A stretch of DNA of 64,000 nt, from NCBI GenBank assembly GCA_963678705.1, contig OY783203.1:23170535-23234534 (forward strand), read 5' to 3'. This DNA is from Panorpa germanica (Eukaryota; Arthropoda; Insecta; Mecoptera; Panorpidae). Both the position numbers and the translations under genes were made by a program. Shown one piece after another: positions 1-64,000 of the stretch; the stretch's first letter is position 1, and every line of letters starts with the position of its first letter. The notes beneath the pieces are model-generated. The model worked only from the letters and a program-made list of their open reading frames with translations. It did no database searches and was not told where the DNA came from.

Positions 1-739
1 TTGTTAAAAAAAAAATCGAAATTTTCAACAAAAATTAAATTCCTTCGGTTAAGCAGTAGTTATTAATACTATTAATAAGGTGTGAAAATTTCATCAAAAT
101 CTAACTTGAACTGACTTGAAAAACATAGTTTCTAGAAAAACGTGTTTAAAGTTTTTCGATGTAGATATTTTCGTTAAATTTCGAGCTCGATGGTTGAAGT
201 TAAATATTTTTTTATGTATGTTTAATTTTAGTCTTTCGTGATGAATTATTTTTATTTTAGGAAATTTTAAAATGAAAGTATTCTTTGTAAAATTTTGCTA
301 AATTTGTTTTGAGTTATAAAGTTTTTAAAAATTCTGAAAGAGTTTTGCAATGTTACACTTGATTTATGTATAGAAATATTAAATAAATAATTAGTAATTA
401 TAGTCGGATGAAACGACTTTCCGCAGTTATGATTAGGGGATTTAAAGATGATAGAGAATAACTCAATTATTTTGTTTTAATTTAAATACAAACATTAATG
501 AAAGGTACTTATTTATAATAATAGATATTCAACAATGTTTTTTGAAGATGTAGATGTTTCCTGCAGTAGTAGTAATTTAGAGATAACAGATTTTATGAAG
601 TAGATGTTACCATGTTAACTTGCTTACAAAAACAGGTACCAAAGAAGGAACAGTACTTGTTACTTCCACTTTCATTAATGTCAATTATGATGAATATATG
701 TCAGAAATTCCGCTATTGAACTTAAATATTGGATTTCAA
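1..739. other. AT-rich intergenic sequence, no gene seen
   Basis: No coding region, RNA gene or recognisable repeat end was found here. Short open frames are interrupted and have AT-driven composition. Confidence 0.5.
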
Positions 740-1585
740 ACATGTGGCAAATGGAAAAAAAAATAGAAAACTCAGAATTTCCAGTGGCCAGAAATATTAA
801 ATAAAGAAAATTGAAACTTATGTTATGTATTGAAACACTAATTGTGCATATTTGCACATTAATTTGAATAATTGGAACACTGAAATTTTTATTCAGGAGC
901 GGCGCGCATTTTTGGGGACAATATCGAAAGTTCAAAAATGAGAACGATAAGGGTTAGAGCAGATGCGCTGGAGTTAGGATTGTTTAATTATAGCGCTGAA
1001 GCGGGGGCGCTGAAAATGTGCGCTACAATACTCCTAGGCAATGTTAGAATATAGTATGGAAAACTTGGTATGTAAGCTCTACTGTAAACAGTAATTAATA
1101 AAAAAAAAAAACACCGAATTTCCAGTGGCGGCAGGAATTGAGACGATAAAAGCCAGAAATATTAAATAAAGAAAATGCATATTTGCTAATAATTGGAACG
1201 GAAAGGTACAATGATGATATTTTGCATGTAGAATATTAAAATAAGGCAAAATAGTTCACTATATGTTACTCGATATTCAAATTACATCTAGTAGTAGAAT
1301 TGGATTGATATTTGGTGTGTTTATAGGCAGACTTCTACGAAATGGGACGGGTAGGAGAGGGGTAGAGAGCGCGAAGTGAGTTTGGGGAAGTGAGAGTAAG
1401 GAAGACATTGCAAAAGATCTCAGTTTTGAAATTAAGTATGTAAGTGGTCTTTATAAACGGTAATTTATAAAAGATAGAGAGAATATTCGGTACAAGCAAA
1501 ATAGATTGCTATGACTAAAATTTGACAATTTTACTTCAATATGGGGAGACTAATATAACAATAGGATAGACAGATCCAAGTGGCC
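740..1585 (+). mobile_element. Helitron family A internal fragment
   Basis: Plus-oriented fragment of the repeat family that fills 32-54 kb. It carries the family's internal units: the CAGTAGCGGCGCG-like core near 895, the CCAGTGGCGGC core near 1120, and the block around 1295-1330 that recurs near 23230, 49800 and 53750. Neither terminus is present: there is no 5' TC end and no 3' hairpin with CTAG. It ends where the R1-like LINE begins, so one has interrupted the other. Confidence 0.6.
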
Positions 1586-4297
1586 AGACATCTCCTAGAC
1601 CCAATTTTAATTCCGCTATGAGTAGAAGCGAGAAGGCATTATCCGTGCGCCATACGATCATTGTACGTACTAACACTACTCAATCTTACACATTTTGTTC
1701 ATCAGAAAATAAGTGATGTTAGTAATAAGTTTTTACTCAGTTATTGGGAATTATTAAAGAAAATTACTAAGACATTACTTATTCTACGGAATACTATCAA
1801 AAAATACAAAAAAATAATTTTGTTCACCTGGAGGAAAATAAAAATATCTCCCGTGGATCAACAGGATTATAATAATAATGGACATGTACACGGAAGAAGA
1901 ACTTAACACTACGGGACAAGAGGTCCGATTCCTAGAACCGGCACTTAAGGAGGTAGTGAAGCAGGCTCCCCTGGGTTGTTATCAAGCAACTCTGGAACGC
2001 AGACGGTGGTAGACCAGGCCGATGCGAGAAATTCCGCTACGGGAGAAGAAGAGACGCACGCTTTTTATAGCAAGATCGCCAGTTCGGTGAAACTAGAGAA
2101 AATTGTTAAGGAAAACTATAATACAACGAGGGAAATAACATACCAGCCAGGCCTAATCTTCGTCGGAAAAGCAGAAGGCACTTGCAAGATTAACTACAAG
2201 AGAACACACGGCAAAAATGGAGACACAAACTGATATCGAGAAAATAGGAGAAGTAACTTTGGAAACAGAAAGGAGAGAATGAAAAGTTACAAAGACAGAT
2301 GCAGGAACTCAAACTATTACTCCTGAGGAAAACAAGAATACGCTTCCAATAGAGGACAAAATTGTGAAATTCAAGCTGCAAATGATAGGAGACATAAACT
2401 TGACAAAGGTACTACGACCTAACCCACGCAAATTAGACGAAAAAAACATTTAGGTCAACTAATATGGTAAGTTATGCAGGCATGAAAGGAAAATGATATG
2501 ATATTAGTGATAGAGCAAGAGGTGGACGAGAATAATACTCTTATAAGACGTCTAACCGAAAGAATACCGCAGATATAGGATATTATCAGAAGAAAACTAT
2601 TTCTACCAGGAAAGGTAATATGAGAACAAAAGCATTATAATGCAGGATGCTGGAGAAAAGAAGCTGGTGGCAGCTATACAAATTTTGTAAGAGTGAATGG
2701 GGTAAAAACGAATAATGAAAACATAAAGGATGTGCCAACTCTATTAGAAAAAGTAGAGACCATCTCCAAAAAGGATGGAAGGAAGTACTCATGTTTATAT
2801 GTTCAAATGATGGACTAGAGTTCCAGCTTCGCAAGATCATAGAGCTCATACTTGAAGCATACTTACCAACCTATCCAACCAAACCTGTCAATAGATCTAC
2901 ATATGAGAAGTGAATAAAAGATAGTACAGGAAGGGGTGGAAAGAGTAGAACAGGAGTGGCAAAAGGTAGGAAGGCCAAACGTGAGCAGAAATAGAAAAGC
3001 ACTAGTAGTCAAACCACGAGGAGCTGGATAATCATATGTAGATAGAGTAAGACATATGAAAAAGAACATCACATAGAATAGTTGGGTATGCGAATTAAGA
3101 GCATAGAAAAGCATATGTGAAGCTGAGTTTTCTGGCGGCAAAAGAGAAAATGGAGAATCACTAAAAACTGCGGTCGAAGATAAAATGAAAGTAGAACTAG
3201 TGCACTAGGTAACAGTTATAGATATAGATAAAACTATCACGGAAGAAGAAGTACTGGAATCAATAGAAACAGAGCTAGGTAACACAAAAATCAAGAGGGA
3301 AGACATAAAGATAAAGATAAAGATAAAGATACGCAAATATAACTCTACCTCTAAATGAAGCAATTTTATTACGGTCCAGATAGAGACTTGAAATATTATT
3401 AACTACATCTAGTAGGATTGTCGAAAGACTAGCGCCACTGAAATACTACAATTGCCAAAAGTTTGGGCAATTGTGAGGGTATGCAACAGTGAGGAGAATA
3501 TAAACACACAATATCTAAATCGCGAACATAAAGGGCATAGAGCAAATGCAAGTTCAAACGAAGTATATTGCTGGTTCTGCAAAGTAAAAGGTCATGGGAC
3601 AAATGAAATAGTCTGCCCAAACTATTAAAAACAAGTAAGAGAACTCAGGAAAAAGGGAACATCTGTCGGCGTGTCCTATCTTCTGACATTGGGAGAAAGC
3701 CTTAACATGCAGAAAAAACAGGTGCTTGTAGCGTGTGACCTAAATCCTAAGTCACGAGTATGAGGTCCCAAGGAAGACAATAAAGGAAAAGCCAACCTTT
3801 GTAAGGTGCGACAGTGCATCACAATGGAACGTGGCAGAGGAAGAAAACCTTAGATTTCTTAGGAATATCTGTTGCAATATTAATTCAGCTAACACTCGAA
3901 CGTCATATATGAACGATGCAAGGTAAAAAATAAATAAACAAGGAATACAGAAGAAACCGCCCTTTGCGGAAAATCTGGAAAAAGAAATGGAAAAAATACA
4001 GAAGTTGGATATAAATGTACTAGGAACCAATTTTAATAAAAGAGCTACAGGAGGAAAACGTAGCCCCGTGTACTGGTGGAACGATAACAGCGACCACTTA
4101 AGAAAGAAATGTTTGACATCAAGAAGGATATTAACTCGAGGGAACAAGAGCAAAGAAGGCACATAAGAAAGTAGAGAAAGATTAGAAGTGAATACAATAA
4201 AAAAAGGAAAGCTTTAAGAAACGCAATCATAGGAGCAAAACAAAACGCCTGGAAAAAAATCTGTCAAGAAGTAGACAGTAGAAGAAAAAGACGATGT
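1586..4297 (+). pseudogene. R1-clade non-LTR retrotransposon relic (ORF1 gag and start of ORF2)
   Basis: A degenerate LINE with higher GC and coding-like composition than its surroundings. ORF1 starts near 1879 (MDMYTEEELN) and is broken by frameshifts and stops. A CCHC zinc knuckle (CWFC...GH...C) is readable at about 3570-3620, with a damaged knuckle (GHRAN) just before it, as in R1/Loa-type gag proteins. ORF2 is recognisable from about 3720: an endonuclease stretch (VACDLNPKSR, then KPTFVRCDSAS) and, at 4040-4280, the endonuclease-RT linker (PVYWWND, NKKRKALRNAI, AKQNAWKKICQEVDS). The reverse transcriptase core is missing because Helitron sequence begins at about 4298. Non-functional. Clade assignment rests on remembered motifs only. 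Confidence 0.7.
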
Positions 4298-4654
4298 AAA
4301 AGATGTAATTTGAATATCTAACATATAGAGAACTATTTTGCTTCTATGTAATACTCTACATGCTAAATATCATCGTACCTGTATATTGTTACTTTATTCG
4401 GTATATCACCCCCTGCCCTGATGTTACACTTAAGAAAATGCATTTTTTTTATATTTTCGTTATTGATATGTCAATTTATATCTGCATGCTCAATTTCAGC
4501 TTTGTATTTATATTTTAACATTAGTGCCCCCCACATACCTCCGCTACTGAACAAATTTATCTGACCTTAGCACGGCGATCTATTTTGTTTTACTTCTTTC
4601 TACTATCTTTTCTACTTTCTACTTCTTTCATCTTTATATATTTGATATTTCTGA
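4298..4654 (-). mobile_element. Helitron family A fragment, minus orientation
   Basis: Matches, in the same orientation, the blocks at about 33670-34030 and 44270-44590 (the ATATAGAGAACTATTT, GGTATATCACCCCCTG and CCTCCGCTACTGAACAA-type segments). It truncates the R1-like LINE on its left and runs into a (TA)n tract on its right. Confidence 0.65.
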
Positions 4655-4688
4655 TTATATATATACATATATAATATTATATATATAC

Positions 4689-4766
<78 letters not shown>
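4655..4766. repeat. (TA)n microsatellite
   Basis: About 110 bp of nearly pure TA with a few C or G interruptions. Apparent open frames of Tyr/Ile here are artefacts of the repeat. Confidence 0.95.
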
Positions 4767-4772
<6 letters not shown>

Positions 4773-4788
4773 ATACGACTACATATAT

Positions 4789-4853
4789 GCGGCGACTCAT
4801 ACTTAAAACAAGTTGAGAATATCCCTCAACTTGTTTTAAGTATGAGTCGCCGC
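4789..4853. repeat. Perfect 29-bp palindromic arms (hairpin)
   Basis: Left arm 4789-4817 begins GCGGCGACTCATACTTAAAA. The right arm 4825-4853 is its exact reverse complement, with a 7-nt loop. The arm matches the terminal sequence of the MITE at 55630-55815 and the fragment at 5165-5335, so this looks like two ends of that family fused head to head. Confidence 0.9.
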
Positions 4854-4952
4854 CGAACTCTCGTAATATGAACTATATATCGAATAATTTCCCAAATACT
4901 TCATATTATATAATATATTCACACCAATGTCTGCTTTATATGCAAAAGAGTT

Positions 4953-5160
4953 CAACGGACTTGTGTCCTCATTTTTTAGTGGTCGATTTTTCAATTGTTG
5001 ATTGAAATTGATGTTGGTAAATGTGTATTGGCGTGTCTATTTTATTAAATATCTAAATGTTGACGGAGATATAGCAATTAAAAATTGGAAATTTTTTAGT
5101 GGTCGATTTTTCAATTGTTGATTGAAATTGATGTTAATAAATGTATATTCATAAACTTGT
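4953..5160 (+). repeat. Partial, internally duplicated copy of the CAATGGGCTTGTGTCC MITE
   Basis: The left end at 4953 reads CAACGGACTTGTGTCCTC, a diverged form of the terminus at 5799. The segment starting TTTTTTAGTGGTCGATTTTT occurs twice (about 4972 and 5093), so the left part of the MITE is present as two truncated head-to-tail pieces. Confidence 0.75.
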
Positions 5161-5164
5161 TTAT

Positions 5165-5335
5165 AAACCAGTTATGTTCATAAACTGCAGATATAACTAA
5201 AAAGCACTGACTCACTTATTTTTCTATAATATATATAGAAACGAATAAGATAAAATTCATTATCGTATTATAGATTTATACCGCTCTTATAACCTCTTTT
5301 AAGTATAAGTCACCGCCGAACTATCGTGATTTTGG
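5165..5335. mobile_element. MITE fragment (GGCGGTGACT-type inverted-terminus family)
   Basis: About 150 bp nearly identical to 55675-55815, including the run ATAACTAAAAAGCACTGACT and the terminal segment AAGTATAAGTCACCGCCGA. Only the right half with its terminus is present; the left terminus is missing or rearranged into the palindrome at 4789-4853. Confidence 0.75.
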
Positions 5336-5490
5336 TTATACTTACATTTCTGTTTTGAAGCTTGTAAAAAGTACTACTGCATTTTCGTATATTTTATAGC
5401 GCTTGTTCTATATTCAAACCATGTACAAATTATTACGTAATAGTCATTATACCACTTTTAATTGAAAATAGACAAACTTCATTGTTCATT
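5336..5490 (+). repeat. Partial copy of the fold-back family found in thiolase intron 1
   Basis: The stretch from GTTTTGAAGCTTGTAAAAAG to the Met-less AT-rich tail resembles the left arm at 16390-16500: the same order of TACTGCATTTTCGTAT, ACCATGTACAAAT and TACGTAATA segments. Confidence 0.6.
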
Positions 5491-5798
5491 GTTAATTTGA
5501 AGTTAGATCATTTTAAGGTAATAAAACCGGATTATCAAGGGGGATTTGAATTGAACGATCTTGGTTCATAAATAAGAAGAATGAATCGCCTCGTGAGTAT
5601 TATCACGGGGAGATTTTACTCAACCGAATAAAATCAGTCGTCAATATAGACCACTGAGAACCTTCAATTCACTTGGATGAATCAACTGTTGATATTATGT
5701 CTGCTGTTGAACGGTTCAACAAAAGTTGACCCAGTCAAACTTTTCGTTCAGCTTGCGTGGGATTCCCGCCATTTACTACTTCATTCGAATACATTTGA

Positions 5799-6437
5799 CA
5801 ATGGGCTTGTGTCCTCATTTTTTAGTGGTCCATTTTTCAATTGTTGATTGAAATTGATGTTAATAAATGTGTATTGGCGTGTCTATTTTATTAAATATCT
5901 AAATATTGACGGAGATATAGCAATTAAAAATTTGAATTGTAGTTTTAGCGCTAGAAATGGTCACCCATATTTGTATGACATGAAATGCATTTTAACGTCA
6001 GTTATTTGTTGAGTAGGTCAGTGTTGTGGTAATATTTTGTGGCTGTTGGTACTCAAACAATCCAGTCAAGTCAAAGAATAATAAGTTTTTACTTTATTTA
6101 ACCCTGTTAAGGCAGACATAATATTGAAATTTTATTGTTCCTTGAAATAACTGTAAATAATATTTGATATTTTGATATATAAATATATATAGCAGAGATT
6201 TATGATCTGTAAGGTTGGTAACCTTACACAAGGATTGTGATGTCCCATGCATTTGGAGTTTGTACAACGTTGTACCTTTAATAATTAAAGAGACAAAATG
6301 ACTTTTTTAATTGTTAATATCTCCTAACATATAATTAGTTATTAGAAAATAATTGAACATTTGAGGTTCTAGTAACCCACTTTATCAATATATAGTACAC
6401 TTTTATAGAAATTAAGACATAGGACACAAGCCCATTG
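5799..6437. mobile_element. 639-bp MITE with CAATGGGCTTGTGTCC termini, copy 1 (full length)
   Basis: Starts CAATGGGCTTGTGTCC and ends with the exact reverse complement, GGACACAAGCCCATTG. There is no coding capacity. Other copies are at 10450-11036 (left end lost) and 25993-26641 (inverted, complete), with a fragment at 4953-5160. The superfamily is unknown and no clear target duplication could be read. Confidence 0.85.
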
Positions 6438-6930
6438 TTGCAGTGTTTGACAGTGGTCATTGTATAATTTTATGGTACGATTCTTGTGATTTTATTTTTT
6501 TCGATCCATGTATTTTTCTACATATATTTTGTTTTTAATTCTTCTTTTAGTAGAAGTGCTAATAAATGTATTACGACCTTTTTCACAACTGCATTCAGCA
6601 GCGGCATTTTAAAACTGTGATTTCTGAAATGATTTGCTAATAATTTATAAATGGATATTTCGCGCTATTTATTATCTGACGAAAACCAATTTTCCTGTTC
6701 CATTTGAGTGTTGAAAGCATACACTCAAGTGAAATGGATTATTGAGTGTTTTTAATGTGTAGTTTTGAGTATTATCTCTGGTTTTGAGCAGAGATTTGAA
6801 TGGTTGGGATCTTTGGTTGGGATTACAAATGGCGTCAGGTTAAGAAAATAAAGCACAAGCATAAAGAGGTTAGGTTACAATTTGTGAGTCTTAACAATAA
6901 ACTTTAATTTTGGTTAACTAAGAGTGAAAT
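6438..6930. other. AT-rich intergenic sequence
   Basis: No gene seen. A small inverted repeat around 6700-6735 (CATTTGAGTGTTGA / ACACTCAAGTGAAATGG) may be a MITE remnant. Confidence 0.4.
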
Positions 6931-6949
6931 ACAATTTTAAAAAATTATG

Positions 6950-8005
6950 ATCGTAAAAAACGAAACCTTAGGCTATGTATTATTTATTATGAAAATGTAA
7001 TTGATCGTTATTCTGATGAAGAATTCAAAAGTCATTTCAGGTAAATGATTTTCTGTCACATATTCTTTCATTCTTACTTGAACTACATTGAACTCTTGTA
7101 ACTCTTAATTGCTTTTTTTAGACTCTCAAGAAACACATTTAATTATTTACATGAGTTAATACAAGAGGATTTAGTTCACCATGTTCCAGGATGTCCTACA
7201 ATTCCTTCTCGTTATCAAATGATGATAGCTCTTTAGAAAATGGCTACAATAGATTTTTATAGGTTACATTTTTATAGAAATATACTACTTAAGTGTGACG
7301 TACATATGTAATTCAGAAGTATAAAACTAAACTTTATTTTTTATATTTTTATTGTTCAGTTTTGTAGATCAGTTTGTGACAGATTAACCGTAGGACGAGC
7401 TACTGCCGTAAGAGCCTCAACATTTATACGGTGGCCTACGGAAGATCGTGCTATTAATGTGATGCGTGTATCTGAAAGAGCAAGCGGCTTTCCTAACACA
7501 GTATGGGACTCGAAACGAAATCCTGTTGATTATACCAATCGGAAAGGATTTCATTCTATTCAGTCACAGGTATTTAACAATTGTTATTTTTAAGCATGCT
7601 ATTAATTTATGCAAGTAATAAAAATTGATTTACATTCAATTAAATTTTCCTGCAGCTCGTATGTGACCACAAGTCATTGATAACCCATTGTTATGTCGGT
7701 CATCCTGGATCTGTTCTGTTGAAGTTACAAATTACTTGTCTGATGATGATAAATTCCCAGAAAACAGTCATATTCTGGGCGATTCTGCATATGAGATACA
7801 TAATCATTTACTTACTTCTTATCGTGATAATGGACATTTGAGTGAAAAACAAGAGAAATATAATTAACTTCATTCATCTGCACGAGTGACTCTTGAAAGA
7901 TGTATCGGGTTATTAAAAGGACGCATGAGGAGTTTATTACATTGTCTATCAATGACAAGGGTAGATTTAATAGCAGTGTACATTGTTGCATGCTGCGTAA
8001 TTCAT
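6950..8005 (+). pseudogene. PIF/Harbinger transposase relic
   Basis: A broken DDE transposase of the HARBI1/PIF type. Readable pieces in order: N-terminal residues around 6980-7040 ending at a GTAAAT donor-like site; after a TTTTAG acceptor near 7122, a stretch with LFHHVPGCP-like residues (LVHHVPGCPTIPSRYQMM); at 7375-7570 the core (LTVGRATAVRA, then NRKGFHSIQSQ); at 7660-7740 the VCDHK...THCYVGHPGSV segment; at 7870-8000 the C-terminal RVTLERCIGLLKGRMRSLLH-type motif. Stops and frameshifts interrupt it, and the GAIDGTHI-type catalytic segment is lost. The element termini were not found. Family assignment is strong. Confidence 0.8.
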
Positions 8006-8385
8006 ACATTGGCGTAGCTAGGTATGGGCCAGTCGGTGCTGGGTACCGGGGCCTTCAAGCTCAGGGGGCCCTCGGACCCTGACCAGCAAACCTCGTATTG
8101 TACTAGCTAAAAATTCTCCCATCTTTGAAATGTAAATAAAATAGGTCAGAGAGTTACCGTTTAATATTTTCTAAAATTTAGCATATTAGTAGATTATAAT
8201 AAAATAATAATCTCGTTAAATTTTAGAAAAACTTTTAGAGAACCAGTATAAATATATTGAACTTTGAATTTTTTAATTTAACATTATGAGAAATCACAGT
8301 TTTTATTTCATTTTATAAAAAGAACAGTTTAGATTTAGATTTATCGAAGATAGACATTGCATTGTTGTGAGGTCAGTAATAATCG

Positions 8386-8610
8386 GTGGCCGTATTCCTG
8401 AGTTTTGCGAACAAAGATCATGATCGAACAGATCTGATTTACATGAGTGAAACATTTTATGAATTACTTTTAAAGGAGTATTCCAGTACATTTCCTGAAT
8501 TTTATTATAAATAATTATTATAGTTCACTTCTAAAAGTGATTCGTAAAATGTTTCGCTCATATCTGTTCGATCACGACCATAGTTCGCAAGACTTCGGAA
8601 TAGGGCCCCT
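8386..8610. mobile_element. Short fold-back MITE with GGCC-TATTCC termini
   Basis: Two arms of about 100 bp are inverted copies. Left: GGCCGTATTCCTGAGTTTTG, then GCGAAC, ATCGAACAGAT, GTGAAACATTTTA, ACTTTTAAAGG. Right: the complements in reverse order, ending TTCGGAATAGGGCCCCT. A central AT-rich spacer lies at about 8490-8520. The termini match those of the much longer element at 11182-15193. Confidence 0.8.
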
Positions 8611-8624
8611 AGGCCCTAATGCAG

Positions 8625-9772
8625 ATCGGAAAATGGATAGTCAGTTGGTTTAGAAGTAAAAGAAGCGTTTCTAGATTTTAAAAAATGTGTTTGTCAAGGT
8701 TATGATGGAGCTAGTGTCATGAGCGGTGTATAATGGTGTACAAAAACAGATTAAGGATATCCAGCCTAACGCGGAGTACATACATTGCTCCACTCATAAT
8801 TTAAATTCGATAGTAAATGATGCTGTTAGCACTTGTATCGAATTACAGATTTTTTTCGCAACGTTGTAAGATTTGTATAACTTTTTCGGAAATTGCATCA
8901 AACGTCGGGATATGCTGTCAAAATTCATACAATATCTGCAATAAAACTTCGTTTTTTCGAAATTTTTATCAAATCATTATCAGAAATAGTTCTCAAGAGC
9001 TCCAGTAAATACGAGCAGAAAATACTAAAAAAAAGGGCTAAATTTCGAGTTCGTGTGTTCTTTTGCGATTTCGTGCACCATGTATTGAATGACATCAATT
9101 ATGCATCTAAAACTTTACAAAAATGCGATATTAATTTCGCAGTACGAAGCGTAGCGAAGAAAAATGCAAAGATGCAAATTTATAGAAATGACTTCGAATC
9201 CTTCAAGTACAAAGCCAGTGAATCTGCAAGAAAATATGGTATAGATTCCCATTTTAAATAAAAAAGGCAAAAGAAAGTAAAGCTTCTGATTACCGATTTA
9301 GAAACAGGGAAAAAATATTTAAAATTACTATTTTCAATAATGTACTAGAGCTTTGGTAGTATGAATGCTGTTATTCAAATATTCAATTTTCTTTAATTTT
9401 CAAATAACACCAACATTTTTACTGGATGTAGATGAAACAACTTTATTACAAATGTGTGACCAATTCCAAAGTAAATATTCAGATATAATAGGCTCCAACT
9501 TTTCCCTTCAATTTCTTAATATTTACCACCTACTTCTACCTGAATAAATTAAGGTATGGACTGTTCACTAATTCTGTAAAGAAATAATGAGAAAATAAGG
9601 AGTGCTAAAATGCAACCTAACAGAAGTATTTACAGCAATGTTACTGTTCCATACAATTTCTGTCACTTCGGCAAAAACATAATAAAACAGTCGAAAACAA
9701 AGCATCAAGCCTAGATTTAAATGAAGTCATTGATACTTTTACGAAAAGTAAGGCTAGGAAAAAAATATAAAC
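8625..9772 (+). pseudogene. hAT-superfamily (ZMYM1/DUF4371-like) transposase relic
   Basis: Degenerate coding sequence broken by frameshifts. At 8690-8830 it reads CQGYDGASVMSG followed by a segment with HCSTHNLN, both hallmarks of DUF4371/hAT-type transposases of the TTF/ZMYM1-like group. At 9400-9540 a QFQSKYSDIIGSNFSLQFL-like stretch follows, and at 9615-9765 the C-terminal CNLTEVFTAMLL and a tail ending SKARKK before a stop, the region corresponding to the hAT dimerisation domain. The N-terminal zinc finger is missing; the fold-back MITE at 8386-8610 abuts it. Not functional. Confidence 0.7.
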
Positions 9773-10405
9773 TAAATTGTTAGGTAGGGCTGACTTTCAT
9801 ATAAGAACTAGAAGAGATCCCTTAAAGGGATAAGTTTACCTTTGCATATGAGTTATCTGTATATAAATTGTTTTATATTAATAGTTTTATACTTATCTGC
9901 ACCGAAAGTTTAAATTTATACTCCGTTTTGCGGGACGAAAGTGCCTTTTTACTCTTATGAGAAAATAAATAAAATAGTTTGACATCTGTACTAACATCCC
10001 CGTAAAACAGTGGCAGAAATTTATAATTTCGGTTACAAATATGGTAAAAAATAGTAAACACGCCAGTGAAGAAAGTAAGATATCCTGTCCACGTGTTTGC
10101 TAATTTTAACGAAGTCAGTTTTACACGCGGGTTAAATGTCCTAATTTCTTCCCTTGTTGTGTAATATACTATTAATGTTTTATGTACAATAAAGTGTTTT
10201 ACATACATACATGCATAAACCTTTTGATTTATTTTGTTTTATTGCTTAATACCAATATTTTAATCCAAGTATACGTTCCTAAACTCTTTACCTGTAAAAC
10301 CTAAGCAATCACTAAAGATCTCACAAGACACTCATGCACATAGTAAATAATTTTGCTGTGGAATCCAGAGCACGATAAAGAGCTGAGGATAAAATAGTGG
10401 TTCTG

Positions 10406-10410
<5 letters not shown>
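9773..10410. other. Intergenic sequence
   Basis: No supported gene. A 111-codon minus-strand open frame (9873-10208) has no recognisable domain and is probably chance. Confidence 0.4.

Positions 10411-10440
<30 letters not shown>
10411..10440. repeat. (TA)15 microsatellite
   Basis: Pure TA run immediately left of a truncated MITE copy. Confidence 0.95.
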
Positions 10441-10445
<5 letters not shown>

Positions 10446-10449
10446 TTAT

Positions 10450-11036
10450 TTCAATTGTTGGTTGAATGATTGATGTTAATAAATGTGTATTGGCGTGTCT
10501 ATTTTATTAAATATCTAAATATTGACGGAGATATAGCAATTAAAAGTTTGAATTGTAGTTTTAGTGCTAGAAATGGTCGGCCATATTTTTGTCGTGAAAT
10601 GCGTTTTAACGTCAGTTATTTGTTGAGTAGGTCAGTACTGTGGTAATGTTCTGTAGCTGTTGGTAGTCAAAGAATAATAGGTTTTTATTTTATTTAACCC
10701 TGTAAATGCAGACATAATATTGAAATTTTATTGTTCCTTGAAATAGTTGTAAATAATATATTGTATAATATTTGATATTTTTATATGTAAATATATATAG
10801 CAGAAATTTATGAGCTGTAAGGTTGGCAGCGGTTGTGATGTCACATGCATTTGGAATGTGTACAACGTTGAATTCCTTTAATAATTAAAGAGACAAAAGT
10901 ACTTTTTTAATTGTTAATATTTCTTAACATATAAGGAGTTATTAAAAAATAATTGAACATTTTAGGTTCTAGTAACCCACTTTATCAATATATAGTACAC
11001 TTTTATAAAAATTAAGACATAGGACACAAGCCCATT
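10450..11036. mobile_element. CAATGGGCTTGTGTCC MITE, copy 2 (left-truncated)
   Basis: Collinear with copy 1 at about 5835-6436 and ends GGACACAAGCCCATT. The left terminus is absent and replaced by the (TA)n run. An about 11-bp AT-rich insertion near 10755 distinguishes it from copy 1 and is shared with copy 3. Confidence 0.85.
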
Positions 11037-11322
11037 ACTAAATTAGAAACATGTAAAATTAAGTATTTAAAAGCACCGCGCTTTTTTTATACCATATGGT
11101 AGGAATCCTACTAAAATGATTTGGTTTGAATCCAAATAAGCCAATATTATGCAAAAAATCAGTCAATTGATACACATAACAGGGGCGCTATTCCTGAGTT
11201 CAATCGAATCGTAAACTCTTCTTCTTTCCGTAAAAATCACTCGATTTACTCAAAAGTGGTATTCCTGAAAATTTTACGAAAATCTACGAGCAGAGAAATC
11301 GAGCAAAAAAGTGAACATTTGC

Positions 11323-11330
11323 TCGTCAAC
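11323..11330. repeat. 8-bp target-site duplication, left (TCGTCAAC)
   Basis: TCGTCAAC immediately precedes the left terminus of the P element and is repeated exactly at 14193-14200 after the right terminus. P-superfamily elements make 8-bp duplications. Confidence 0.95.
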
Positions 11331-11819
11331 CAGGGGCCGGTCATTCTGTATGTAACAAACTTTTCGTACAAATTTTAACATCGGCAAGTGGCGGTCTCAT
11401 AACGGATAACCAGAACTAACAGTTTTTTTAAACGCGGGTACCACTATATCGCATGGGTAACACTGAATAATATAATTATCGACAATTATCGGAAACAATC
11501 GTGAACAACCGTCAAAATTCAAATATGCACATGGATGCTCATGTCAAATGATGTCAAAATTCAGCAAGTGCGAAACTTGTGTATAAATATTTTAAAATAA
11601 GCGAGACTAGACTTCTGAATAATGTGGTTAATCTACCAGTGTTGTGTGAGGACCCAAGCACAAGAAATAATTGTAAGTACAAAAATTCCATATTACATTT
11701 TTCTATAATTAAATCACAAAAATAGAATCTTCCTTGTTTGATCAATGACAATTAATTTGGATCATGATCATGATTATATTTCTATGACTTGAATAAATAA
11801 TGTATAACACTCGTTATTT

Positions 11820-13450
11820 TCAAAGGATTTATCGTTGTTGCAACAGTATGTGACCAACTCAAAGTCAACATTAAAGCCATGGAAGATTTAATGGAAGAAA
11901 AAGCTCGAAACAATTCAAATATTTGAGGTAATCATTTCTGCACTTAGTGTTTAAAGATTCCTTAAGATTAATACATTAAAAACAAAATATAAGACTTTAG
12001 TAATAACATCTTTTATCATTTTTATCAGGTGCAGTACTCAACGATAACAGTGGTCCAATCCTATGTATGAAGTTTCTCATATTATGAAGTAGATCAGTAA
12101 TTACATTTTTGGATAGCAGTCACACTTATGTTTTAACACATGGAAACCTAATTGTGCAGTATATAGAAGAGTCATAAGAGAGGTTCATACCCGAAAAACA
12201 TTCCCGGGACACGTAACTTAGTGACACGTCAAGAAGAACATCATTCCGAGATTGAAAACATGTAGTAGACATGCAGTACAAATATTAAGTCAATGAGTAG
12301 GAATGCATTTACTTCAAATGTCTTCTAGTACAATTATTTATATTACAAACAAATCTATTTTCTTCAACCTTATCGTTGACTCTTATATTTTTCAATTTAG
12401 GTCAAAACAACTCTTAGAAAAATATACTATCTATACTGGAGAATTCCTTCTCCTTTGCGATCATCTGTTCGATAGTTTAAATGGTTTTAATCATAATCAG
12501 GAGGATAAAGTGAGAAAACCATCCAAAAGCTCACTAGAAGAAAATTCACCATACAAAGCGTTTTGGAATAAACATCTAAGAACTATTAGAAATATGAAAG
12601 CAATACTTTTAAAGACTAGCCAAGTTAACAATAAAATTACGTGTCTTAAGAATTTGGCATTGATAATGTCAAAGTTTTTTGCAATAGACTACAAAGAACT
12701 TTTCGTTTTTATAAACTTTTATTGAAACATGTAAACCAAGACGCTGACTTGAACATTTCTTTGGACAGATAAGGTCCCTTAATGGTAGGAATGTTAATGC
12801 CGAGTACTTATCAGTTTTGCTTGTCCGATATTTATTTTTAATAACATATTAAAGTGTACCTAAGGTATTTGGTACAAATTGTGAATATCGTTATGGCAAT
12901 TGTCTTGATAAAGTTGATACTTTCCTAACACAAGCAAATTCATTATGGAACGACACCGTAACTGTATTGCTTTGGAAAATCCGATAGAGCCCAGTACAAT
13001 GTGCCCGTCAGGAGCACTTGGTGTACGATGCTCTTACAAATCATCACACATCATGTAACAAATGTATTGAAGACTATAAATCTGGTAAGTGTTTGATTAA
13101 TATAATTCAATAGACCTAATCTTTTTTAAAGGTGCTTCATGTTATATTTATTTTAGACGAATATTTGAGGATAGCTTTTGAAAATAATATTAGTACAAAT
13201 GTTGACGCTGCCAGAAACTTTTCAAGGAACTTGATACCGAATATTTGCTACAACAAGTGATCCAGTCTAACGATGCTGCTCTATTTGAAGAACAAAGCAG
13301 AATACTAAACTATGCTGGAGAAAAATAATATTATGCAGCTATTAGAACTCTGTCAAATAAATCATGTGGCAGTATGAATACCTTGCTGAAAGGAAATGAT
13401 CTACGCTTTGATTTAGATTAAATGCAAATGAGGGGCTACAGATTTTTATA
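11820..13450 (+). pseudogene. P-element (THAP9-like) transposase, degenerate
   Basis: Several frame-shifted coding pieces lie inside the P element. At 11825-11920: KGFIVVATVCDQLKVN, like the P-transposase catalytic-domain strand with VVxDQ. At 12395-12620: an open stretch with LFDSLNG and then SPYKAFWNKHLRTIRNMKAI, corresponding to the GTP-binding insertion/C-terminal region (FDSxNG) of P and THAP9 transposases. At 12880-13080: Cys/His-bearing remnants (NCLDKVDTFLTQ; HHTSCNKCIEDYKSG). No THAP zinc finger was found. The longest intact frame is 12303-12725 (140 codons). Stops in most segments make it non-functional. Confidence 0.75.
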
Positions 13451-13989
13451 AAGCCAGAATTAAAGGTATACGTGCATAACTTAGTACATTAACGTTTACA
13501 TTATTATTTTCTGATTAGTATTTCTTTTTCTATTGCTTCATACTTAATTTCTTTTGTATACAGTTTCCTTTAAACTCAAAATGTTAACTGATTTAATAAT
13601 TAGTTAACGTTTTATTATTTACGGAAATTTAACATAATTCGGCTACATTATCATTAAATAAATGCAAAAGACTTAGAAAATATATTTTGCTACTATCATA
13701 ATTTGATATGTAACATTATATATTCTTTAAAAGGTTAGGTTTATTAACGACTGAAAACTTAAATTATTGTTTTTGTACAGAAATTTATGGTATATAAAAC
13801 ATATACCTTTAATTCTTCGTCGACGTTTTAAGTATTTACATATTTTTGGGATTGCAATACAACTTTTTTAATGAATTTGTATTGTTAACCGAATATTATT
13901 GTGTATGAATAATAAAGAATATATTATAACTAAAATTAAACTCTTTTACTAAAATAGTAATAAGGTTGAATAAGTTGTAAATTAATATT

Positions 13990-14034
13990 TTTTTTAAGTG
14001 CTAATAACTCTCAAAAGTTATTGCACTTAAAAAA
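13990..14034. repeat. Subterminal hairpin in the P element
   Basis: AAGTGCTAATAACT and AAGTTATTGCACTT form a stem of about 14 bp with one bulge and a 3-5 nt loop. A closely similar hairpin occurs in the Helitron family A block at 43172-43204, 46909-46940 and 50866-50898. Confidence 0.7.
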
Positions 14035-14192
14035 AATATTTTTTTATTTTTAAATTTTATAATAATTAAATTCGAAATATAGGCTCCTCCCACAAAAATC
14101 TGCTAGTTCCAATTTTCCGTTATGAGACCGCCACATGTCAAAATGATGCCAAATTTTGTACGAAAAATTTGTTAGAGAGTGACCGGCCCCTG

Positions 14193-14200
14193 TCGTCAAC
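14193..14200. repeat. 8-bp target-site duplication, right (TCGTCAAC)
   Basis: Exact copy of 11323-11330. Confidence 0.95.
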
Positions 14201-15199
14201 TATTTAGCTTGCGAATGTACGATCGAACAGTAAATTTTAGTGATTTTTATTGGTTATCACTGTTTCAGGCAAGAGTATTTAGTAAAATTTGTGTTGCTTG
14301 CTCTATTTTTCTGATGTCAATTTTTTTATTTTTTGAAATGTCAAAAAAAAAAATATTTGTTGAAGTTAACCTAAAATTTTTCTATTACTTTTTATTTATA
14401 TTTATATTACTATATTATATTTTTAAAATTATATTATATTAATTTATATTAATATTTATATTATATTAATATTAATTAAGCTTTATATTAATTTAATAAA
14501 AATGACATCTATAAGAAGTATAGCTTTAAATAATTTACCTATGCTTGAAGAAACGGAGTTAAATTATATGGAAAATGAAATACAGTTAAGAAAATACAAC
14601 CATTAGAATCAGAAACTAGACGTAGCCAAAACACTTAATTAATAGATCTTATTTATAAAAGAATATACTGTTTATTTATTAATAAAATTAGAAACAGTAT
14701 ATTATGTTTATTCTTAAATATACTTATTAAAATAAGTGCTGTTTTTTTAATCTATCATAATTTAACAAATATTATGTATTCTAATAGTCTATTAATGCAT
14801 ATAATTTTTAAAATTCAATTGTGAAATGATTAAAAGTTCTAAAAAATTAATAAATAGGAGAATATATAAATTTTTATGCAAACTCTGTATTCAATATTAA
14901 ATTTGTACTATACTAAGATAAATGCTTCTTTTAAAATCCAGAAAAACGGTAGACATAATAGTTTAACCCGATAATCATATCCAACTTACAAAAAATACTT
15001 AAATTAATTTAAAATTCCCGCATTTTGCTGGTCTACAAAACGTTCTACACAATATATTTAATCGAATGGAGAATGTTAGTTTCGATCGTATTCAGGAATA
15101 GTGTTTTCAATTGTGATCGAATCTTACTTCACTCGTTTCGATCGAATCTGTTCGATTGCGAACATTGCTCGCAAAATTCAGGAATAGGGCCCCAGTGGT

Positions 15200-15390
15200 G
15201 GCATAACCTCAATTTTGAAATTTCAAATTTAACCCTCAATATCTCCTATTTATTAATAAAAAGTGGTAAAATAAATATTACGTAGTGATTTTGACATGTT
15301 TTGAGTATACAATAAGCATAATAAAACATACGAAAATACAGTAGTTTTTTTTACAAAGTGAAAAACAAAAGGCACTGCCACATCTCATAC
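15200..15390 (-). repeat. Partial copy of the thiolase-intron fold-back family
   Basis: Collinear with 16980-17130 (AAATATTACGTAGTGATTT, ACATGTTTTGAGTATACA, AAATACAGTAGTTTTT, AACAAAAGG). Only one arm is present. Confidence 0.65.
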
Positions 15391-16244
15391 TACCTTACTT
15401 TTTATTGAACGTAAAACAGCAATCACTATGAAATATCTCTGTATGAAATATGATGTACGGCAGCCAATGCATTAAATTCAGAGATATGACGTCATAGAAC
15501 TAGGATAAATATGTATATTAGTAAGAGACATATTTAGAAGTTTCATTAAAGGCGTTCTTTAAAAGCAAAGTTGTTTTGTTGAAATACTCAAGGTAATCTA
15601 AAGCAAAGATTCAAAAATCTATTAATATTTGTACATTACAAAATTTCCTAATTTTATCTGTAAAAAAATGGTAATTAATTACGTCTATACTTAATATAAA
15701 AGATCTTTTAATGGTGACCCTAAAGTACTTATTCGAAATAATTATAACTGAAATTAACATGAAACGCAAATATAAATATTTGTTTTTTTGATGTTCTATG
15801 TCTGTTCATTTTTCTTTCCTTTTAAATAAGATAATTTAATTCTTTTAATATTCTAGTGCACTTTAATAACTCTCCCTGAATTAGTACCTGGATTAAATGG
15901 CGTATTTCTGAAATATGTACAGTCAAGCTCATAAACTGCCTTATAAAATATAGAGCATTTCTTTGTTCGGAATGAAGCTATCACCAGTACCAGTTGTCTC
16001 TATAAGAGTTATTGCACCATGATATTTATCTTTGGATGTTTAAGTTCATATATGTTCATATAGGTTAGACTCGGTTACACAAGGTCACACAAGGTCAATT
16101 TAGCAATTTAAATTAGTAACTTTCTTGAAATGATTTGGTCACTTTTTTCTAAAATTCAGTGTTCATAGTTTATTTATATATAAGTGCTTCTTAATTTTAT
16201 TTTATAATATTATCAAATAAAAGTAAATACTCACTTTTATAAAA
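15391..16244. other. Intergenic sequence and probable thiolase promoter/5' UTR
   Basis: No gene seen up to the thiolase start. A TATATATAAG motif lies at about 16175-16184, some 65 bp before the ATG. It could act as a TATA box, but in this AT-rich context that is weak evidence. A short tandem repeat of CACAAGGTCA lies near 16077-16096. Confidence 0.4.
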
Positions 16245-18501
16245 ATGTCTTTAATGCGGAACATTAGACCGGTAATGTAATTTAATTCACTTAATTAATT
16301 TTTATATAATATTGTTTACGATTATAAGTAAACGTTTTAATATTTAAAATTATGGGTATTTATTTAGATTAGCCACTCCTTTTATTTTGAAAGTTGTAAA
16401 AAAACAACTGCATTTTTGTCTGTTTTATGGCACTTTTAATAAAATCAAAACATGTACAAATCACTATGTAATATTAATTATACTACTCTTTATTAAAAAA
16501 TAGATATATGGTTAAAATTGACGGTAATTATTCGATATCAAAAAAACTACTGCATTTTTGTATGCTTTATGGCATTTGTTGTATACTAGAAACATGTACA
16601 AATCTTATGTAGTATACATTATACCATTGTTTATTTAGGAAAAGACAATTTTAATGGTTAAAGTTAAAATTTCAAATTTGAGGTTAGAAAGAATATGACA
16701 TTGTTCCATATATAAACGAAAATGGCGTTATATTTCACATTTATTAGTCAAATTTAAGCATGAATACTGTCTATTTTTTAATAAAAATGGTACAATGTAT
16801 ATTACGTGGTGATTTGTACATGTTTTTACTATATTAAAAGCGTCAGAAAATATACGAAAGTGCAATAGTTTTTTTATAAGATTAAAATTTTATAAGAATA
16901 ACTACCAAATTGACCAATAAATGTCACAATTTCATTTATATATGGGAACGTGTCGTTTTATTTCTAACCTCAAATTGGAAATATCAACTTCCATTAATAT
17001 TATCTATTTCCAAATAAGAGATAATCTATTGAATATTACGTAGTGATTTGTACATGTTTTAAGTATACAGTAAGAACCATAAACCATGCAAAATGCAGTA
17101 GTTTTTCTACAACTTTCAAAACAAAAGGTGTAGCTAATCTAAATAATTATCAAATTTTGCTTTACAGTTCATGTTAACAGCCATAAGAAGGTACAGTTCT
17201 AAACCCAAACTTAAGGAAGTTGTTATTGTGTCAGGTGCTAGAACTCCAATCGGATCTTTTCGAAGTAGTTTATCTTCATTATCGGCAACTAAATTGGGCG
17301 CAGTTGCTATCCAGGCTTCTATAGAGAGGGCTGGTATTTCGAAAGATGAAGTCAAGGAAGTACGCTTATACATTTAGTTCATTCTATTTCATTTCATTTT
17401 CGGATAATTATTTGTTGACTAGCTAGTCTAATACTTTAAAATATGTGGGAGTTACATATTAAAAATATGACCTTCTAGGTAATAATGGGCAATGTTTGTT
17501 CAGCTGGTCTTGGACAAGCTCCTGCCCGACAAGCTACTGTATTTGCTGGTCTTCCAAAAACAACAATTTGTACAACGATTAATAAAGTTTGCGCTTCTGG
17601 CATGAAATCAATTATGTACGCTGCACAAGGTTTACAGTGTGGCCATCAAACTGTTACAGTTGCAGGTGGCATGGAATCTATGTCTAACGTTCCTTATTAT
17701 ATGAGTCGTGGAGAAAGTCCATATGGTGGTGTAAAGCTCCAAGATGGTATAGTTTTTGATGGCCTTACAGACGTTTATAACAAATTTCACATGGGAAATT
17801 GTGCTGAAAATACAGCAAAGAAACTAAATATAACACGAAAACAGCAAGATGAATTTGCTATATTAAGTTACAAGCGTAGTGAAGCTGCATGGAATGATGG
17901 TGCATTTGCAGCTGAATTGGTACCAGTATCTGTACCACAGAAACGTGGAAAACCAGACATTATTTTTACCAGCGATGAAGAGTATAAACGTGTAGATTTT
18001 ACTAAATTTCATAAATTGGGAACAGTGTTTCAGAAAGAAAATGGTACTGTAACTGCAGGAAATGCGTCAACTCTTAACGATGGAGCTGCTGCGTTAGTTT
18101 TAACTACTTCAGATGAAGTTACACGATTAGGAGTTACACCACTTGCAAAGATAGTAGCATTTCAAGATGCTGAGATTGATCCTATTGATTTTCCCATAGC
18201 TCCAGCATTTGCAATTCCAAAATTACTTGAACAGAGTGGACTTAATAAAAATGACATTGCTATGTGGGAAATTAATGAAGCCTTCAGTGTCGTCGTTCTT
18301 GCAAATCAACAGTTATTAGATATCGACCCTTCAAAAGTAAATATTCATGGAGGTGCTGTTAGTTTAGGACATCCTATTGGCATGTCTGGAGCTAGGATTG
18401 TGGTACATCTTGCACATGCACTGAAACAAGGTGAATATGGAGTAGCTGCTATTTGTAATGGTGGAGGAGGGGCATCATCCATACTTATTCAGAAATTGTA
18501 A
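16245..18501 (+). CDS. ACAT1: Acetyl-CoA acetyltransferase, mitochondrial (thiolase II), three coding exons
   Basis: Reversible condensation or cleavage of acetoacetyl-CoA and acetyl-CoA, also 2-methylacetoacetyl-CoA in isoleucine breakdown and ketone-body metabolism; mitochondrial matrix. Coding exons: 16245-16271, 17168-17359, 17479-18501, with donors GTAATG and GTACGC and acceptors TTTACAG and TTCTAG, all phase 0. Spliced product 413 aa, against 427 aa for human ACAT1. The N-terminus ([20 protein letters not shown]) is Arg-rich without acids, a typical matrix presequence; this is why I start at 16245 and not at the ATG at 17171. Thiolase residues are present: nucleophile Cys111 in [14 protein letters not shown], His371 in GHPIG, Cys399 in CNGGGGAS. 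No breaks, so it is probably functional. The ends of the 5' UTR are unknown. Confidence 0.95.
16361..17146. mobile_element. Fold-back MITE filling intron 1 of the thiolase gene
   Basis: The left end, TTTAGATTAGCCACTCCTTT followed by TTTTGAAAGTTGTA, is mirrored at the right end by TACAACTTTC...CAAAAGGTGTAGCTAATC...TAAA (17107-17144). Arms of a few hundred bp are imperfect inverted copies, and a second arm-like unit lies at 16540-16660, so the structure is nested. It makes up about 786 of the 896 intron bases and ends about 21 bp before the splice acceptor at 17167. Confidence 0.75.
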
Positions 18502-18694
18502 GCCTTTTAAATCAAATTGTTTAATCGTTTCCACCTAGAAATTAAAGAACAAATATCGTGAAATTGTTGATGGATTTGAAAAGAAGAAATATTTTTTTAT
18601 AAATATACCCACTATGTAAGTATCATGTTGGATTGCATATATTTAAACGTATCTGCTATTTCCGTATATACTTTGAATGAATATGTAGATAAAT

Positions 18695-18698
<4 letters not shown>

Positions 18699-18749
<51 letters not shown>

Positions 18750-18812
18750 TTATATATATATATACACATTTATATATATATATACACATTTATATATATA
18801 TATATATATATA
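18699..18812. repeat. (TA)n microsatellite in the thiolase 3' UTR region
   Basis: Compound TA tract with three regularly spaced CACATT interruptions, each followed by a TA run. It lies between the stop codon and the distal poly(A) signal. Confidence 0.9.
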
Positions 18813-18874
18813 TAAAGTATATTATTGCTTTTTACATATTATAACTGTTGATCTGTACATATTTTTTATTAATG

Positions 18875-18880
18875 AATAAA
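18875..18880 (+). terminator. Candidate poly(A) signal for the thiolase gene
   Basis: AATAAA 374 bp after the stop codon, followed by a T/GT-rich stretch. A variant ATTAAA at 18541-18546, only 40 bp after the stop, is an alternative that would exclude the TA microsatellite from the mRNA. Confidence 0.5.
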
Positions 18881-19465
18881 ACTGCATTTTAGTGTATTGA
18901 CAAGTTTTTAAGATAACTGATGCAAACAGTAGTACTAAAAATTATTTTTGTATATAGAACGTATAACATAAGATTAACTTACTTCAATAACAGTAAACCA
19001 TTTGAAACTCCATTCGTAATTATATTTATTACAATCTATGAATTTTTGTCATAAAACTTTTGCTCAAGGTTCAGATTCTCTGTCGTTAATATCTGTCTGT
19101 TATGAGCTACAAATAACAAAATCATTCACAGAATTCAAGCGACAAAAAAGTTGATACAATTAATGTGCAATTGTGACAGAAACTTCAAAAAGTATGAAAT
19201 TTCATCGATTATTTTACTGGAATAGAATTTGAAATAATTTTTTTTTAAAATTCTTTTGTTACATAGGTAATTTTTGGTTTATATTTAATCGAATCAATAT
19301 AAATAGTAATTTAATATGCTATATGGAAAAATAATAATCATAATCTTGGAATTTGATATTAAGATGTTTTTAGATGTAATCAGAATATAAAGGCAATTCT
19401 TATTGAAATATTGCACAATTCGCGTAGTGATTTATTACATTTAAAACAGTAAATATGTAAGAGTT
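18881..19465. other. Intergenic sequence
   Basis: No gene or recognisable repeat seen. Confidence 0.4.
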
Positions 19466-19697
19466 GATTTTCAATAGTCAGTTAAACTACAGTTATGACA
19501 TTAACCTAAAAAATAGATTTTTTCCAAGTTAGTTTTATCAAAGGCCGAAAGACCTGTTAACTCATGACAAATGTAACATAGGTATTTTGCTTGGCTAAGT
19601 CACAGTTAGGTTCTACTTCAACAAGAATGAAATCTGAGATACAAAAATACCAAACACGGTTAATAATAAACCACGTTAACTGACTATTGAAAAATCG
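19466..19697. mobile_element. Short MITE with TCAATAGTCAGTTAA inverted termini
   Basis: GATTTTCAATAGTCAGTTAA at 19466 is matched in inverse by TTAACTGACTATTGAAAAATC at about 19676-19696. The spacer of about 190 bp is non-coding. One copy seen. Confidence 0.65.
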
Positions 19698-19756
19698 GTC
19701 GTTAATCGTGTGTCATTTATTCAGCGGTGATCATTGTTGAAAATGAAATACAGAAT

Positions 19757-19882
19757 AACCGCCTTACAAATAAGCCTGTTATAAAATTTATACCAGGTAT
19801 AAACAGAGAATAAGTTTGTCCGGACGGGTTTTATACCTGGTATAACTATAAATAACAGGTTGATTTGTAAAGCGGTAAGTCG
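19757..19882. mobile_element. Small fold-back MITE
   Basis: AACCGCCTTACAAATAAGCC, CTGTTATA and TATACCAGGTATAAA on the left are mirrored by TTATACCTGGTATAACTA, ATAACAGGTTGATTTGTAAA and GCGGTAAG on the right. The arms are about 50 bp around a GC-richer centre (GTCCGGACGGG). Confidence 0.65.
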
Positions 19883-20113
19883 TTTTATAATTATCTATAA
19901 AATATATTTGCACATATTATAATTTATTTTATAACTCAAGAAAACCATAACTTTTAATATTCCAAGTTTAAAAGCTATTTTAAATATATTAATAAATATA
20001 CTTTGGAAGAAAATTCTTCCTAAATTAAAAGAAGTATGTATATTAGTACTTAGCTATATTTGTCCATCTGCAGACTATAAACCAATTATAAATGAAATTT
20101 ACAAATAAGTGTG

Positions 20114-21032
<919 letters not shown>

Positions 21033-21723
21033 ACTTTAAAAGAGACTTTAAAGAGAAAACAATTCTAAGACTTCTAGCGTCCCCAGATTTTTCCTTGAAT
21101 TTCTTGGAAACCCGTAATTTTTGAAAAACTGGAAAATAAGTGAGCCTTTTTTGCTGTATTACTTTTAATTCGTAAAAGATAGAAAGTTGAAATTTTGCAT
21201 GTGTATTAAGGTATTCAATGCTGACATTTCTCAAAAATTAGAAACTCAAAAATTGAAAAAGGGGAGGGTGAAGAAATTTGGGAGCCCGGTAAGGAGCTTT
21301 GGAGAAAGTTCATATTCTGGATTCTAGAATAATTAAGTATATTATTAATAAAAAAAAATTCAAAATTTCAAAATTTAATTTGGCGGCACGGGGGACATTA
21401 TTTTTCGAGTGTAAAAATTGTGCTAAAAAGTTGAAATTTTGTATAGAGGCTAACCTTGATAACTTATTTACTAATCGAAAGAAAAAATTCAAAATTTTTA
21501 AAAAATTTGGTCAAATAACGCATAAATTGAAAATATTTTTTATTTTGATATAAAAAATATATTTTCTTAGTCAGTTTGTATGAAAAATTAATTGTTATTA
21601 TATGTAGAATTAATATAGGACGAGTTTATTTATTATTTCAATTTAAAAATAGAAATAAATTTTGACATGAAATTCAAGCCACTCACAAAAACAGACGTCG
21701 CTTGCGACGGGGGTAAAAGCTAG
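21033..21723 (+). mobile_element. Helitron family B, copy 2, lacking its 5' end
   Basis: Repeats the internal sequence of copy 1 from the TTCTAAGACTT block (about 21062; copy 1 at 20370) to the 3' end, which has a GTCGCTTGCGAC hairpin and ends GGGGGTAAAAGCTAG before T. Direct duplication of the 3' part, about 690 bp apart. Confidence 0.75.
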
Positions 21724-22315
21724 TATATATATATATATTCATATATATTCGCGTTTCTGAAATTTTTCCTGAATTTTTCTGGAAGAAGTAATTCTAAAAA
21801 AACTGGAAAATACCAAAAAATACTTAAGCAAATATATCATGAACAAGAAATGCTAGAAAACTGAAATTTGGAGTGTGTATTGAGATAATAATTTTACACA
21901 TTTTCCAATAATTAAAAATCCGAAATTTGAGTACAGTAGTGGTGCGAATTTCGGGGGGCAATGTTAGAATGGAGTTGAACGTTGAAATTTAGTAGGCTCA
22001 CTGTAGACAGTAATTAAGAAAGAGATATTGCAAACCTAAAATTTCCAGTGTTTAGACCGTAAAATCTAGATATTTTGAATAAAGAAAATATTAACTTGGA
22101 AATGTATAGATACAATAATTGTGCATATTTGCCAGTAATTAGAACACCAAAATTATAATTCTGTAGGGGCGCGAATTTATGTGGCAATGTCACAAAAGAG
22201 CTAGAACGTTGAAATTTTAGACGTGGGCGCTTTAGAGAAGGTCATTAAAGAAAAACTAGAAAACTAGAAATTTCCAGTGCTAATGGGCGCCGGGAGCTAA
22301 GAACCAGAAATATCC
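21724..22315 (+). mobile_element. Helitron family A internal fragment
   Basis: Plus orientation, with the family A units (GGTGCGAATTTCGGGGGGCA near 21946; GGGGCGCGAATTTATG near 22166). It lies between two family B pieces. Confidence 0.65.
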
Positions 22316-22890
22316 TCCTATATTATAATGTACCAAGTGAAAGTTTATATGTTTATGCGATTCGTATGGTAGTTCGAAAACAGCTCCGCACATTTTTTTT
22401 GAAAATCGTCTATTTCGTAGATAAAAAAATTCTAAGACTTTTGGCATCCTTGGAATTTCCCCTGAATTTTCTGGAAACCCGTAATTTTGGAAAAACTAAA
22501 ATTGGTTTTTTACTTTTTGCTTTATAACTTTTAATTCGTAAAAGATAGAAAGTTGAAATTTGGCATGTGTATTGCGGTGTTCAATGCTTGAACATTTTTT
22601 GAAAATTAGAAATTGAAAAATTGGAAAAGGGGGCGTATAGAATATTAGGGGGCTCGGTAGGAAACTTTGAAGAACACTCAAATTTTGGATTATTTAATAA
22701 TAAAATATGTTACTAAAATCAATTCAAAAAATTTATTTTGGGGCAGTTTTTGTCGAGAAAAAAAATTGGGCTAGAAACTTGAAATTTTACATATAAGCTA
22801 ACTTTGGTACCTAATTTACAAATCGAAAAAAAATTCCAAATTTAAAAAAAAAAAGTTGGTCAAATAACGAACGACGGGGGTACGATCTAA
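22316..22890 (+). mobile_element. Helitron family B, copy 3, internally deleted
   Basis: 5' end TCCTATATTATAATGTACCA. The right end has CGACGGGGGTACGATCTAAC, where the hairpin is half lost and CTAG has become CTAA, so it is a decayed 3' terminus. Confidence 0.65.
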
Positions 22891-23815
22891 CAAATATATA
22901 AAGATGAAAGACTATAATTCAGAATATATGTTCTTAAATACAAATAAAATAGATCGCCGTGCTAATATTTGACAAATTTGTTCAGTAGCGGTGGTATGTG
23001 GGGGCACTAATGCTAAAATATAAATACAAATCTGAATTTTAGTATGCAGATATAAACTGACACATTAATAACGAAAATATAAAAAAACTACATTTTCTTA
23101 AGTGTCACATCAGTGCAGGGGGTGATATAAGAACAATATAGAGGTAGAACGATGATATTTAGCCTGCAGAGTATTACATAGGAACTAAATAGTTCTCTCT
23201 TTGTTAGATATTCAAATTACATCCAGTAGTAGAATTGGATTGATATTTGGTGCGTTTGCAGACGGAGTGCTACGAAATCGGACGTGTGGGATAATGGTAG
23301 GGGGAAATAGTCAATAGCCCCACATATCAAATTTAAAAAAATGAATACTATGTATGTTATGTACATATTTGCGGAAAAAAAATTACCCTCAATAACGGCT
23401 CGAATTTGGGGAAGTGGGGGCAGGATTATTTAATTATAAGCGCAGGATTATTTAATTAAAAGCGCAGGATTATTTAATTATAGCGCTAAAGTGAGGGCGC
23501 TGGGAATGTGCTCTAAGGAGCAACGATGCTCAGGGAAGTAGCGATACAGAGCTGCTCAGCATGTGCCGTGGTGCTGGAAGTGAGCGCTCTGTGGCAGACG
23601 TGCAGAGGAATAAATTTGAAAGTGCGGGAACGATACAAAGCATGGAGTCAAGAGGTGGGACACCGAACATTGTTCAATACAGAGCTTATTTAGGGAAAAT
23701 GATAATTTTGGAACGAAACATAAATTTAGAAAAACTTATATTTTAGCGAAAATTACTCAAAAATAATATTTTGTATTAATTATTTGCACAAATATTACAT
23801 ACACGTCCACGCTAG
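22891..23815 (+). mobile_element. Helitron family A fragment with a 3' end lacking its hairpin
   Basis: Collinear with 53400-53830 and 52000-52480. At the 3' end, ACACGTC is followed directly by CACGCTAG at 23815, whereas other copies have a GTCGC-TTT-GCGAC hairpin and GGGGCGAAG between them: a deletion of about 16-20 bp that removes the terminator hairpin. The next element starts at 23816 with TCCTATATTA, giving an exact CTAG|TC junction. Confidence 0.75.
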
Positions 23816-24740
23816 TCCTATATTATAATGTTCCAAGTGCAAGTTTATTTGTTTATCCTCCTATATTATAATGTTCCAAGTGAAAGTTTATATGTTTATT
23901 TGTTTGTTTGTTTATATGCGACCGCGATTTGTATGGTGGCTCGAAAACGGCTACGCGCATTTTCTTAAAAAGTTGTCTATTTCTTAGAGAAAATTTTTTT
24001 AAGACTTTTGGCGTCATCTGATTTTTCCCTGAATTTCCTGGAAAGCTGTAGTTTTGGAAAAACTAAGAAAAATATTTCCTTTTTGCTCTAGAAGTTTTAG
24101 TTCGTAAAAGATAGAAAGTTAAAATTTGGTATATGTATTACAGTGTTCAATTCTAACTTTTTTGAAAATCAGGAATTGGAAAATGGGGCCTTGAGAAAAT
24201 TAGGAGGCCCGGTAGGAAACTTTGGAGTAAACTCAAATTTCGGATATTTTCTTTTTACTCCATAACTTTTAATTCGTAAAAGATAGAAAGATGAAATTTG
24301 GCATGTGTATTACGGTGTTCAATGCTAACATTTTTTGAAAATTAATAATTTTTAATAATTGGGCCGTTGGGAAAATTAGGGTGCTCGGTAGGAAAGTTTG
24401 GAGAAAACTAAAATTTTGGATTACTCAATAATGAAATATGTTATTAAAAAAAACATTTTCAATATTCGAAAATTACATTTGGAGGCACGGGGGCGTTTTT
24501 TGCCGAGTGTAAAAATTGTGCTAGAAAGTTGAAATTTTATATAATTTACAAATCGAAAAAGAAAATCCCAAAATTTGAAAAAAAGTTGGTCCAATGCTGA
24601 AACTTGGAATGTAGGGTCGCTCCAGACAGTACTTAATGAAAAAAAAATTAAATTGAGTGAATTAAATAAAATGAAATTTAAGAATTGAGACAGTAAAAGC
24701 CAGCAATATTAAATAAAGAAAATTGAAACTTGGGGTATGT
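23816..24740 (+). mobile_element. Helitron family B, copy 4, with doubled 5' end and family A tail
   Basis: The 5' terminus TCCTATATTATAATGTTCCA occurs twice, at 23816 and 23859. The body resembles copies 1-3. The interior block (TCGTAAAAGATAGAAAGTT) is itself duplicated at about 24100 and 24275. Near 24590 it switches to a family A unit (GGTCGCTCCAGACAGTACTT) that fades out near 24740. Confidence 0.65.
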
Positions 24741-25139
24741 ATTGATAACGCCTCAAAGTAACTACACGAGCAACGTCTCCAATAAGATGTCAACGTGGAA
24801 GCGCTTCACTGCTGCACACGGATGGACTTACAAGAAGACTAAAGAGAACTAAGCCATTTGAGCTAGTATGATGACCGACAAAAAAAAGAGTATTAACAAT
24901 GGTTAATACTCTGACTTCAAAAATATTACCATTATTATATTAACTAGAAAAAATGTTATTAGATAGTTCATATAAACTAGTTATAACAATATAATACGAG
25001 TTATGAAAATATAAGGTATAAAAAAAATAATAATAGTTTGACTTTGAAATTCGTTTTTTAATCATTATACTTAAGTTCAACAATTATCACTGAATAGTTT
25101 ACGGTTTTTTTATATTTTTCTTTATGATTGTATTCTTCC
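24741..25139. other. Intergenic sequence
   Basis: No gene supported. 24745-24850 is less AT-rich than its surroundings, like a transposon coding remnant, but no domain was recognised. Confidence 0.35.
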
Positions 25140-25830
25140 GTTTGTTTGAACGTGCACTTTTCTTCGGGATGGAACCGAATATTAAAATCTATTATTTAAA
25201 TTTAAATTTTCACCATTTTTACATGATTTCGTTTTATTAGACTTTCCTTTCCAATCATAGGGGTTTTTCTTATTATTGCTGAAATTGTTTTTGTTGCATA
25301 ATATGTTTTCCAATTTCCTTCAGTTTCTGTATTAATTTTATCCATTACATAGTCTGGAAATTCCGTTACAATTAGATTTTCATTGTTTGGGTACAATCTT
25401 TCTTTTTTTGTGGCATAATCCAGTAACGACTGAGCTTGAATTTTAAATAAAAATGCGTATTTTATTTGTAACCAACCTTTATTTCATATGTTTCACAAAA
25501 GTTGTCCTTACATACTGCCCATTCGGAATTCACCGTCAATTTTATCAACATACTTGTATACGAATCTAGACACTGCTTTTCTAGGAGATGTTTTAATATC
25601 TCAACCTTCTCTTGATCCTGTAGAATCTCAAATTTTCCACATTCACTTTAAAATTCACTAATCCATTGGTCAGCATTTGATGTTTTATTTGAAATTTTTT
25701 CTATTAAAAACCTTTCAGCAGTTTTTCCCATATTTTTTATCTGGCGCATAGCAATGCGCATAGTGTTATTGTACGAAGACTTTGTCTCTTCTGTAATCTC
25801 ATCTTAATACTAGTCACTAAACTGAATTTT
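25140..25830 (-). pseudogene. Retrotransposon gag-like relic
   Basis: Minus-strand reading, from right to left, gives NADQWISEF, then a stop, then KVEILKHLLEKQCLDSYTS and LTVNSEWAVCKDNFCETYE. After a frameshift it continues with KYAFLFKIQAQSLLDYATKK, and the open frame 25202-25396 contains EFPDYVMDKINTE. The order (W-x-E-F, LEK-LDWYSS-like, W-x-FCxTF-like, LLDYAxKKERL) resembles gag-type proteins seen in insect retroelements. It lacks the N-terminus and any zinc knuckle. Family recognition is from memory. Confidence 0.5.
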
Positions 25831-25992
25831 TAATTAATTTAATTGATTTTAATTAATTTTTCTTGATTTTAACTAGAAATGTCGTTTTATACGGCATTAT
25901 TTCCAACTTTATTAGGAATTGTAAATTTTCAATCAAACTCATGTGTCGCTCTAAAATCAAAGACTTTTATTTTATAAATTTACCTACACATC

Positions 25993-26641
25993 AATGGGCT
26001 TGTGTCCTATGTCTTAATTTCTATAAAAGTGTACTATATATTGATGAAGTGGGTTACTAGAACCTAAAATGTTCAATTATTTTTTAATAACTCCTTATAT
26101 GTTAAGAAATATTAACAATTAAAAAAGTCATTTTGTCTCTTTAATTATTAAAGGAATTCAACGTTGTACACCTTCCAAATGCATGTGACATCACAACCGC
26201 TGCCAACCTTACAGCTCATAAATCTCTGCTATATGTATTTACATATAAAAATATCAAATATTATACAATATATTATACTATATTATTTACAACTATTTCA
26301 AGGAATAATAAAATTCCAGTATTATGTCTGCCTTAGCAGGGTTAAATAAAATAAAAACTTATTATTTTTTGACGGACTTGATTATTTTGAATACCAACAG
26401 CTACAAAATATTACCACAGCACTGACCTACTCAACAAATAACTGAAGCTAAAATGCATTTCACGTCATACAAATATGGTCGACTATTTCTAGCGCTAAAC
26501 TACAATCCAAATTTTTAATTGCTATATCTCCGTCAACATTTGATATTTAATAAAATAGACACGCCAATACACATTTATTAACATCAATTTCAATCAACAA
26601 TTGAAAAATCAACCTCTATAAAATGAGCACACAAGCCCATT
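25993..26641. mobile_element. CAATGGGCTTGTGTCC MITE, copy 3 (inverted)
   Basis: Left end CAATGGGCTTGTGTCCTATG, right end GTGCACACAAGCCCATT-like (26626-26641). The whole is the reverse complement of copies 1 and 2. Internal sequence is closer to copy 2. Confidence 0.85.
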
Positions 26642-27548
26642 AAAGGAAAGACATTTAAAGTTTATTATTTAAATTGTTAATTCCTTTTTAACTAATTTTA
26701 TAATAACTTAACAATATGAACATTGAGACTCAACTCCAAATACCAACTATCTTCTGTCTGAAGATGTCTCATGGAGTCCATGAGTACCTTTGTATCAACT
26801 AAAGAAATAGAGATGATGATAAGTGTATTGTGGATTAAGCTTGGGGAAACACGCAGAAAGAAAATGTGTCGTCAACTCCATCTCATGGTGTTGTGGAAAT
26901 GAGTCAGCAATGCATGGGCAATAAACAATTAATTTATTCACAGATAATTTTTAAAGTGCAACAAATACCATAAAAAAATTGACTTCCAAATTGAAATATT
27001 TTTTAATTTTCCTTATTTTGCAGTGACGTAACTCCGTCCCTATAAACCATACAAGAAAATGTTGTATATAAAATTTGTAGGAAAGTGTAGTCCTCTATAA
27101 GATTGATAATTAGTATTTTGTCATAAGACGCATTAGTAAGGAGATAAAACTAAGCCGTTTTTGTCCGATATTTTTTCGACGTCGCCCGTGTTGGATAACT
27201 CGGGGTTAAGTTTAGAGCCTTAACTTTAAAACATAGCTAAGAATTAGAACTACTGGTCCACATATCACGTCAGTGCCTTTCTTTTTGTCCTGGGAACTGG
27301 ATTATATGTTTATCTATATGTAGCATTTACGTTTAAACATATCTACCTACATTTTACTTTTAGACTTAATAGTTCTAATGAGTGTAGGTTTTAAAAATAA
27401 AATTGTGGTAAACGATTAAATAATTTATTTGCATAAGCGTACTAATATAGTACTTAACATATTATTAGTATATATATATATAGTCTATGTATGTAAGTAT
27501 ATATACAAAATTCATTATATATACAATAATTTTAGATTTACAGAAAAT
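26642..27548. other. Intergenic sequence upstream of the glutaredoxin-like gene
   Basis: No gene seen. It should contain the promoter and any 5' exon of the glutaredoxin-like gene. A candidate short exon, ATG at 27378 to a GTAAAC donor at 27408, does not keep frame with the downstream exon and was not used. Confidence 0.35.
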
Positions 27549-27800
27549 ATGGAACTACCGAAACTGACTTTATTTACCAAAGATCCGTGCCCACTTTGTG
27601 ATGATCTTGTTCAAAATTTGGACAGTTTTCATGGTCGGTATCAACTGGAGAAAGTGGATATAACAATGAAAAAAAACTTAAAATTCCTTCGATTATACAG
27701 AACCGAAATACCAGTACTCTTTTTGAACGGTCAGTATTTATGTAAACATCACTTGGATGCCAAACTGTTAGAGCGAAAACTTAAAGAAATTGAAAAATAA
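27549..27800 (+). CDS. Glutaredoxin-like protein (C5orf63/YDR286C type, DUF836)
   Basis: Small thioredoxin-fold protein, 83 aa from Met27549. The N-terminal strand LTLFTKDPCPLCDD carries a CPLC redox motif at residues 14-17. EKVDIT marks strand 2, and IPVLFLNGQYL holds the cis-Pro and strand 3 typical of glutaredoxins, followed by a basic helix (LLERKLKEIEK). Human C5orf63 is longer because of an N-terminal, possibly targeting, extension. The open frame here continues upstream to 27429, but that part is Tyr/Ile-rich repeat-like sequence, and a TTTTAG acceptor-like site lies at 27531-27535. I therefore start at 27549 and leave open a missed 5' exon. The substrate in animals is not known. An AATAAA overlaps the stop codon. 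Confidence 0.85.
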   Translation: MELPKLTLFTKDPCPLCDDLVQNLDSFHGRYQLEKVDITMKKNLKFLRLYRTEIPVLFLNGQYLCKHHLDAKLLERKLKEIEK

Positions 27801-27801
27801 A
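27796..27801 (+). terminator. Candidate poly(A) signal overlapping the stop codon
   Basis: AATAAA spans the TAA stop of the glutaredoxin-like gene. T-rich sequence follows. Confidence 0.35.
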
Positions 27802-28789
27802 TATTGTTTCTAATCTATTATTTTTTATTATATCTTGTTTTTTAAAACTTTTATAACATTGGAGTTATATTTATAAATGTTATGTAAATACTGCTTCGAT
27901 GACCTGCAGTCGATCTGGTAATAGAACTATCCTTTGAATGGAATGCTATACCTAAATGCAAAATACAATTTCTAACGTAATCATTTCCTAAACAATTGGA
28001 TTAAAAATATGGGTTGAAATACCTGAAGTTCGAATAATAGTTATTTTGGTTATTCCTGTAGTTATTCCAAATTATTCCAGATAGGATGAAATTTGTGATA
28101 AAGTTACTCTAAAAGAATCTGAATATTATACACAGGCCCAGCTGCGTCTCCCGCGTTATCACATATAGAGATATACATTACAATAGTTTTAAAAGTATTT
28201 AAATATTATTTTTCTTTTCTTTTTTTTCTATATATTTTGAATGGTTTCCTATGAGCCCAGTCTATTTTTCGCACTATATACTTCAGGACCACTTAATCTA
28301 CAATAAATGTCATTACATAACTTTTTCTATCCCACATATGCTGTTATTCCTCTTTCCCTTTTTTTTAATAAATTTGCAGTTTCGTGCAAATTCTTCACTA
28401 AATTCTGTACTTTTACGTTGTCATACACCGAACGTATGTCATCGAAGAGTGCAATGATGTTCTCGTTCTTTTTTATTTTCTAAATTATTTTTTACTCACC
28501 TTGTTCTCATACACGTATTCTGTTAATTTTTTCTTTAATGTTCTGCAAAACCATTGTACGCTACTTTTCCCTACGGCCTTCGTTAACCAACCCCAAAAGG
28601 ACTTACGCAAAAAATTGAAATTAAAACATAACAATTTCTGTTTCTATTCTTCTACTTTAGTATCTATTTCTATAGTGACGAATTCCTGTAAATTTTTATC
28701 GTTTTTTATGGTCATCCTCTTAGATCTGCGTACCTTATTCTCCCCATCCATCTTCTTCTACACTCCTTCTTTTATGATCTCCAATTTAG
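27802..28789. other. Intergenic sequence
   Basis: No host gene supported. The part after 28380 probably belongs to the minus-strand LINE gag relic to its right, but no motif can be read. Confidence 0.35.
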
Positions 28790-29050
28790 ACTTATACCCC
28801 TTTCGGAATGATTCTTAAAGACCTATTTCCTGTTGCAATTTTCAACAGTCTTTCCCCATTCCACATTTCATCCTCGTACCGCATCACTTTTCCATAGCTA
28901 CTAACCACTTCTTGTACTTCTTGTTCTGTCACCTCAAACTGAACATTTAGTAAATTTATCCATGCATATCCAATTCTCCTCCATTGTAAATTCAATAGCT
29001 TATAGGGATTTCCTTTCCATTGAACTTACCCTCTCCCCACTTCTGAACTG
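28790..29050 (-). pseudogene. LINE ORF1/gag-like relic (RRM-like segment)
   Basis: The minus-strand open frame 28792-28995 reads YAWINLLNVQFEVTEQEVQE, then VVSSYGKVMRYEDEMWNGE and RLLKIATGNRSLRIIPKGV. The pattern (short hydrophobic strand, E-x-V-x-x-x-LxxYGxV, then D-E-x-W) resembles the RRM-like segment preceding the zinc knuckles in gag-like proteins of insect retroelements. Flanking minus-strand frames are broken. The element boundaries are unknown. Confidence 0.35.
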
Positions 29051-29668
29051 CACAAATAATTTCAACTACTGGTGTAAATTTTTTGGAATTGGTTGCCTAT
29101 CAATTGGCCCAAAGTCAAACCCAAGTCACTAATATATTATTTCTTTCCATTGCGGAACACGTGTTCATTCAGTACAATAGCATACAAAAATAACAACAAA
29201 AACTCGACTTATAACCTCCTGCATTTCAGTAAACAATTTGGTGAAGTTCGAGTCACTCGTACAATTCTATTCTAACGCTTTACAAGTTCTCTACCTGTCA
29301 CAGATTTTGTGTTAGTTGTTAGATTTTTTTCATTCTTTCTTTTTCCAACATCATTCATTAAGTATTTTTGTTTCTTTCCCACATGGATATATTTTTTTTA
29401 AGTTCACTTTCCGTTCATTTATTCCAAAGTGAGAGAGAAACGATATGCGGTTAGACAAGTAAAATATATTTTTCACCGTTACACTTATATACTTGTATAG
29501 TATTTTGTTCAGTACAGTATGTTTAAAGTATATGCTATCCTTTTTCAACAAATATTTCTTTAATGGTAATAGACAAACGCTATATACTCAATCCTCGCTC
29601 AATCCTATACTCAAAACGCTCAATCCTCGAATATAATGTATATAAGCGAAGATAGTATCTAGCGATGG

Positions 29669-29782
29669 TAAGACAGAGGTTTTAAACGTAACGCAGACCT
29701 GCCGATCGTGGATTTTTGAATCACCAAAACAATGTAAAAAACTAATATAACGAGTATTGTTGAAGATGAATAATATTCATTA
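29669..29782. repeat. 114-bp direct repeat, copy 1
   Basis: Begins TAAGACAGAGGTTTTAAACG and ends AATATTCATTA. It matches 29942-30055 with apparently a single difference (CGTAACG versus CCTAACG). Copy-to-copy offset 273 bp. The flanks differ, so it is not a simple tandem array. Confidence 0.9.
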
Positions 29783-29941
29783 AAAAAATCACGATCCGTA
29801 CTAAAGATTACATCTATTTATTTCTTCATTTAAATATTTATATTTTACAGACTCTAGAGAAGAAATTAGAAAAGTAGAATTCCATTAAGTTTTATACCCC
29901 TGCCATCCCTGCTAGTGTCAAGTTTATAACTTATACAATGC

Positions 29942-30055
29942 TAAGACAGAGGTTTTAAACCTAACGCAGACCTGCCGATCGTGGATTTTTGAATCACCAA
30001 AACAATGTAAAAAACTAATATAACGAGTATTGTTGAAGATGAATAATATTCATTA
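29942..30055. repeat. 114-bp direct repeat, copy 2
   Basis: See copy 1 at 29669-29782. The 159-bp spacer is unrelated and non-coding. Confidence 0.9.
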
Positions 30056-30129
30056 TTTGACTTGCAAAATTTTGCCAATAAAGTCAATACGTTTGTCACT
30101 GCACATGCAAACTATACATGACATTACAG

Positions 30130-30176
30130 CCAAAGATAATATATTACAGCCATAATATTATCTTTGACGACAATTG
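30130..30176. repeat. Small inverted repeat
   Basis: CAAAGATAATAT and ATATTATCTTTG flank a central TATTACAGCCATA. Function unknown; possibly the core of a tiny MITE. Confidence 0.5.
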
Positions 30177-30498
30177 CTACAACATAAGACTTCATTATTT
30201 TTAATTATAATTGATATATGGACTGTAATATGGCAGACAAAATATAAGACTGATAGCTTTAAATGAAATAATATGCAAAATAATATGAATATGATAATTA
30301 ATGTGATATTAGTTAATATGAAATAATGTAATGTAAGTGCTTCCACTAGCTAAAAATCTTAATGTAGCATTTATACTATTAAGCGTTATTAATATTAAGC
30401 GTTCGTGAGGATTTATTGCTTTTCTTATGTAACTGTCCCTTTTTGTATTAGAGGAGTCACAAGCCTTATTAATTCCAAATATAGCACCTCATTTATTC

Positions 30499-30825
30499 TT
30501 AAAAAAGTTTTGAGTATACAAGACAAAAAGCATATACTACATATAAAAAAGCAGTAGCATCTTTATAACTTTCAAGAGAAAAAGTTAACCTAAATAATTT
30601 GGCTAATTTAAAGAAATTTAGCCAGTCGCATGGTTTCAATCTATTTTTCTTCATTAAATTTACATGTGAGAAAGATTCTCTTTTTAGATACCATGATTTC
30701 ATCCATTTACTTCTTTTATTTCTTGACTTATTTGGCACTAAAGCTAAATCTAGTGCTATTAGAGAGTTGTCATCCATATTTATAGCGTACCTTATGTCAA
30801 ACACCAGTACTCTTTGACATCGCAA
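30499..30825 (-). pseudogene. PIF/Harbinger transposase N-terminal fragment
   Basis: The minus-strand frame contains SLIALDLALVPNKSRNKRSK, then WMKSWYLKRESFSHVNLM and RLKPCDWLNFFKL. The order (K-x-K-R-x-K-W-x-K-x-W, YTHxNLL, LExxDWxNYLRM-like) is characteristic of the N-terminus of insect PIF/Harbinger transposases. The catalytic part that should follow at lower coordinates is not there, so this is a fragment. It is not adjacent to the relic at 6950-8005, which lacks this N-terminal region. Confidence 0.7.
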
Positions 30826-30997
30826 CTCGGATCAACAAGACATAGAGATCTTATGTGTAATGTGGAACACAAGCAAGTAGTATTCAACTTTTCCTAAACA
30901 GATTATTTATCGGAATCGGAATCGAAACTGATCGTGTAAAACCCCCTTAAAGTAGATTGAATGGAATGCAATTTAGCATTTAGTTATCTTAAGACTG

Positions 30998-31041
30998 CCA
31001 TGGCGATAATAAATATGATTGAATATTTATTATCACCATGG
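30998..31041. repeat. Short inverted repeat (CCATGG arms)
   Basis: CCATGGCGATAATAAATAT and ATATTTATTATCACCATGG form a near-perfect 19-bp stem with a short loop. No function assigned. Confidence 0.7.
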
Positions 31042-31260
31042 CTTATGTATATACCTAAGTAATTAACTTTGTGGTGTTGAGGTATAAATGAACATACAAA
31101 TGAATGAAATGTTAACGAAACTCAATCTATGAGAACGAATGTAAAATATAATATTGAAACCAATTAAAAACAAGATGCAAATAGGGTTAGTAATTATTTA
31201 TCGGCTACATCAAAACAGATAACCAATTCACAGCAATATTGTAGTTTAATATGCAATCTA

Positions 31261-31323
31261 TCTACTATTTATAATGTTCGTAATGTTCCAATTTAACATG
31301 AAAAACCCATAAGAACTCATAGA

Positions 31324-31367
<44 letters not shown>
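31261..31367 (+). mobile_element. Helitron family A 5' end followed by (TA)n
   Basis: Starts TCTACTATTTATAATGTTCG after an A, then the conserved subterminal block (GTTCCAATTTAACATG, AACTCATAGATATTTATATA) and a TA run at 31325-31367. Interrupted by the candidate LTR that follows. Confidence 0.75.
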
Positions 31368-31371
<4 letters not shown>

Positions 31372-32182
31372 GGATATAATTTAGGATTAGATATAATTAG
31401 TTTGTAAGAAATAATAATTATAAAGAACTCTGTCAAATAGCTTAGGAACTTTGCTAATATTAAGATATATTTAAATGTTACTAGCGCTGCTTTGAAACAA
31501 CTTGTAGACCCCTCTAAGCCGTTCGCTTACAGCATGTACAGCGAGTGTCTAAGAGAACAGGTCACCAAGCGTTCGCTAACTATTGAATGCTGAGGATTAT
31601 TGTAAAAATGGCTGATACGTAGATTTACACAGTGTGTATGGCGTCATTGGTAAATTCAGAAAAATGTGTGTTAACTAGTTGTTAATGGCATTGAGAATTA
31701 TAATCAGTTTAACTATATTGCTAGGTGTAATATTAGTTATTGTTTAGACGTAAATAGTGTAGTTTGTGCATAAAAGTATAGTGTTAAAGGTTAGGTTATT
31801 TTTATCATTATAAACGTTGTGAATGAAAACTATGTACTATTTATACTACGCATTACTTTGTGATATGCAATCATTGAAAGGTCTTCAAACCTAAGCATTG
31901 CATATAATCTAGTGATAATATTATTGTGAACTATTTTTGATTTATTAACATTTTTGTAATATAATTGTTTTCTTTGAGGAATAATTAAATGAACTATTAT
32001 TAAACAAAAGTTATGTGTTAACTTTATTTTTAATAAGCTAAATTGTAATGGGGGCTCAACTTAAGGATTGAAATAAGATCAAAACGGCTAAAACCACAGC
32101 TGGTAATCTGTCTAACCCCACTAAGGTGTAAGGTAGACCCACAATTGGAAACGTCAACAAGGATAGGAGTATTTGTCACCCC

Positions 32183-32186
<4 letters not shown>
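31368..32186. mobile_element. Candidate solo LTR (819 bp) inserted in a Helitron (TA)n tract
   Basis: The segment starts TGTGGGATATAA and ends CACCCCCACA, so the outer six bases are inverted (TGTGGG/CCCACA) as in LTRs, and it splits one (TA)n tract. In the opposite direction it starts TGTGGGGGTGACA, which looks like an insect Gypsy-type LTR. A target duplication cannot be proven inside TA repeats. Alternative: the TGGGGGCTCAAC motif at 32049-32060 resembles a retroviral primer-binding region, so this could be an LTR plus leader. No pol or gag follows. Confidence 0.45.
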
Positions 32187-32243
<57 letters not shown>

Positions 32244-32256
32244 CGTTATATATATA
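32187..32256. repeat. (TA)n with GAGCG interruption
   Basis: Right half of the TA tract split by the candidate LTR. The TATAGAGCG interruption recurs at 45260 (inverted) and 48791-48850. Confidence 0.8.
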
Positions 32257-34655
32257 CTAGCGCTTCGCCCCGTCGCAAAGCGACGTGTATTTAATATTTG
32301 TAAATAAATAAAAGTTATTTGATAAATTGAAAACAATGCAAAATATTATTTTTATGTAATTTTCGCTAAAATATATCATTTTTTAAATTTATATTTCCTT
32401 ATTTTGTTATAATTCTTTTATTTACAGTAATAAGGCACTGTATTGACCAGTCTCCAGTGCCCCCGCCCATAAGCCCCAATCGTCACCTCTTGGCTTCATG
32501 CTCTCTTACGTTTCCGAACTTTTATTTTGATTCCTCTAAACTTCCGCCATGGAGCGCCTCCTACTTTTAGCACTCTGCGTCGCTTTTTCCCTGAGCATCG
32601 TCGGTCCTTAGAGTACATTCACAGCGCCCCCGCTGCGTAAAATTATCATTTACCATAATGAAGCACAGTATTGAACAATGTTCACTGCCCCGCCCCTAAA
32701 CACCAATCATCTCTTGGCTACAGCCCACCTGCGCATCATCGCTCATTAGGGCACTTTCCTATCCCCCCCGTTTAGCGCAATCATTAAATTATCCTGCGCT
32801 TCCACCTGCTGCGTACTAATCTCTTAACAATTAGTTTTCAAAATTAATACTTTACTGGCAACCTGCATACTAAATTTCATCCTTAGAAGTACAATATTTT
32901 TTAATATTATTCGATAAGATAAATCTTTGATAAAATTTTCACTAATTTCAATGTAAACCTACTAATTACATCAATTCATTTATGTTTTTAAGAAAGCCTA
33001 GCAGTTCGCTCCTAATAATCTCATCTCTAGTCCTTTTCCTTCACGTTATTGCACTTTCGATTTAATCCCCATACCTCGCCACCCACACTTTCAGCACCAA
33101 AGCACATATTCTGGAACACGGTTACCTCCCAGAGCCATTATAATCTATCGCCACTACTTCTAACACCACCGTTACTTAGTACTGAACCCCAGCGCCACAC
33201 TCTCCTCCAATCAGGCACTACCAATTCGATATTACAGCAATTCATTTACATGATTAAAACTGTACTGTAATCTTACATTCTATATTTCGTATTTATATTT
33301 ACGTTATAATATTAGTCTCCCCATTAATCCCCGCTCCTGAAATAAAATTGTCAAATTTTAGGCATAGCAATCTATTTTGCTCGTGACAACTCTCTCTACC
33401 TTTATCTACCTCTACTTTTATAAATGATCGAAATTTCAAAATTGAGTTCTTTGGCAAAGCTTTTTCCCGCCCCCACTTCCCCAATTTCACGCTGCTACTA
33501 AGGTTAAATTTATTTTCGCAAATATGCACATGCATAGTTTCTATTTTTTCGCTTTTTCTATTTTTTGATATTTGGGCTGTTATCTATTTCCCCCCTATAC
33601 CTTTCACTCCTGTTCGATTTCACAGCACAACAAACGCACCAAAAATCAATTCAATTCTACTACTGAATGTAATTTGAATATCTGACTTATAGAGAACTAT
33701 TTAGCTTCTATTTAATATTCTACATTCAAAATATCATCGTTGTACCTCTATATTGTTCTTATACTCGGTTTATCACCCCCCCCCCACTCTAATGTTCACT
33801 TAAGAAAATGTAGTTTTTTTTATATTTTCGTAATAAATATGTCAATCTATATCTGCATACTAAATTTATGCTTTGTATTTATATTTTAGCATTAGTACCC
33901 CCCACAAACCTCCGCTACTGAACAAGTTTGTTAAATTTTAGCACGGGGATCTATTTTATTTGTATCGAAGAACATATTTTTTAAACTATAGCCCTTCATC
34001 TCTATATATTTCATATTTCTGGTTTTTGGCCCCCAGCGCCCGACGCCTCTGGAAAGTTACAGTTTTCTATAGTTTGTCTTTAACGACACTCTATATAAGG
34101 CCTACGTTCCAAATATCAACGTTCTAGCTCTGTTGCGACATTGGCCCTAAAAAATCACGCCGCTACTGAATTAAAATTTTGGTAATCCAATTATTGGCAC
34201 ACATGCGCAATTAGTGTCTCAATACATATTTTAAGTTTTAATACTACTTTTTCAATATTTCTGGCTTTAACTGTCTCAACTCCCGCCGCCACTGGAAATT
34301 TAGGGCTTTTTATTTTTTTTCTTTAATTACTGTCTACAGCCAGCCTACATATTAAATTTGAACGTCCTAACTCTTTTCTAACATTGCCCCCAGAAATTCG
34401 CGCCGCTACTGAACTCAAATTTCAAATTTCCAACTATTGGAAAATGTGCACAGTTATGATCTCAACACACACACCAAATTTCAGTTTTCTATCTTTTCTA
34501 GTTCGTCAGATATTTGCAAAAGTATTTTTTCGAATTTTTCAGTTTTTCCAGAATAATTTTAGAAAGTCTTAGAAATTCGTCCTTTACATAATATCAAAAT
34601 TTAAAAAACTTTGTAAGCGCCGTTTAGAAGATACCATATACGATTTTCTTACCGG

Positions 34656-34720
<65 letters not shown>

Positions 34721-34783
34721 TCTATGAGTTCTTATGAGTTTTCCATGTTAAATTGGAACAATACGAACATTATAATATTAAGA
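32257..34783 (-). mobile_element. Helitron family A unit H1 (minus), 2.5 kb
   Basis: On the minus strand the 3' end is at 32257: a hairpin with CGTCGC and GCGACG arms around TTT, then GGGGCGAAGCGCTAG. The 5' end is at 34783 (TCTTAATATTATAATGTTCG), directly abutting the CTAG of unit H2. Inside are two or more units of about 245 bp with a GCCGCTACTGAA core, and a (TA)n tract at 34660-34716 just inside the 5' end. No Rep/helicase coding: non-autonomous. Confidence 0.85.
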
Positions 34784-37423
34784 CTAGCACTTCGCCCCGT
34801 CGCAAAGCGACGTGTATATAATATTTGTGAATAAATAAAAGTTATTTGCTAAATTGGAAATAATGCAAAATAATATTTTTAAATAATTTTCGGTAAAATA
34901 TATCATTTTTCAAATTTATGTTTCCTTGTTTTGTTATAATCCTTTCATTTACAGTAATAAAGCACTGTATTGACCAGTCTCCAGTGCCCCCGCCCATAAG
35001 CCGCAATCATCACCTCTTCGCTCCATGCTCTCTTACGTTTCAGAACTTTTAATTTGATTCCTCTAAACTTCCGCCATGGAGCGCCTTCTTCTTTCAGCAC
35101 TCCGTAACGCATCTTCCCTGAGCATCGTCGGTCCTTAGAGTACTTTCACAGCGCCCCCGCTTTAGCACTATAATTAAATAATCCTTCGTTTCCTCCGCTC
35201 TGTGTAAAATTATCATTTACCCTAATAAAGCACAGTATTGAACAATGTCCACTGCCCCGCCCCTAAATACCAATCATCACCTCTTGGCTCCATGCTCTGT
35301 ATCGTTCTCGCACTTTCAATTGTATTCCTCTGCACCTCTGCCACAATGCGCCCACTTGCAACACCACAGCCCACCTAAGCATCATCGCTCAATAAGGTAC
35401 TTTCATATCGCCTTCGTTTTAACGCAATCATTAAATAATCTTGCGCTTTCACCCCCTGCGTACTAATCTCTTAAAAATTAGTTTTCAAAATTAATACTTT
35501 ACTGGCAACCTACATACTAAATTTCATCCTTAGAAGTACATTATTTTTTAATAATTATTCGATAAGATAAATGCTTGATAAAATTAATTTTCACTCATTT
35601 CAATTTAAACCTACTAATTACATCAATTCATTTATGTTTTTAAGAAAGCCTAGCTGTTCGCTCCTAATAATCTCATCTCTAGCCCTTATCCTTCCCGTTA
35701 TTGTACTTTCAATTTAATCCCCTGAACCGCCGCCCACATTTTCAGCACCAAAGCACATATTCTACAATATGGTTACCTCCCAGAGCCATTACAATTTATC
35801 GTTACTTCTTCTAACACCACCGTTACTTGGTGTCCTGAACCCCGGCGCCACCCTCTCCTCCAATCAGGCACTACCAATTCAATATTACAGCAATTCATTT
35901 ACATAATTAAAACTGCACTGTAATCTTACGTTCTAATTTTCGTATTTATATTTACGATATAATATTATTCTGTAACATGGTTACCTCCAAGAGCCATTAT
36001 TAATCTATCGCCACTACTTCTAACACCACCGTTACTTGGTATACTGAACCCCAGCGCCACCCTCTCCTCCAATCAAGCACTACCAATTCGATATTACAGT
36101 TATTCATTTACATAATTAAAACTGCACTGTAATCTTACGTTCTTATTTTCGTATTTATATTTACGATATAATATTAGTCTCCCCATTAATCCCCGCTCCT
36201 GAAATAAAATTGTCAAATTTTAGGCATAGCAATCTATTTTGCTCGTAACAATTCTCTCTACCTTTATTACCTTTATCTACCTCTACTTTTATAAATGATC
36301 GAAATTTCAAAATTGAGCTCTTTGGAAAAGCCTTTCTCGCCCCCACTTCCCCAATTTCACGCCGCTACTAAGGTTAAATTTATTTTTCGCAACTATGCAC
36401 ATGCGTAGTTTATATTTTTTTTAATTTGATATTTGGGGCTGTAAACTATTTCCCCCCTATACATCACACTCCTGTTCGATTTCACAGCACAACAAACGCA
36501 CCAAAAATCAATTCAATTCTACTATTGAATGTAATTTGACTCTCTATCTTATAGAGAACCCCACATACCTGCGCAACTGAACAAGTTTGTCAAATTTTAA
36601 CACAGGGATCTATTTTATTTGTATCTAATATTCTAAACTATAGCCTTTTATCTCTATATATTTCATATTTCTGGTTTTTGGCCCCGAGCGCCCGTCGCCT
36701 CTGGAAAGTTGCAGTTTTCTATAGTTTGTCTTGAATGACACTCTATATAGGGCCCACGTTCCAAATATCAACGTTCTAGCTCTGTTGCAACATTGCCCCA
36801 AAAAAATCACGCCGCTACTGAATTAAAATTTTGGTAATCCAATTATTGGCAAACATGCGCAATTAGTGTCTCAATACATACCCTAAGTTTTAATACTACT
36901 TTTTCAATATTTCTGGCTATTACTGTCTCAACTCCCGCCGCCACTGGAAATTTGGGGCTGTTTATTTTTTTTCATCAATGATTGTCTCGAGCGAGCCTGC
37001 ATATTTAATTTGAACGTCCTAACTCTATTCTAACATTGCACCCGGAAATTCGCGCCGCTACTGAACTCAAATTTCAAATGTCCAACTATTGGCAAATGTG
37101 CACAATTATGATCTCAATACACATACCAAATTTCAGTTTTCTATCTTTTCTAGTTCGTCAGATATTTGCAAAAGTATTTTTTCGAATTTTCCAGTTTTTT
37201 CAAAATATCTTTTTCCAGGGAAATTCAGGGACGTAGAAAGTCTTAGAAATTCGTCCTTTACATAATATCAAAATTTAAAAAACTTTGTAGGCGCCGTTTA
37301 GAAGATACCATATACGATTTTGTTACCGGAAATATATATATTTAAATATATATATAAATATCTATGAGTTCTTATGAGTTTTCCATGTTAAATTGGAACA
37401 ATACGAACATTATAATAGTAAGA
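34784..37423 (-). mobile_element. Helitron family A unit H2 (minus), 2.6 kb
   Basis: Highly similar to H1 along its length, with a short TA tract at 37330-37360. An internal tandem duplication of about 210 bp (TTACCTCC-AGAGCCATTA-type block at about 35770-35960 and 35970-36170) is absent from H1. Ends are as in H1, and it abuts H3 exactly at 37423/37424. Confidence 0.85.
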
Positions 37424-40400
37424 CTAGCGCTTCGCCCCGTCGCAAAGCGACGTGTATATAATATTTATGAATAAATAAAAGTTATTTGGCAAATTGAAAG
37501 TAATGCGAAATATTATTTTTAAGTAATTTTCGCAAAATATATCATTTTTAAAAATTGTGTTTCCTTATTTTGTTATAATCCTTTCATTTACAGTAATAAA
37601 GCACTGTATTGACCAGTCTCCAGTGCCACGCCACTAAGCTCCAATCATCACCTTTTGGCTTCATGCTCTCTAACGTTTCCGAACATTTAATTTGATTGCT
37701 CTAAGCCTCCGCCATAGAGCGCCTCCTTCCTTCAGCACTCTGTATCGCTCTTTGTCTGAGCATCATCGGTCCTTAGAGCACATTCTCAGTGCCCCCGCTT
37801 TAGCGCAATAATTAAATAATTCTTCGCTTCCCACTTCCACCCGCATGCGTACCAATCTCTTAACAATAAATTTTCAAGAATAATACTAATATATTTGATA
37901 AGATAAATGTTTGTTAAAATTTATTTTCACTCGTTTCACTGTAATCTTAGCAATTACATCAATTAAATTATGTTTTTAGGAATGCCTAAGCCCTCGCTCC
38001 AAGACATCTTATCTCTAGCACTTGTCGTTCCCGTTCTTGCACTTTCGATTTAATTCCCCTGCACCGCCACCTACTCTTTCAGCACCATTCTTCTAGCACA
38101 TATTCTACAGTGCGGCTACCTCCCACAGCCACATCCTCTATCGCGCACCACCGCTACTTAGTGTACTGACCCCTAGCTCTATCACCCCCTCCCCCGCTGC
38201 TTAGGCACTTCCAATTCGATACTACAGCAATTCATTTAAATATTTAATACTGAAGTGTACACTTACATTCTAATTTTCATATTTATATTTACGATATAAT
38301 ATTAGTCTTTCTATTTACTCCCGCTACTTAAGTAAAATAGTCAAATTTTAGTCATACCAATCAGTTTTGCTCGTATTAAATATTCTCGTTACCATTTATA
38401 AATGACCGTTTATAGAGACCCTCAACATACTAAGTTTCAAAATTGAGCTCTTTTGCAAATCGTTCCCCGCCCCCACTTCTCCAAATACTCGCCACTACAG
38501 AGGCTAAGTTTTTTTTCGGAAATATGCACATACATAGTTTTAATTTTTTTAATTTGCTATTGACAAACATCCCCTACCCCACCTACCAGCAGCCGCTTTA
38601 GTAGCACTACAAACGCACTAAATATAAATGCAATTCTACTACGGGATGTATGGATGATCTAATCATACCAATTATTCTAATGAAGCACTGTATTAAACAA
38701 TATTCAGTACCCAGATCGTGATCACCACCAATAACAGTCTATTAGCTCTATCATTCCCGTACTTTTAATTTAATTTCGTTGCACCTACACTACGCCAACT
38801 TACAGTACCGCCGCACACGCTCAGCAATTCTCTATCTCTGTTGCACTGACCGCCGTCGCCACTTAGAGTCTCCCGTGCCAAAGCTCAACCAATCATTGCT
38901 CTTCCAATGATATATCCCTTCGCTAACGCCCCCCCTGCGTACCAATCTCTTCAGCAATTTATTTTCAAAATTAATAATTTACTGTTAACCTACATACTAA
39001 ATTTGATCCTTATATGTACAATATTTTTAAGAAGTTAAATTTTAAAAAAGGTTTTAAATGCTTGTTAAAATATATTTTTACCCATTTCTCTCTATATCTA
39101 CCAATTACATCAATTAAATTCTGTAATAAACCATGCTAAGCGCCACGCTCCTAATTGCTCGTTAGCACGTTAGCCCTTGTCGTTCCCATTCTGGCACTTT
39201 TAATGTAATCCCACCGCACCGTCGATCTCATATTCACCACCACGATTCATGATCTAAAATGTCCCTATCCCTCCTTCGAACATTTCGGCCTCTTAGGATA
39301 TTGACGCCGGCGCTCCCTCCCTCCCTCTCGCCACTATAATGCAATATTACTTCTATACTACAGAAATTCATTCAAATAATTAATACGCACTGTAAACTTA
39401 CATACTAAATTTCGTATTTATATCTAGAATATAATATTAGTCTTCTTATTTACCCCCGCCGCTGAAGTAAAATTGTTACATTTTAATCAAAGTAATCTTT
39501 TTTGCTCGTAGTCAACATTTTCTCTAGCTATTTTAAATCACCGTATATAGAGAACCCCACAAATTGAATTTAAAAATTGAAGGTCTTGCAAATCATAAAC
39601 CCCTTGCATGTTTACCAATTTTGCATCGCTACTGATATATGTATAATTATAGTCTCAATAATTAGTTTTAATTTTATTTACATTTGGTACTATTAACCAC
39701 CCCTTTCCCCATCCCTTACCATCCGAATCCGTAGTGTTCTACCTCCAGACCGCTATTAATACAATTTATTAATGGATGTAATTTTTTTTTTAATATTTAT
39801 TTTTAGTCAAGGCCCTAATTATTTTCCGAATAAAAGGAACAAATTTTTTACGTCAAGTCTTTTCAAAGTAGGCGCAGGAATCTTTTTTGTTTGTATCCAA
39901 GACATATATACTAAATCTTAGCTTTTTATCCCCATATATTTCATACTTCCTCTTTTTGGTTTCCGGCGTCAACCCTAACTGGAAATTTGCAGTTTTCTAT
40001 GTTTTCTCTTTAATGACCATCTACCAACGTTTAAAATTTCAATGTTCTAAATTTGTTGTGACCTTGTTCCCAAAAATTCGCGCCGCTACTGAATAAAAAC
40101 TTTGTGGTTTCAATTATTGGCAAATATGCACAATATGTTTCTCAATACATACCCCAAGTTACAATTATCTTTATTTAATATTTTTGGCTTTTACCGTCTC
40201 AACTCCCGCTGCCACTGGAAATTTAGAGTTTTTAATATTTATTCATTAATTACTGTCCACAGCGAGCCTACATACTATATTTCAACGTTGAAACTCTATT
40301 CTAACATTACCCCCAAAAAATCACTTTTAATCCCTTTGCACCGCCACCCACACTTCAAGCAGAAGGACTCATCTCTTGCAGAACAGCTGCCTTCTACCGC

Positions 40401-41074
40401 CACTACTTTATGCGCCAATACTTTAAGCGCCACCTCTACTTAGCGTACTGACCCGCAGCGCCTCCATTCTCCTCGCTGAAGCACTTCCAATTCGATACTA
40501 CAGCCATTCATTTACATAATTATTGCTGCACTGTTAAACTACATTCTATTTTTCATATTTATATTTACGATATAGTATTAGTCTCCCCATTTGCCCCCGC
40601 TACTGAAGTAAAACTGTCAAATTTTAGCCATTGAAATTTATTTTGCTCGTACCAAATATTCTCTTTACCTTTTATAAACAACCGTTTATAGAGACTCTCC
40701 ACATACAAAATTTCAAAATTGTGCCCTATTGCAAAGCTGTTCTTGACATCACTTCCCCAAATTCGCCTCGCTACTGAGGTTAATTCTTTTTCACAATTAT
40801 GGCAAATATGCACATACATAGTTTTCTACTCCTCTTCCTCCCGTCCGATTTCGTAGCACTTTGCCAACAAACGCACAAAATATCAATAAAATTCTTCTAC
40901 TGGATTTAATTTGAATATCTAACATATAGACAACTATTTTTTCTATTTAGTATTCTACATGCAAAATATCACTTTTGTATCCCTACATTGTTATTATACT
41001 CGGTTTATCACCCCCCATTCTAGTGTTACACTTAAGAAAATGTAGTTTTTTTTATATTTTCGTTATTAATAAGT

Positions 41075-41865
41075 TATAAAAAAGGATAAATTTAGAAAAT
41101 TAATTGTTTAGAGATTGGTTCTCATAGTGCTGGAAGCGCAGTAATCCTAATTAGAGGAAAAAATTGAAGACCCCAAATTTCCAGTGGCGGTGGGAGTTGA
41201 AACACTAAAATCTAAAAATATTGAATAAAGAAAATGTTTTCTTGGGACACTAATTGTGCATCATCGCCATTAATTAGACACCAAATTTGGAATTCAGTAG
41301 CGGCGCAAATTTTTGGGGGTAAGAGAGTTAGAATATTTAAATTTGTTATGTAAGCTCCCTTTTGACAGTAACTAATAAAAAAAAAATAGGAAACCCTAAT
41401 TTTCTCGTGGCGCGGGAAGTTGAAACCGTAAAATCTAGAAATTTTGAATAAAGACAATTTTAACTTGGGATATATATATATATATAAGTACACTAATTGT
41501 GAATATTTGCCAATAATTAGAACACCACATATTTTATTCAGTAGCGGCGCGATTGTTAGGGGGTAATGTTAAAATAGAGATTCAACGTTGAAATTTAGTA
41601 TAAAGGCTCGCTGTAGAGAGTAATTAATAAATAAATATTAAAAATTCCAAATTTCCAGTGGCAGCGGGATATGACACGGTAAAATCCAGAAATATTAAAT
41701 AAAGAAAATTTAAACTTGGGGCATGCATTGAGACACAAATGGTGCATACTTGCTAATAATTTGAACACCAACATTTTTATTCAATATCGGCGCGAATTTT
41801 TGGGGACAATGTCACAACAGATTTAGAACGTAGAAATTTGAGACGTTGGTAAATGGTCATTAATC
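41075..41865 (+). mobile_element. Inverted block inside Helitron unit H3
   Basis: Plus-oriented family A sequence with three consecutive units (cores at about 41293, 41540 and 41787, spacing about 246 bp) inside minus-oriented neighbours. It mirrors the block at 43740-44050. Confidence 0.75.
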
Positions 41866-43171
41866 CTCGCTCCTGAAATAAAGTTGTCAAATTTTAGGCA
41901 TAGCAATCTATTTTGCTCGTAACAATTCTCTCTACCTTTATAACCTTTATCTACCTCTACTTTTATAAATAATCGAAATTTCAAAACTGAGCTCTTTGGC
42001 AAAGCCTTTCCCGCCCCCACTTCCTCAAATTTACGCCACTACTGAGGTTCATTTTTCTTTCGCAAATATGCACATACACAGTTTTCAATTTTTTATTTGA
42101 TATTTGGAGCTATTGACTATCTTCTTCTTCCCCACCTACCTACCCGATTTAGTAGCACTACAAACGCACAAAATAAAAATCCAATTTTAATACGGGATGT
42201 AATTTGAATATCTAACATGTAGAGTTTTTTTTTTAAATTTATCTTTATCTACTTCGATCTAATAATACCATTTATTCTAATAAAACACTGTATTGAGAAT
42301 ATTCAGTACCACCAACGACAGTCTATTAGTTCTATTATTACCGTAATTTTAATTTAATTTAGTTGCACCTACACTATAGACGCCAACTTACAGTACCGCG
42401 GCACACGCTCAGCAATCCTCTATCTCTCCTGCACTGAGCGCCGTCGCCACTTGGCGGGAGTACTGTCTCCCGTGCCAATACTTATGTTATTCGAATTAAG
42501 TACCTCTACGCTTCCGCCTGAAATAAATTTTCAAAACTAATACTTTACTGCTATCCTACATACTAAATTTCAACCTTATATGCACATTATTTCTAAGAAG
42601 TTAAATTAAAAATACATATATATAAATGCTTGTTAAATTATATTTTTACCCATTTCACTCTAAACCTATTAATCACATCAATTACATTCTGTAATGAACA
42701 ATATCAAGCGCCACGCTCCTAATCGCTCCTTAGCACTGTGGCCCCTATCGTTTCCATTCTGGCACTTTTAATTTAATCCTACTGCACCGTCCCTATCCAT
42801 CTATCTGAAACGTAGAATATAATATTAGTCTTCTCATTTAATCAAAGTAATCTATTTTGCTCGTACTCTACATTTTCTCTAGCTATTTTAAATCACCGTT
42901 TATAAAGAACCCCACAAATTGAATTTAAAAATTGTAGGTCTGGCAAAGCATAAACTTCCCGAATATTTACAAATTTTGCACCGCTACTGAAATATGTATA
43001 ATTAGAGTCTCAATACTTAGTCTTAATTTTATTTTTTCCACATTTTGGACTATTACCCACCCCTCCTTTCCTCCATCGCTTGCCATCCGGATCCGTAGTG
43101 TTCTGCCTCTAGACGCAACCCCTTTCAATTCAATTTTATAATGTATGTAATTCTTTTTTAATATATATTTT

Positions 43172-43204
43172 TATTGCATTAACTTTAAAAAGTTATTAGC
43201 ACTA
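43172..43204. repeat. Helitron copy of the AGTGCTAATAACTT hairpin, instance 1
   Basis: TTGCATTAACTTTAAAAAGT and TTATTAGCACTAA form a stem; near-identical at 46909-46940 and 50866-50898 (inverted), and similar to the P-element hairpin at 13990-14034. Confidence 0.6.
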
Positions 43205-45348
43205 AAAAAAAATGTATACACATATAAACATTTGCAATACATAATTCATAACTTATTATTTACAACTAATAAACATACTTAAAATAAAGAGATTGAACTC
43301 GGCCTACAAACGCACCATATATCATTCCAATTCTGCTGCTGAATGTATTTTGAACATGTCCAACACATAGAGAACTATTTACCTTCTATTTAATATTCAA
43401 CATGCAAAATATCATTGTCGTACCTCTATATTGTTCTTATATTCGGTTTATCACCTCCTACCCTAATGTTACACTTAGGTAATGTAATTTTTTTTATTTT
43501 CGTTATTAATATATCAATCTATATCTGCATACTAAATTTCAGTTTTGTATTTATATTATACTATTAGTGCTGAAAATAATTTCCGCCACTAAACTAAATT
43601 TGTCAAAGTAGGCACAGAAATCAATTTTGGTTGTACCCAAGACACATATACTAAGTTATAGCCTTTCATCCCCAAATATTTGATATTTCTGGTTTTTCGT
43701 TCCCGGCGCCCACCGTCACTGGAAATTTGCCGTTTTCTATAGTTTGTCTTTAATGACCATTTACCAAAGTCTTAAATTTCAACGTTTTAAATCTGTTATG
43801 ACATTGTCCCCAAAAATTCGCGCCGCTACTGAATTACAAATTTGGTGTCTAATTATTGGCGATGATGCACAATTAGTGTCCCAAGAAAACATTTTCTTTA
43901 TTCAATATTTTTAGATTTTAGTGTTTCAACTCCCACCGCCACTAGAAATTTGGGGTTTTCAATTTTTTCCTCTTAATTAGGATTACTGCGCTTCCACCAC
44001 TCTGAGAACCAATCTCTAAACAATTAATTTTCCAAATTTATCATTTATAACAATAAATGATAATTGGTTAAGAAGGTTAACAAACCTTTATACCAAATTT
44101 CATTTTTAAATAATGGCTCGATAAGATAAATGCATGTTAAAATTTATTTTCAATCATTTCACTGTAAACCATATTAATTTCCCTCTTCCTCCCGTCCGAT
44201 TTCGTAGCACTATACCCACAAATGCACCAAATATCAATCCAAATCTACTACTGGATGAAATTTGAATATCTAACATATAGACAACTATTTTCTTCTTTTT
44301 AGTATTTTACATCCAAAATATCACTTTTGTACCCCTACACTGTTATTATACTCGGTTTATCATCTGCAGCTCTATTGCTACACATTGCAAAATTATGTTT
44401 CCTTATATTTTCGTTATTAATATGTCAATCTATATCTGCACACTAAATTTCAGCTTTGTATTTATATTTTGGCATTAGTACCCCCCACATACCTCCGCTA
44501 CTGTACAAGTTTGTCAAATTTTAGCACAGGGATCTATTTTGTTTGTATCTAAGAACATATATTCTAAACTATATCTATATATTTCATATTTCTGGTTTTT
44601 GCCCCCCTCCCCGTCCGCACCCGCCGCCACTGGAAAGTTGCAGTTGTTTATAGTTTGTCTTTAATGACACTCTATATAGGGCCCATATTCCAAACATCAA
44701 CGTTCTAGCTCTGTTGTGACATTGCCCCTAAAAAATCACGCAGCTACTGAATTAAAATTTTGGTAATCCAATTATTGGCAAACATGCGCAATTAGTGTCT
44801 CAATACATACCCTATGTTTAAATATTACTTTTTCAATATTTCTAGCTTTTACTGTCTCAACTCCCGCTGCCACTGGAAATTTGGGGCTGTTTATTTTTTT
44901 TCATTAATTACTGTCTACAGCGAGCCCACATATTAAATTTGAACGTCCTAACTCTATTTTAACATTGCCCCCGGAAATTCGCGCCGCTACTGAACTCAAA
45001 TTTCAAATTTTCAACTATTGACAAATGTGCACAATTATGATCTCAATACACATACCAAATTTCAGTTTTCTATCTTTTCTAGTTCGTCAGATATTTGCAA
45101 AAGTATTTTTTCGAATTTTGCAGTTTTTCCTGAATAAGTTTTTCCACGGAAATTCAGGGAAAAATTCAGAGACGTAGAAAGTCTTAGAAATTCGTCCTTT
45201 ACATAATATCAAAATTTAAAAAACGATTTAATACGATTTTGTTACCGGATATATATATATAAATATCGCTCTATGTATATAAATATCTATGAGTTCTTAT
45301 GGGTTTTCCATGTTAAATTGGAACATTACGAACATTATAATAGTAAGA

Positions 45349-47490
45349 CTAGCGCTTTGCCCCGTCGCAAAGCGACGTGTGTATAATATTTGTGCTAAAA
45401 TAAAAGTGATTTACTAAATTTACCTTAATGCAAAATATTACTTTTGAGTAATTTTCACTAACATATATCTTTTTTTAAATTTATGTTCCTTTATTTTGTT
45501 CTAAAATTATAATTTTCCGTAATTAAGCATTGTATTGAACAATGTCCAGTTCCCCGCCCCTAAACACCTACCATCACCTCTTGGCTTCATGCTCTGTATC
45601 GTTCCCGCACTTTGAAATTTATTCCTCTGCACGTCTGCCACAGAGCAATACGACACATGCTGAACAGCTATCGCTTCCTCTCTTAGCATCGTCACTCCTT
45701 CGAGCACTTTCCCAGCGCCCCCGCTTTAGCGCTTCTAATTAGCTGCTCCCATTTCCCCAAATTCGAGCCGCTACTGATGGTAATTTTTTTTTCGCAAATA
45801 TGCACACACATACTTTTCACTTTTTCAATTTGATATTTGGGGCTATTGATTATCTCCCCCTTCCCCCGCCAGATTTAGTAGCACTACAAACGCTCCAAAT
45901 AAAAATCCAATTCTACTACGGGATGTAATTTGAATATCTAACATATAGAGCACTTTTTGCTAAACTGTATGCTTTTTAAATTGCTTCCTCCTCCCTACGT
46001 ACCAATCTATTCAGAAATTTATTTTCAAAATTAATACTTTACTGCTATCCTACATACTAAATTTCAACCTTATATGCACATTATTTTTAAGAAGTTAAAT
46101 TAAAAATAAATATATATAAATGCTAGTTAAATTATATTTTTACCCATTTCACTCTAAACCTACCAATTACATCAATTACATTCTGTATTGAACAATACCA
46201 AGCGCCACGCTCCTAATCGCTCCTTAGCACTGTGGCTCCTATCGTTTCCATTCTGGAACTTTTAATTTAATCCTACTGCACCGTCGATCTCATATTCACC
46301 ACCACGATTCATGATCTGCAACGTCCCTAACTCATATAGTTGCTCTCCTCCATCACCCCTGCTTCGAGAATCTCGAGGTTTCTTTTTACCCCGGCGCCCC
46401 ATCCTTCTCGCCCCTCCAATATACTATACTCCCACTTCAATGCTCTAAAAATTCATTTAAGTAATTAATACTGCACTGTAAACTAACATACTAAATTTCA
46501 TATTTATATCTAGAATATAATATTAGTCTTCTCATTTACCCCCGCCGCTGAAGTAAAATTGTCAAATTTTAATCAAAGTAATCTATTTTTCTCGACTTAA
46601 TATTTTCTCTAGCTATTTTAAATCACCATTTATAGAGAACCCCACAAATTGAATTTAAAAATTGTAGGTCTAGCAAAGCATAAACTTCCCGAATATTTAC
46701 AAATTTTGCACCGCTACTGATATATGAATAATTAGAGTCTCTTACTTATATAATACTTAGTCTTAATTTTATTTTTTCCCCATTTGGGACTATTACCCAC
46801 CCCTTCCTCCATCGCTTGCCATCCGGATCCGTAATGTTCTGCCTCCAGACGCAACCCCTATCAATTCAGTTTTATAATGGATGTAATTTTTTTTAAATAT
46901 TTATTTTTAGTGCATCAACTTTAAAAAGTTATTAGCACTAAAAAAAAATGTATACACATATAAACATTTGCTATATATAATTCATAACTTATTATTTACA
47001 ACTAATAAACATACTTAAAATAAAGAGATTGAACTCTGCCTACAATCGCACCATATATCATTCCAATTCTGCTACTGAATGTATTTTGAACATGTCCAAC
47101 ACATAGAGAACTATTTTACTTCTATTTAATATTCAACATGCAAAAGATCATTGTCGTACCTCTATATTGTTCTCATATTCGGTTTATCACCTCCTACCCT
47201 AATGTTACACTTAGGTAATGTAATTTTTTTAATTTTCGTTATTAATATATCAATCTGTATCTGCATACTAAATTTCAGTTTTGTATTTATATTTTAGCAT
47301 TATTGCTAAAAATAATTTCCGCCACTAAACTAAATTTGTCAAAGTAGGCACAGGAATCAATTTTGGTTGTACCCAAGACACATAAACTAAATTATAGCCT
47401 TTCATCCCCATATATTTGATATTTCTGGTTTTTCGTTCCTGGCGCCCACCCTCACTGGAAATTTGCCGTTTTCTATAGTTTGTCTTTAAT
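45349..47490 (-). mobile_element. Helitron family A unit H4 (minus), 3' part; left arm of a palindrome
   Basis: 3' end at 45349 (hairpin, CTTTGCCCCGTCGC variant in plus reading). The sequence to about 47370 is the reverse complement of about 49935-52479 once the Jockey insertion there is removed. Near 47490 orientation flips abruptly at a TTTAATGG|AGAGACTAA junction. Confidence 0.8.
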
Positions 47491-48679
47491 GGAGAGACTA
47501 ATATTATATAGTAAATATAAATACGAAAACTAGAACGTAAGATTACAGTGCAGTTTTAATTATGTAAATAAATTGCTGTAATATAGAATTGGTAGTGCCT
47601 GATTGGAGGAGAGGGTGGCGCTGGGGTTCAGTACTAAGTAACGGTGGTGTGAGAAGTAGTGGCGATAGATTATAATGGCTCTGGGAGGTAACTGTGTTGC
47701 AGAATATGTGCTTTGGTGCTGGAAGTGTGGGCGGCGGTGCATGGGGATTAAATCGAAAGTGCAATAACGGGAAGGATAAGGGCTAGAGATGAGATTATTA
47801 GGAGCGAACCGCTGAGCTTTCTTAAAAACATAAATGAATTAATGTAATTAGTAGGTTTTCATTGAAATGAGTGAAAATTAATTTGATCAAGCATTTATCT
47901 TTTCGAATAATTATTAAAAAATAATGTACTTCTAAGGATGAAATTTAGTATGTAGGTTGCCAGTAAAGTATTAATTTTGAAAACTAATAGTTAAGAGATT
48001 AGTACGCAGGAGGTGGAAGCGCAGCATTATTTAATGACTGCGCGAAAACGGGGGCGATAGGAAAGTGCCCTAATGAGCGATGATGCTCAGGTGGGCTGTG
48101 GTGTTGCAAGTGGGCGCATTGTGGCAGAGGTACAGAGGAATACAATTAAAAGTGCGAGAAATATACAGATCATGGAGCCAAGAGGTGATAATTGGTGTTT
48201 AGGGGCGGGGCAGTGGACATTGTTCAATACTGTGCTTCATTAGGGTAAATGATAATTTTACGCAGGGAGGAAGAAGCGAAGGATTATTTAATTATAGCGC
48301 TAAAGCGGGGGCACTGTGAAAGTACTCTAAGGACCGACGATGCTCAGGGAAGAAGCGATGTTGAGTGCTGAAGGAAGGAGGCGCTCCATGGCGGAAGTTT
48401 AGAAGAATCAAATTAAGTTCGGAAACGTAAGAGAGCATGGAGCCAACAGGTGATGATTGGGGCTTATGGGCGGGGGCACTGGAAACTGGTCAATACAGTG
48501 GTTTATTACTGTAAATGAAAGAATTATAACAAAATAGGGAAACATACATTTAAAAAATGATATATTTTAGCGAAAATTACTTAAAAATAATATTTTGCAT
48601 TATTTTAAATTTAGCAAATAACTTTTATTTATTCATAAATATTATATACACGTCGCTTTGCGACGGGGCGAAGTGCTAG
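47491..48679 (+). mobile_element. Helitron family A 3' half (plus), between palindrome arms
   Basis: Collinear with the reverse complement of H1/H2 from the GAGACTAATATTATA block to the 3' end. It ends with the hairpin and GGGGCGAAGTGCTAG at 48679 and joins the next 5' end without a gap. Confidence 0.8.
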
Positions 48680-48742
48680 TCTTACTATTATAATGGTTGT
48701 AATGTTCCAATTTAACATGGAAAACTCATAAGAACTCATAGA

Positions 48743-48745
<3 letters not shown>

Positions 48746-48797
<52 letters not shown>

Positions 48798-48802
48798 CGA
48801 TA

Positions 48803-48843
<41 letters not shown>

Positions 48844-48848
48844 CGATA

Positions 48849-48905
<57 letters not shown>
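48746..48905. repeat. Higher-order (TA)n array
   Basis: Three TA runs separated by two identical TATAGAGCGATACTTATA spacers, so the microsatellite and its interruption were duplicated as a unit. Confidence 0.85.
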
Positions 48906-48908
<3 letters not shown>

Positions 48909-50105
48909 GTAACAAAATCGTATATGGTATCTTCTAAACGGCGCCTACAAAGTTTTTTAAATTTTGATATTATGTAAAGGACGAATTTCTAAGACTTTCT
49001 ACGTCCCTGCACTTTTCCCTGAATTTCCGTCAGGCTTGCCAATAGTTGGAAATTTGAAATTTGAGTTCAGTAGCGGCGCGAATTTTCGGGGGCAATGTTT
49101 GAATAGAGTTAGGACGTTCAAATTTAATATGTAGGCTCGCTGTAGACAGTTATTAATGAAAAAAAATAAAGAGCCCTAAATTTCCAGTGGCGGCGGAATT
49201 TGAGACAGTAAAAGCTAGAAATATTGAAAAAGTAGTATTAAAACTTAGGGTATGTATTGAGACACTAATTGCGCATGTTTGCCAATAATTGGATTACCAA
49301 AATTTTAATTCAGTAGCGGCGTGATTTTTTGGGGGCAATGTCACAACAGAGCTAGAACGTTGATGTTTGGAATGTGGGCCCTATTTAGAGTGTCATTAAA
49401 GACAAACTATAGAAAACTGCAACTTTCCAGAGGCGGCGGGAGCTGGGGGCCAAAAACCAGAGATATGAAATATATAGAGATGAAAGGGTATAGTTTAGAA
49501 TATATGTTCTTTGAAACAAGCAAAATAGATCCCCGTGCTAAAATTTGACAAACTTGTTCAGTAGCGCAGGTTTGTGGGGGCTACTAATGCTAAAATATAA
49601 ATACACAGTGAAATTAAGTATGCAGATATAGATTGACATATTAATAACGAAAATATAAAAAAAAAAAATTTCTAATGTGTAGCATTAGAGCAGGGGGTGA
49701 TAAACCGAGTATAATAACAATGTAGGGGTACAAAAGTGATATTTTGCATGTAGAATACTAAATAGAAGAAAATAGTTGTCTATATGTTAGATATTCAAAT
49801 TTCATCCAGTAGTAGATTTGGATTGATATTTGGTGCGTTTGTAGGCAAAGTGCTACGAAATCGGACAGAAGGAAGAGAGAAATTAATATGGTTTCAGTGA
49901 AATGAGTGAAAATAAACTTTACAACCAAAATTGATTCCTGTGCCTACTTTCACTAATTTAGTTTAGTGGTGGAAATTATTTTTAGCAATAATGCTATAGT
50001 ATAAATACAAAACTGAAATTTAGTATGCAGATACAGATTGATATATTAATAACGAAAATTAAAAAAATTACATTACCTAAGTGTAACATTAGGGTAGGAG
50101 GTGAT

Positions 50106-50116
50106 AAACCGAATAT
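50106..50116. repeat. 11-bp target-site duplication, left
   Basis: AAACCGAATAT, repeated exactly at 50620-50630 on the other side of the Jockey insertion. Confidence 0.9.
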
Positions 50117-50619
50117 TTTTTTTTTATTTACAAGGTAATTACAACTAAGCAAATTTGCTTATCTAGCAATTTTTATATATAATAAGTACAATACGTATTC
50201 CAGATCCAATCCACTGACTAGTTCCGAAAGATTTATATTACACACTTCTTATTGTGTGGTACAGTGGTAGATATCACAGGGTCAGGTCTTGAGGCTTGGT
50301 CCTCTTCAATCTACGCAGATCTGTTCTCGTATCGAGTAACTGCAATATTTCATTGTTGTGGTGGTCTTGTAGACGTAGCAAATGTCTACTCGCTGCCTTC
50401 TTGATTTCATCGTCTACGGTGGGCATCTTTAAGTCACGATGTAGATTTTCATTTCTGATGTACCATGGCGCATCTGTAATACTACGCAGTACTTTATTTT
50501 GAAACGTTTGTATTTTCTTCAAATTGGTTTTCTTGGTACAACCCCACAGTTGTATACCATAGGTCCAAATGGGTTTCAGTATTTGGTTGTATAATACCAG
50601 CTTGTTATGCACGGTCAGC
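50117..50619 (-). mobile_element. 5'-truncated Jockey-type non-LTR retrotransposon
   Basis: 503-bp insertion on the minus strand. The open frame, ending with TGA at about 50274, encodes the C-terminal part of ORF2: LVLYNQILKPIWTYGIQLWG, then KIQTFQNKVLRSITDAPWY and LHRDLKMPTVDDEI, the conserved post-RT region of insect Jockey elements. About 125 codons read without a break. A 3' UTR of about 150 nt ends in an A-run (T-run at 50117-50126 on plus). The 11-bp duplication and intact frame indicate a recent insertion that is 5'-truncated and immobile. It dates the Helitron sequence as older. Confidence 0.92.
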
Positions 50620-50630
50620 AAACCGAATAT
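50620..50630. repeat. 11-bp target-site duplication, right
   Basis: AAACCGAATAT, partner of 50106-50116. Confidence 0.9.
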
Positions 50631-52479
50631 AAGAACAATATAGAGGTACGACAATGATATTTTGCATGTTGAATATTAAATAGAAGTGAAATAGTTCTCT
50701 ATGTGTTGGACATGTTCAAAATACATTCAGCAGCAGAATTGGAATGATATATGGTGCGTTTGTAGGCAGAGTTCAATCTCTTTATTTTAAGTATGTTTAT
50801 TAGTTGTAAATAATAAGTTATGAATTATGTATTGCAAATGTTTATATGTGTATAAATTTTTTTTTAGTGCTAATAACTTTTTAAAGTTGATGCACTAAAA
50901 ATAAATATTTAAAAAAAATTACATCCATTATAGAACTGAATTGATAGGGGTTGCGTCTGGAGGCAGAACACTACGGATCCGGATGGCAAGCGATGGAGGA
51001 AAGGGGTGGGTAATAGTCCCAAATGTGGAAAAAATAAAATTAAGACTAAGTATTATATAAGTAAGAGACTCTAATTATTCATATTTTAGTAGCGGTGCAA
51101 AATTTGTAAATATTCGGGAAGTTTATGCTTTGCCAGACCTACAATTTTTAAATTCAATTTGTGGGGTTCTCTATAAACGGTGATTTAAAATAGCTAGAGA
51201 AAATATTGAGTACGAGAAAAATAGATTACTTTGATTAAAATTTGACAATTTTACTTCAGCGGCGGGGGTAAATGAGAAGACTAATATTATATTCTAGATA
51301 TAAATATGAAATTTAGTATGTTAGTTTACAGTGCAGTATTAATTACTTAAATGAATTTTTAGAGCATTGAAGTGGAAGTATAGTATATTGGTGGGGCAAG
51401 AGGGAGGGGGTGCCGGGGTCAAAAAAGAGGCCGTTATACTCGAAGCAGGGGTGATGGAGGAGAGCAACTATATGAGTTAGGGACGTTGCAGATCCTGAAT
51501 CGTGGTGGTGAATATGAGATCAACGGTGCAGTGGGATTAAATTAAAAGTGCCAGAATGGAAACGATAGGGGTTACAGTGCTAAGGAGCGATTAGGAGCGT
51601 GGCGCTTGGCATTGTTCATTACAGAATATAATTGATGTAATTGGTAGGTTTAGAGTGAAATGGGTAAAAATATAATTTACCAAGCATTTATATATATTTA
51701 TTTTTAATTTAACTTTTTTAAAATAATGTGCATATAAGGTTGAAATTTAGTATGTAGGATAGCAGTAAAGTATTAATTTTGAAAATAAATTTCTGAAGAG
51801 ATTGGTACGTAGCGAGGCGGAAGCAATGATGATACAAAGATAAATTTTAAAAAGCATATGGTTTTAGCAAAAAGTGCTTTAAATGTTAGATATTCAAATT
51901 ACATCCCGTAGTAGAATTGGATTTTTATTTGGTGCGTTTATTGTGCTACTAAATCTGGCGGGGGAAGGGGGAGATAGTTAATAGCCCCAAATATCAAATT
52001 GAAAAAGTAAAAACTATATGTATGTGCATATTTGCGAAAAAAAAATTACTATCAGTAGCGGCGCGAATTTGGGGAAATGGGAGCAGCTAATTAGAAGCGC
52101 TAAAGCGGGGCGCTGGGAAAGTGCTCTAAGGAGTGACGATGCTAAGGGAAGGAGCGAAAGCTGCTCAGCATGTGTTGTGGTGCTCTGTGGCAGACGTGCA
52201 GAGGAATAAATTCCAAAGTGCGGGAACAATACAGAGCATGAAGCCAAGAGGTGATGATAGGTGTTTAGGGGCAGGGAACTAGACATTGTTCAATACAATG
52301 CTTAATTACGGAAAATTATAATTTTAGAACAAAATAAAGGAACATAAATTTTAAAAAAGATATATGTTAGTGAAAATTACTCAAAAATATTATTTTGCTT
52401 TAAGGTAAATTTAGTAAATCACTTTTATTTAATCACAAATATTATACACACGTCGCTTTGCGACGAGGCGAAGCGCTAG

Positions 52480-52700
52480 TCCTATATTATAATGTTGCAG
52501 GTGTATATTTATTCTATATTATAATGTTCCAGGTGTATATTTATCCTATATTATAATGTTCCAGGTGTATATTTATGATCTTATATTCTTATAGTCTTAT
52601 CCTTTATTATAATGTCCCAGGTGTATATTTATGATCTTACCCTATATTATAATGATCCAAGTGTATATTTGTATGTTTTCTTTACTCTTATAATGTTCGT
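52480..52700 (+). repeat. Array of about five tandem Helitron 5' ends
   Basis: The 5'-terminal motif TATATTATAATGTTCCAGGT, with its TGTATATTTAT continuation, recurs at about 52480, 52513, 52546, 52611 and 52640. A family A 5' end (CTTATAATGTTCGTAATGTT) follows near 52685. Each repeat keeps only the first 30-55 bp of an element. Confidence 0.85.
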
Positions 52701-54445
52701 AATGTTCCAATTTAACATGGAAAATGATAACAAAATCGTATATGGTATCTTCTAAACGGCGCTTACAAAGTTTTTTAAATTTTGATATTATGTAAAGGAC
52801 GAATTTCTAAGACTTTATACGTCCCTGAATTTTTCCCTGAATTTCCGTGGAAAAACTTATTCTATAAAAACTGGAAAATTCGAAAAAATACTTTTGCAAA
52901 TATCTGACGAACTAGAAAAGATAGAAAACTGAAATTTGGTATGTGTATTGAGATCATAATAGTGCACATTTGCCAATAGTTGGAAATTTAAAATTTGAGT
53001 TCAGTAGCGGCCCGAATTTCCGGGGGCAATGTTAGAATAGATTTAGAACGTTTAAATTTAATATGTAGGCTCGCTGTAGACAGTTATTTATGAAAAAAAA
53101 TAAACAGCCCTAAATTTCCAGTGGCGGCGGAAGTTGAGACAGTAAATGTCAGAAATATTGAAAAAGTAGTAATAAAACTTAGGGTATGTATTGAGACACT
53201 AATTGCGCATGTTTGCCAATAATTGGATTACCAAAACTTTAATTCAGTAGCGGCATGATTTTTTAGAAGCAATGCCGCAGCAGAGCTAGAACGTTGATAT
53301 TTGGAATGTGGGCCCTATTTAGAGTGTCATTAAAGACAAACTATAGAAAACTGCAACTTTTCAGAGGCGGCGGGCGCTGGGGGTCAAAAACCAGAAATAT
53401 GAAATATATAGAGATGAAAGGCTATAGTTTAGAATATATGTTCTTAGATACAAACAAAATAGATCCCCGTGCAAAAATTTGACAAACTTGTTCAGTAGCG
53501 GAGGTATGTTGGAGGTACTAATGCTAAAATATAAATACAAAGCTGAAATTTAGTATGCAGATATAGATTGACATATTAATAACGAAAATATAAAGAAACA
53601 AAATTTTCTAATGTGTAGCATTAGAGCAGGGGGTGATAAACTGAGTATAATAACAATGTAGGGATACAAAAGTGATATTTTGCATGTAGAATACTAAATA
53701 GAAGAAAATAGTTGTCTATATGTTAGATATTCAAATTTCATTCAGTAGCAGATTTGGATTGATATTTGGTGCGTTTGTAGGCAAAGTGCTACGAAATCGA
53801 AATAGAGGAGTAGAAAACTAGAACAGCTTTATAATAGACCTCAATTTTGAAATTTAGTATGTAGAGAGTCTTTATAAACGGTCATATATAAAAGTTAGTG
53901 AGAATATTTGGTACGAACAAAATAAATTCCAATAACTAAAATTTTCCAATTTTACTTCAGTAGCGAGGGTAAATGGGGAGACTAATATTATATCGTAAAT
54001 ATAAATATGAAAAATAGAATGTTGGTTTACAGTGCAGCATTAATTATGTAAATGAATGGCTGTAGTATCGAATTGCAAGTGCTTCAGCGAGGGGGTGGAG
54101 GCGCTGGGGGTCAGTAAGATAAGTAGGGGTGCGCTAAGGAAGGTAGCTGCTCTGCAAGATATGAGTCGTTGTGCTTGAAGTGTGGGTGGCGGTGCAGAGG
54201 GATTAAATCGAAAGTGCAAGAACGGGAACGAAAAGGGCTAGAGTGGCAAGTAGCAGAGGGCGCTGGGGTTAGGGATGATTATGAACGAGGAGCCGAGCAC
54301 GGTTAACAGCAGAAATTAATAAGGTTTACAGTGATATAAGTGAAAATAAATTTTAAGATGCATTTATCTTATCGAGCCATTATTTTAAAATGAAATTTGG
54401 TATGTAGGTTAACAGTAAATAATAAATTTGGCAAATTAGCGCAAG
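52701..54445 (+). mobile_element. Helitron family A, plus, 3' truncated
   Basis: Collinear with H5 from the subterminal GGTATCTTCTAAACGGCGC block. Cores at about 53007, 53246 and 53499 continue the 245-bp periodicity. The match ends near 54445 without hairpin or CTAG, so it is broken here. Confidence 0.7.
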
Positions 54446-55560
54446 TAGAAAACTTGCAATGCTCTGTTGCATTAAAATAATAAGTTTTATTAATATTTTG
54501 TGGTCCTCTATTTATCCAGCTATTATCAATTACAAAAACACATTTGTTATTATATACATTTCTCGTACAAATATATTCACCAATCTAGACAGAGTTTTAC
54601 TTTTATTAGAGTATTATTATTTATTGTTCGCCTTTCGGCTTTACAATCTACATTCTTAATACATTTCATATACTTTAAATTACAATTAAATTTACATTAT
54701 TCTCCACCAGCTTATTTATTCTCCTGTTTTTTCTTTTACTTTTATTATCATCTAATTGTTTTCATCTACTAAATGGAGTTGGAATAAAAAAATTGGTTTA
54801 GGCACTGTTTGTGTGTTACTTAAATTCGATGAGAAAGATAATTGCTCATCATCATCATCGGGGCTTTCAAATTTTTTCAGTAAATTACATGTTTGAAATA
54901 AAACCTTTTTATTTTGTTTGCGATTAAATTGTAAAGGTTCTTTAATATTTTTATTTAAGTTTTAATTATTAAAGCAAGTTTTTGAAGAAAGACATTGAAT
55001 AACAATTTCTTTATTTGGATTCAAAATGAGTTTAGAAGTAGGGGATCTTTCCACGGTTTCTATTATTTATTTAATGGGACTTATATTTTTAATTTGACAT
55101 ACCGTTTCTTCAAAAAACTTTTCAAACTGAGACTTATCCACTGATAAATTGTTTGAAGTTAACGAAATATTACTATTTTGTTTATTATTATTATTTTTAT
55201 ACGAAATATTAATATCTACAGTAGTGGAAGCTTTTGATACAGGGTATTTTATTTATCTAAAACAACTTTACTTTGCTTAATTGTGCAATAAGATATACTT
55301 TATTAGAAACAGATTGTCGATGTTTTTTATTTACCTCCTTGGAAATTAAATCAGCTACTTCATAAGTGATGTTTGAATAAGAACTATTTATTGAAATAAA
55401 TGCATCTAATGGATTTTCCGGATATAAGTGATTTAAAGCTGCAACAATACTATTTTAATTTACAATAATAATTGTGCTGTTTTTCATTTTTAATAAAAAA
55501 CTAAAAAATTCGTATAAAGAATATAAGATAAAACTTAGTTAATATTAATAAAGTAACAAA
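54446..55560 (-). pseudogene. Unrecognised degenerate coding-like region
   Basis: Minus-strand reading near 55510-55270 gives ALNHLYPENPLDAFISINSS, then ITYEVADLISKEVNKKHRQS and VSNKVYLIAQL, flanked by stops. To the left, frames are broken and Lys/Asn-rich. This looks like a decayed transposon or gene fragment, but I do not recognise the family. The boundaries are approximate. Confidence 0.3.
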
Positions 55561-55625
55561 ATAAATACCTTATGTCTAGTAGCAGACCTGAAATATAATT
55601 ACGAGATCACAAATTATGGTTGAAG

Positions 55626-55815
55626 TTACGAGAGTTCGGCGGTGACTCATATTTAAAACAAGTTGTGGGGTATATAACTAAAAAGCACTGACTCATTTAT
55701 TTTTCTATAATGTATATAGAAACGAATAAGACAAAATTCATTATCGTATTATAAATTTATACCGCTCTTATAACCTCTTTTAAGTATAAGTCACCGCCGA
55801 TCTATCGTGATTTTG
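55626..55815. mobile_element. 190-bp MITE with GTTCGGCGGTGACTCATA-type termini
   Basis: Left end TTACGAGAGTTCGGCGGTGA; the right end, reverse-complemented, AATCACGATAGATCGGCGGT, giving terminal inverted repeats of about 35 bp. Internal sequence is shared with 5165-5335, and the terminus also with the palindrome at 4789-4853. Non-coding. Confidence 0.75.
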
Positions 55816-56805
55816 ACTGTTTTATTTACCAAACCGAAACTCGACTGATTTAACCACAAACTTTGGCAAAGCACAAATGAATAATAATAACAAATATTTC
55901 TATACTAACCACTCTACTCTACTAAAATCGCAAATAAAATCAGAAAAATGAAAGAGATGACTGAGAAGGGAGAAAGACATGCCTGGATTTGGATTTTTTC
56001 GAACTGGGGGAAAATATTTTCTTTAATAATAATTAATTTTATAAGTTTTATTGCCTAAGTAATAAAAGCAAAGGGAATAGGTGTTTTGTCGCCATAGGAT
56101 TACACGGGGAAACCTTGAACAAGTTTGAGTATCGTTGTCTTAAATTTCACAGGTCAGTGGAGGATTTCCATAAAAAAGTATTTATATGTAAAAGTATAAT
56201 ATGATTGCCTTAGACCTCATTAATTCAGAGAGCCTCAGTTCTCAAAATAAAATGTTTCAACAATTATAAAACAGCATTGTTATCTGTTTCATGGGTTAAA
56301 TTATTACAAAGAATAAATAGTCACTCCATAAACTTTATTGCTAGGAACAAATCTGCTAAAATCTTCAACAGGGACTACAAATTGAATTGCGCCTAAGGCC
56401 TTTTAAGTGGTAAATATGCCACTGTCACAGGCGCCTGTCACTGCATGAAACAATTAAGTTTTAAATGGGTTAAATTAGGTCCATATTTTATAAAAATATT
56501 AGGTCTATATTTTGAACTAGGATTATCTTTGTTTAAATACCAGTAAGCTTATGAATGGCCCTCAAAAATATACACATTATATTTATATTATAAGGAGAAA
56601 GACGACTATATTTAAAAATAAGTTTGATAGCGTGGTCAATATAAATATTCATAAAGTAATAAAATATAATAAAAACACCCCAAATAAACTATGAACGCCA
56701 ATGGACATTTATTTGATATTAGCAATTCTACAATACTCGATCACACGGCCTGACTTTAAACAAATAATATTATTAAAAGAAATCTAGATACAAAACACAA
56801 AACGT
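55816..56805. other. Intergenic sequence
   Basis: No gene or recognised repeat. Confidence 0.4.
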
Positions 56806-56900
56806 ATTATAGAACAATTATTAAATATTAGAACAAAGATTAGAATATTAAAACAAAGATATTAGAATATTAGAACAATTATGGAATATTAGAAATATTA
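56806..56900. repeat. Short degenerate minisatellite (ATATTAGAACAA-type)
   Basis: About eight imperfect copies of a 10-16 bp unit (TTAGAACAA, TTAGAATATT). Confidence 0.7.
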
Positions 56901-57589
56901 TTTAAAAGCGATATGGCTTCGTCGATCACAAAATCGGCTCTGCTCTTGCTTTACTGATTTCTTGCTAAAGAAGCCATTGTTAGGTAGTCCTCGGGTGGAC
57001 CTTTGACGTATTTTAGGTCAAGGCGGATATGGCATACTCCATTTCGTTAGGTAGAAATTTCTCAACTTTCTTTCGTCGCTAACAAGCTCATTGGCAATTA
57101 TAGATAGAGACAGCACCAATTATAAACAATACACTATAAAAAAGTAGTTTAACAAAAACCCGTAGGATATAGCGCCAACATCGAACACTACGGTAACATT
57201 TCGCAATCTCGCAATCATTCTCTGTACAATAACAAAATCGGGCTATAATCTAATCTAAAAAAGAATTGATTAATATCTCGTGTCTTTCAACTTTACCTCT
57301 TGTAATAAGTAGTTATTTTAAAAGCTTACAATCCAACGACAATAAATTGTTGGAGGCAGAGTGCAATATCTAAAAGGAATGCTGAAAGTACATGAATAAA
57401 TTTAACAACATGTTTGAAAAATAATTGAATTTTTTCTAATTCTATCATTTTATTTCAATGGTGTTCGGAGAAAATACCATAAACATTTTCTACAAATTCC
57501 ATTCATATGCAGGCAATGAATTTTAGTTCGGGAAATTCGGGTGTCCGTAGTTTTTTAATTATTATACTGCAGGACACAAAATTTGTATT
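56901..57589. other. Intergenic sequence
   Basis: No gene seen. 56915-57070 is locally less AT-rich and may be a transposon remnant. Confidence 0.35.
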
Positions 57590-57942
57590 TATTTAATTAG
57601 TTATAATGCTACTAAGCTCCGTGCAATAATTTTATCAATTTGCAAAAAAATTGTCAAATAGGTTCAGCCGTTCTCAAGTGATGCAATTACCAACGAATAG
57701 CAATTAATTTTTATTTATATAGATAAGGAATTTGTTAAATGAGATAATTTTTTTTCATAATTAATACAAATAATTGAAAAATTGAAAATAATACAAATTG
57801 AAAAAAATATTTTTTTTTTATATTATGTAAAATAAATATGGAACGAGTTAAATATTTCAATTTAAAAATGGAATAAACTTTGAAATGAAATTCAACCCAC
57901 ATATAAAAGACAGTCGTCGTTTGCGACGGGGGTAAACTCTAG
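57590..57942 (+). mobile_element. Helitron family B 3' end
   Basis: Contains GGTTCAGCCGTTCTCAAGTG, a sequence common in insect Helitron tails. It then matches 21600-21720 and ends with the GTCGTTTGCGAC hairpin and GGGGGTAAACTCTAG at 57942, followed by T. No 5' end was found within several kb. Confidence 0.7.
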
Positions 57943-60093
57943 TATATTATAATGTGTTTATCTTACGCTTATATATTTAGTACTAAATTTTGTATAGTGA
58001 CATATTTACAACATAACACTACAAACTCCCAGTCATATTGTAGAAATGAGTTAGTGAACTTTGGGAGTTAATTTTGGATTTTGTTTTATTCTGTTAGTTA
58101 TGATGTCATTAAACTATGCATTTAGTTTCATTATTTTATTTAGTTATGTTTGAGAGATAATATACTTTTTCTATGTGTAGGACAAACTTTTATTCCCCGT
58201 ATTGAATATATGTTATTTATGTCATAATAATGGATTATGTTTTGTTTTTTTAACTTTGACTTGCAAATTATAACTTATTTATTTAAAATATTAGCCTAAG
58301 GCACTTATAAATATTAAATTCAACAAGTTTAACGTCATTTGCACGGCTGTCAGTTTTAACGACTACTCATTTTCGAACTTTTCGCTAACTTCAACGACGT
58401 AAACTATTTTATGTTAATATTTATATGATGTTAAAAATACTTACAAGGTCGTTATTGGGGAAATCGACAATATATTATTTTAAAGGAAACGTTTATTGTC
58501 GAAATTTTAATAATATTATAAGAAAAATATTAATAATAAAAACGCAATATAGGCCTATATTTAGGCACAGTTTTTTCAGAACAAAATACTATATCTGGTA
58601 ACATTTAAGGTTACTGAACAATTCGAATTAAATTTAACTCTATCCAAATACACATAGTAGGTAAGTTTTCTATTATTAATTAAATTAAAATATATTATCA
58701 ACGATTTTGCTATAAAACATGTCAGAACATGAAACAAAAATCATATACTGTAAAGTTATTTTAGTAAATCGCATACCATAATTATTTATTTATTTAACAA
58801 TAATATTATTTATCATTTTCATGTACTCCTTATTACACTATTTCGTTCAATGTAATAAATAGCAAAATGCAATAAATTATTATTTTTTACGAAACGCCCC
58901 GAGAGTCAGTTTTACACCGGACTCTTGCATAGACTATGTATACTATCTCTTTATTTCAGTAATTATCATCAGCAACTCTGCTTGCACGGACTATGTATGC
59001 TATCTCGTTTATTTCAGTAATTATTTGAAAGAATTCAGTAGTGTATGTGTGGGTGCAAGCAGGATAGATAAAACGAGACATGTTAAGACACGTTATTGCC
59101 CTTAGTGCATATTGTTGAGCGAGATAGCTGTATAGTATCAAACTCACATGAAACCATCAGTAATAGTGTAGAGGTCGCTACCTGATGTGAGCCGCTAGTC
59201 GTCACGAGTAACTATTTCAAGCGTTACAAGTTTTCAAGGAGATCCGATCGTAGAACCGGTACAACACAAACAGACGTATTTTAGCAGTGAAGAGTGAACA
59301 CCGTAGTCGTCGCAATCGACGATGTTAATGTGCCACCAGTACTTTGCGTCACTATTTATCAATCTATTCCTAGTTATATGAATAATGTTGAAAGTATTTC
59401 GCGCCTTCATGTATTATAATGTGCGTTAGAAAATATTTTGAGATAAGTTAATGATAATTATTGATATTAAAATGAATTTAGGCTTGGGGTTACTCTTATT
59501 ATTATTACTTACATTCATGTGTAGCTGTGTTTACTGCGTGTGTTAAACTGCAGAAGTTGTTAGTGTTGTGTTATGTGTTGAAGTAGTTTTAATGTGCTTA
59601 TAGCAGGTAGTTTCTATTTTCAAGTATCTGTTTACTGGGTAAACAAATTAAATTAAGGGTTTACTTTAATGTGATCAACTATCTATCAAAAGTTCAGATA
59701 AGTGAACAAATATATATTATGTTAATTATAATGAACTAAGTTTTTCAACTTTAAACAAAGTTTAGTGTTTCTTGTTCAAATAATTCCATTAGTTTCGTGT
59801 TTATGGTCTAAAAGTATGACGCATGTCTGCTAATTTTATAATTATAGCTAATTTGATTTGAAAATAAGATAATTGTCTTATATAGGTGTGATTTTTTCAT
59901 TTGTTAAACTTTGTTACTAATGCATGCAGTCATACTGACTGTAACGTTAACACGTCTTTAACTCGAAAGAACATAACAGATCATCATTTTAAAAAGAAAT
60001 GTAACTGTGTTTGTTGTTTGAGTTAACTTGATATATTGTGTATAAACGGAATAAAACAACTTTTTTGTGCAATATTAAAATTAATGCTTTACA
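57943..60093. other. Upstream region of the Ser-rich gene
   Basis: No coding region seen. It probably contains the promoter and 5' UTR. GC content rises at about 59150-59350. A TCAGT initiator-like pentamer lies at 59157-59161, but this is weak evidence for a start site. A 5' UTR intron cannot be excluded. Confidence 0.4.
58924..59024. repeat. Direct repeat pair of about 43 bp
   Basis: 58924-58966 and 58981-59024 both contain GACTATGTAT, CTATCTC and TTATTTCAGTAATTAT; offset 57 bp, with a few differences. It sits about 1.1 kb upstream of the Ser-rich gene's ATG. Confidence 0.8.
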
Positions 60094-62445
60094 ATGGCAC
60101 CACCAGACTTAATTGATTTGCAAACTCCTACTAATCAGGACACTCCTTTACTGACAGATCCTGGTGGATCGTGTGATCAATCCACATGGAGAGCTGATGA
60201 TTGTGCTGATTCACAAACTAATAAAAGTGATATTAATGGCATGATTTGTGAACGATCAATATTAAACTCAAATGATGAATACAATTTTGGAGGAATCTCA
60301 CCAATATCTAATAATCATACAGATCCAAATGATTTAGACGCATTGAGAATATTAAATCAATTAGATAACATATTAGATCAGTCAATGTCAATCGAACATA
60401 GTTCATCTATTCAAGATTGTTCAGATGCTAGTATAGAAAAATGTTTGTGGGAGTTAGATACGTACTTGCAGGACATGGATTGCAGTGGATCGGAAGAACA
60501 AGGCGCAACTGCTTCTTCAGGAGAAGTTTTAATTGCAAATTTTAAGGATGATGTAGACTTTCTAAATAAGACAGCCTTTACAGAAGAAGGTAAAAATAAT
60601 TCTGCATTTTTAAATACAGAGGAAATTGAAACAAATGCTTCAAATAAACAAAAAAGACGTAAAGACAGCCCGGTGTCTGCAGGATATAATTCTTCTACAA
60701 TTGTTCGATGTAATTCCCCAAGAGCTTTGTCAGATACTCCAGAGACGTCTAGAGTGCACAGATCAGCAGAGGAATCTATGGTTCAAATTCCCGATACTAT
60801 AGATTGGAACTTAACAGCTAACTTTTCTGATATTTTAACTGTTCACCGTACGAACTGTTTGCTTCCCTGCAGTATGTTATCAACATCCTGGAATAATGAT
60901 TTTCAAACAACATGTACTACACCAAATGTACCAGATGTAGTATCAGCGGGAGAAATTTCAATGGACAGAGAAGTTCCCAAAGTTTCTACTAATGGAAGAT
61001 GGTTACGTTCTTCAATGAGACGAGCACGTCCATTAATATTGCCTGAAGAAAATGAAGTTCCAGAAACATTAGGTGTGGCTGATTCAGTATGTGAGGAAAG
61101 AACTGTAAGTGACGTTACTCCTCCATTTAATACTTATATTGAAGAACAAAGCAGACCTCGTCCTGCAAGTGCACCTGCACGTCAGCGGACTTTGCGGTTA
61201 GAGGAGGTATCACGGTCTAGAAGTCCATTTAGATCAACTGAAATGCATGCGGAAGAGCATTCTAGGGCAAGAAGTAGTTCAGCATCTTCTAGATCTAGAA
61301 GAGCTCCAAGTCTCTTATCAACGGACTCTAGTATTGAAACGAGCGTGGATAGCAGTTGCGTTGATTCACCAGAAAACACAAATAGTACAAGGTAAGACTC
61401 GTGAACCATTTAATCAGAAAGAACATAAGATGTATTAGATATTAATCAATGTATCTTATGAATCATGATTTAGTATACTTCTTCTTCAATACTTTTTTGG
61501 TACATCTTAATATAATGTTCAGTTAACTTGACAATTGCGTTACATATAAAAGATTCATGAATTACATTTTTTTAAAACAATGTGATACTTCGTCACAGTG
61601 TCACCGAATTAATAAAAAGCGTTCTCAATTTCTTTCTTACATAAATGAGGGGAGGGGAGAGAATGTGTTTAACATCATGCTTTAGATATACACAGTGAAT
61701 TCAGCGTTCTCACACTGAAACCAACTACTTGCGACATTCGACACTTTCAGTAGGATGTAGATGCATTAGCAGGCGGTACATAAGACCAACTTCTATTTTA
61801 ATGTTCATCAATACACCACAGTTTCAAAGAAATATGTATTTTATACGTTCTTCTTCATTTTATGGAACATACGTGGACCATGGTGCCGTATTCCTTTTAT
61901 ATGCATATTGCACAAATTCAAGGAATGTTGGGAAACATACAATACCCATATAAAGGGAATGCTACAAAGACTACATAAGATAAAAATGAGTATAACCCGA
62001 TCATTCAAGACGAAAAAATCAGTAAATTTTGGAATGAGAGATAATATGCTAACAACTTGTATAAATCTTTGTTTTGATATTTTTTAAGTTTTCTCAAATA
62101 TCTCATAGTATATCTTGTATATAAATCGTGTTACAAAGGTCAAAGGTCACAACAATCGTTTTTTTTAGATATCTTACTTCCTATGCTCTAAATGACATTT
62201 AGAGTTATTAGTAAAGTTGTAGAGCATAAAATTCTCTACAAATTTGATTTTATTCATTTTTGCTGTCCGTAGTGTGCTTTCTTATTTTATTTTATAATAT
62301 AAGTATTTACTTTAAAATTGTTGTATTGTAAAAATATATATTATCTGAAAGAGGTTATAGCTATCGATATTGCTGAATGTTTTGCCTTGTTTTTGTCTCT
62401 CAGATGCAGAATTGTAAAAGTAATGTTGGAAGGACTCGGGATGCA
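60094..62445 (+). CDS. Ser-rich protein of unknown family, first two coding exons, incomplete at the right edge
   Basis: Coding exon 1 is 60094-61391 (433 codons, ending in phase 2 at a strong GTAAGACT donor). The start has a good context (ACAATGG). A 42-nt exon at 62404-62445, between TTTTTGTCTCTCAG and GTAAGC, continues the frame without a stop (RCRIVKVMLEGLGM) and also ends in phase 2. The product is acidic and Ser/Asn/Thr-rich, probably largely disordered. Residues 80-130 hold two Leu/Asp-rich amphipathic stretches (DLDALRILNQLDNIL; KCLWELDTYLQDMD). A KQKRRK cluster (185-190) could be a nuclear signal, and residues 352-405 are SR/RS-rich. No signal peptide or membrane segment. No enzyme domain is in the visible part, and I do not recognise the family; the domains probably lie in exons beyond the window. 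Confidence 0.8.
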
Positions 62446-63187
62446 GTAAGCATTATAATAACTTTTTATTCAATAAACATTCTTAAAGTTTGAATTGTTG
62501 CCAAGTTTTCACTGTTGTCGTAAAATAATTAAGACTATATGTGTGTATATCGGTAACGCTACGTCATTGATTATTGGGTGATAGGCTATTGAATCTGATA
62601 TATATTCGTAAATTACCTTGAAAGTTATGAATGTTTATTTCAACATTTTAAAAGTATTGGAACGTAAACTTTGTAGTGGACAGGTGTTATTTATGTTCTG
62701 GGCAATAGTAGATGTTGCCGTCGAATCGCATTCGTTTGTCTGATGGCTGGTCTATTGTTTGAAGACGTGAGGACGTGCCAACGCTTTCCTTTCATAAATT
62801 AATACTTATTGGTGGCATCATATAGATTACTATAAACATAAAGATTAACATTATAATGATAAACTTGTAGCAACTAATATAAAGCCAACATTTTATAATG
62901 CTGTCACGTTAAATATTTGTTTGTAAATAATACAGCATTTTCGCTTAAGGTAATTGCATCGGGTTTTAGTGAGCAAAATGAAATTCCAATATTTAATTTT
63001 TAAATGCAATTTATTTTTACATAATAAATATTAAACACTCATCGTTCTCTGTCGGTATGTAGTTTCTAAATATAATATTCCATAGATATAAGAAACCAAA
63101 AAATAATGTAAATCATTTTAACATGTGAAACTTTATGGAATGTGTGCGTGTGAGACTATATGGAATCTAAAATATACTAATCCTTTT
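62446..63187 (+). other. Intron of the Ser-rich gene
   Basis: Sequence after the micro-exon donor, presumably intronic. No further exon with splice signals and a compatible frame was found before the window ends. Confidence 0.45.
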
Positions 63188-63415
63188 TGTGGCCGAGGTA
63201 GTTAGGTCGTATGATTTAACACTCAGCTATGCTGGGTCCGCATTCGAATCCCGGAGGTGAAATAAATTTATTCCATGACTGGAAAAGAATAAGTCACCAA
63301 ATGATAAATAAATCAAATAGTAACCATATAATAAGCAAATCTAGACATAACTATTGTATTACAATCCTTGCTGGATATATAAACTAGGTGTTGAAATCAC
63401 AGTAATAAAATTTAA
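63188..63415 (+). mobile_element. tRNA-derived SINE
   Basis: The head (about 63188-63260) contains TGGCCGAGGTAGTTAGG, like box A of Leu/Ser-type tRNAs, and GCATTCGAATCCCGGAGG, like a box B with the end of the T-loop. The middle does not fold into a normal anticodon arm. AT-rich unrelated sequence follows. The 3' boundary is uncertain. A decayed tRNA gene is the alternative. Confidence 0.6.
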
Positions 63416-64000
63416 AAAATATACTTATGTATATACAACTCATTATAATCGAGAATACAGAATTTAATAAGATAAATGAATCCAAACATATAAAACTGGT
63501 TTGACAACTTGCACTGTGTTCGTATACAATTATACCAGCAAAATCTTGATTTTGTTATTGAGCTAAAGGCGTTGCGTTAAGTGAATGATATTTTTTTTAT
63601 TAAAAGAAGCATCAATAATTTGAGATGTATAACATTATTTTAGAGAATAACTGACCATGATTAGTCACACACGCGCTCATACACACATCAATCTTACAGT
63701 TTATTAGTGAGACAACTACAAATATGAAGGTTTGAGTTAACGACAAAACAAATATTATATATATATGAAATATATATATAAATAATATCTTTATAATAAT
63801 ATTATAAAGATATTCGAAAAGGTTTTCATTTTTTTTAATACTTACAAAAAAAATTTTACGCCAGGCCTACAAAATATTGAGAAAGTGTATAAAGCAGTAT
63901 AGATTTTAAAAGAAATACACCTTAAGATAAAAGAGTATAAAACCTTTAACAGGAGTGTGTTTGGTCACATTTATATGTATATTAACCATATTTAAATATA
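63416..64000. other. AT-rich sequence, probably intron
   Basis: No gene seen. An inverted AT repeat (ATAATATCTTTATAATA/TATTATAAAGATATT) lies near 63782-63812. Confidence 0.4.

What the first reader, a model, noticed from the sequence alone, without database searches (positions are those of the whole stretch)
32257..52479. Array of Helitrons joined end to start with exact CTAG|TC junctions
At 34783/34784, 37423/37424, 45348/45349, 48679/48680, 52479/52480 and, in another cluster, 23815/23816, the CTAG 3' end of one element is followed with no spacer by the TC 5' end of the next. Each intact 3' end has a CGTCGC-TTT-GCGACG hairpin about 13 bases before CTAG. Seen directly. Helitrons are known to insert between A and T and to form occasional tandems. 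A 20-kb block with several precise junctions in both orientations suggests rolling-circle concatemers or repeated self-targeting at the 3' T.
Basis: partly seen in the sequence, partly recalled or inferred. Interest (0 to 1): 0.75.

Follow-up and report, generated by a model that had tools for sequence, protein, structure and literature searches.

The report
Helitron transposons stacked end to start
In this genome one family of rolling-circle transposons usually sits exactly in front of another copy's start, so that stacks of unlike elements build up; tandem Helitrons were known, but here stacking is the usual state, and it hints at where the transposase prefers to insert.

Summary
The joints are real: all six CTAG|TC joints are exact, and a seventh, decayed one lies at 57942/57943. 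The hairpin-CTAG spacer is 10 nt, not 13. Genome-wide there are 818 exact 3' ends of this family: 815 have T next, 518 TC, and 599 the 5'-end core TATAATG within 14 nt. Random A^T insertion predicts under 0.1. Stacking is this family's usual state.

The block is not a rolling-circle concatemer: neighbours are 74-90% alike, and B is closer to dispersed copies. Many joints link different families. Best reading: serial insertion at the A^T made by the base before a resident and the T of its 5' TC, or just inside that end. For: 39 of 40 un-stacked 5' ends follow A; three separate insertions at TCA^TATATT; one imperfect filled/unfilled contrast. Against: no age polarity; no reads. One array grew by unequal exchange. 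Tandem Helitrons are known in bats, plants and fungi; the extent, and the family contrast (63% versus 10% CTAG|TC), look new.

The parts
32257..34783 (-). Helitron unit B, 2527 bp, TCTTAATATTATAATG...CTAG; free 3' end CTAG|T in an (AT)n tract
34784..37423 (-). Helitron unit A, 2640 bp, TCTTACTATTATAATG...CTAG; abuts B exactly
37424..45348 (-). Helitron unit C, 7925 bp, mosaic interior; abuts A exactly
45349..47491 (-). Helitron unit G, 5'-truncated, 3' subfamily shared with E; abuts C exactly
47486..47491 (.). join of two truncated elements in opposite orientation, about 6 bp shared by both alignments
47486..48679 (+). Helitron unit D, 5'-truncated, 92% to the 3' part of A; abuts E exactly
48680..52479 (+). 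Helitron unit E, 3800 bp, 5' end of the A/B/C kind and 3' end of the G kind; abuts F exactly
52480..54445 (+). Helitron unit F, double 5' end (TCCTATATT minisatellite, then a TCTTAC-like 5' end at about 52680), 3' end lost; right edge approximate
20221..21723 (+). sister-family ('C-family') Helitron in an (AT)n tract: A|TCCTATATTATAATG ... GCGACGGGGGTAAAAGCTAG|T; contains an internal duplication with a second 3' end at 21032
23798..23830 (+). joint 23815/23816: decayed 3' end followed by TCCTATATTATAATG
57905..57954 (+). seventh joint 57942/57943: sister-family 3' end CTAG|TATATTATAATG (first bases of the 5' end missing)
31261..31368 (+). 5'-end fragment A|TCTACTATTTATAATG... ending in (AT)n

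Best explanation
The block is a stack of non-autonomous canonical Helitrons (here 'T-family': 5' TCTTAC/TCTAC..TATAATGTTCGTAATG, 3' GCGACGRGGCRAAGYGCTAG), probably moved in trans by RepHel elements such as those whose ends belong to a sister family ('C-family': 5' TCCTA/TCATATATTATAATG, 3' GCGACGGGGGTAAAAGCTAG). New copies insert by the ordinary rule, between A and T, but preferentially at the A^T formed by the base in front of a resident Helitron and the T of its 5' TC, or at an A^T a few bases inside that 5' end. This regenerates an A|TC site each time, leaves CTAG|TC joints with no spacer, and stacks unlike elements head to tail. Shown: exact joints, T after CTAG, unlike neighbours, joints between families, A before un-stacked 5' ends, reuse of one internal A^T site. 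Inferred: that new units come in on the 5' side at most joints; that the transposase's own binding or nicking of resident 5' ends makes them acceptors; that RepHel acts in trans. Secondary, shown at one locus: unequal exchange duplicates blocks of an existing stack.
For: Genome counts: 818 3' ends; 815 with T at +1; 518 CTAG|TC; 599 followed within 14 nt by TATAATG. Random A^T insertion would give 0.008-0.035. Sample of 98 of the first 100 listed 3' ends: 70 exact joints, 12 trimmed or mutated 5' ends (L087 doubtful), 7 inside another member, 9 other; after dropping 14 repeated joints that I picked by eye, 58/10/7/9 of 84. Neighbours unlike: 37 of 45 adjacent same-strand pairs under 98% identity. 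Nearly identical 3' ends (>=99%) abut different 5' ends at different loci. Of the 12 C-type downstream ends among the first 30 loci (1.5 kb read each), 9 lead into sister-family bodies. 39 of the first 40 listed 5' ends not preceded by CTAG follow A; 157 of 226 TCTACTTATT 5' ends follow A. Three pairs CTAG|TCA|TCTTAC...CTAG|TATATTATAATGTCCC read as the two sides of insertions at TCA^TATATT, inserts' 3' ends 80-89% alike. A repeat flank is followed directly by TCTACTATTT residents in three places but by two extra elements and then a TCTACTATTT resident in a fourth. RepHel link: PF14214 E=2.4e-61 inside an element with sister-family ends.
Against: Terminal branch lengths show no polarity: 14 pairs with the downstream unit younger, 15 with the upstream unit younger; stacking strictly on the 5' side predicts upstream younger. 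In the window C looks oldest and B youngest (branch 0.091, 0.047, 0.031), which by itself favours addition on the 3' side there. Non-array neighbours are slightly more alike than shuffled ones (81.4 versus 77.1%, p=0.024). The paralogous contrast is not a clean empty site: only about 120-150 bp of flank is shared with the stacked copy, resident bodies differ beyond 67-226 bp in two of three cases, and one of the three (L166) has a variant of the diagnostic letters. The third TCA pair (L105/L104) is 5.8 kb apart and its middle was not read; a fourth end of that kind (L026) has no partner in the sample. For insertions between two existing elements, G^T cannot be told from A^T. Only 291 of 1031 own-family 5' cores follow CTAG (reversed control 0 and 6), partly because 5' fragments and double 5' ends are in excess. 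219 of 818 3' ends are not followed by the 5' core. No reads or second genome were available.
Confidence: 0.66

Rival explanations
1. Rolling-circle concatemers: a Helitron circle or run-through replication makes head-to-tail multimers that insert in one event.
For: Helraiser makes circles with exact CTAG/TC joints (PMC4778049, passages); tandem arrays have been read this way in bats and plants (PMC5876387 and PMC12628747, passages). 8 of 45 adjacent pairs are >=98% identical, e.g. C1:10875020-10882534 (99.7-100%).
Against: 37 of 45 adjacent pairs are unlike. Window neighbours are 74-90% alike while B is 96% to a dispersed copy. Joints between different families cannot be one element's multimer. 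The one near-identical array read in full is a three-unit higher-order repeat with internal differences.
Confidence: 0.09
2. Insertion at the 3' end: the new element lands after a resident CTAG, at its G^T, with the same final joint.
For: Gives identical joints. In the window, unit age by terminal branch falls from C to A to B towards the 3' side. A maize case was compatible with it (PMC2267711, passages). Helraiser does not use AT absolutely (46 of 1,751 insertions elsewhere; TT, AC and AA the most prominent alternatives).
Against: 39 of 40 un-stacked 5' ends have A in front. Insertions just inside 5' ends use A^T. The paralogous contrast adds units between flank and resident. No overall age polarity in either direction.
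Confidence: 0.15
3. Helitron circles recombine homologously with resident copies, giving tandem units that are chimeric, with the circle's own joint.
For: E has a 5' part like A/B/C (about 93%) and a 3' end of the other subfamily (about 73% to A-D), i.e. it is mosaic.
Against: Does not explain joints into sister-family bodies nor the paired flanks around TCA^TATATT. Mosaicism can also come from later gene conversion or template switching.
Confidence: 0.06
4. Ordinary tandem duplication or unequal crossing-over spread a few founding joints.
For: Three-unit repeat at C1:15743481-15769854 (u1-u4 99.95%, u2-u5 99.82%); alternating two-unit spacing at C1:9509212-9522336; shared flanks at several places.
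Against: After dropping 14 repeated joints the share of exact joints is still 58 of 84; the sample falls in 51 clusters, 42 with an exact joint.
Confidence: 0.03
5. Assembly artefact.
For: No reads could be inspected.
Against: Window units differ by 6-28% in their last 420 nt; the joints occur in hundreds of places with many partner combinations.
Confidence: 0.01

Closest known systems
Head-to-tail Helitrons in maize (PMC2267711; passages read)
   Same: CTAG|TC joint with no spacer between two unlike Helitrons, read as consecutive insertions; the authors named both the G^T and the host-A/resident-T options
   Different: A single pair there; here 518 of 818 3' ends, with evidence leaning to the A^T option
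Tandem Helitrons of Myotis and plants (cited in PMC5876387 and PMC12628747, passages; the primary papers were not seen)
   Same: Head-to-tail tandem arrangement and arrays
   Different: Those are read as rolling-circle products, in plants often arrays with several 5' ends and one 3' end; here most adjacent units are unlike, and each sampled unit ends in CTAG by construction of the search
Self-insertion of Helitrons in Fusarium/Metarhizium (PMC5148889; passages)
   Same: Insertion at or near another element's 5' end; elements with several 5' termini, like unit F
   Different: Helitron2-like termini and a few cases there; canonical TC...CTAG ends and hundreds of cases here
Clustering of maize Helitrons near other Helitrons (Yang and Bennetzen 2009, cited in PMC12477314, passage; the paper itself is not held)
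   Same: Preference for the neighbourhood of other Helitrons
   Different: Here base-exact, at the resident's 5' end
Helraiser/Helibat1 (PMC4778049; passages)
   Same: A|TC and CTAG|T target rule, 3' hairpin, RepHel
   Different: No preference for resident Helitron ends is stated in the passages seen

Membership tests
canonical Helitron (Helitron1) | 5' TC and 3' CTRR termini | tested here: met
   TC...CTAG in units A, B, C, E
canonical Helitron (Helitron1) | hairpin shortly upstream of the 3' end | tested here: met
   CGTCGC-TTT-GCGACG, 10 nt before CTAG; read from the sequence, not folded
canonical Helitron (Helitron1) | insertion between A and T without target-site duplication | tested here: met
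   T at +1 in 815 of 818; A before 39 of 40 non-joint 5' ends; no duplicated bases in the paired flanks at TCA^TATATT
canonical Helitron (Helitron1) | RepHel transposase in an autonomous relative with matching ends | tested here: inconclusive
   PF14214 in an element with sister-family ends in L123, with broken frames; the T-family 3' end was not found in the 13 other Rep-bearing loci L001-L013
canonical Helitron (Helitron1) | rolling-circle replication | not testable with these tools
   needs an activity assay or circle detection
rolling-circle Helitron concatemer array | adjacent units are copies of one element | tested here: not met
   window pairs 74-90%; in the sample 37 of 45 adjacent pairs under 98%, 8 at 98% or more
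Helentron / Helitron2 | non-TC/CTRR ends and T-rich target (as in PMC5148889) | tested here: not met
   ends are TC...CTAG, target is A^T

The most novel reading that the evidence does not exclude
Resident Helitron 5' ends are the programmed target of this family: the RepHel enzyme that nicks A^TC to start transposition leaves the same nicked A/T end that a target must have, so any resident 5' end is also an acceptor, and one lineage (63% CTAG|TC) uses it six to seven times more often than its sister lineage (10%): an end-directed, host-sparing 'home' site.
Probability: 0.4. Interest if true: 0.68.

Novelty: new variant of a known kind. Interest (0 to 1): 0.5.

Why it matters
Head-to-tail Helitrons have been cited as support for rolling-circle transposition. 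Here a large natural series suggests that most such joints are separate insertions of unlike elements, with the target at the resident's 5' end. If the enzyme's own 5'-end nicking creates the acceptor, this is a directly testable feature of Helitron target choice, a way a transposon can spare host genes, and a route to composite elements with several 5' ends and to satellite-like arrays.

Tried and rejected
Concatemer origin of the window block: rejected by neighbour identities. Age polarity along stacks: tested, no signal. A strict 5'-side order in the window was not supported (branch lengths C > A > B). Reading the seventh joint as coincidence: less likely, because CTAG|TATATTATAATG recurs. 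Coding capacity of unit C: the one frame tried carries 223 stops; no stop-to-stop frame of 120 aa or more lies in the block except 50274-50675, which has no Pfam match. Thirteen Rep-bearing loci (L001-L013) showed no T-family 3' end. 5'- and 3'-end sampling followed the order of the hit lists (C1 and the start of C2), so it is not random. Literature: the listings of searches (titles and starts of abstracts) showed no report of a genome in which most 3' ends of a Helitron family abut another 5' end; subscription papers are mostly not held, so this is weak evidence of absence.
Full report
WHAT WAS CHECKED. The six joints were read directly and all ends mapped with mismatches on both strands. Every stated joint is exact. 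On the - strand the order is G (45349-47491, 5'-truncated), C (37424-45348), A (34784-37423), B (32257-34783); on the + strand D (47486-48679, 5'-truncated), E (48680-52479), F (52480 to about 54445, 3' end lost). B ends CTAG|T in an (AT)n tract. The hairpin CGTCGC-TTT-GCGACG lies 10 nt before CTAG. The opposite orientation of the two halves comes from a join of two truncated units at 47486-47491, so 'both orientations' is a rearrangement, not a property of the joints. A further decayed joint lies at 57942/57943.

UNITS ARE UNLIKE. Over the last 420 nt, B, A, C and D are 86-92% alike, G and E are 94.5% alike, and the two groups are 72-73% alike, whereas the first 900 nt of A, B, C and E are about 92-94% alike. 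So E is a mosaic, and stacks mix subfamilies. With 98 genome copies added, B's nearest relative is a dispersed copy (96.0%) and not A (89.7%); G and E group with a dispersed copy, L040.

GENOME-WIDE COUNTS. The window is C21:23170535-23234534 of a 464-Mb assembly. The exact 3' end GCGACGRGGCRAAGYGCTAG occurs 818 times, reversed-pattern control 0. T follows in 815, TC in 518, and TATAATG, the core of the 5' ends, within 14 nt in 599. A few of the 599 look like chance (such as L028), and a few TC are not family 5' ends (such as L015). A random A^T insertion model gives 0.008-0.035 hits. The sister family's 3' end GCGACGGGGGTNAANNCTAG occurs 3510 times; TC follows in 335 and TATAATG within 14 nt in 758, as CTAG|TATATTATAATG in 57 of the 100 listed, counted by eye. 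So one family is CTAG|TC at 63% and its sister at 10%.

SAMPLE. 98 of the first 100 listed 3' ends were read (the two not read are C2:6259620 and C2:6264313). The sample is ordered by contig, not random. T follows in 98 of 98. Exact joint with a family 5' end: 70; trimmed or mutated 5' end: 12 (L087 doubtful); inside another member: 7; other DNA: 9. Dropping 14 repeated joints, picked by eye, leaves 58, 10, 7 and 9 of 84; the sample forms 51 clusters (12-kb rule), 42 with an exact joint. By a loose motif test the next 5' end is of the sister kind in 42, of the own kind in 38 and unassigned in 18 of 98. Of the 12 sister-kind ends among the first 30 loci, with 1.5 kb read each, 9 run into sister-family bodies and 3 (L016, L018, L032) into own-family bodies.

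CONCATEMER TEST. Of 45 adjacent same-strand pairs within 9 kb (98 sampled ends plus 6 of the window), 8 are at least 98% alike in the last 400 nt and 37 are not; of the 32 pairs outside three regular arrays, 3 are. Mean identity of the 32 is 81.4% against 77.1% shuffled (p = 0.024), so neighbours are slightly but not closely related. Copies with nearly identical 3' ends abut different partners (e.g. L016, L096, L098, L102). The array at C1:15743481-15769854, the only one read in full, repeats with a period of three units (u1-u4 99.95%, u2-u5 99.82%, u0-u3 99.19% over the shared part, but u1-u2 99.17%), the mark of unequal exchange in an existing stack. For the other near-identical runs a concatemer origin stays open.

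WHERE THE NEW UNIT LANDS. (i) Of the first 40 listed own-family 5' ends not preceded by CTAG, 39 follow A and 1 follows G; 12 of the 40 were classed as lying in or after another 5' end. TCTACTTATT ends follow A in 157 of 226. 291 of 1031 cores TATAATGTTCGTAATG follow CTAG at 5-13 nt (reversed controls 0 and 6). (ii) Three pairs read CTAG|TCA|TCTTAC ... CTAG|TATATTATAATGTCCC (L020/L019, L025/L024, L105/L104, 2.8, 2.9 and 5.8 kb apart); together the flanks match the uninterrupted end TCATATATTATAATGTCCC seen at L016, L096, L099 and L100; the inserted units' 3' ends are only 80-89% alike, so these look like separate events at one A^T. L026 is a fourth such end without a partner in the sample. (iii) A repeat flank is followed directly by a TCTACTATTT element in three places (L164 and L165 with the letters CCATTTTAACATG, L166 with a variant), but at C1:7628795 by two other elements and then by a TCTACTATTT element with CCATTTTAACATG (L167, then L035/L168). 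This fits two additions between host A and resident TC, with the caveats given under evidence against. (iv) Branch lengths give no polarity (14 versus 15).

MECHANISM. In the accepted scheme (PMC4778049, passages) the transposase cuts between the flank and TC at the 5' end, inserts between A and T, and joins CTAG to T. A resident 5' end, A^TC, is by itself a valid target. The inferred step is that enzyme binding or nicking there raises its use. It is not shown here.

FAMILY. TC...CTAG ends, hairpin, A^T target and RepHel-linked sister ends (L123: PF14214, E = 2.4e-61) place it with canonical Helitrons; an autonomous copy with exactly these 3' ends was not found. 150 Rep matches of 893 candidates were scored in the genome.

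LITERATURE. Seen as passages only: PMC2267711, PMC5876387, PMC12628747, PMC5148889, PMC12477314, PMC4778049, PMC13286980, PMC6544945, PMC2374699, PMC12368964. Pritham and Feschotte 2007, Xiong 2016 and Yang and Bennetzen 2009 are known here only through those texts. Tandem Helitrons are therefore known; what is added is the extent, the unlike partners, the evidence for the 5' target and the contrast between sister families. That the genome is an insect's is my inference from its genes and size, not a tool result. On re-checking the calls, the caveats on the paired and paralogous sites grew, and the confidence of the best explanation was lowered slightly, from 0.68 to 0.66.

Noticed in passing
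33180-46616 and 49036-53817 (many places): The element interiors hold diverged repeats with spacings such as 243 and 209 bp, several carrying a TTCAGTAGCGG-like motif by eye; they may be captured satellite-like DNA.
   Followed up: partly
52480-52700: Unit F carries two kinds of 5' end in a row, an outer TCCTATATT minisatellite and an inner TCTTAC-like end, as expected if one element inserted near another's 5' end and both ends later moved together.
   Followed up: partly
50274-50675 (- strand): Open frame of 133 aa inside unit E that resembles the end of a Jockey-type reverse transcriptase by my recollection; no Pfam match.
   Followed up: no
one search list (G000): 25 of the 150 scored Helitron_like_N matches lie in open frames of the same length, 1119 codons (counted by eye), 22 of them with the same score, which suggests recently active RepHel elements elsewhere in this genome.
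   Followed up: no
C1:9509212-9522336: Regular array of alternating 3.1-kb and 1.9-kb units in a two-unit repeat, followed at C1:9529247-9537168 by four units in the other orientation.
   Followed up: partly
C1:7585190, 7590938, 7628795, 7650921: A host repeat ending in TTTTTACA or TTTTCACA sits directly before Helitron 5' ends at four places, as if flank and element start were copied together.
   Followed up: partly
4951-6440, 10449-11036, 25993-26644: Another dispersed repeat family in the window, about 86-95% alike.
   Followed up: no
17479-18501 and 27420-27800: A thiolase gene (Pfam Thiolase_N/C) and a glutaredoxin-like gene lie in the same window.
   Followed up: no
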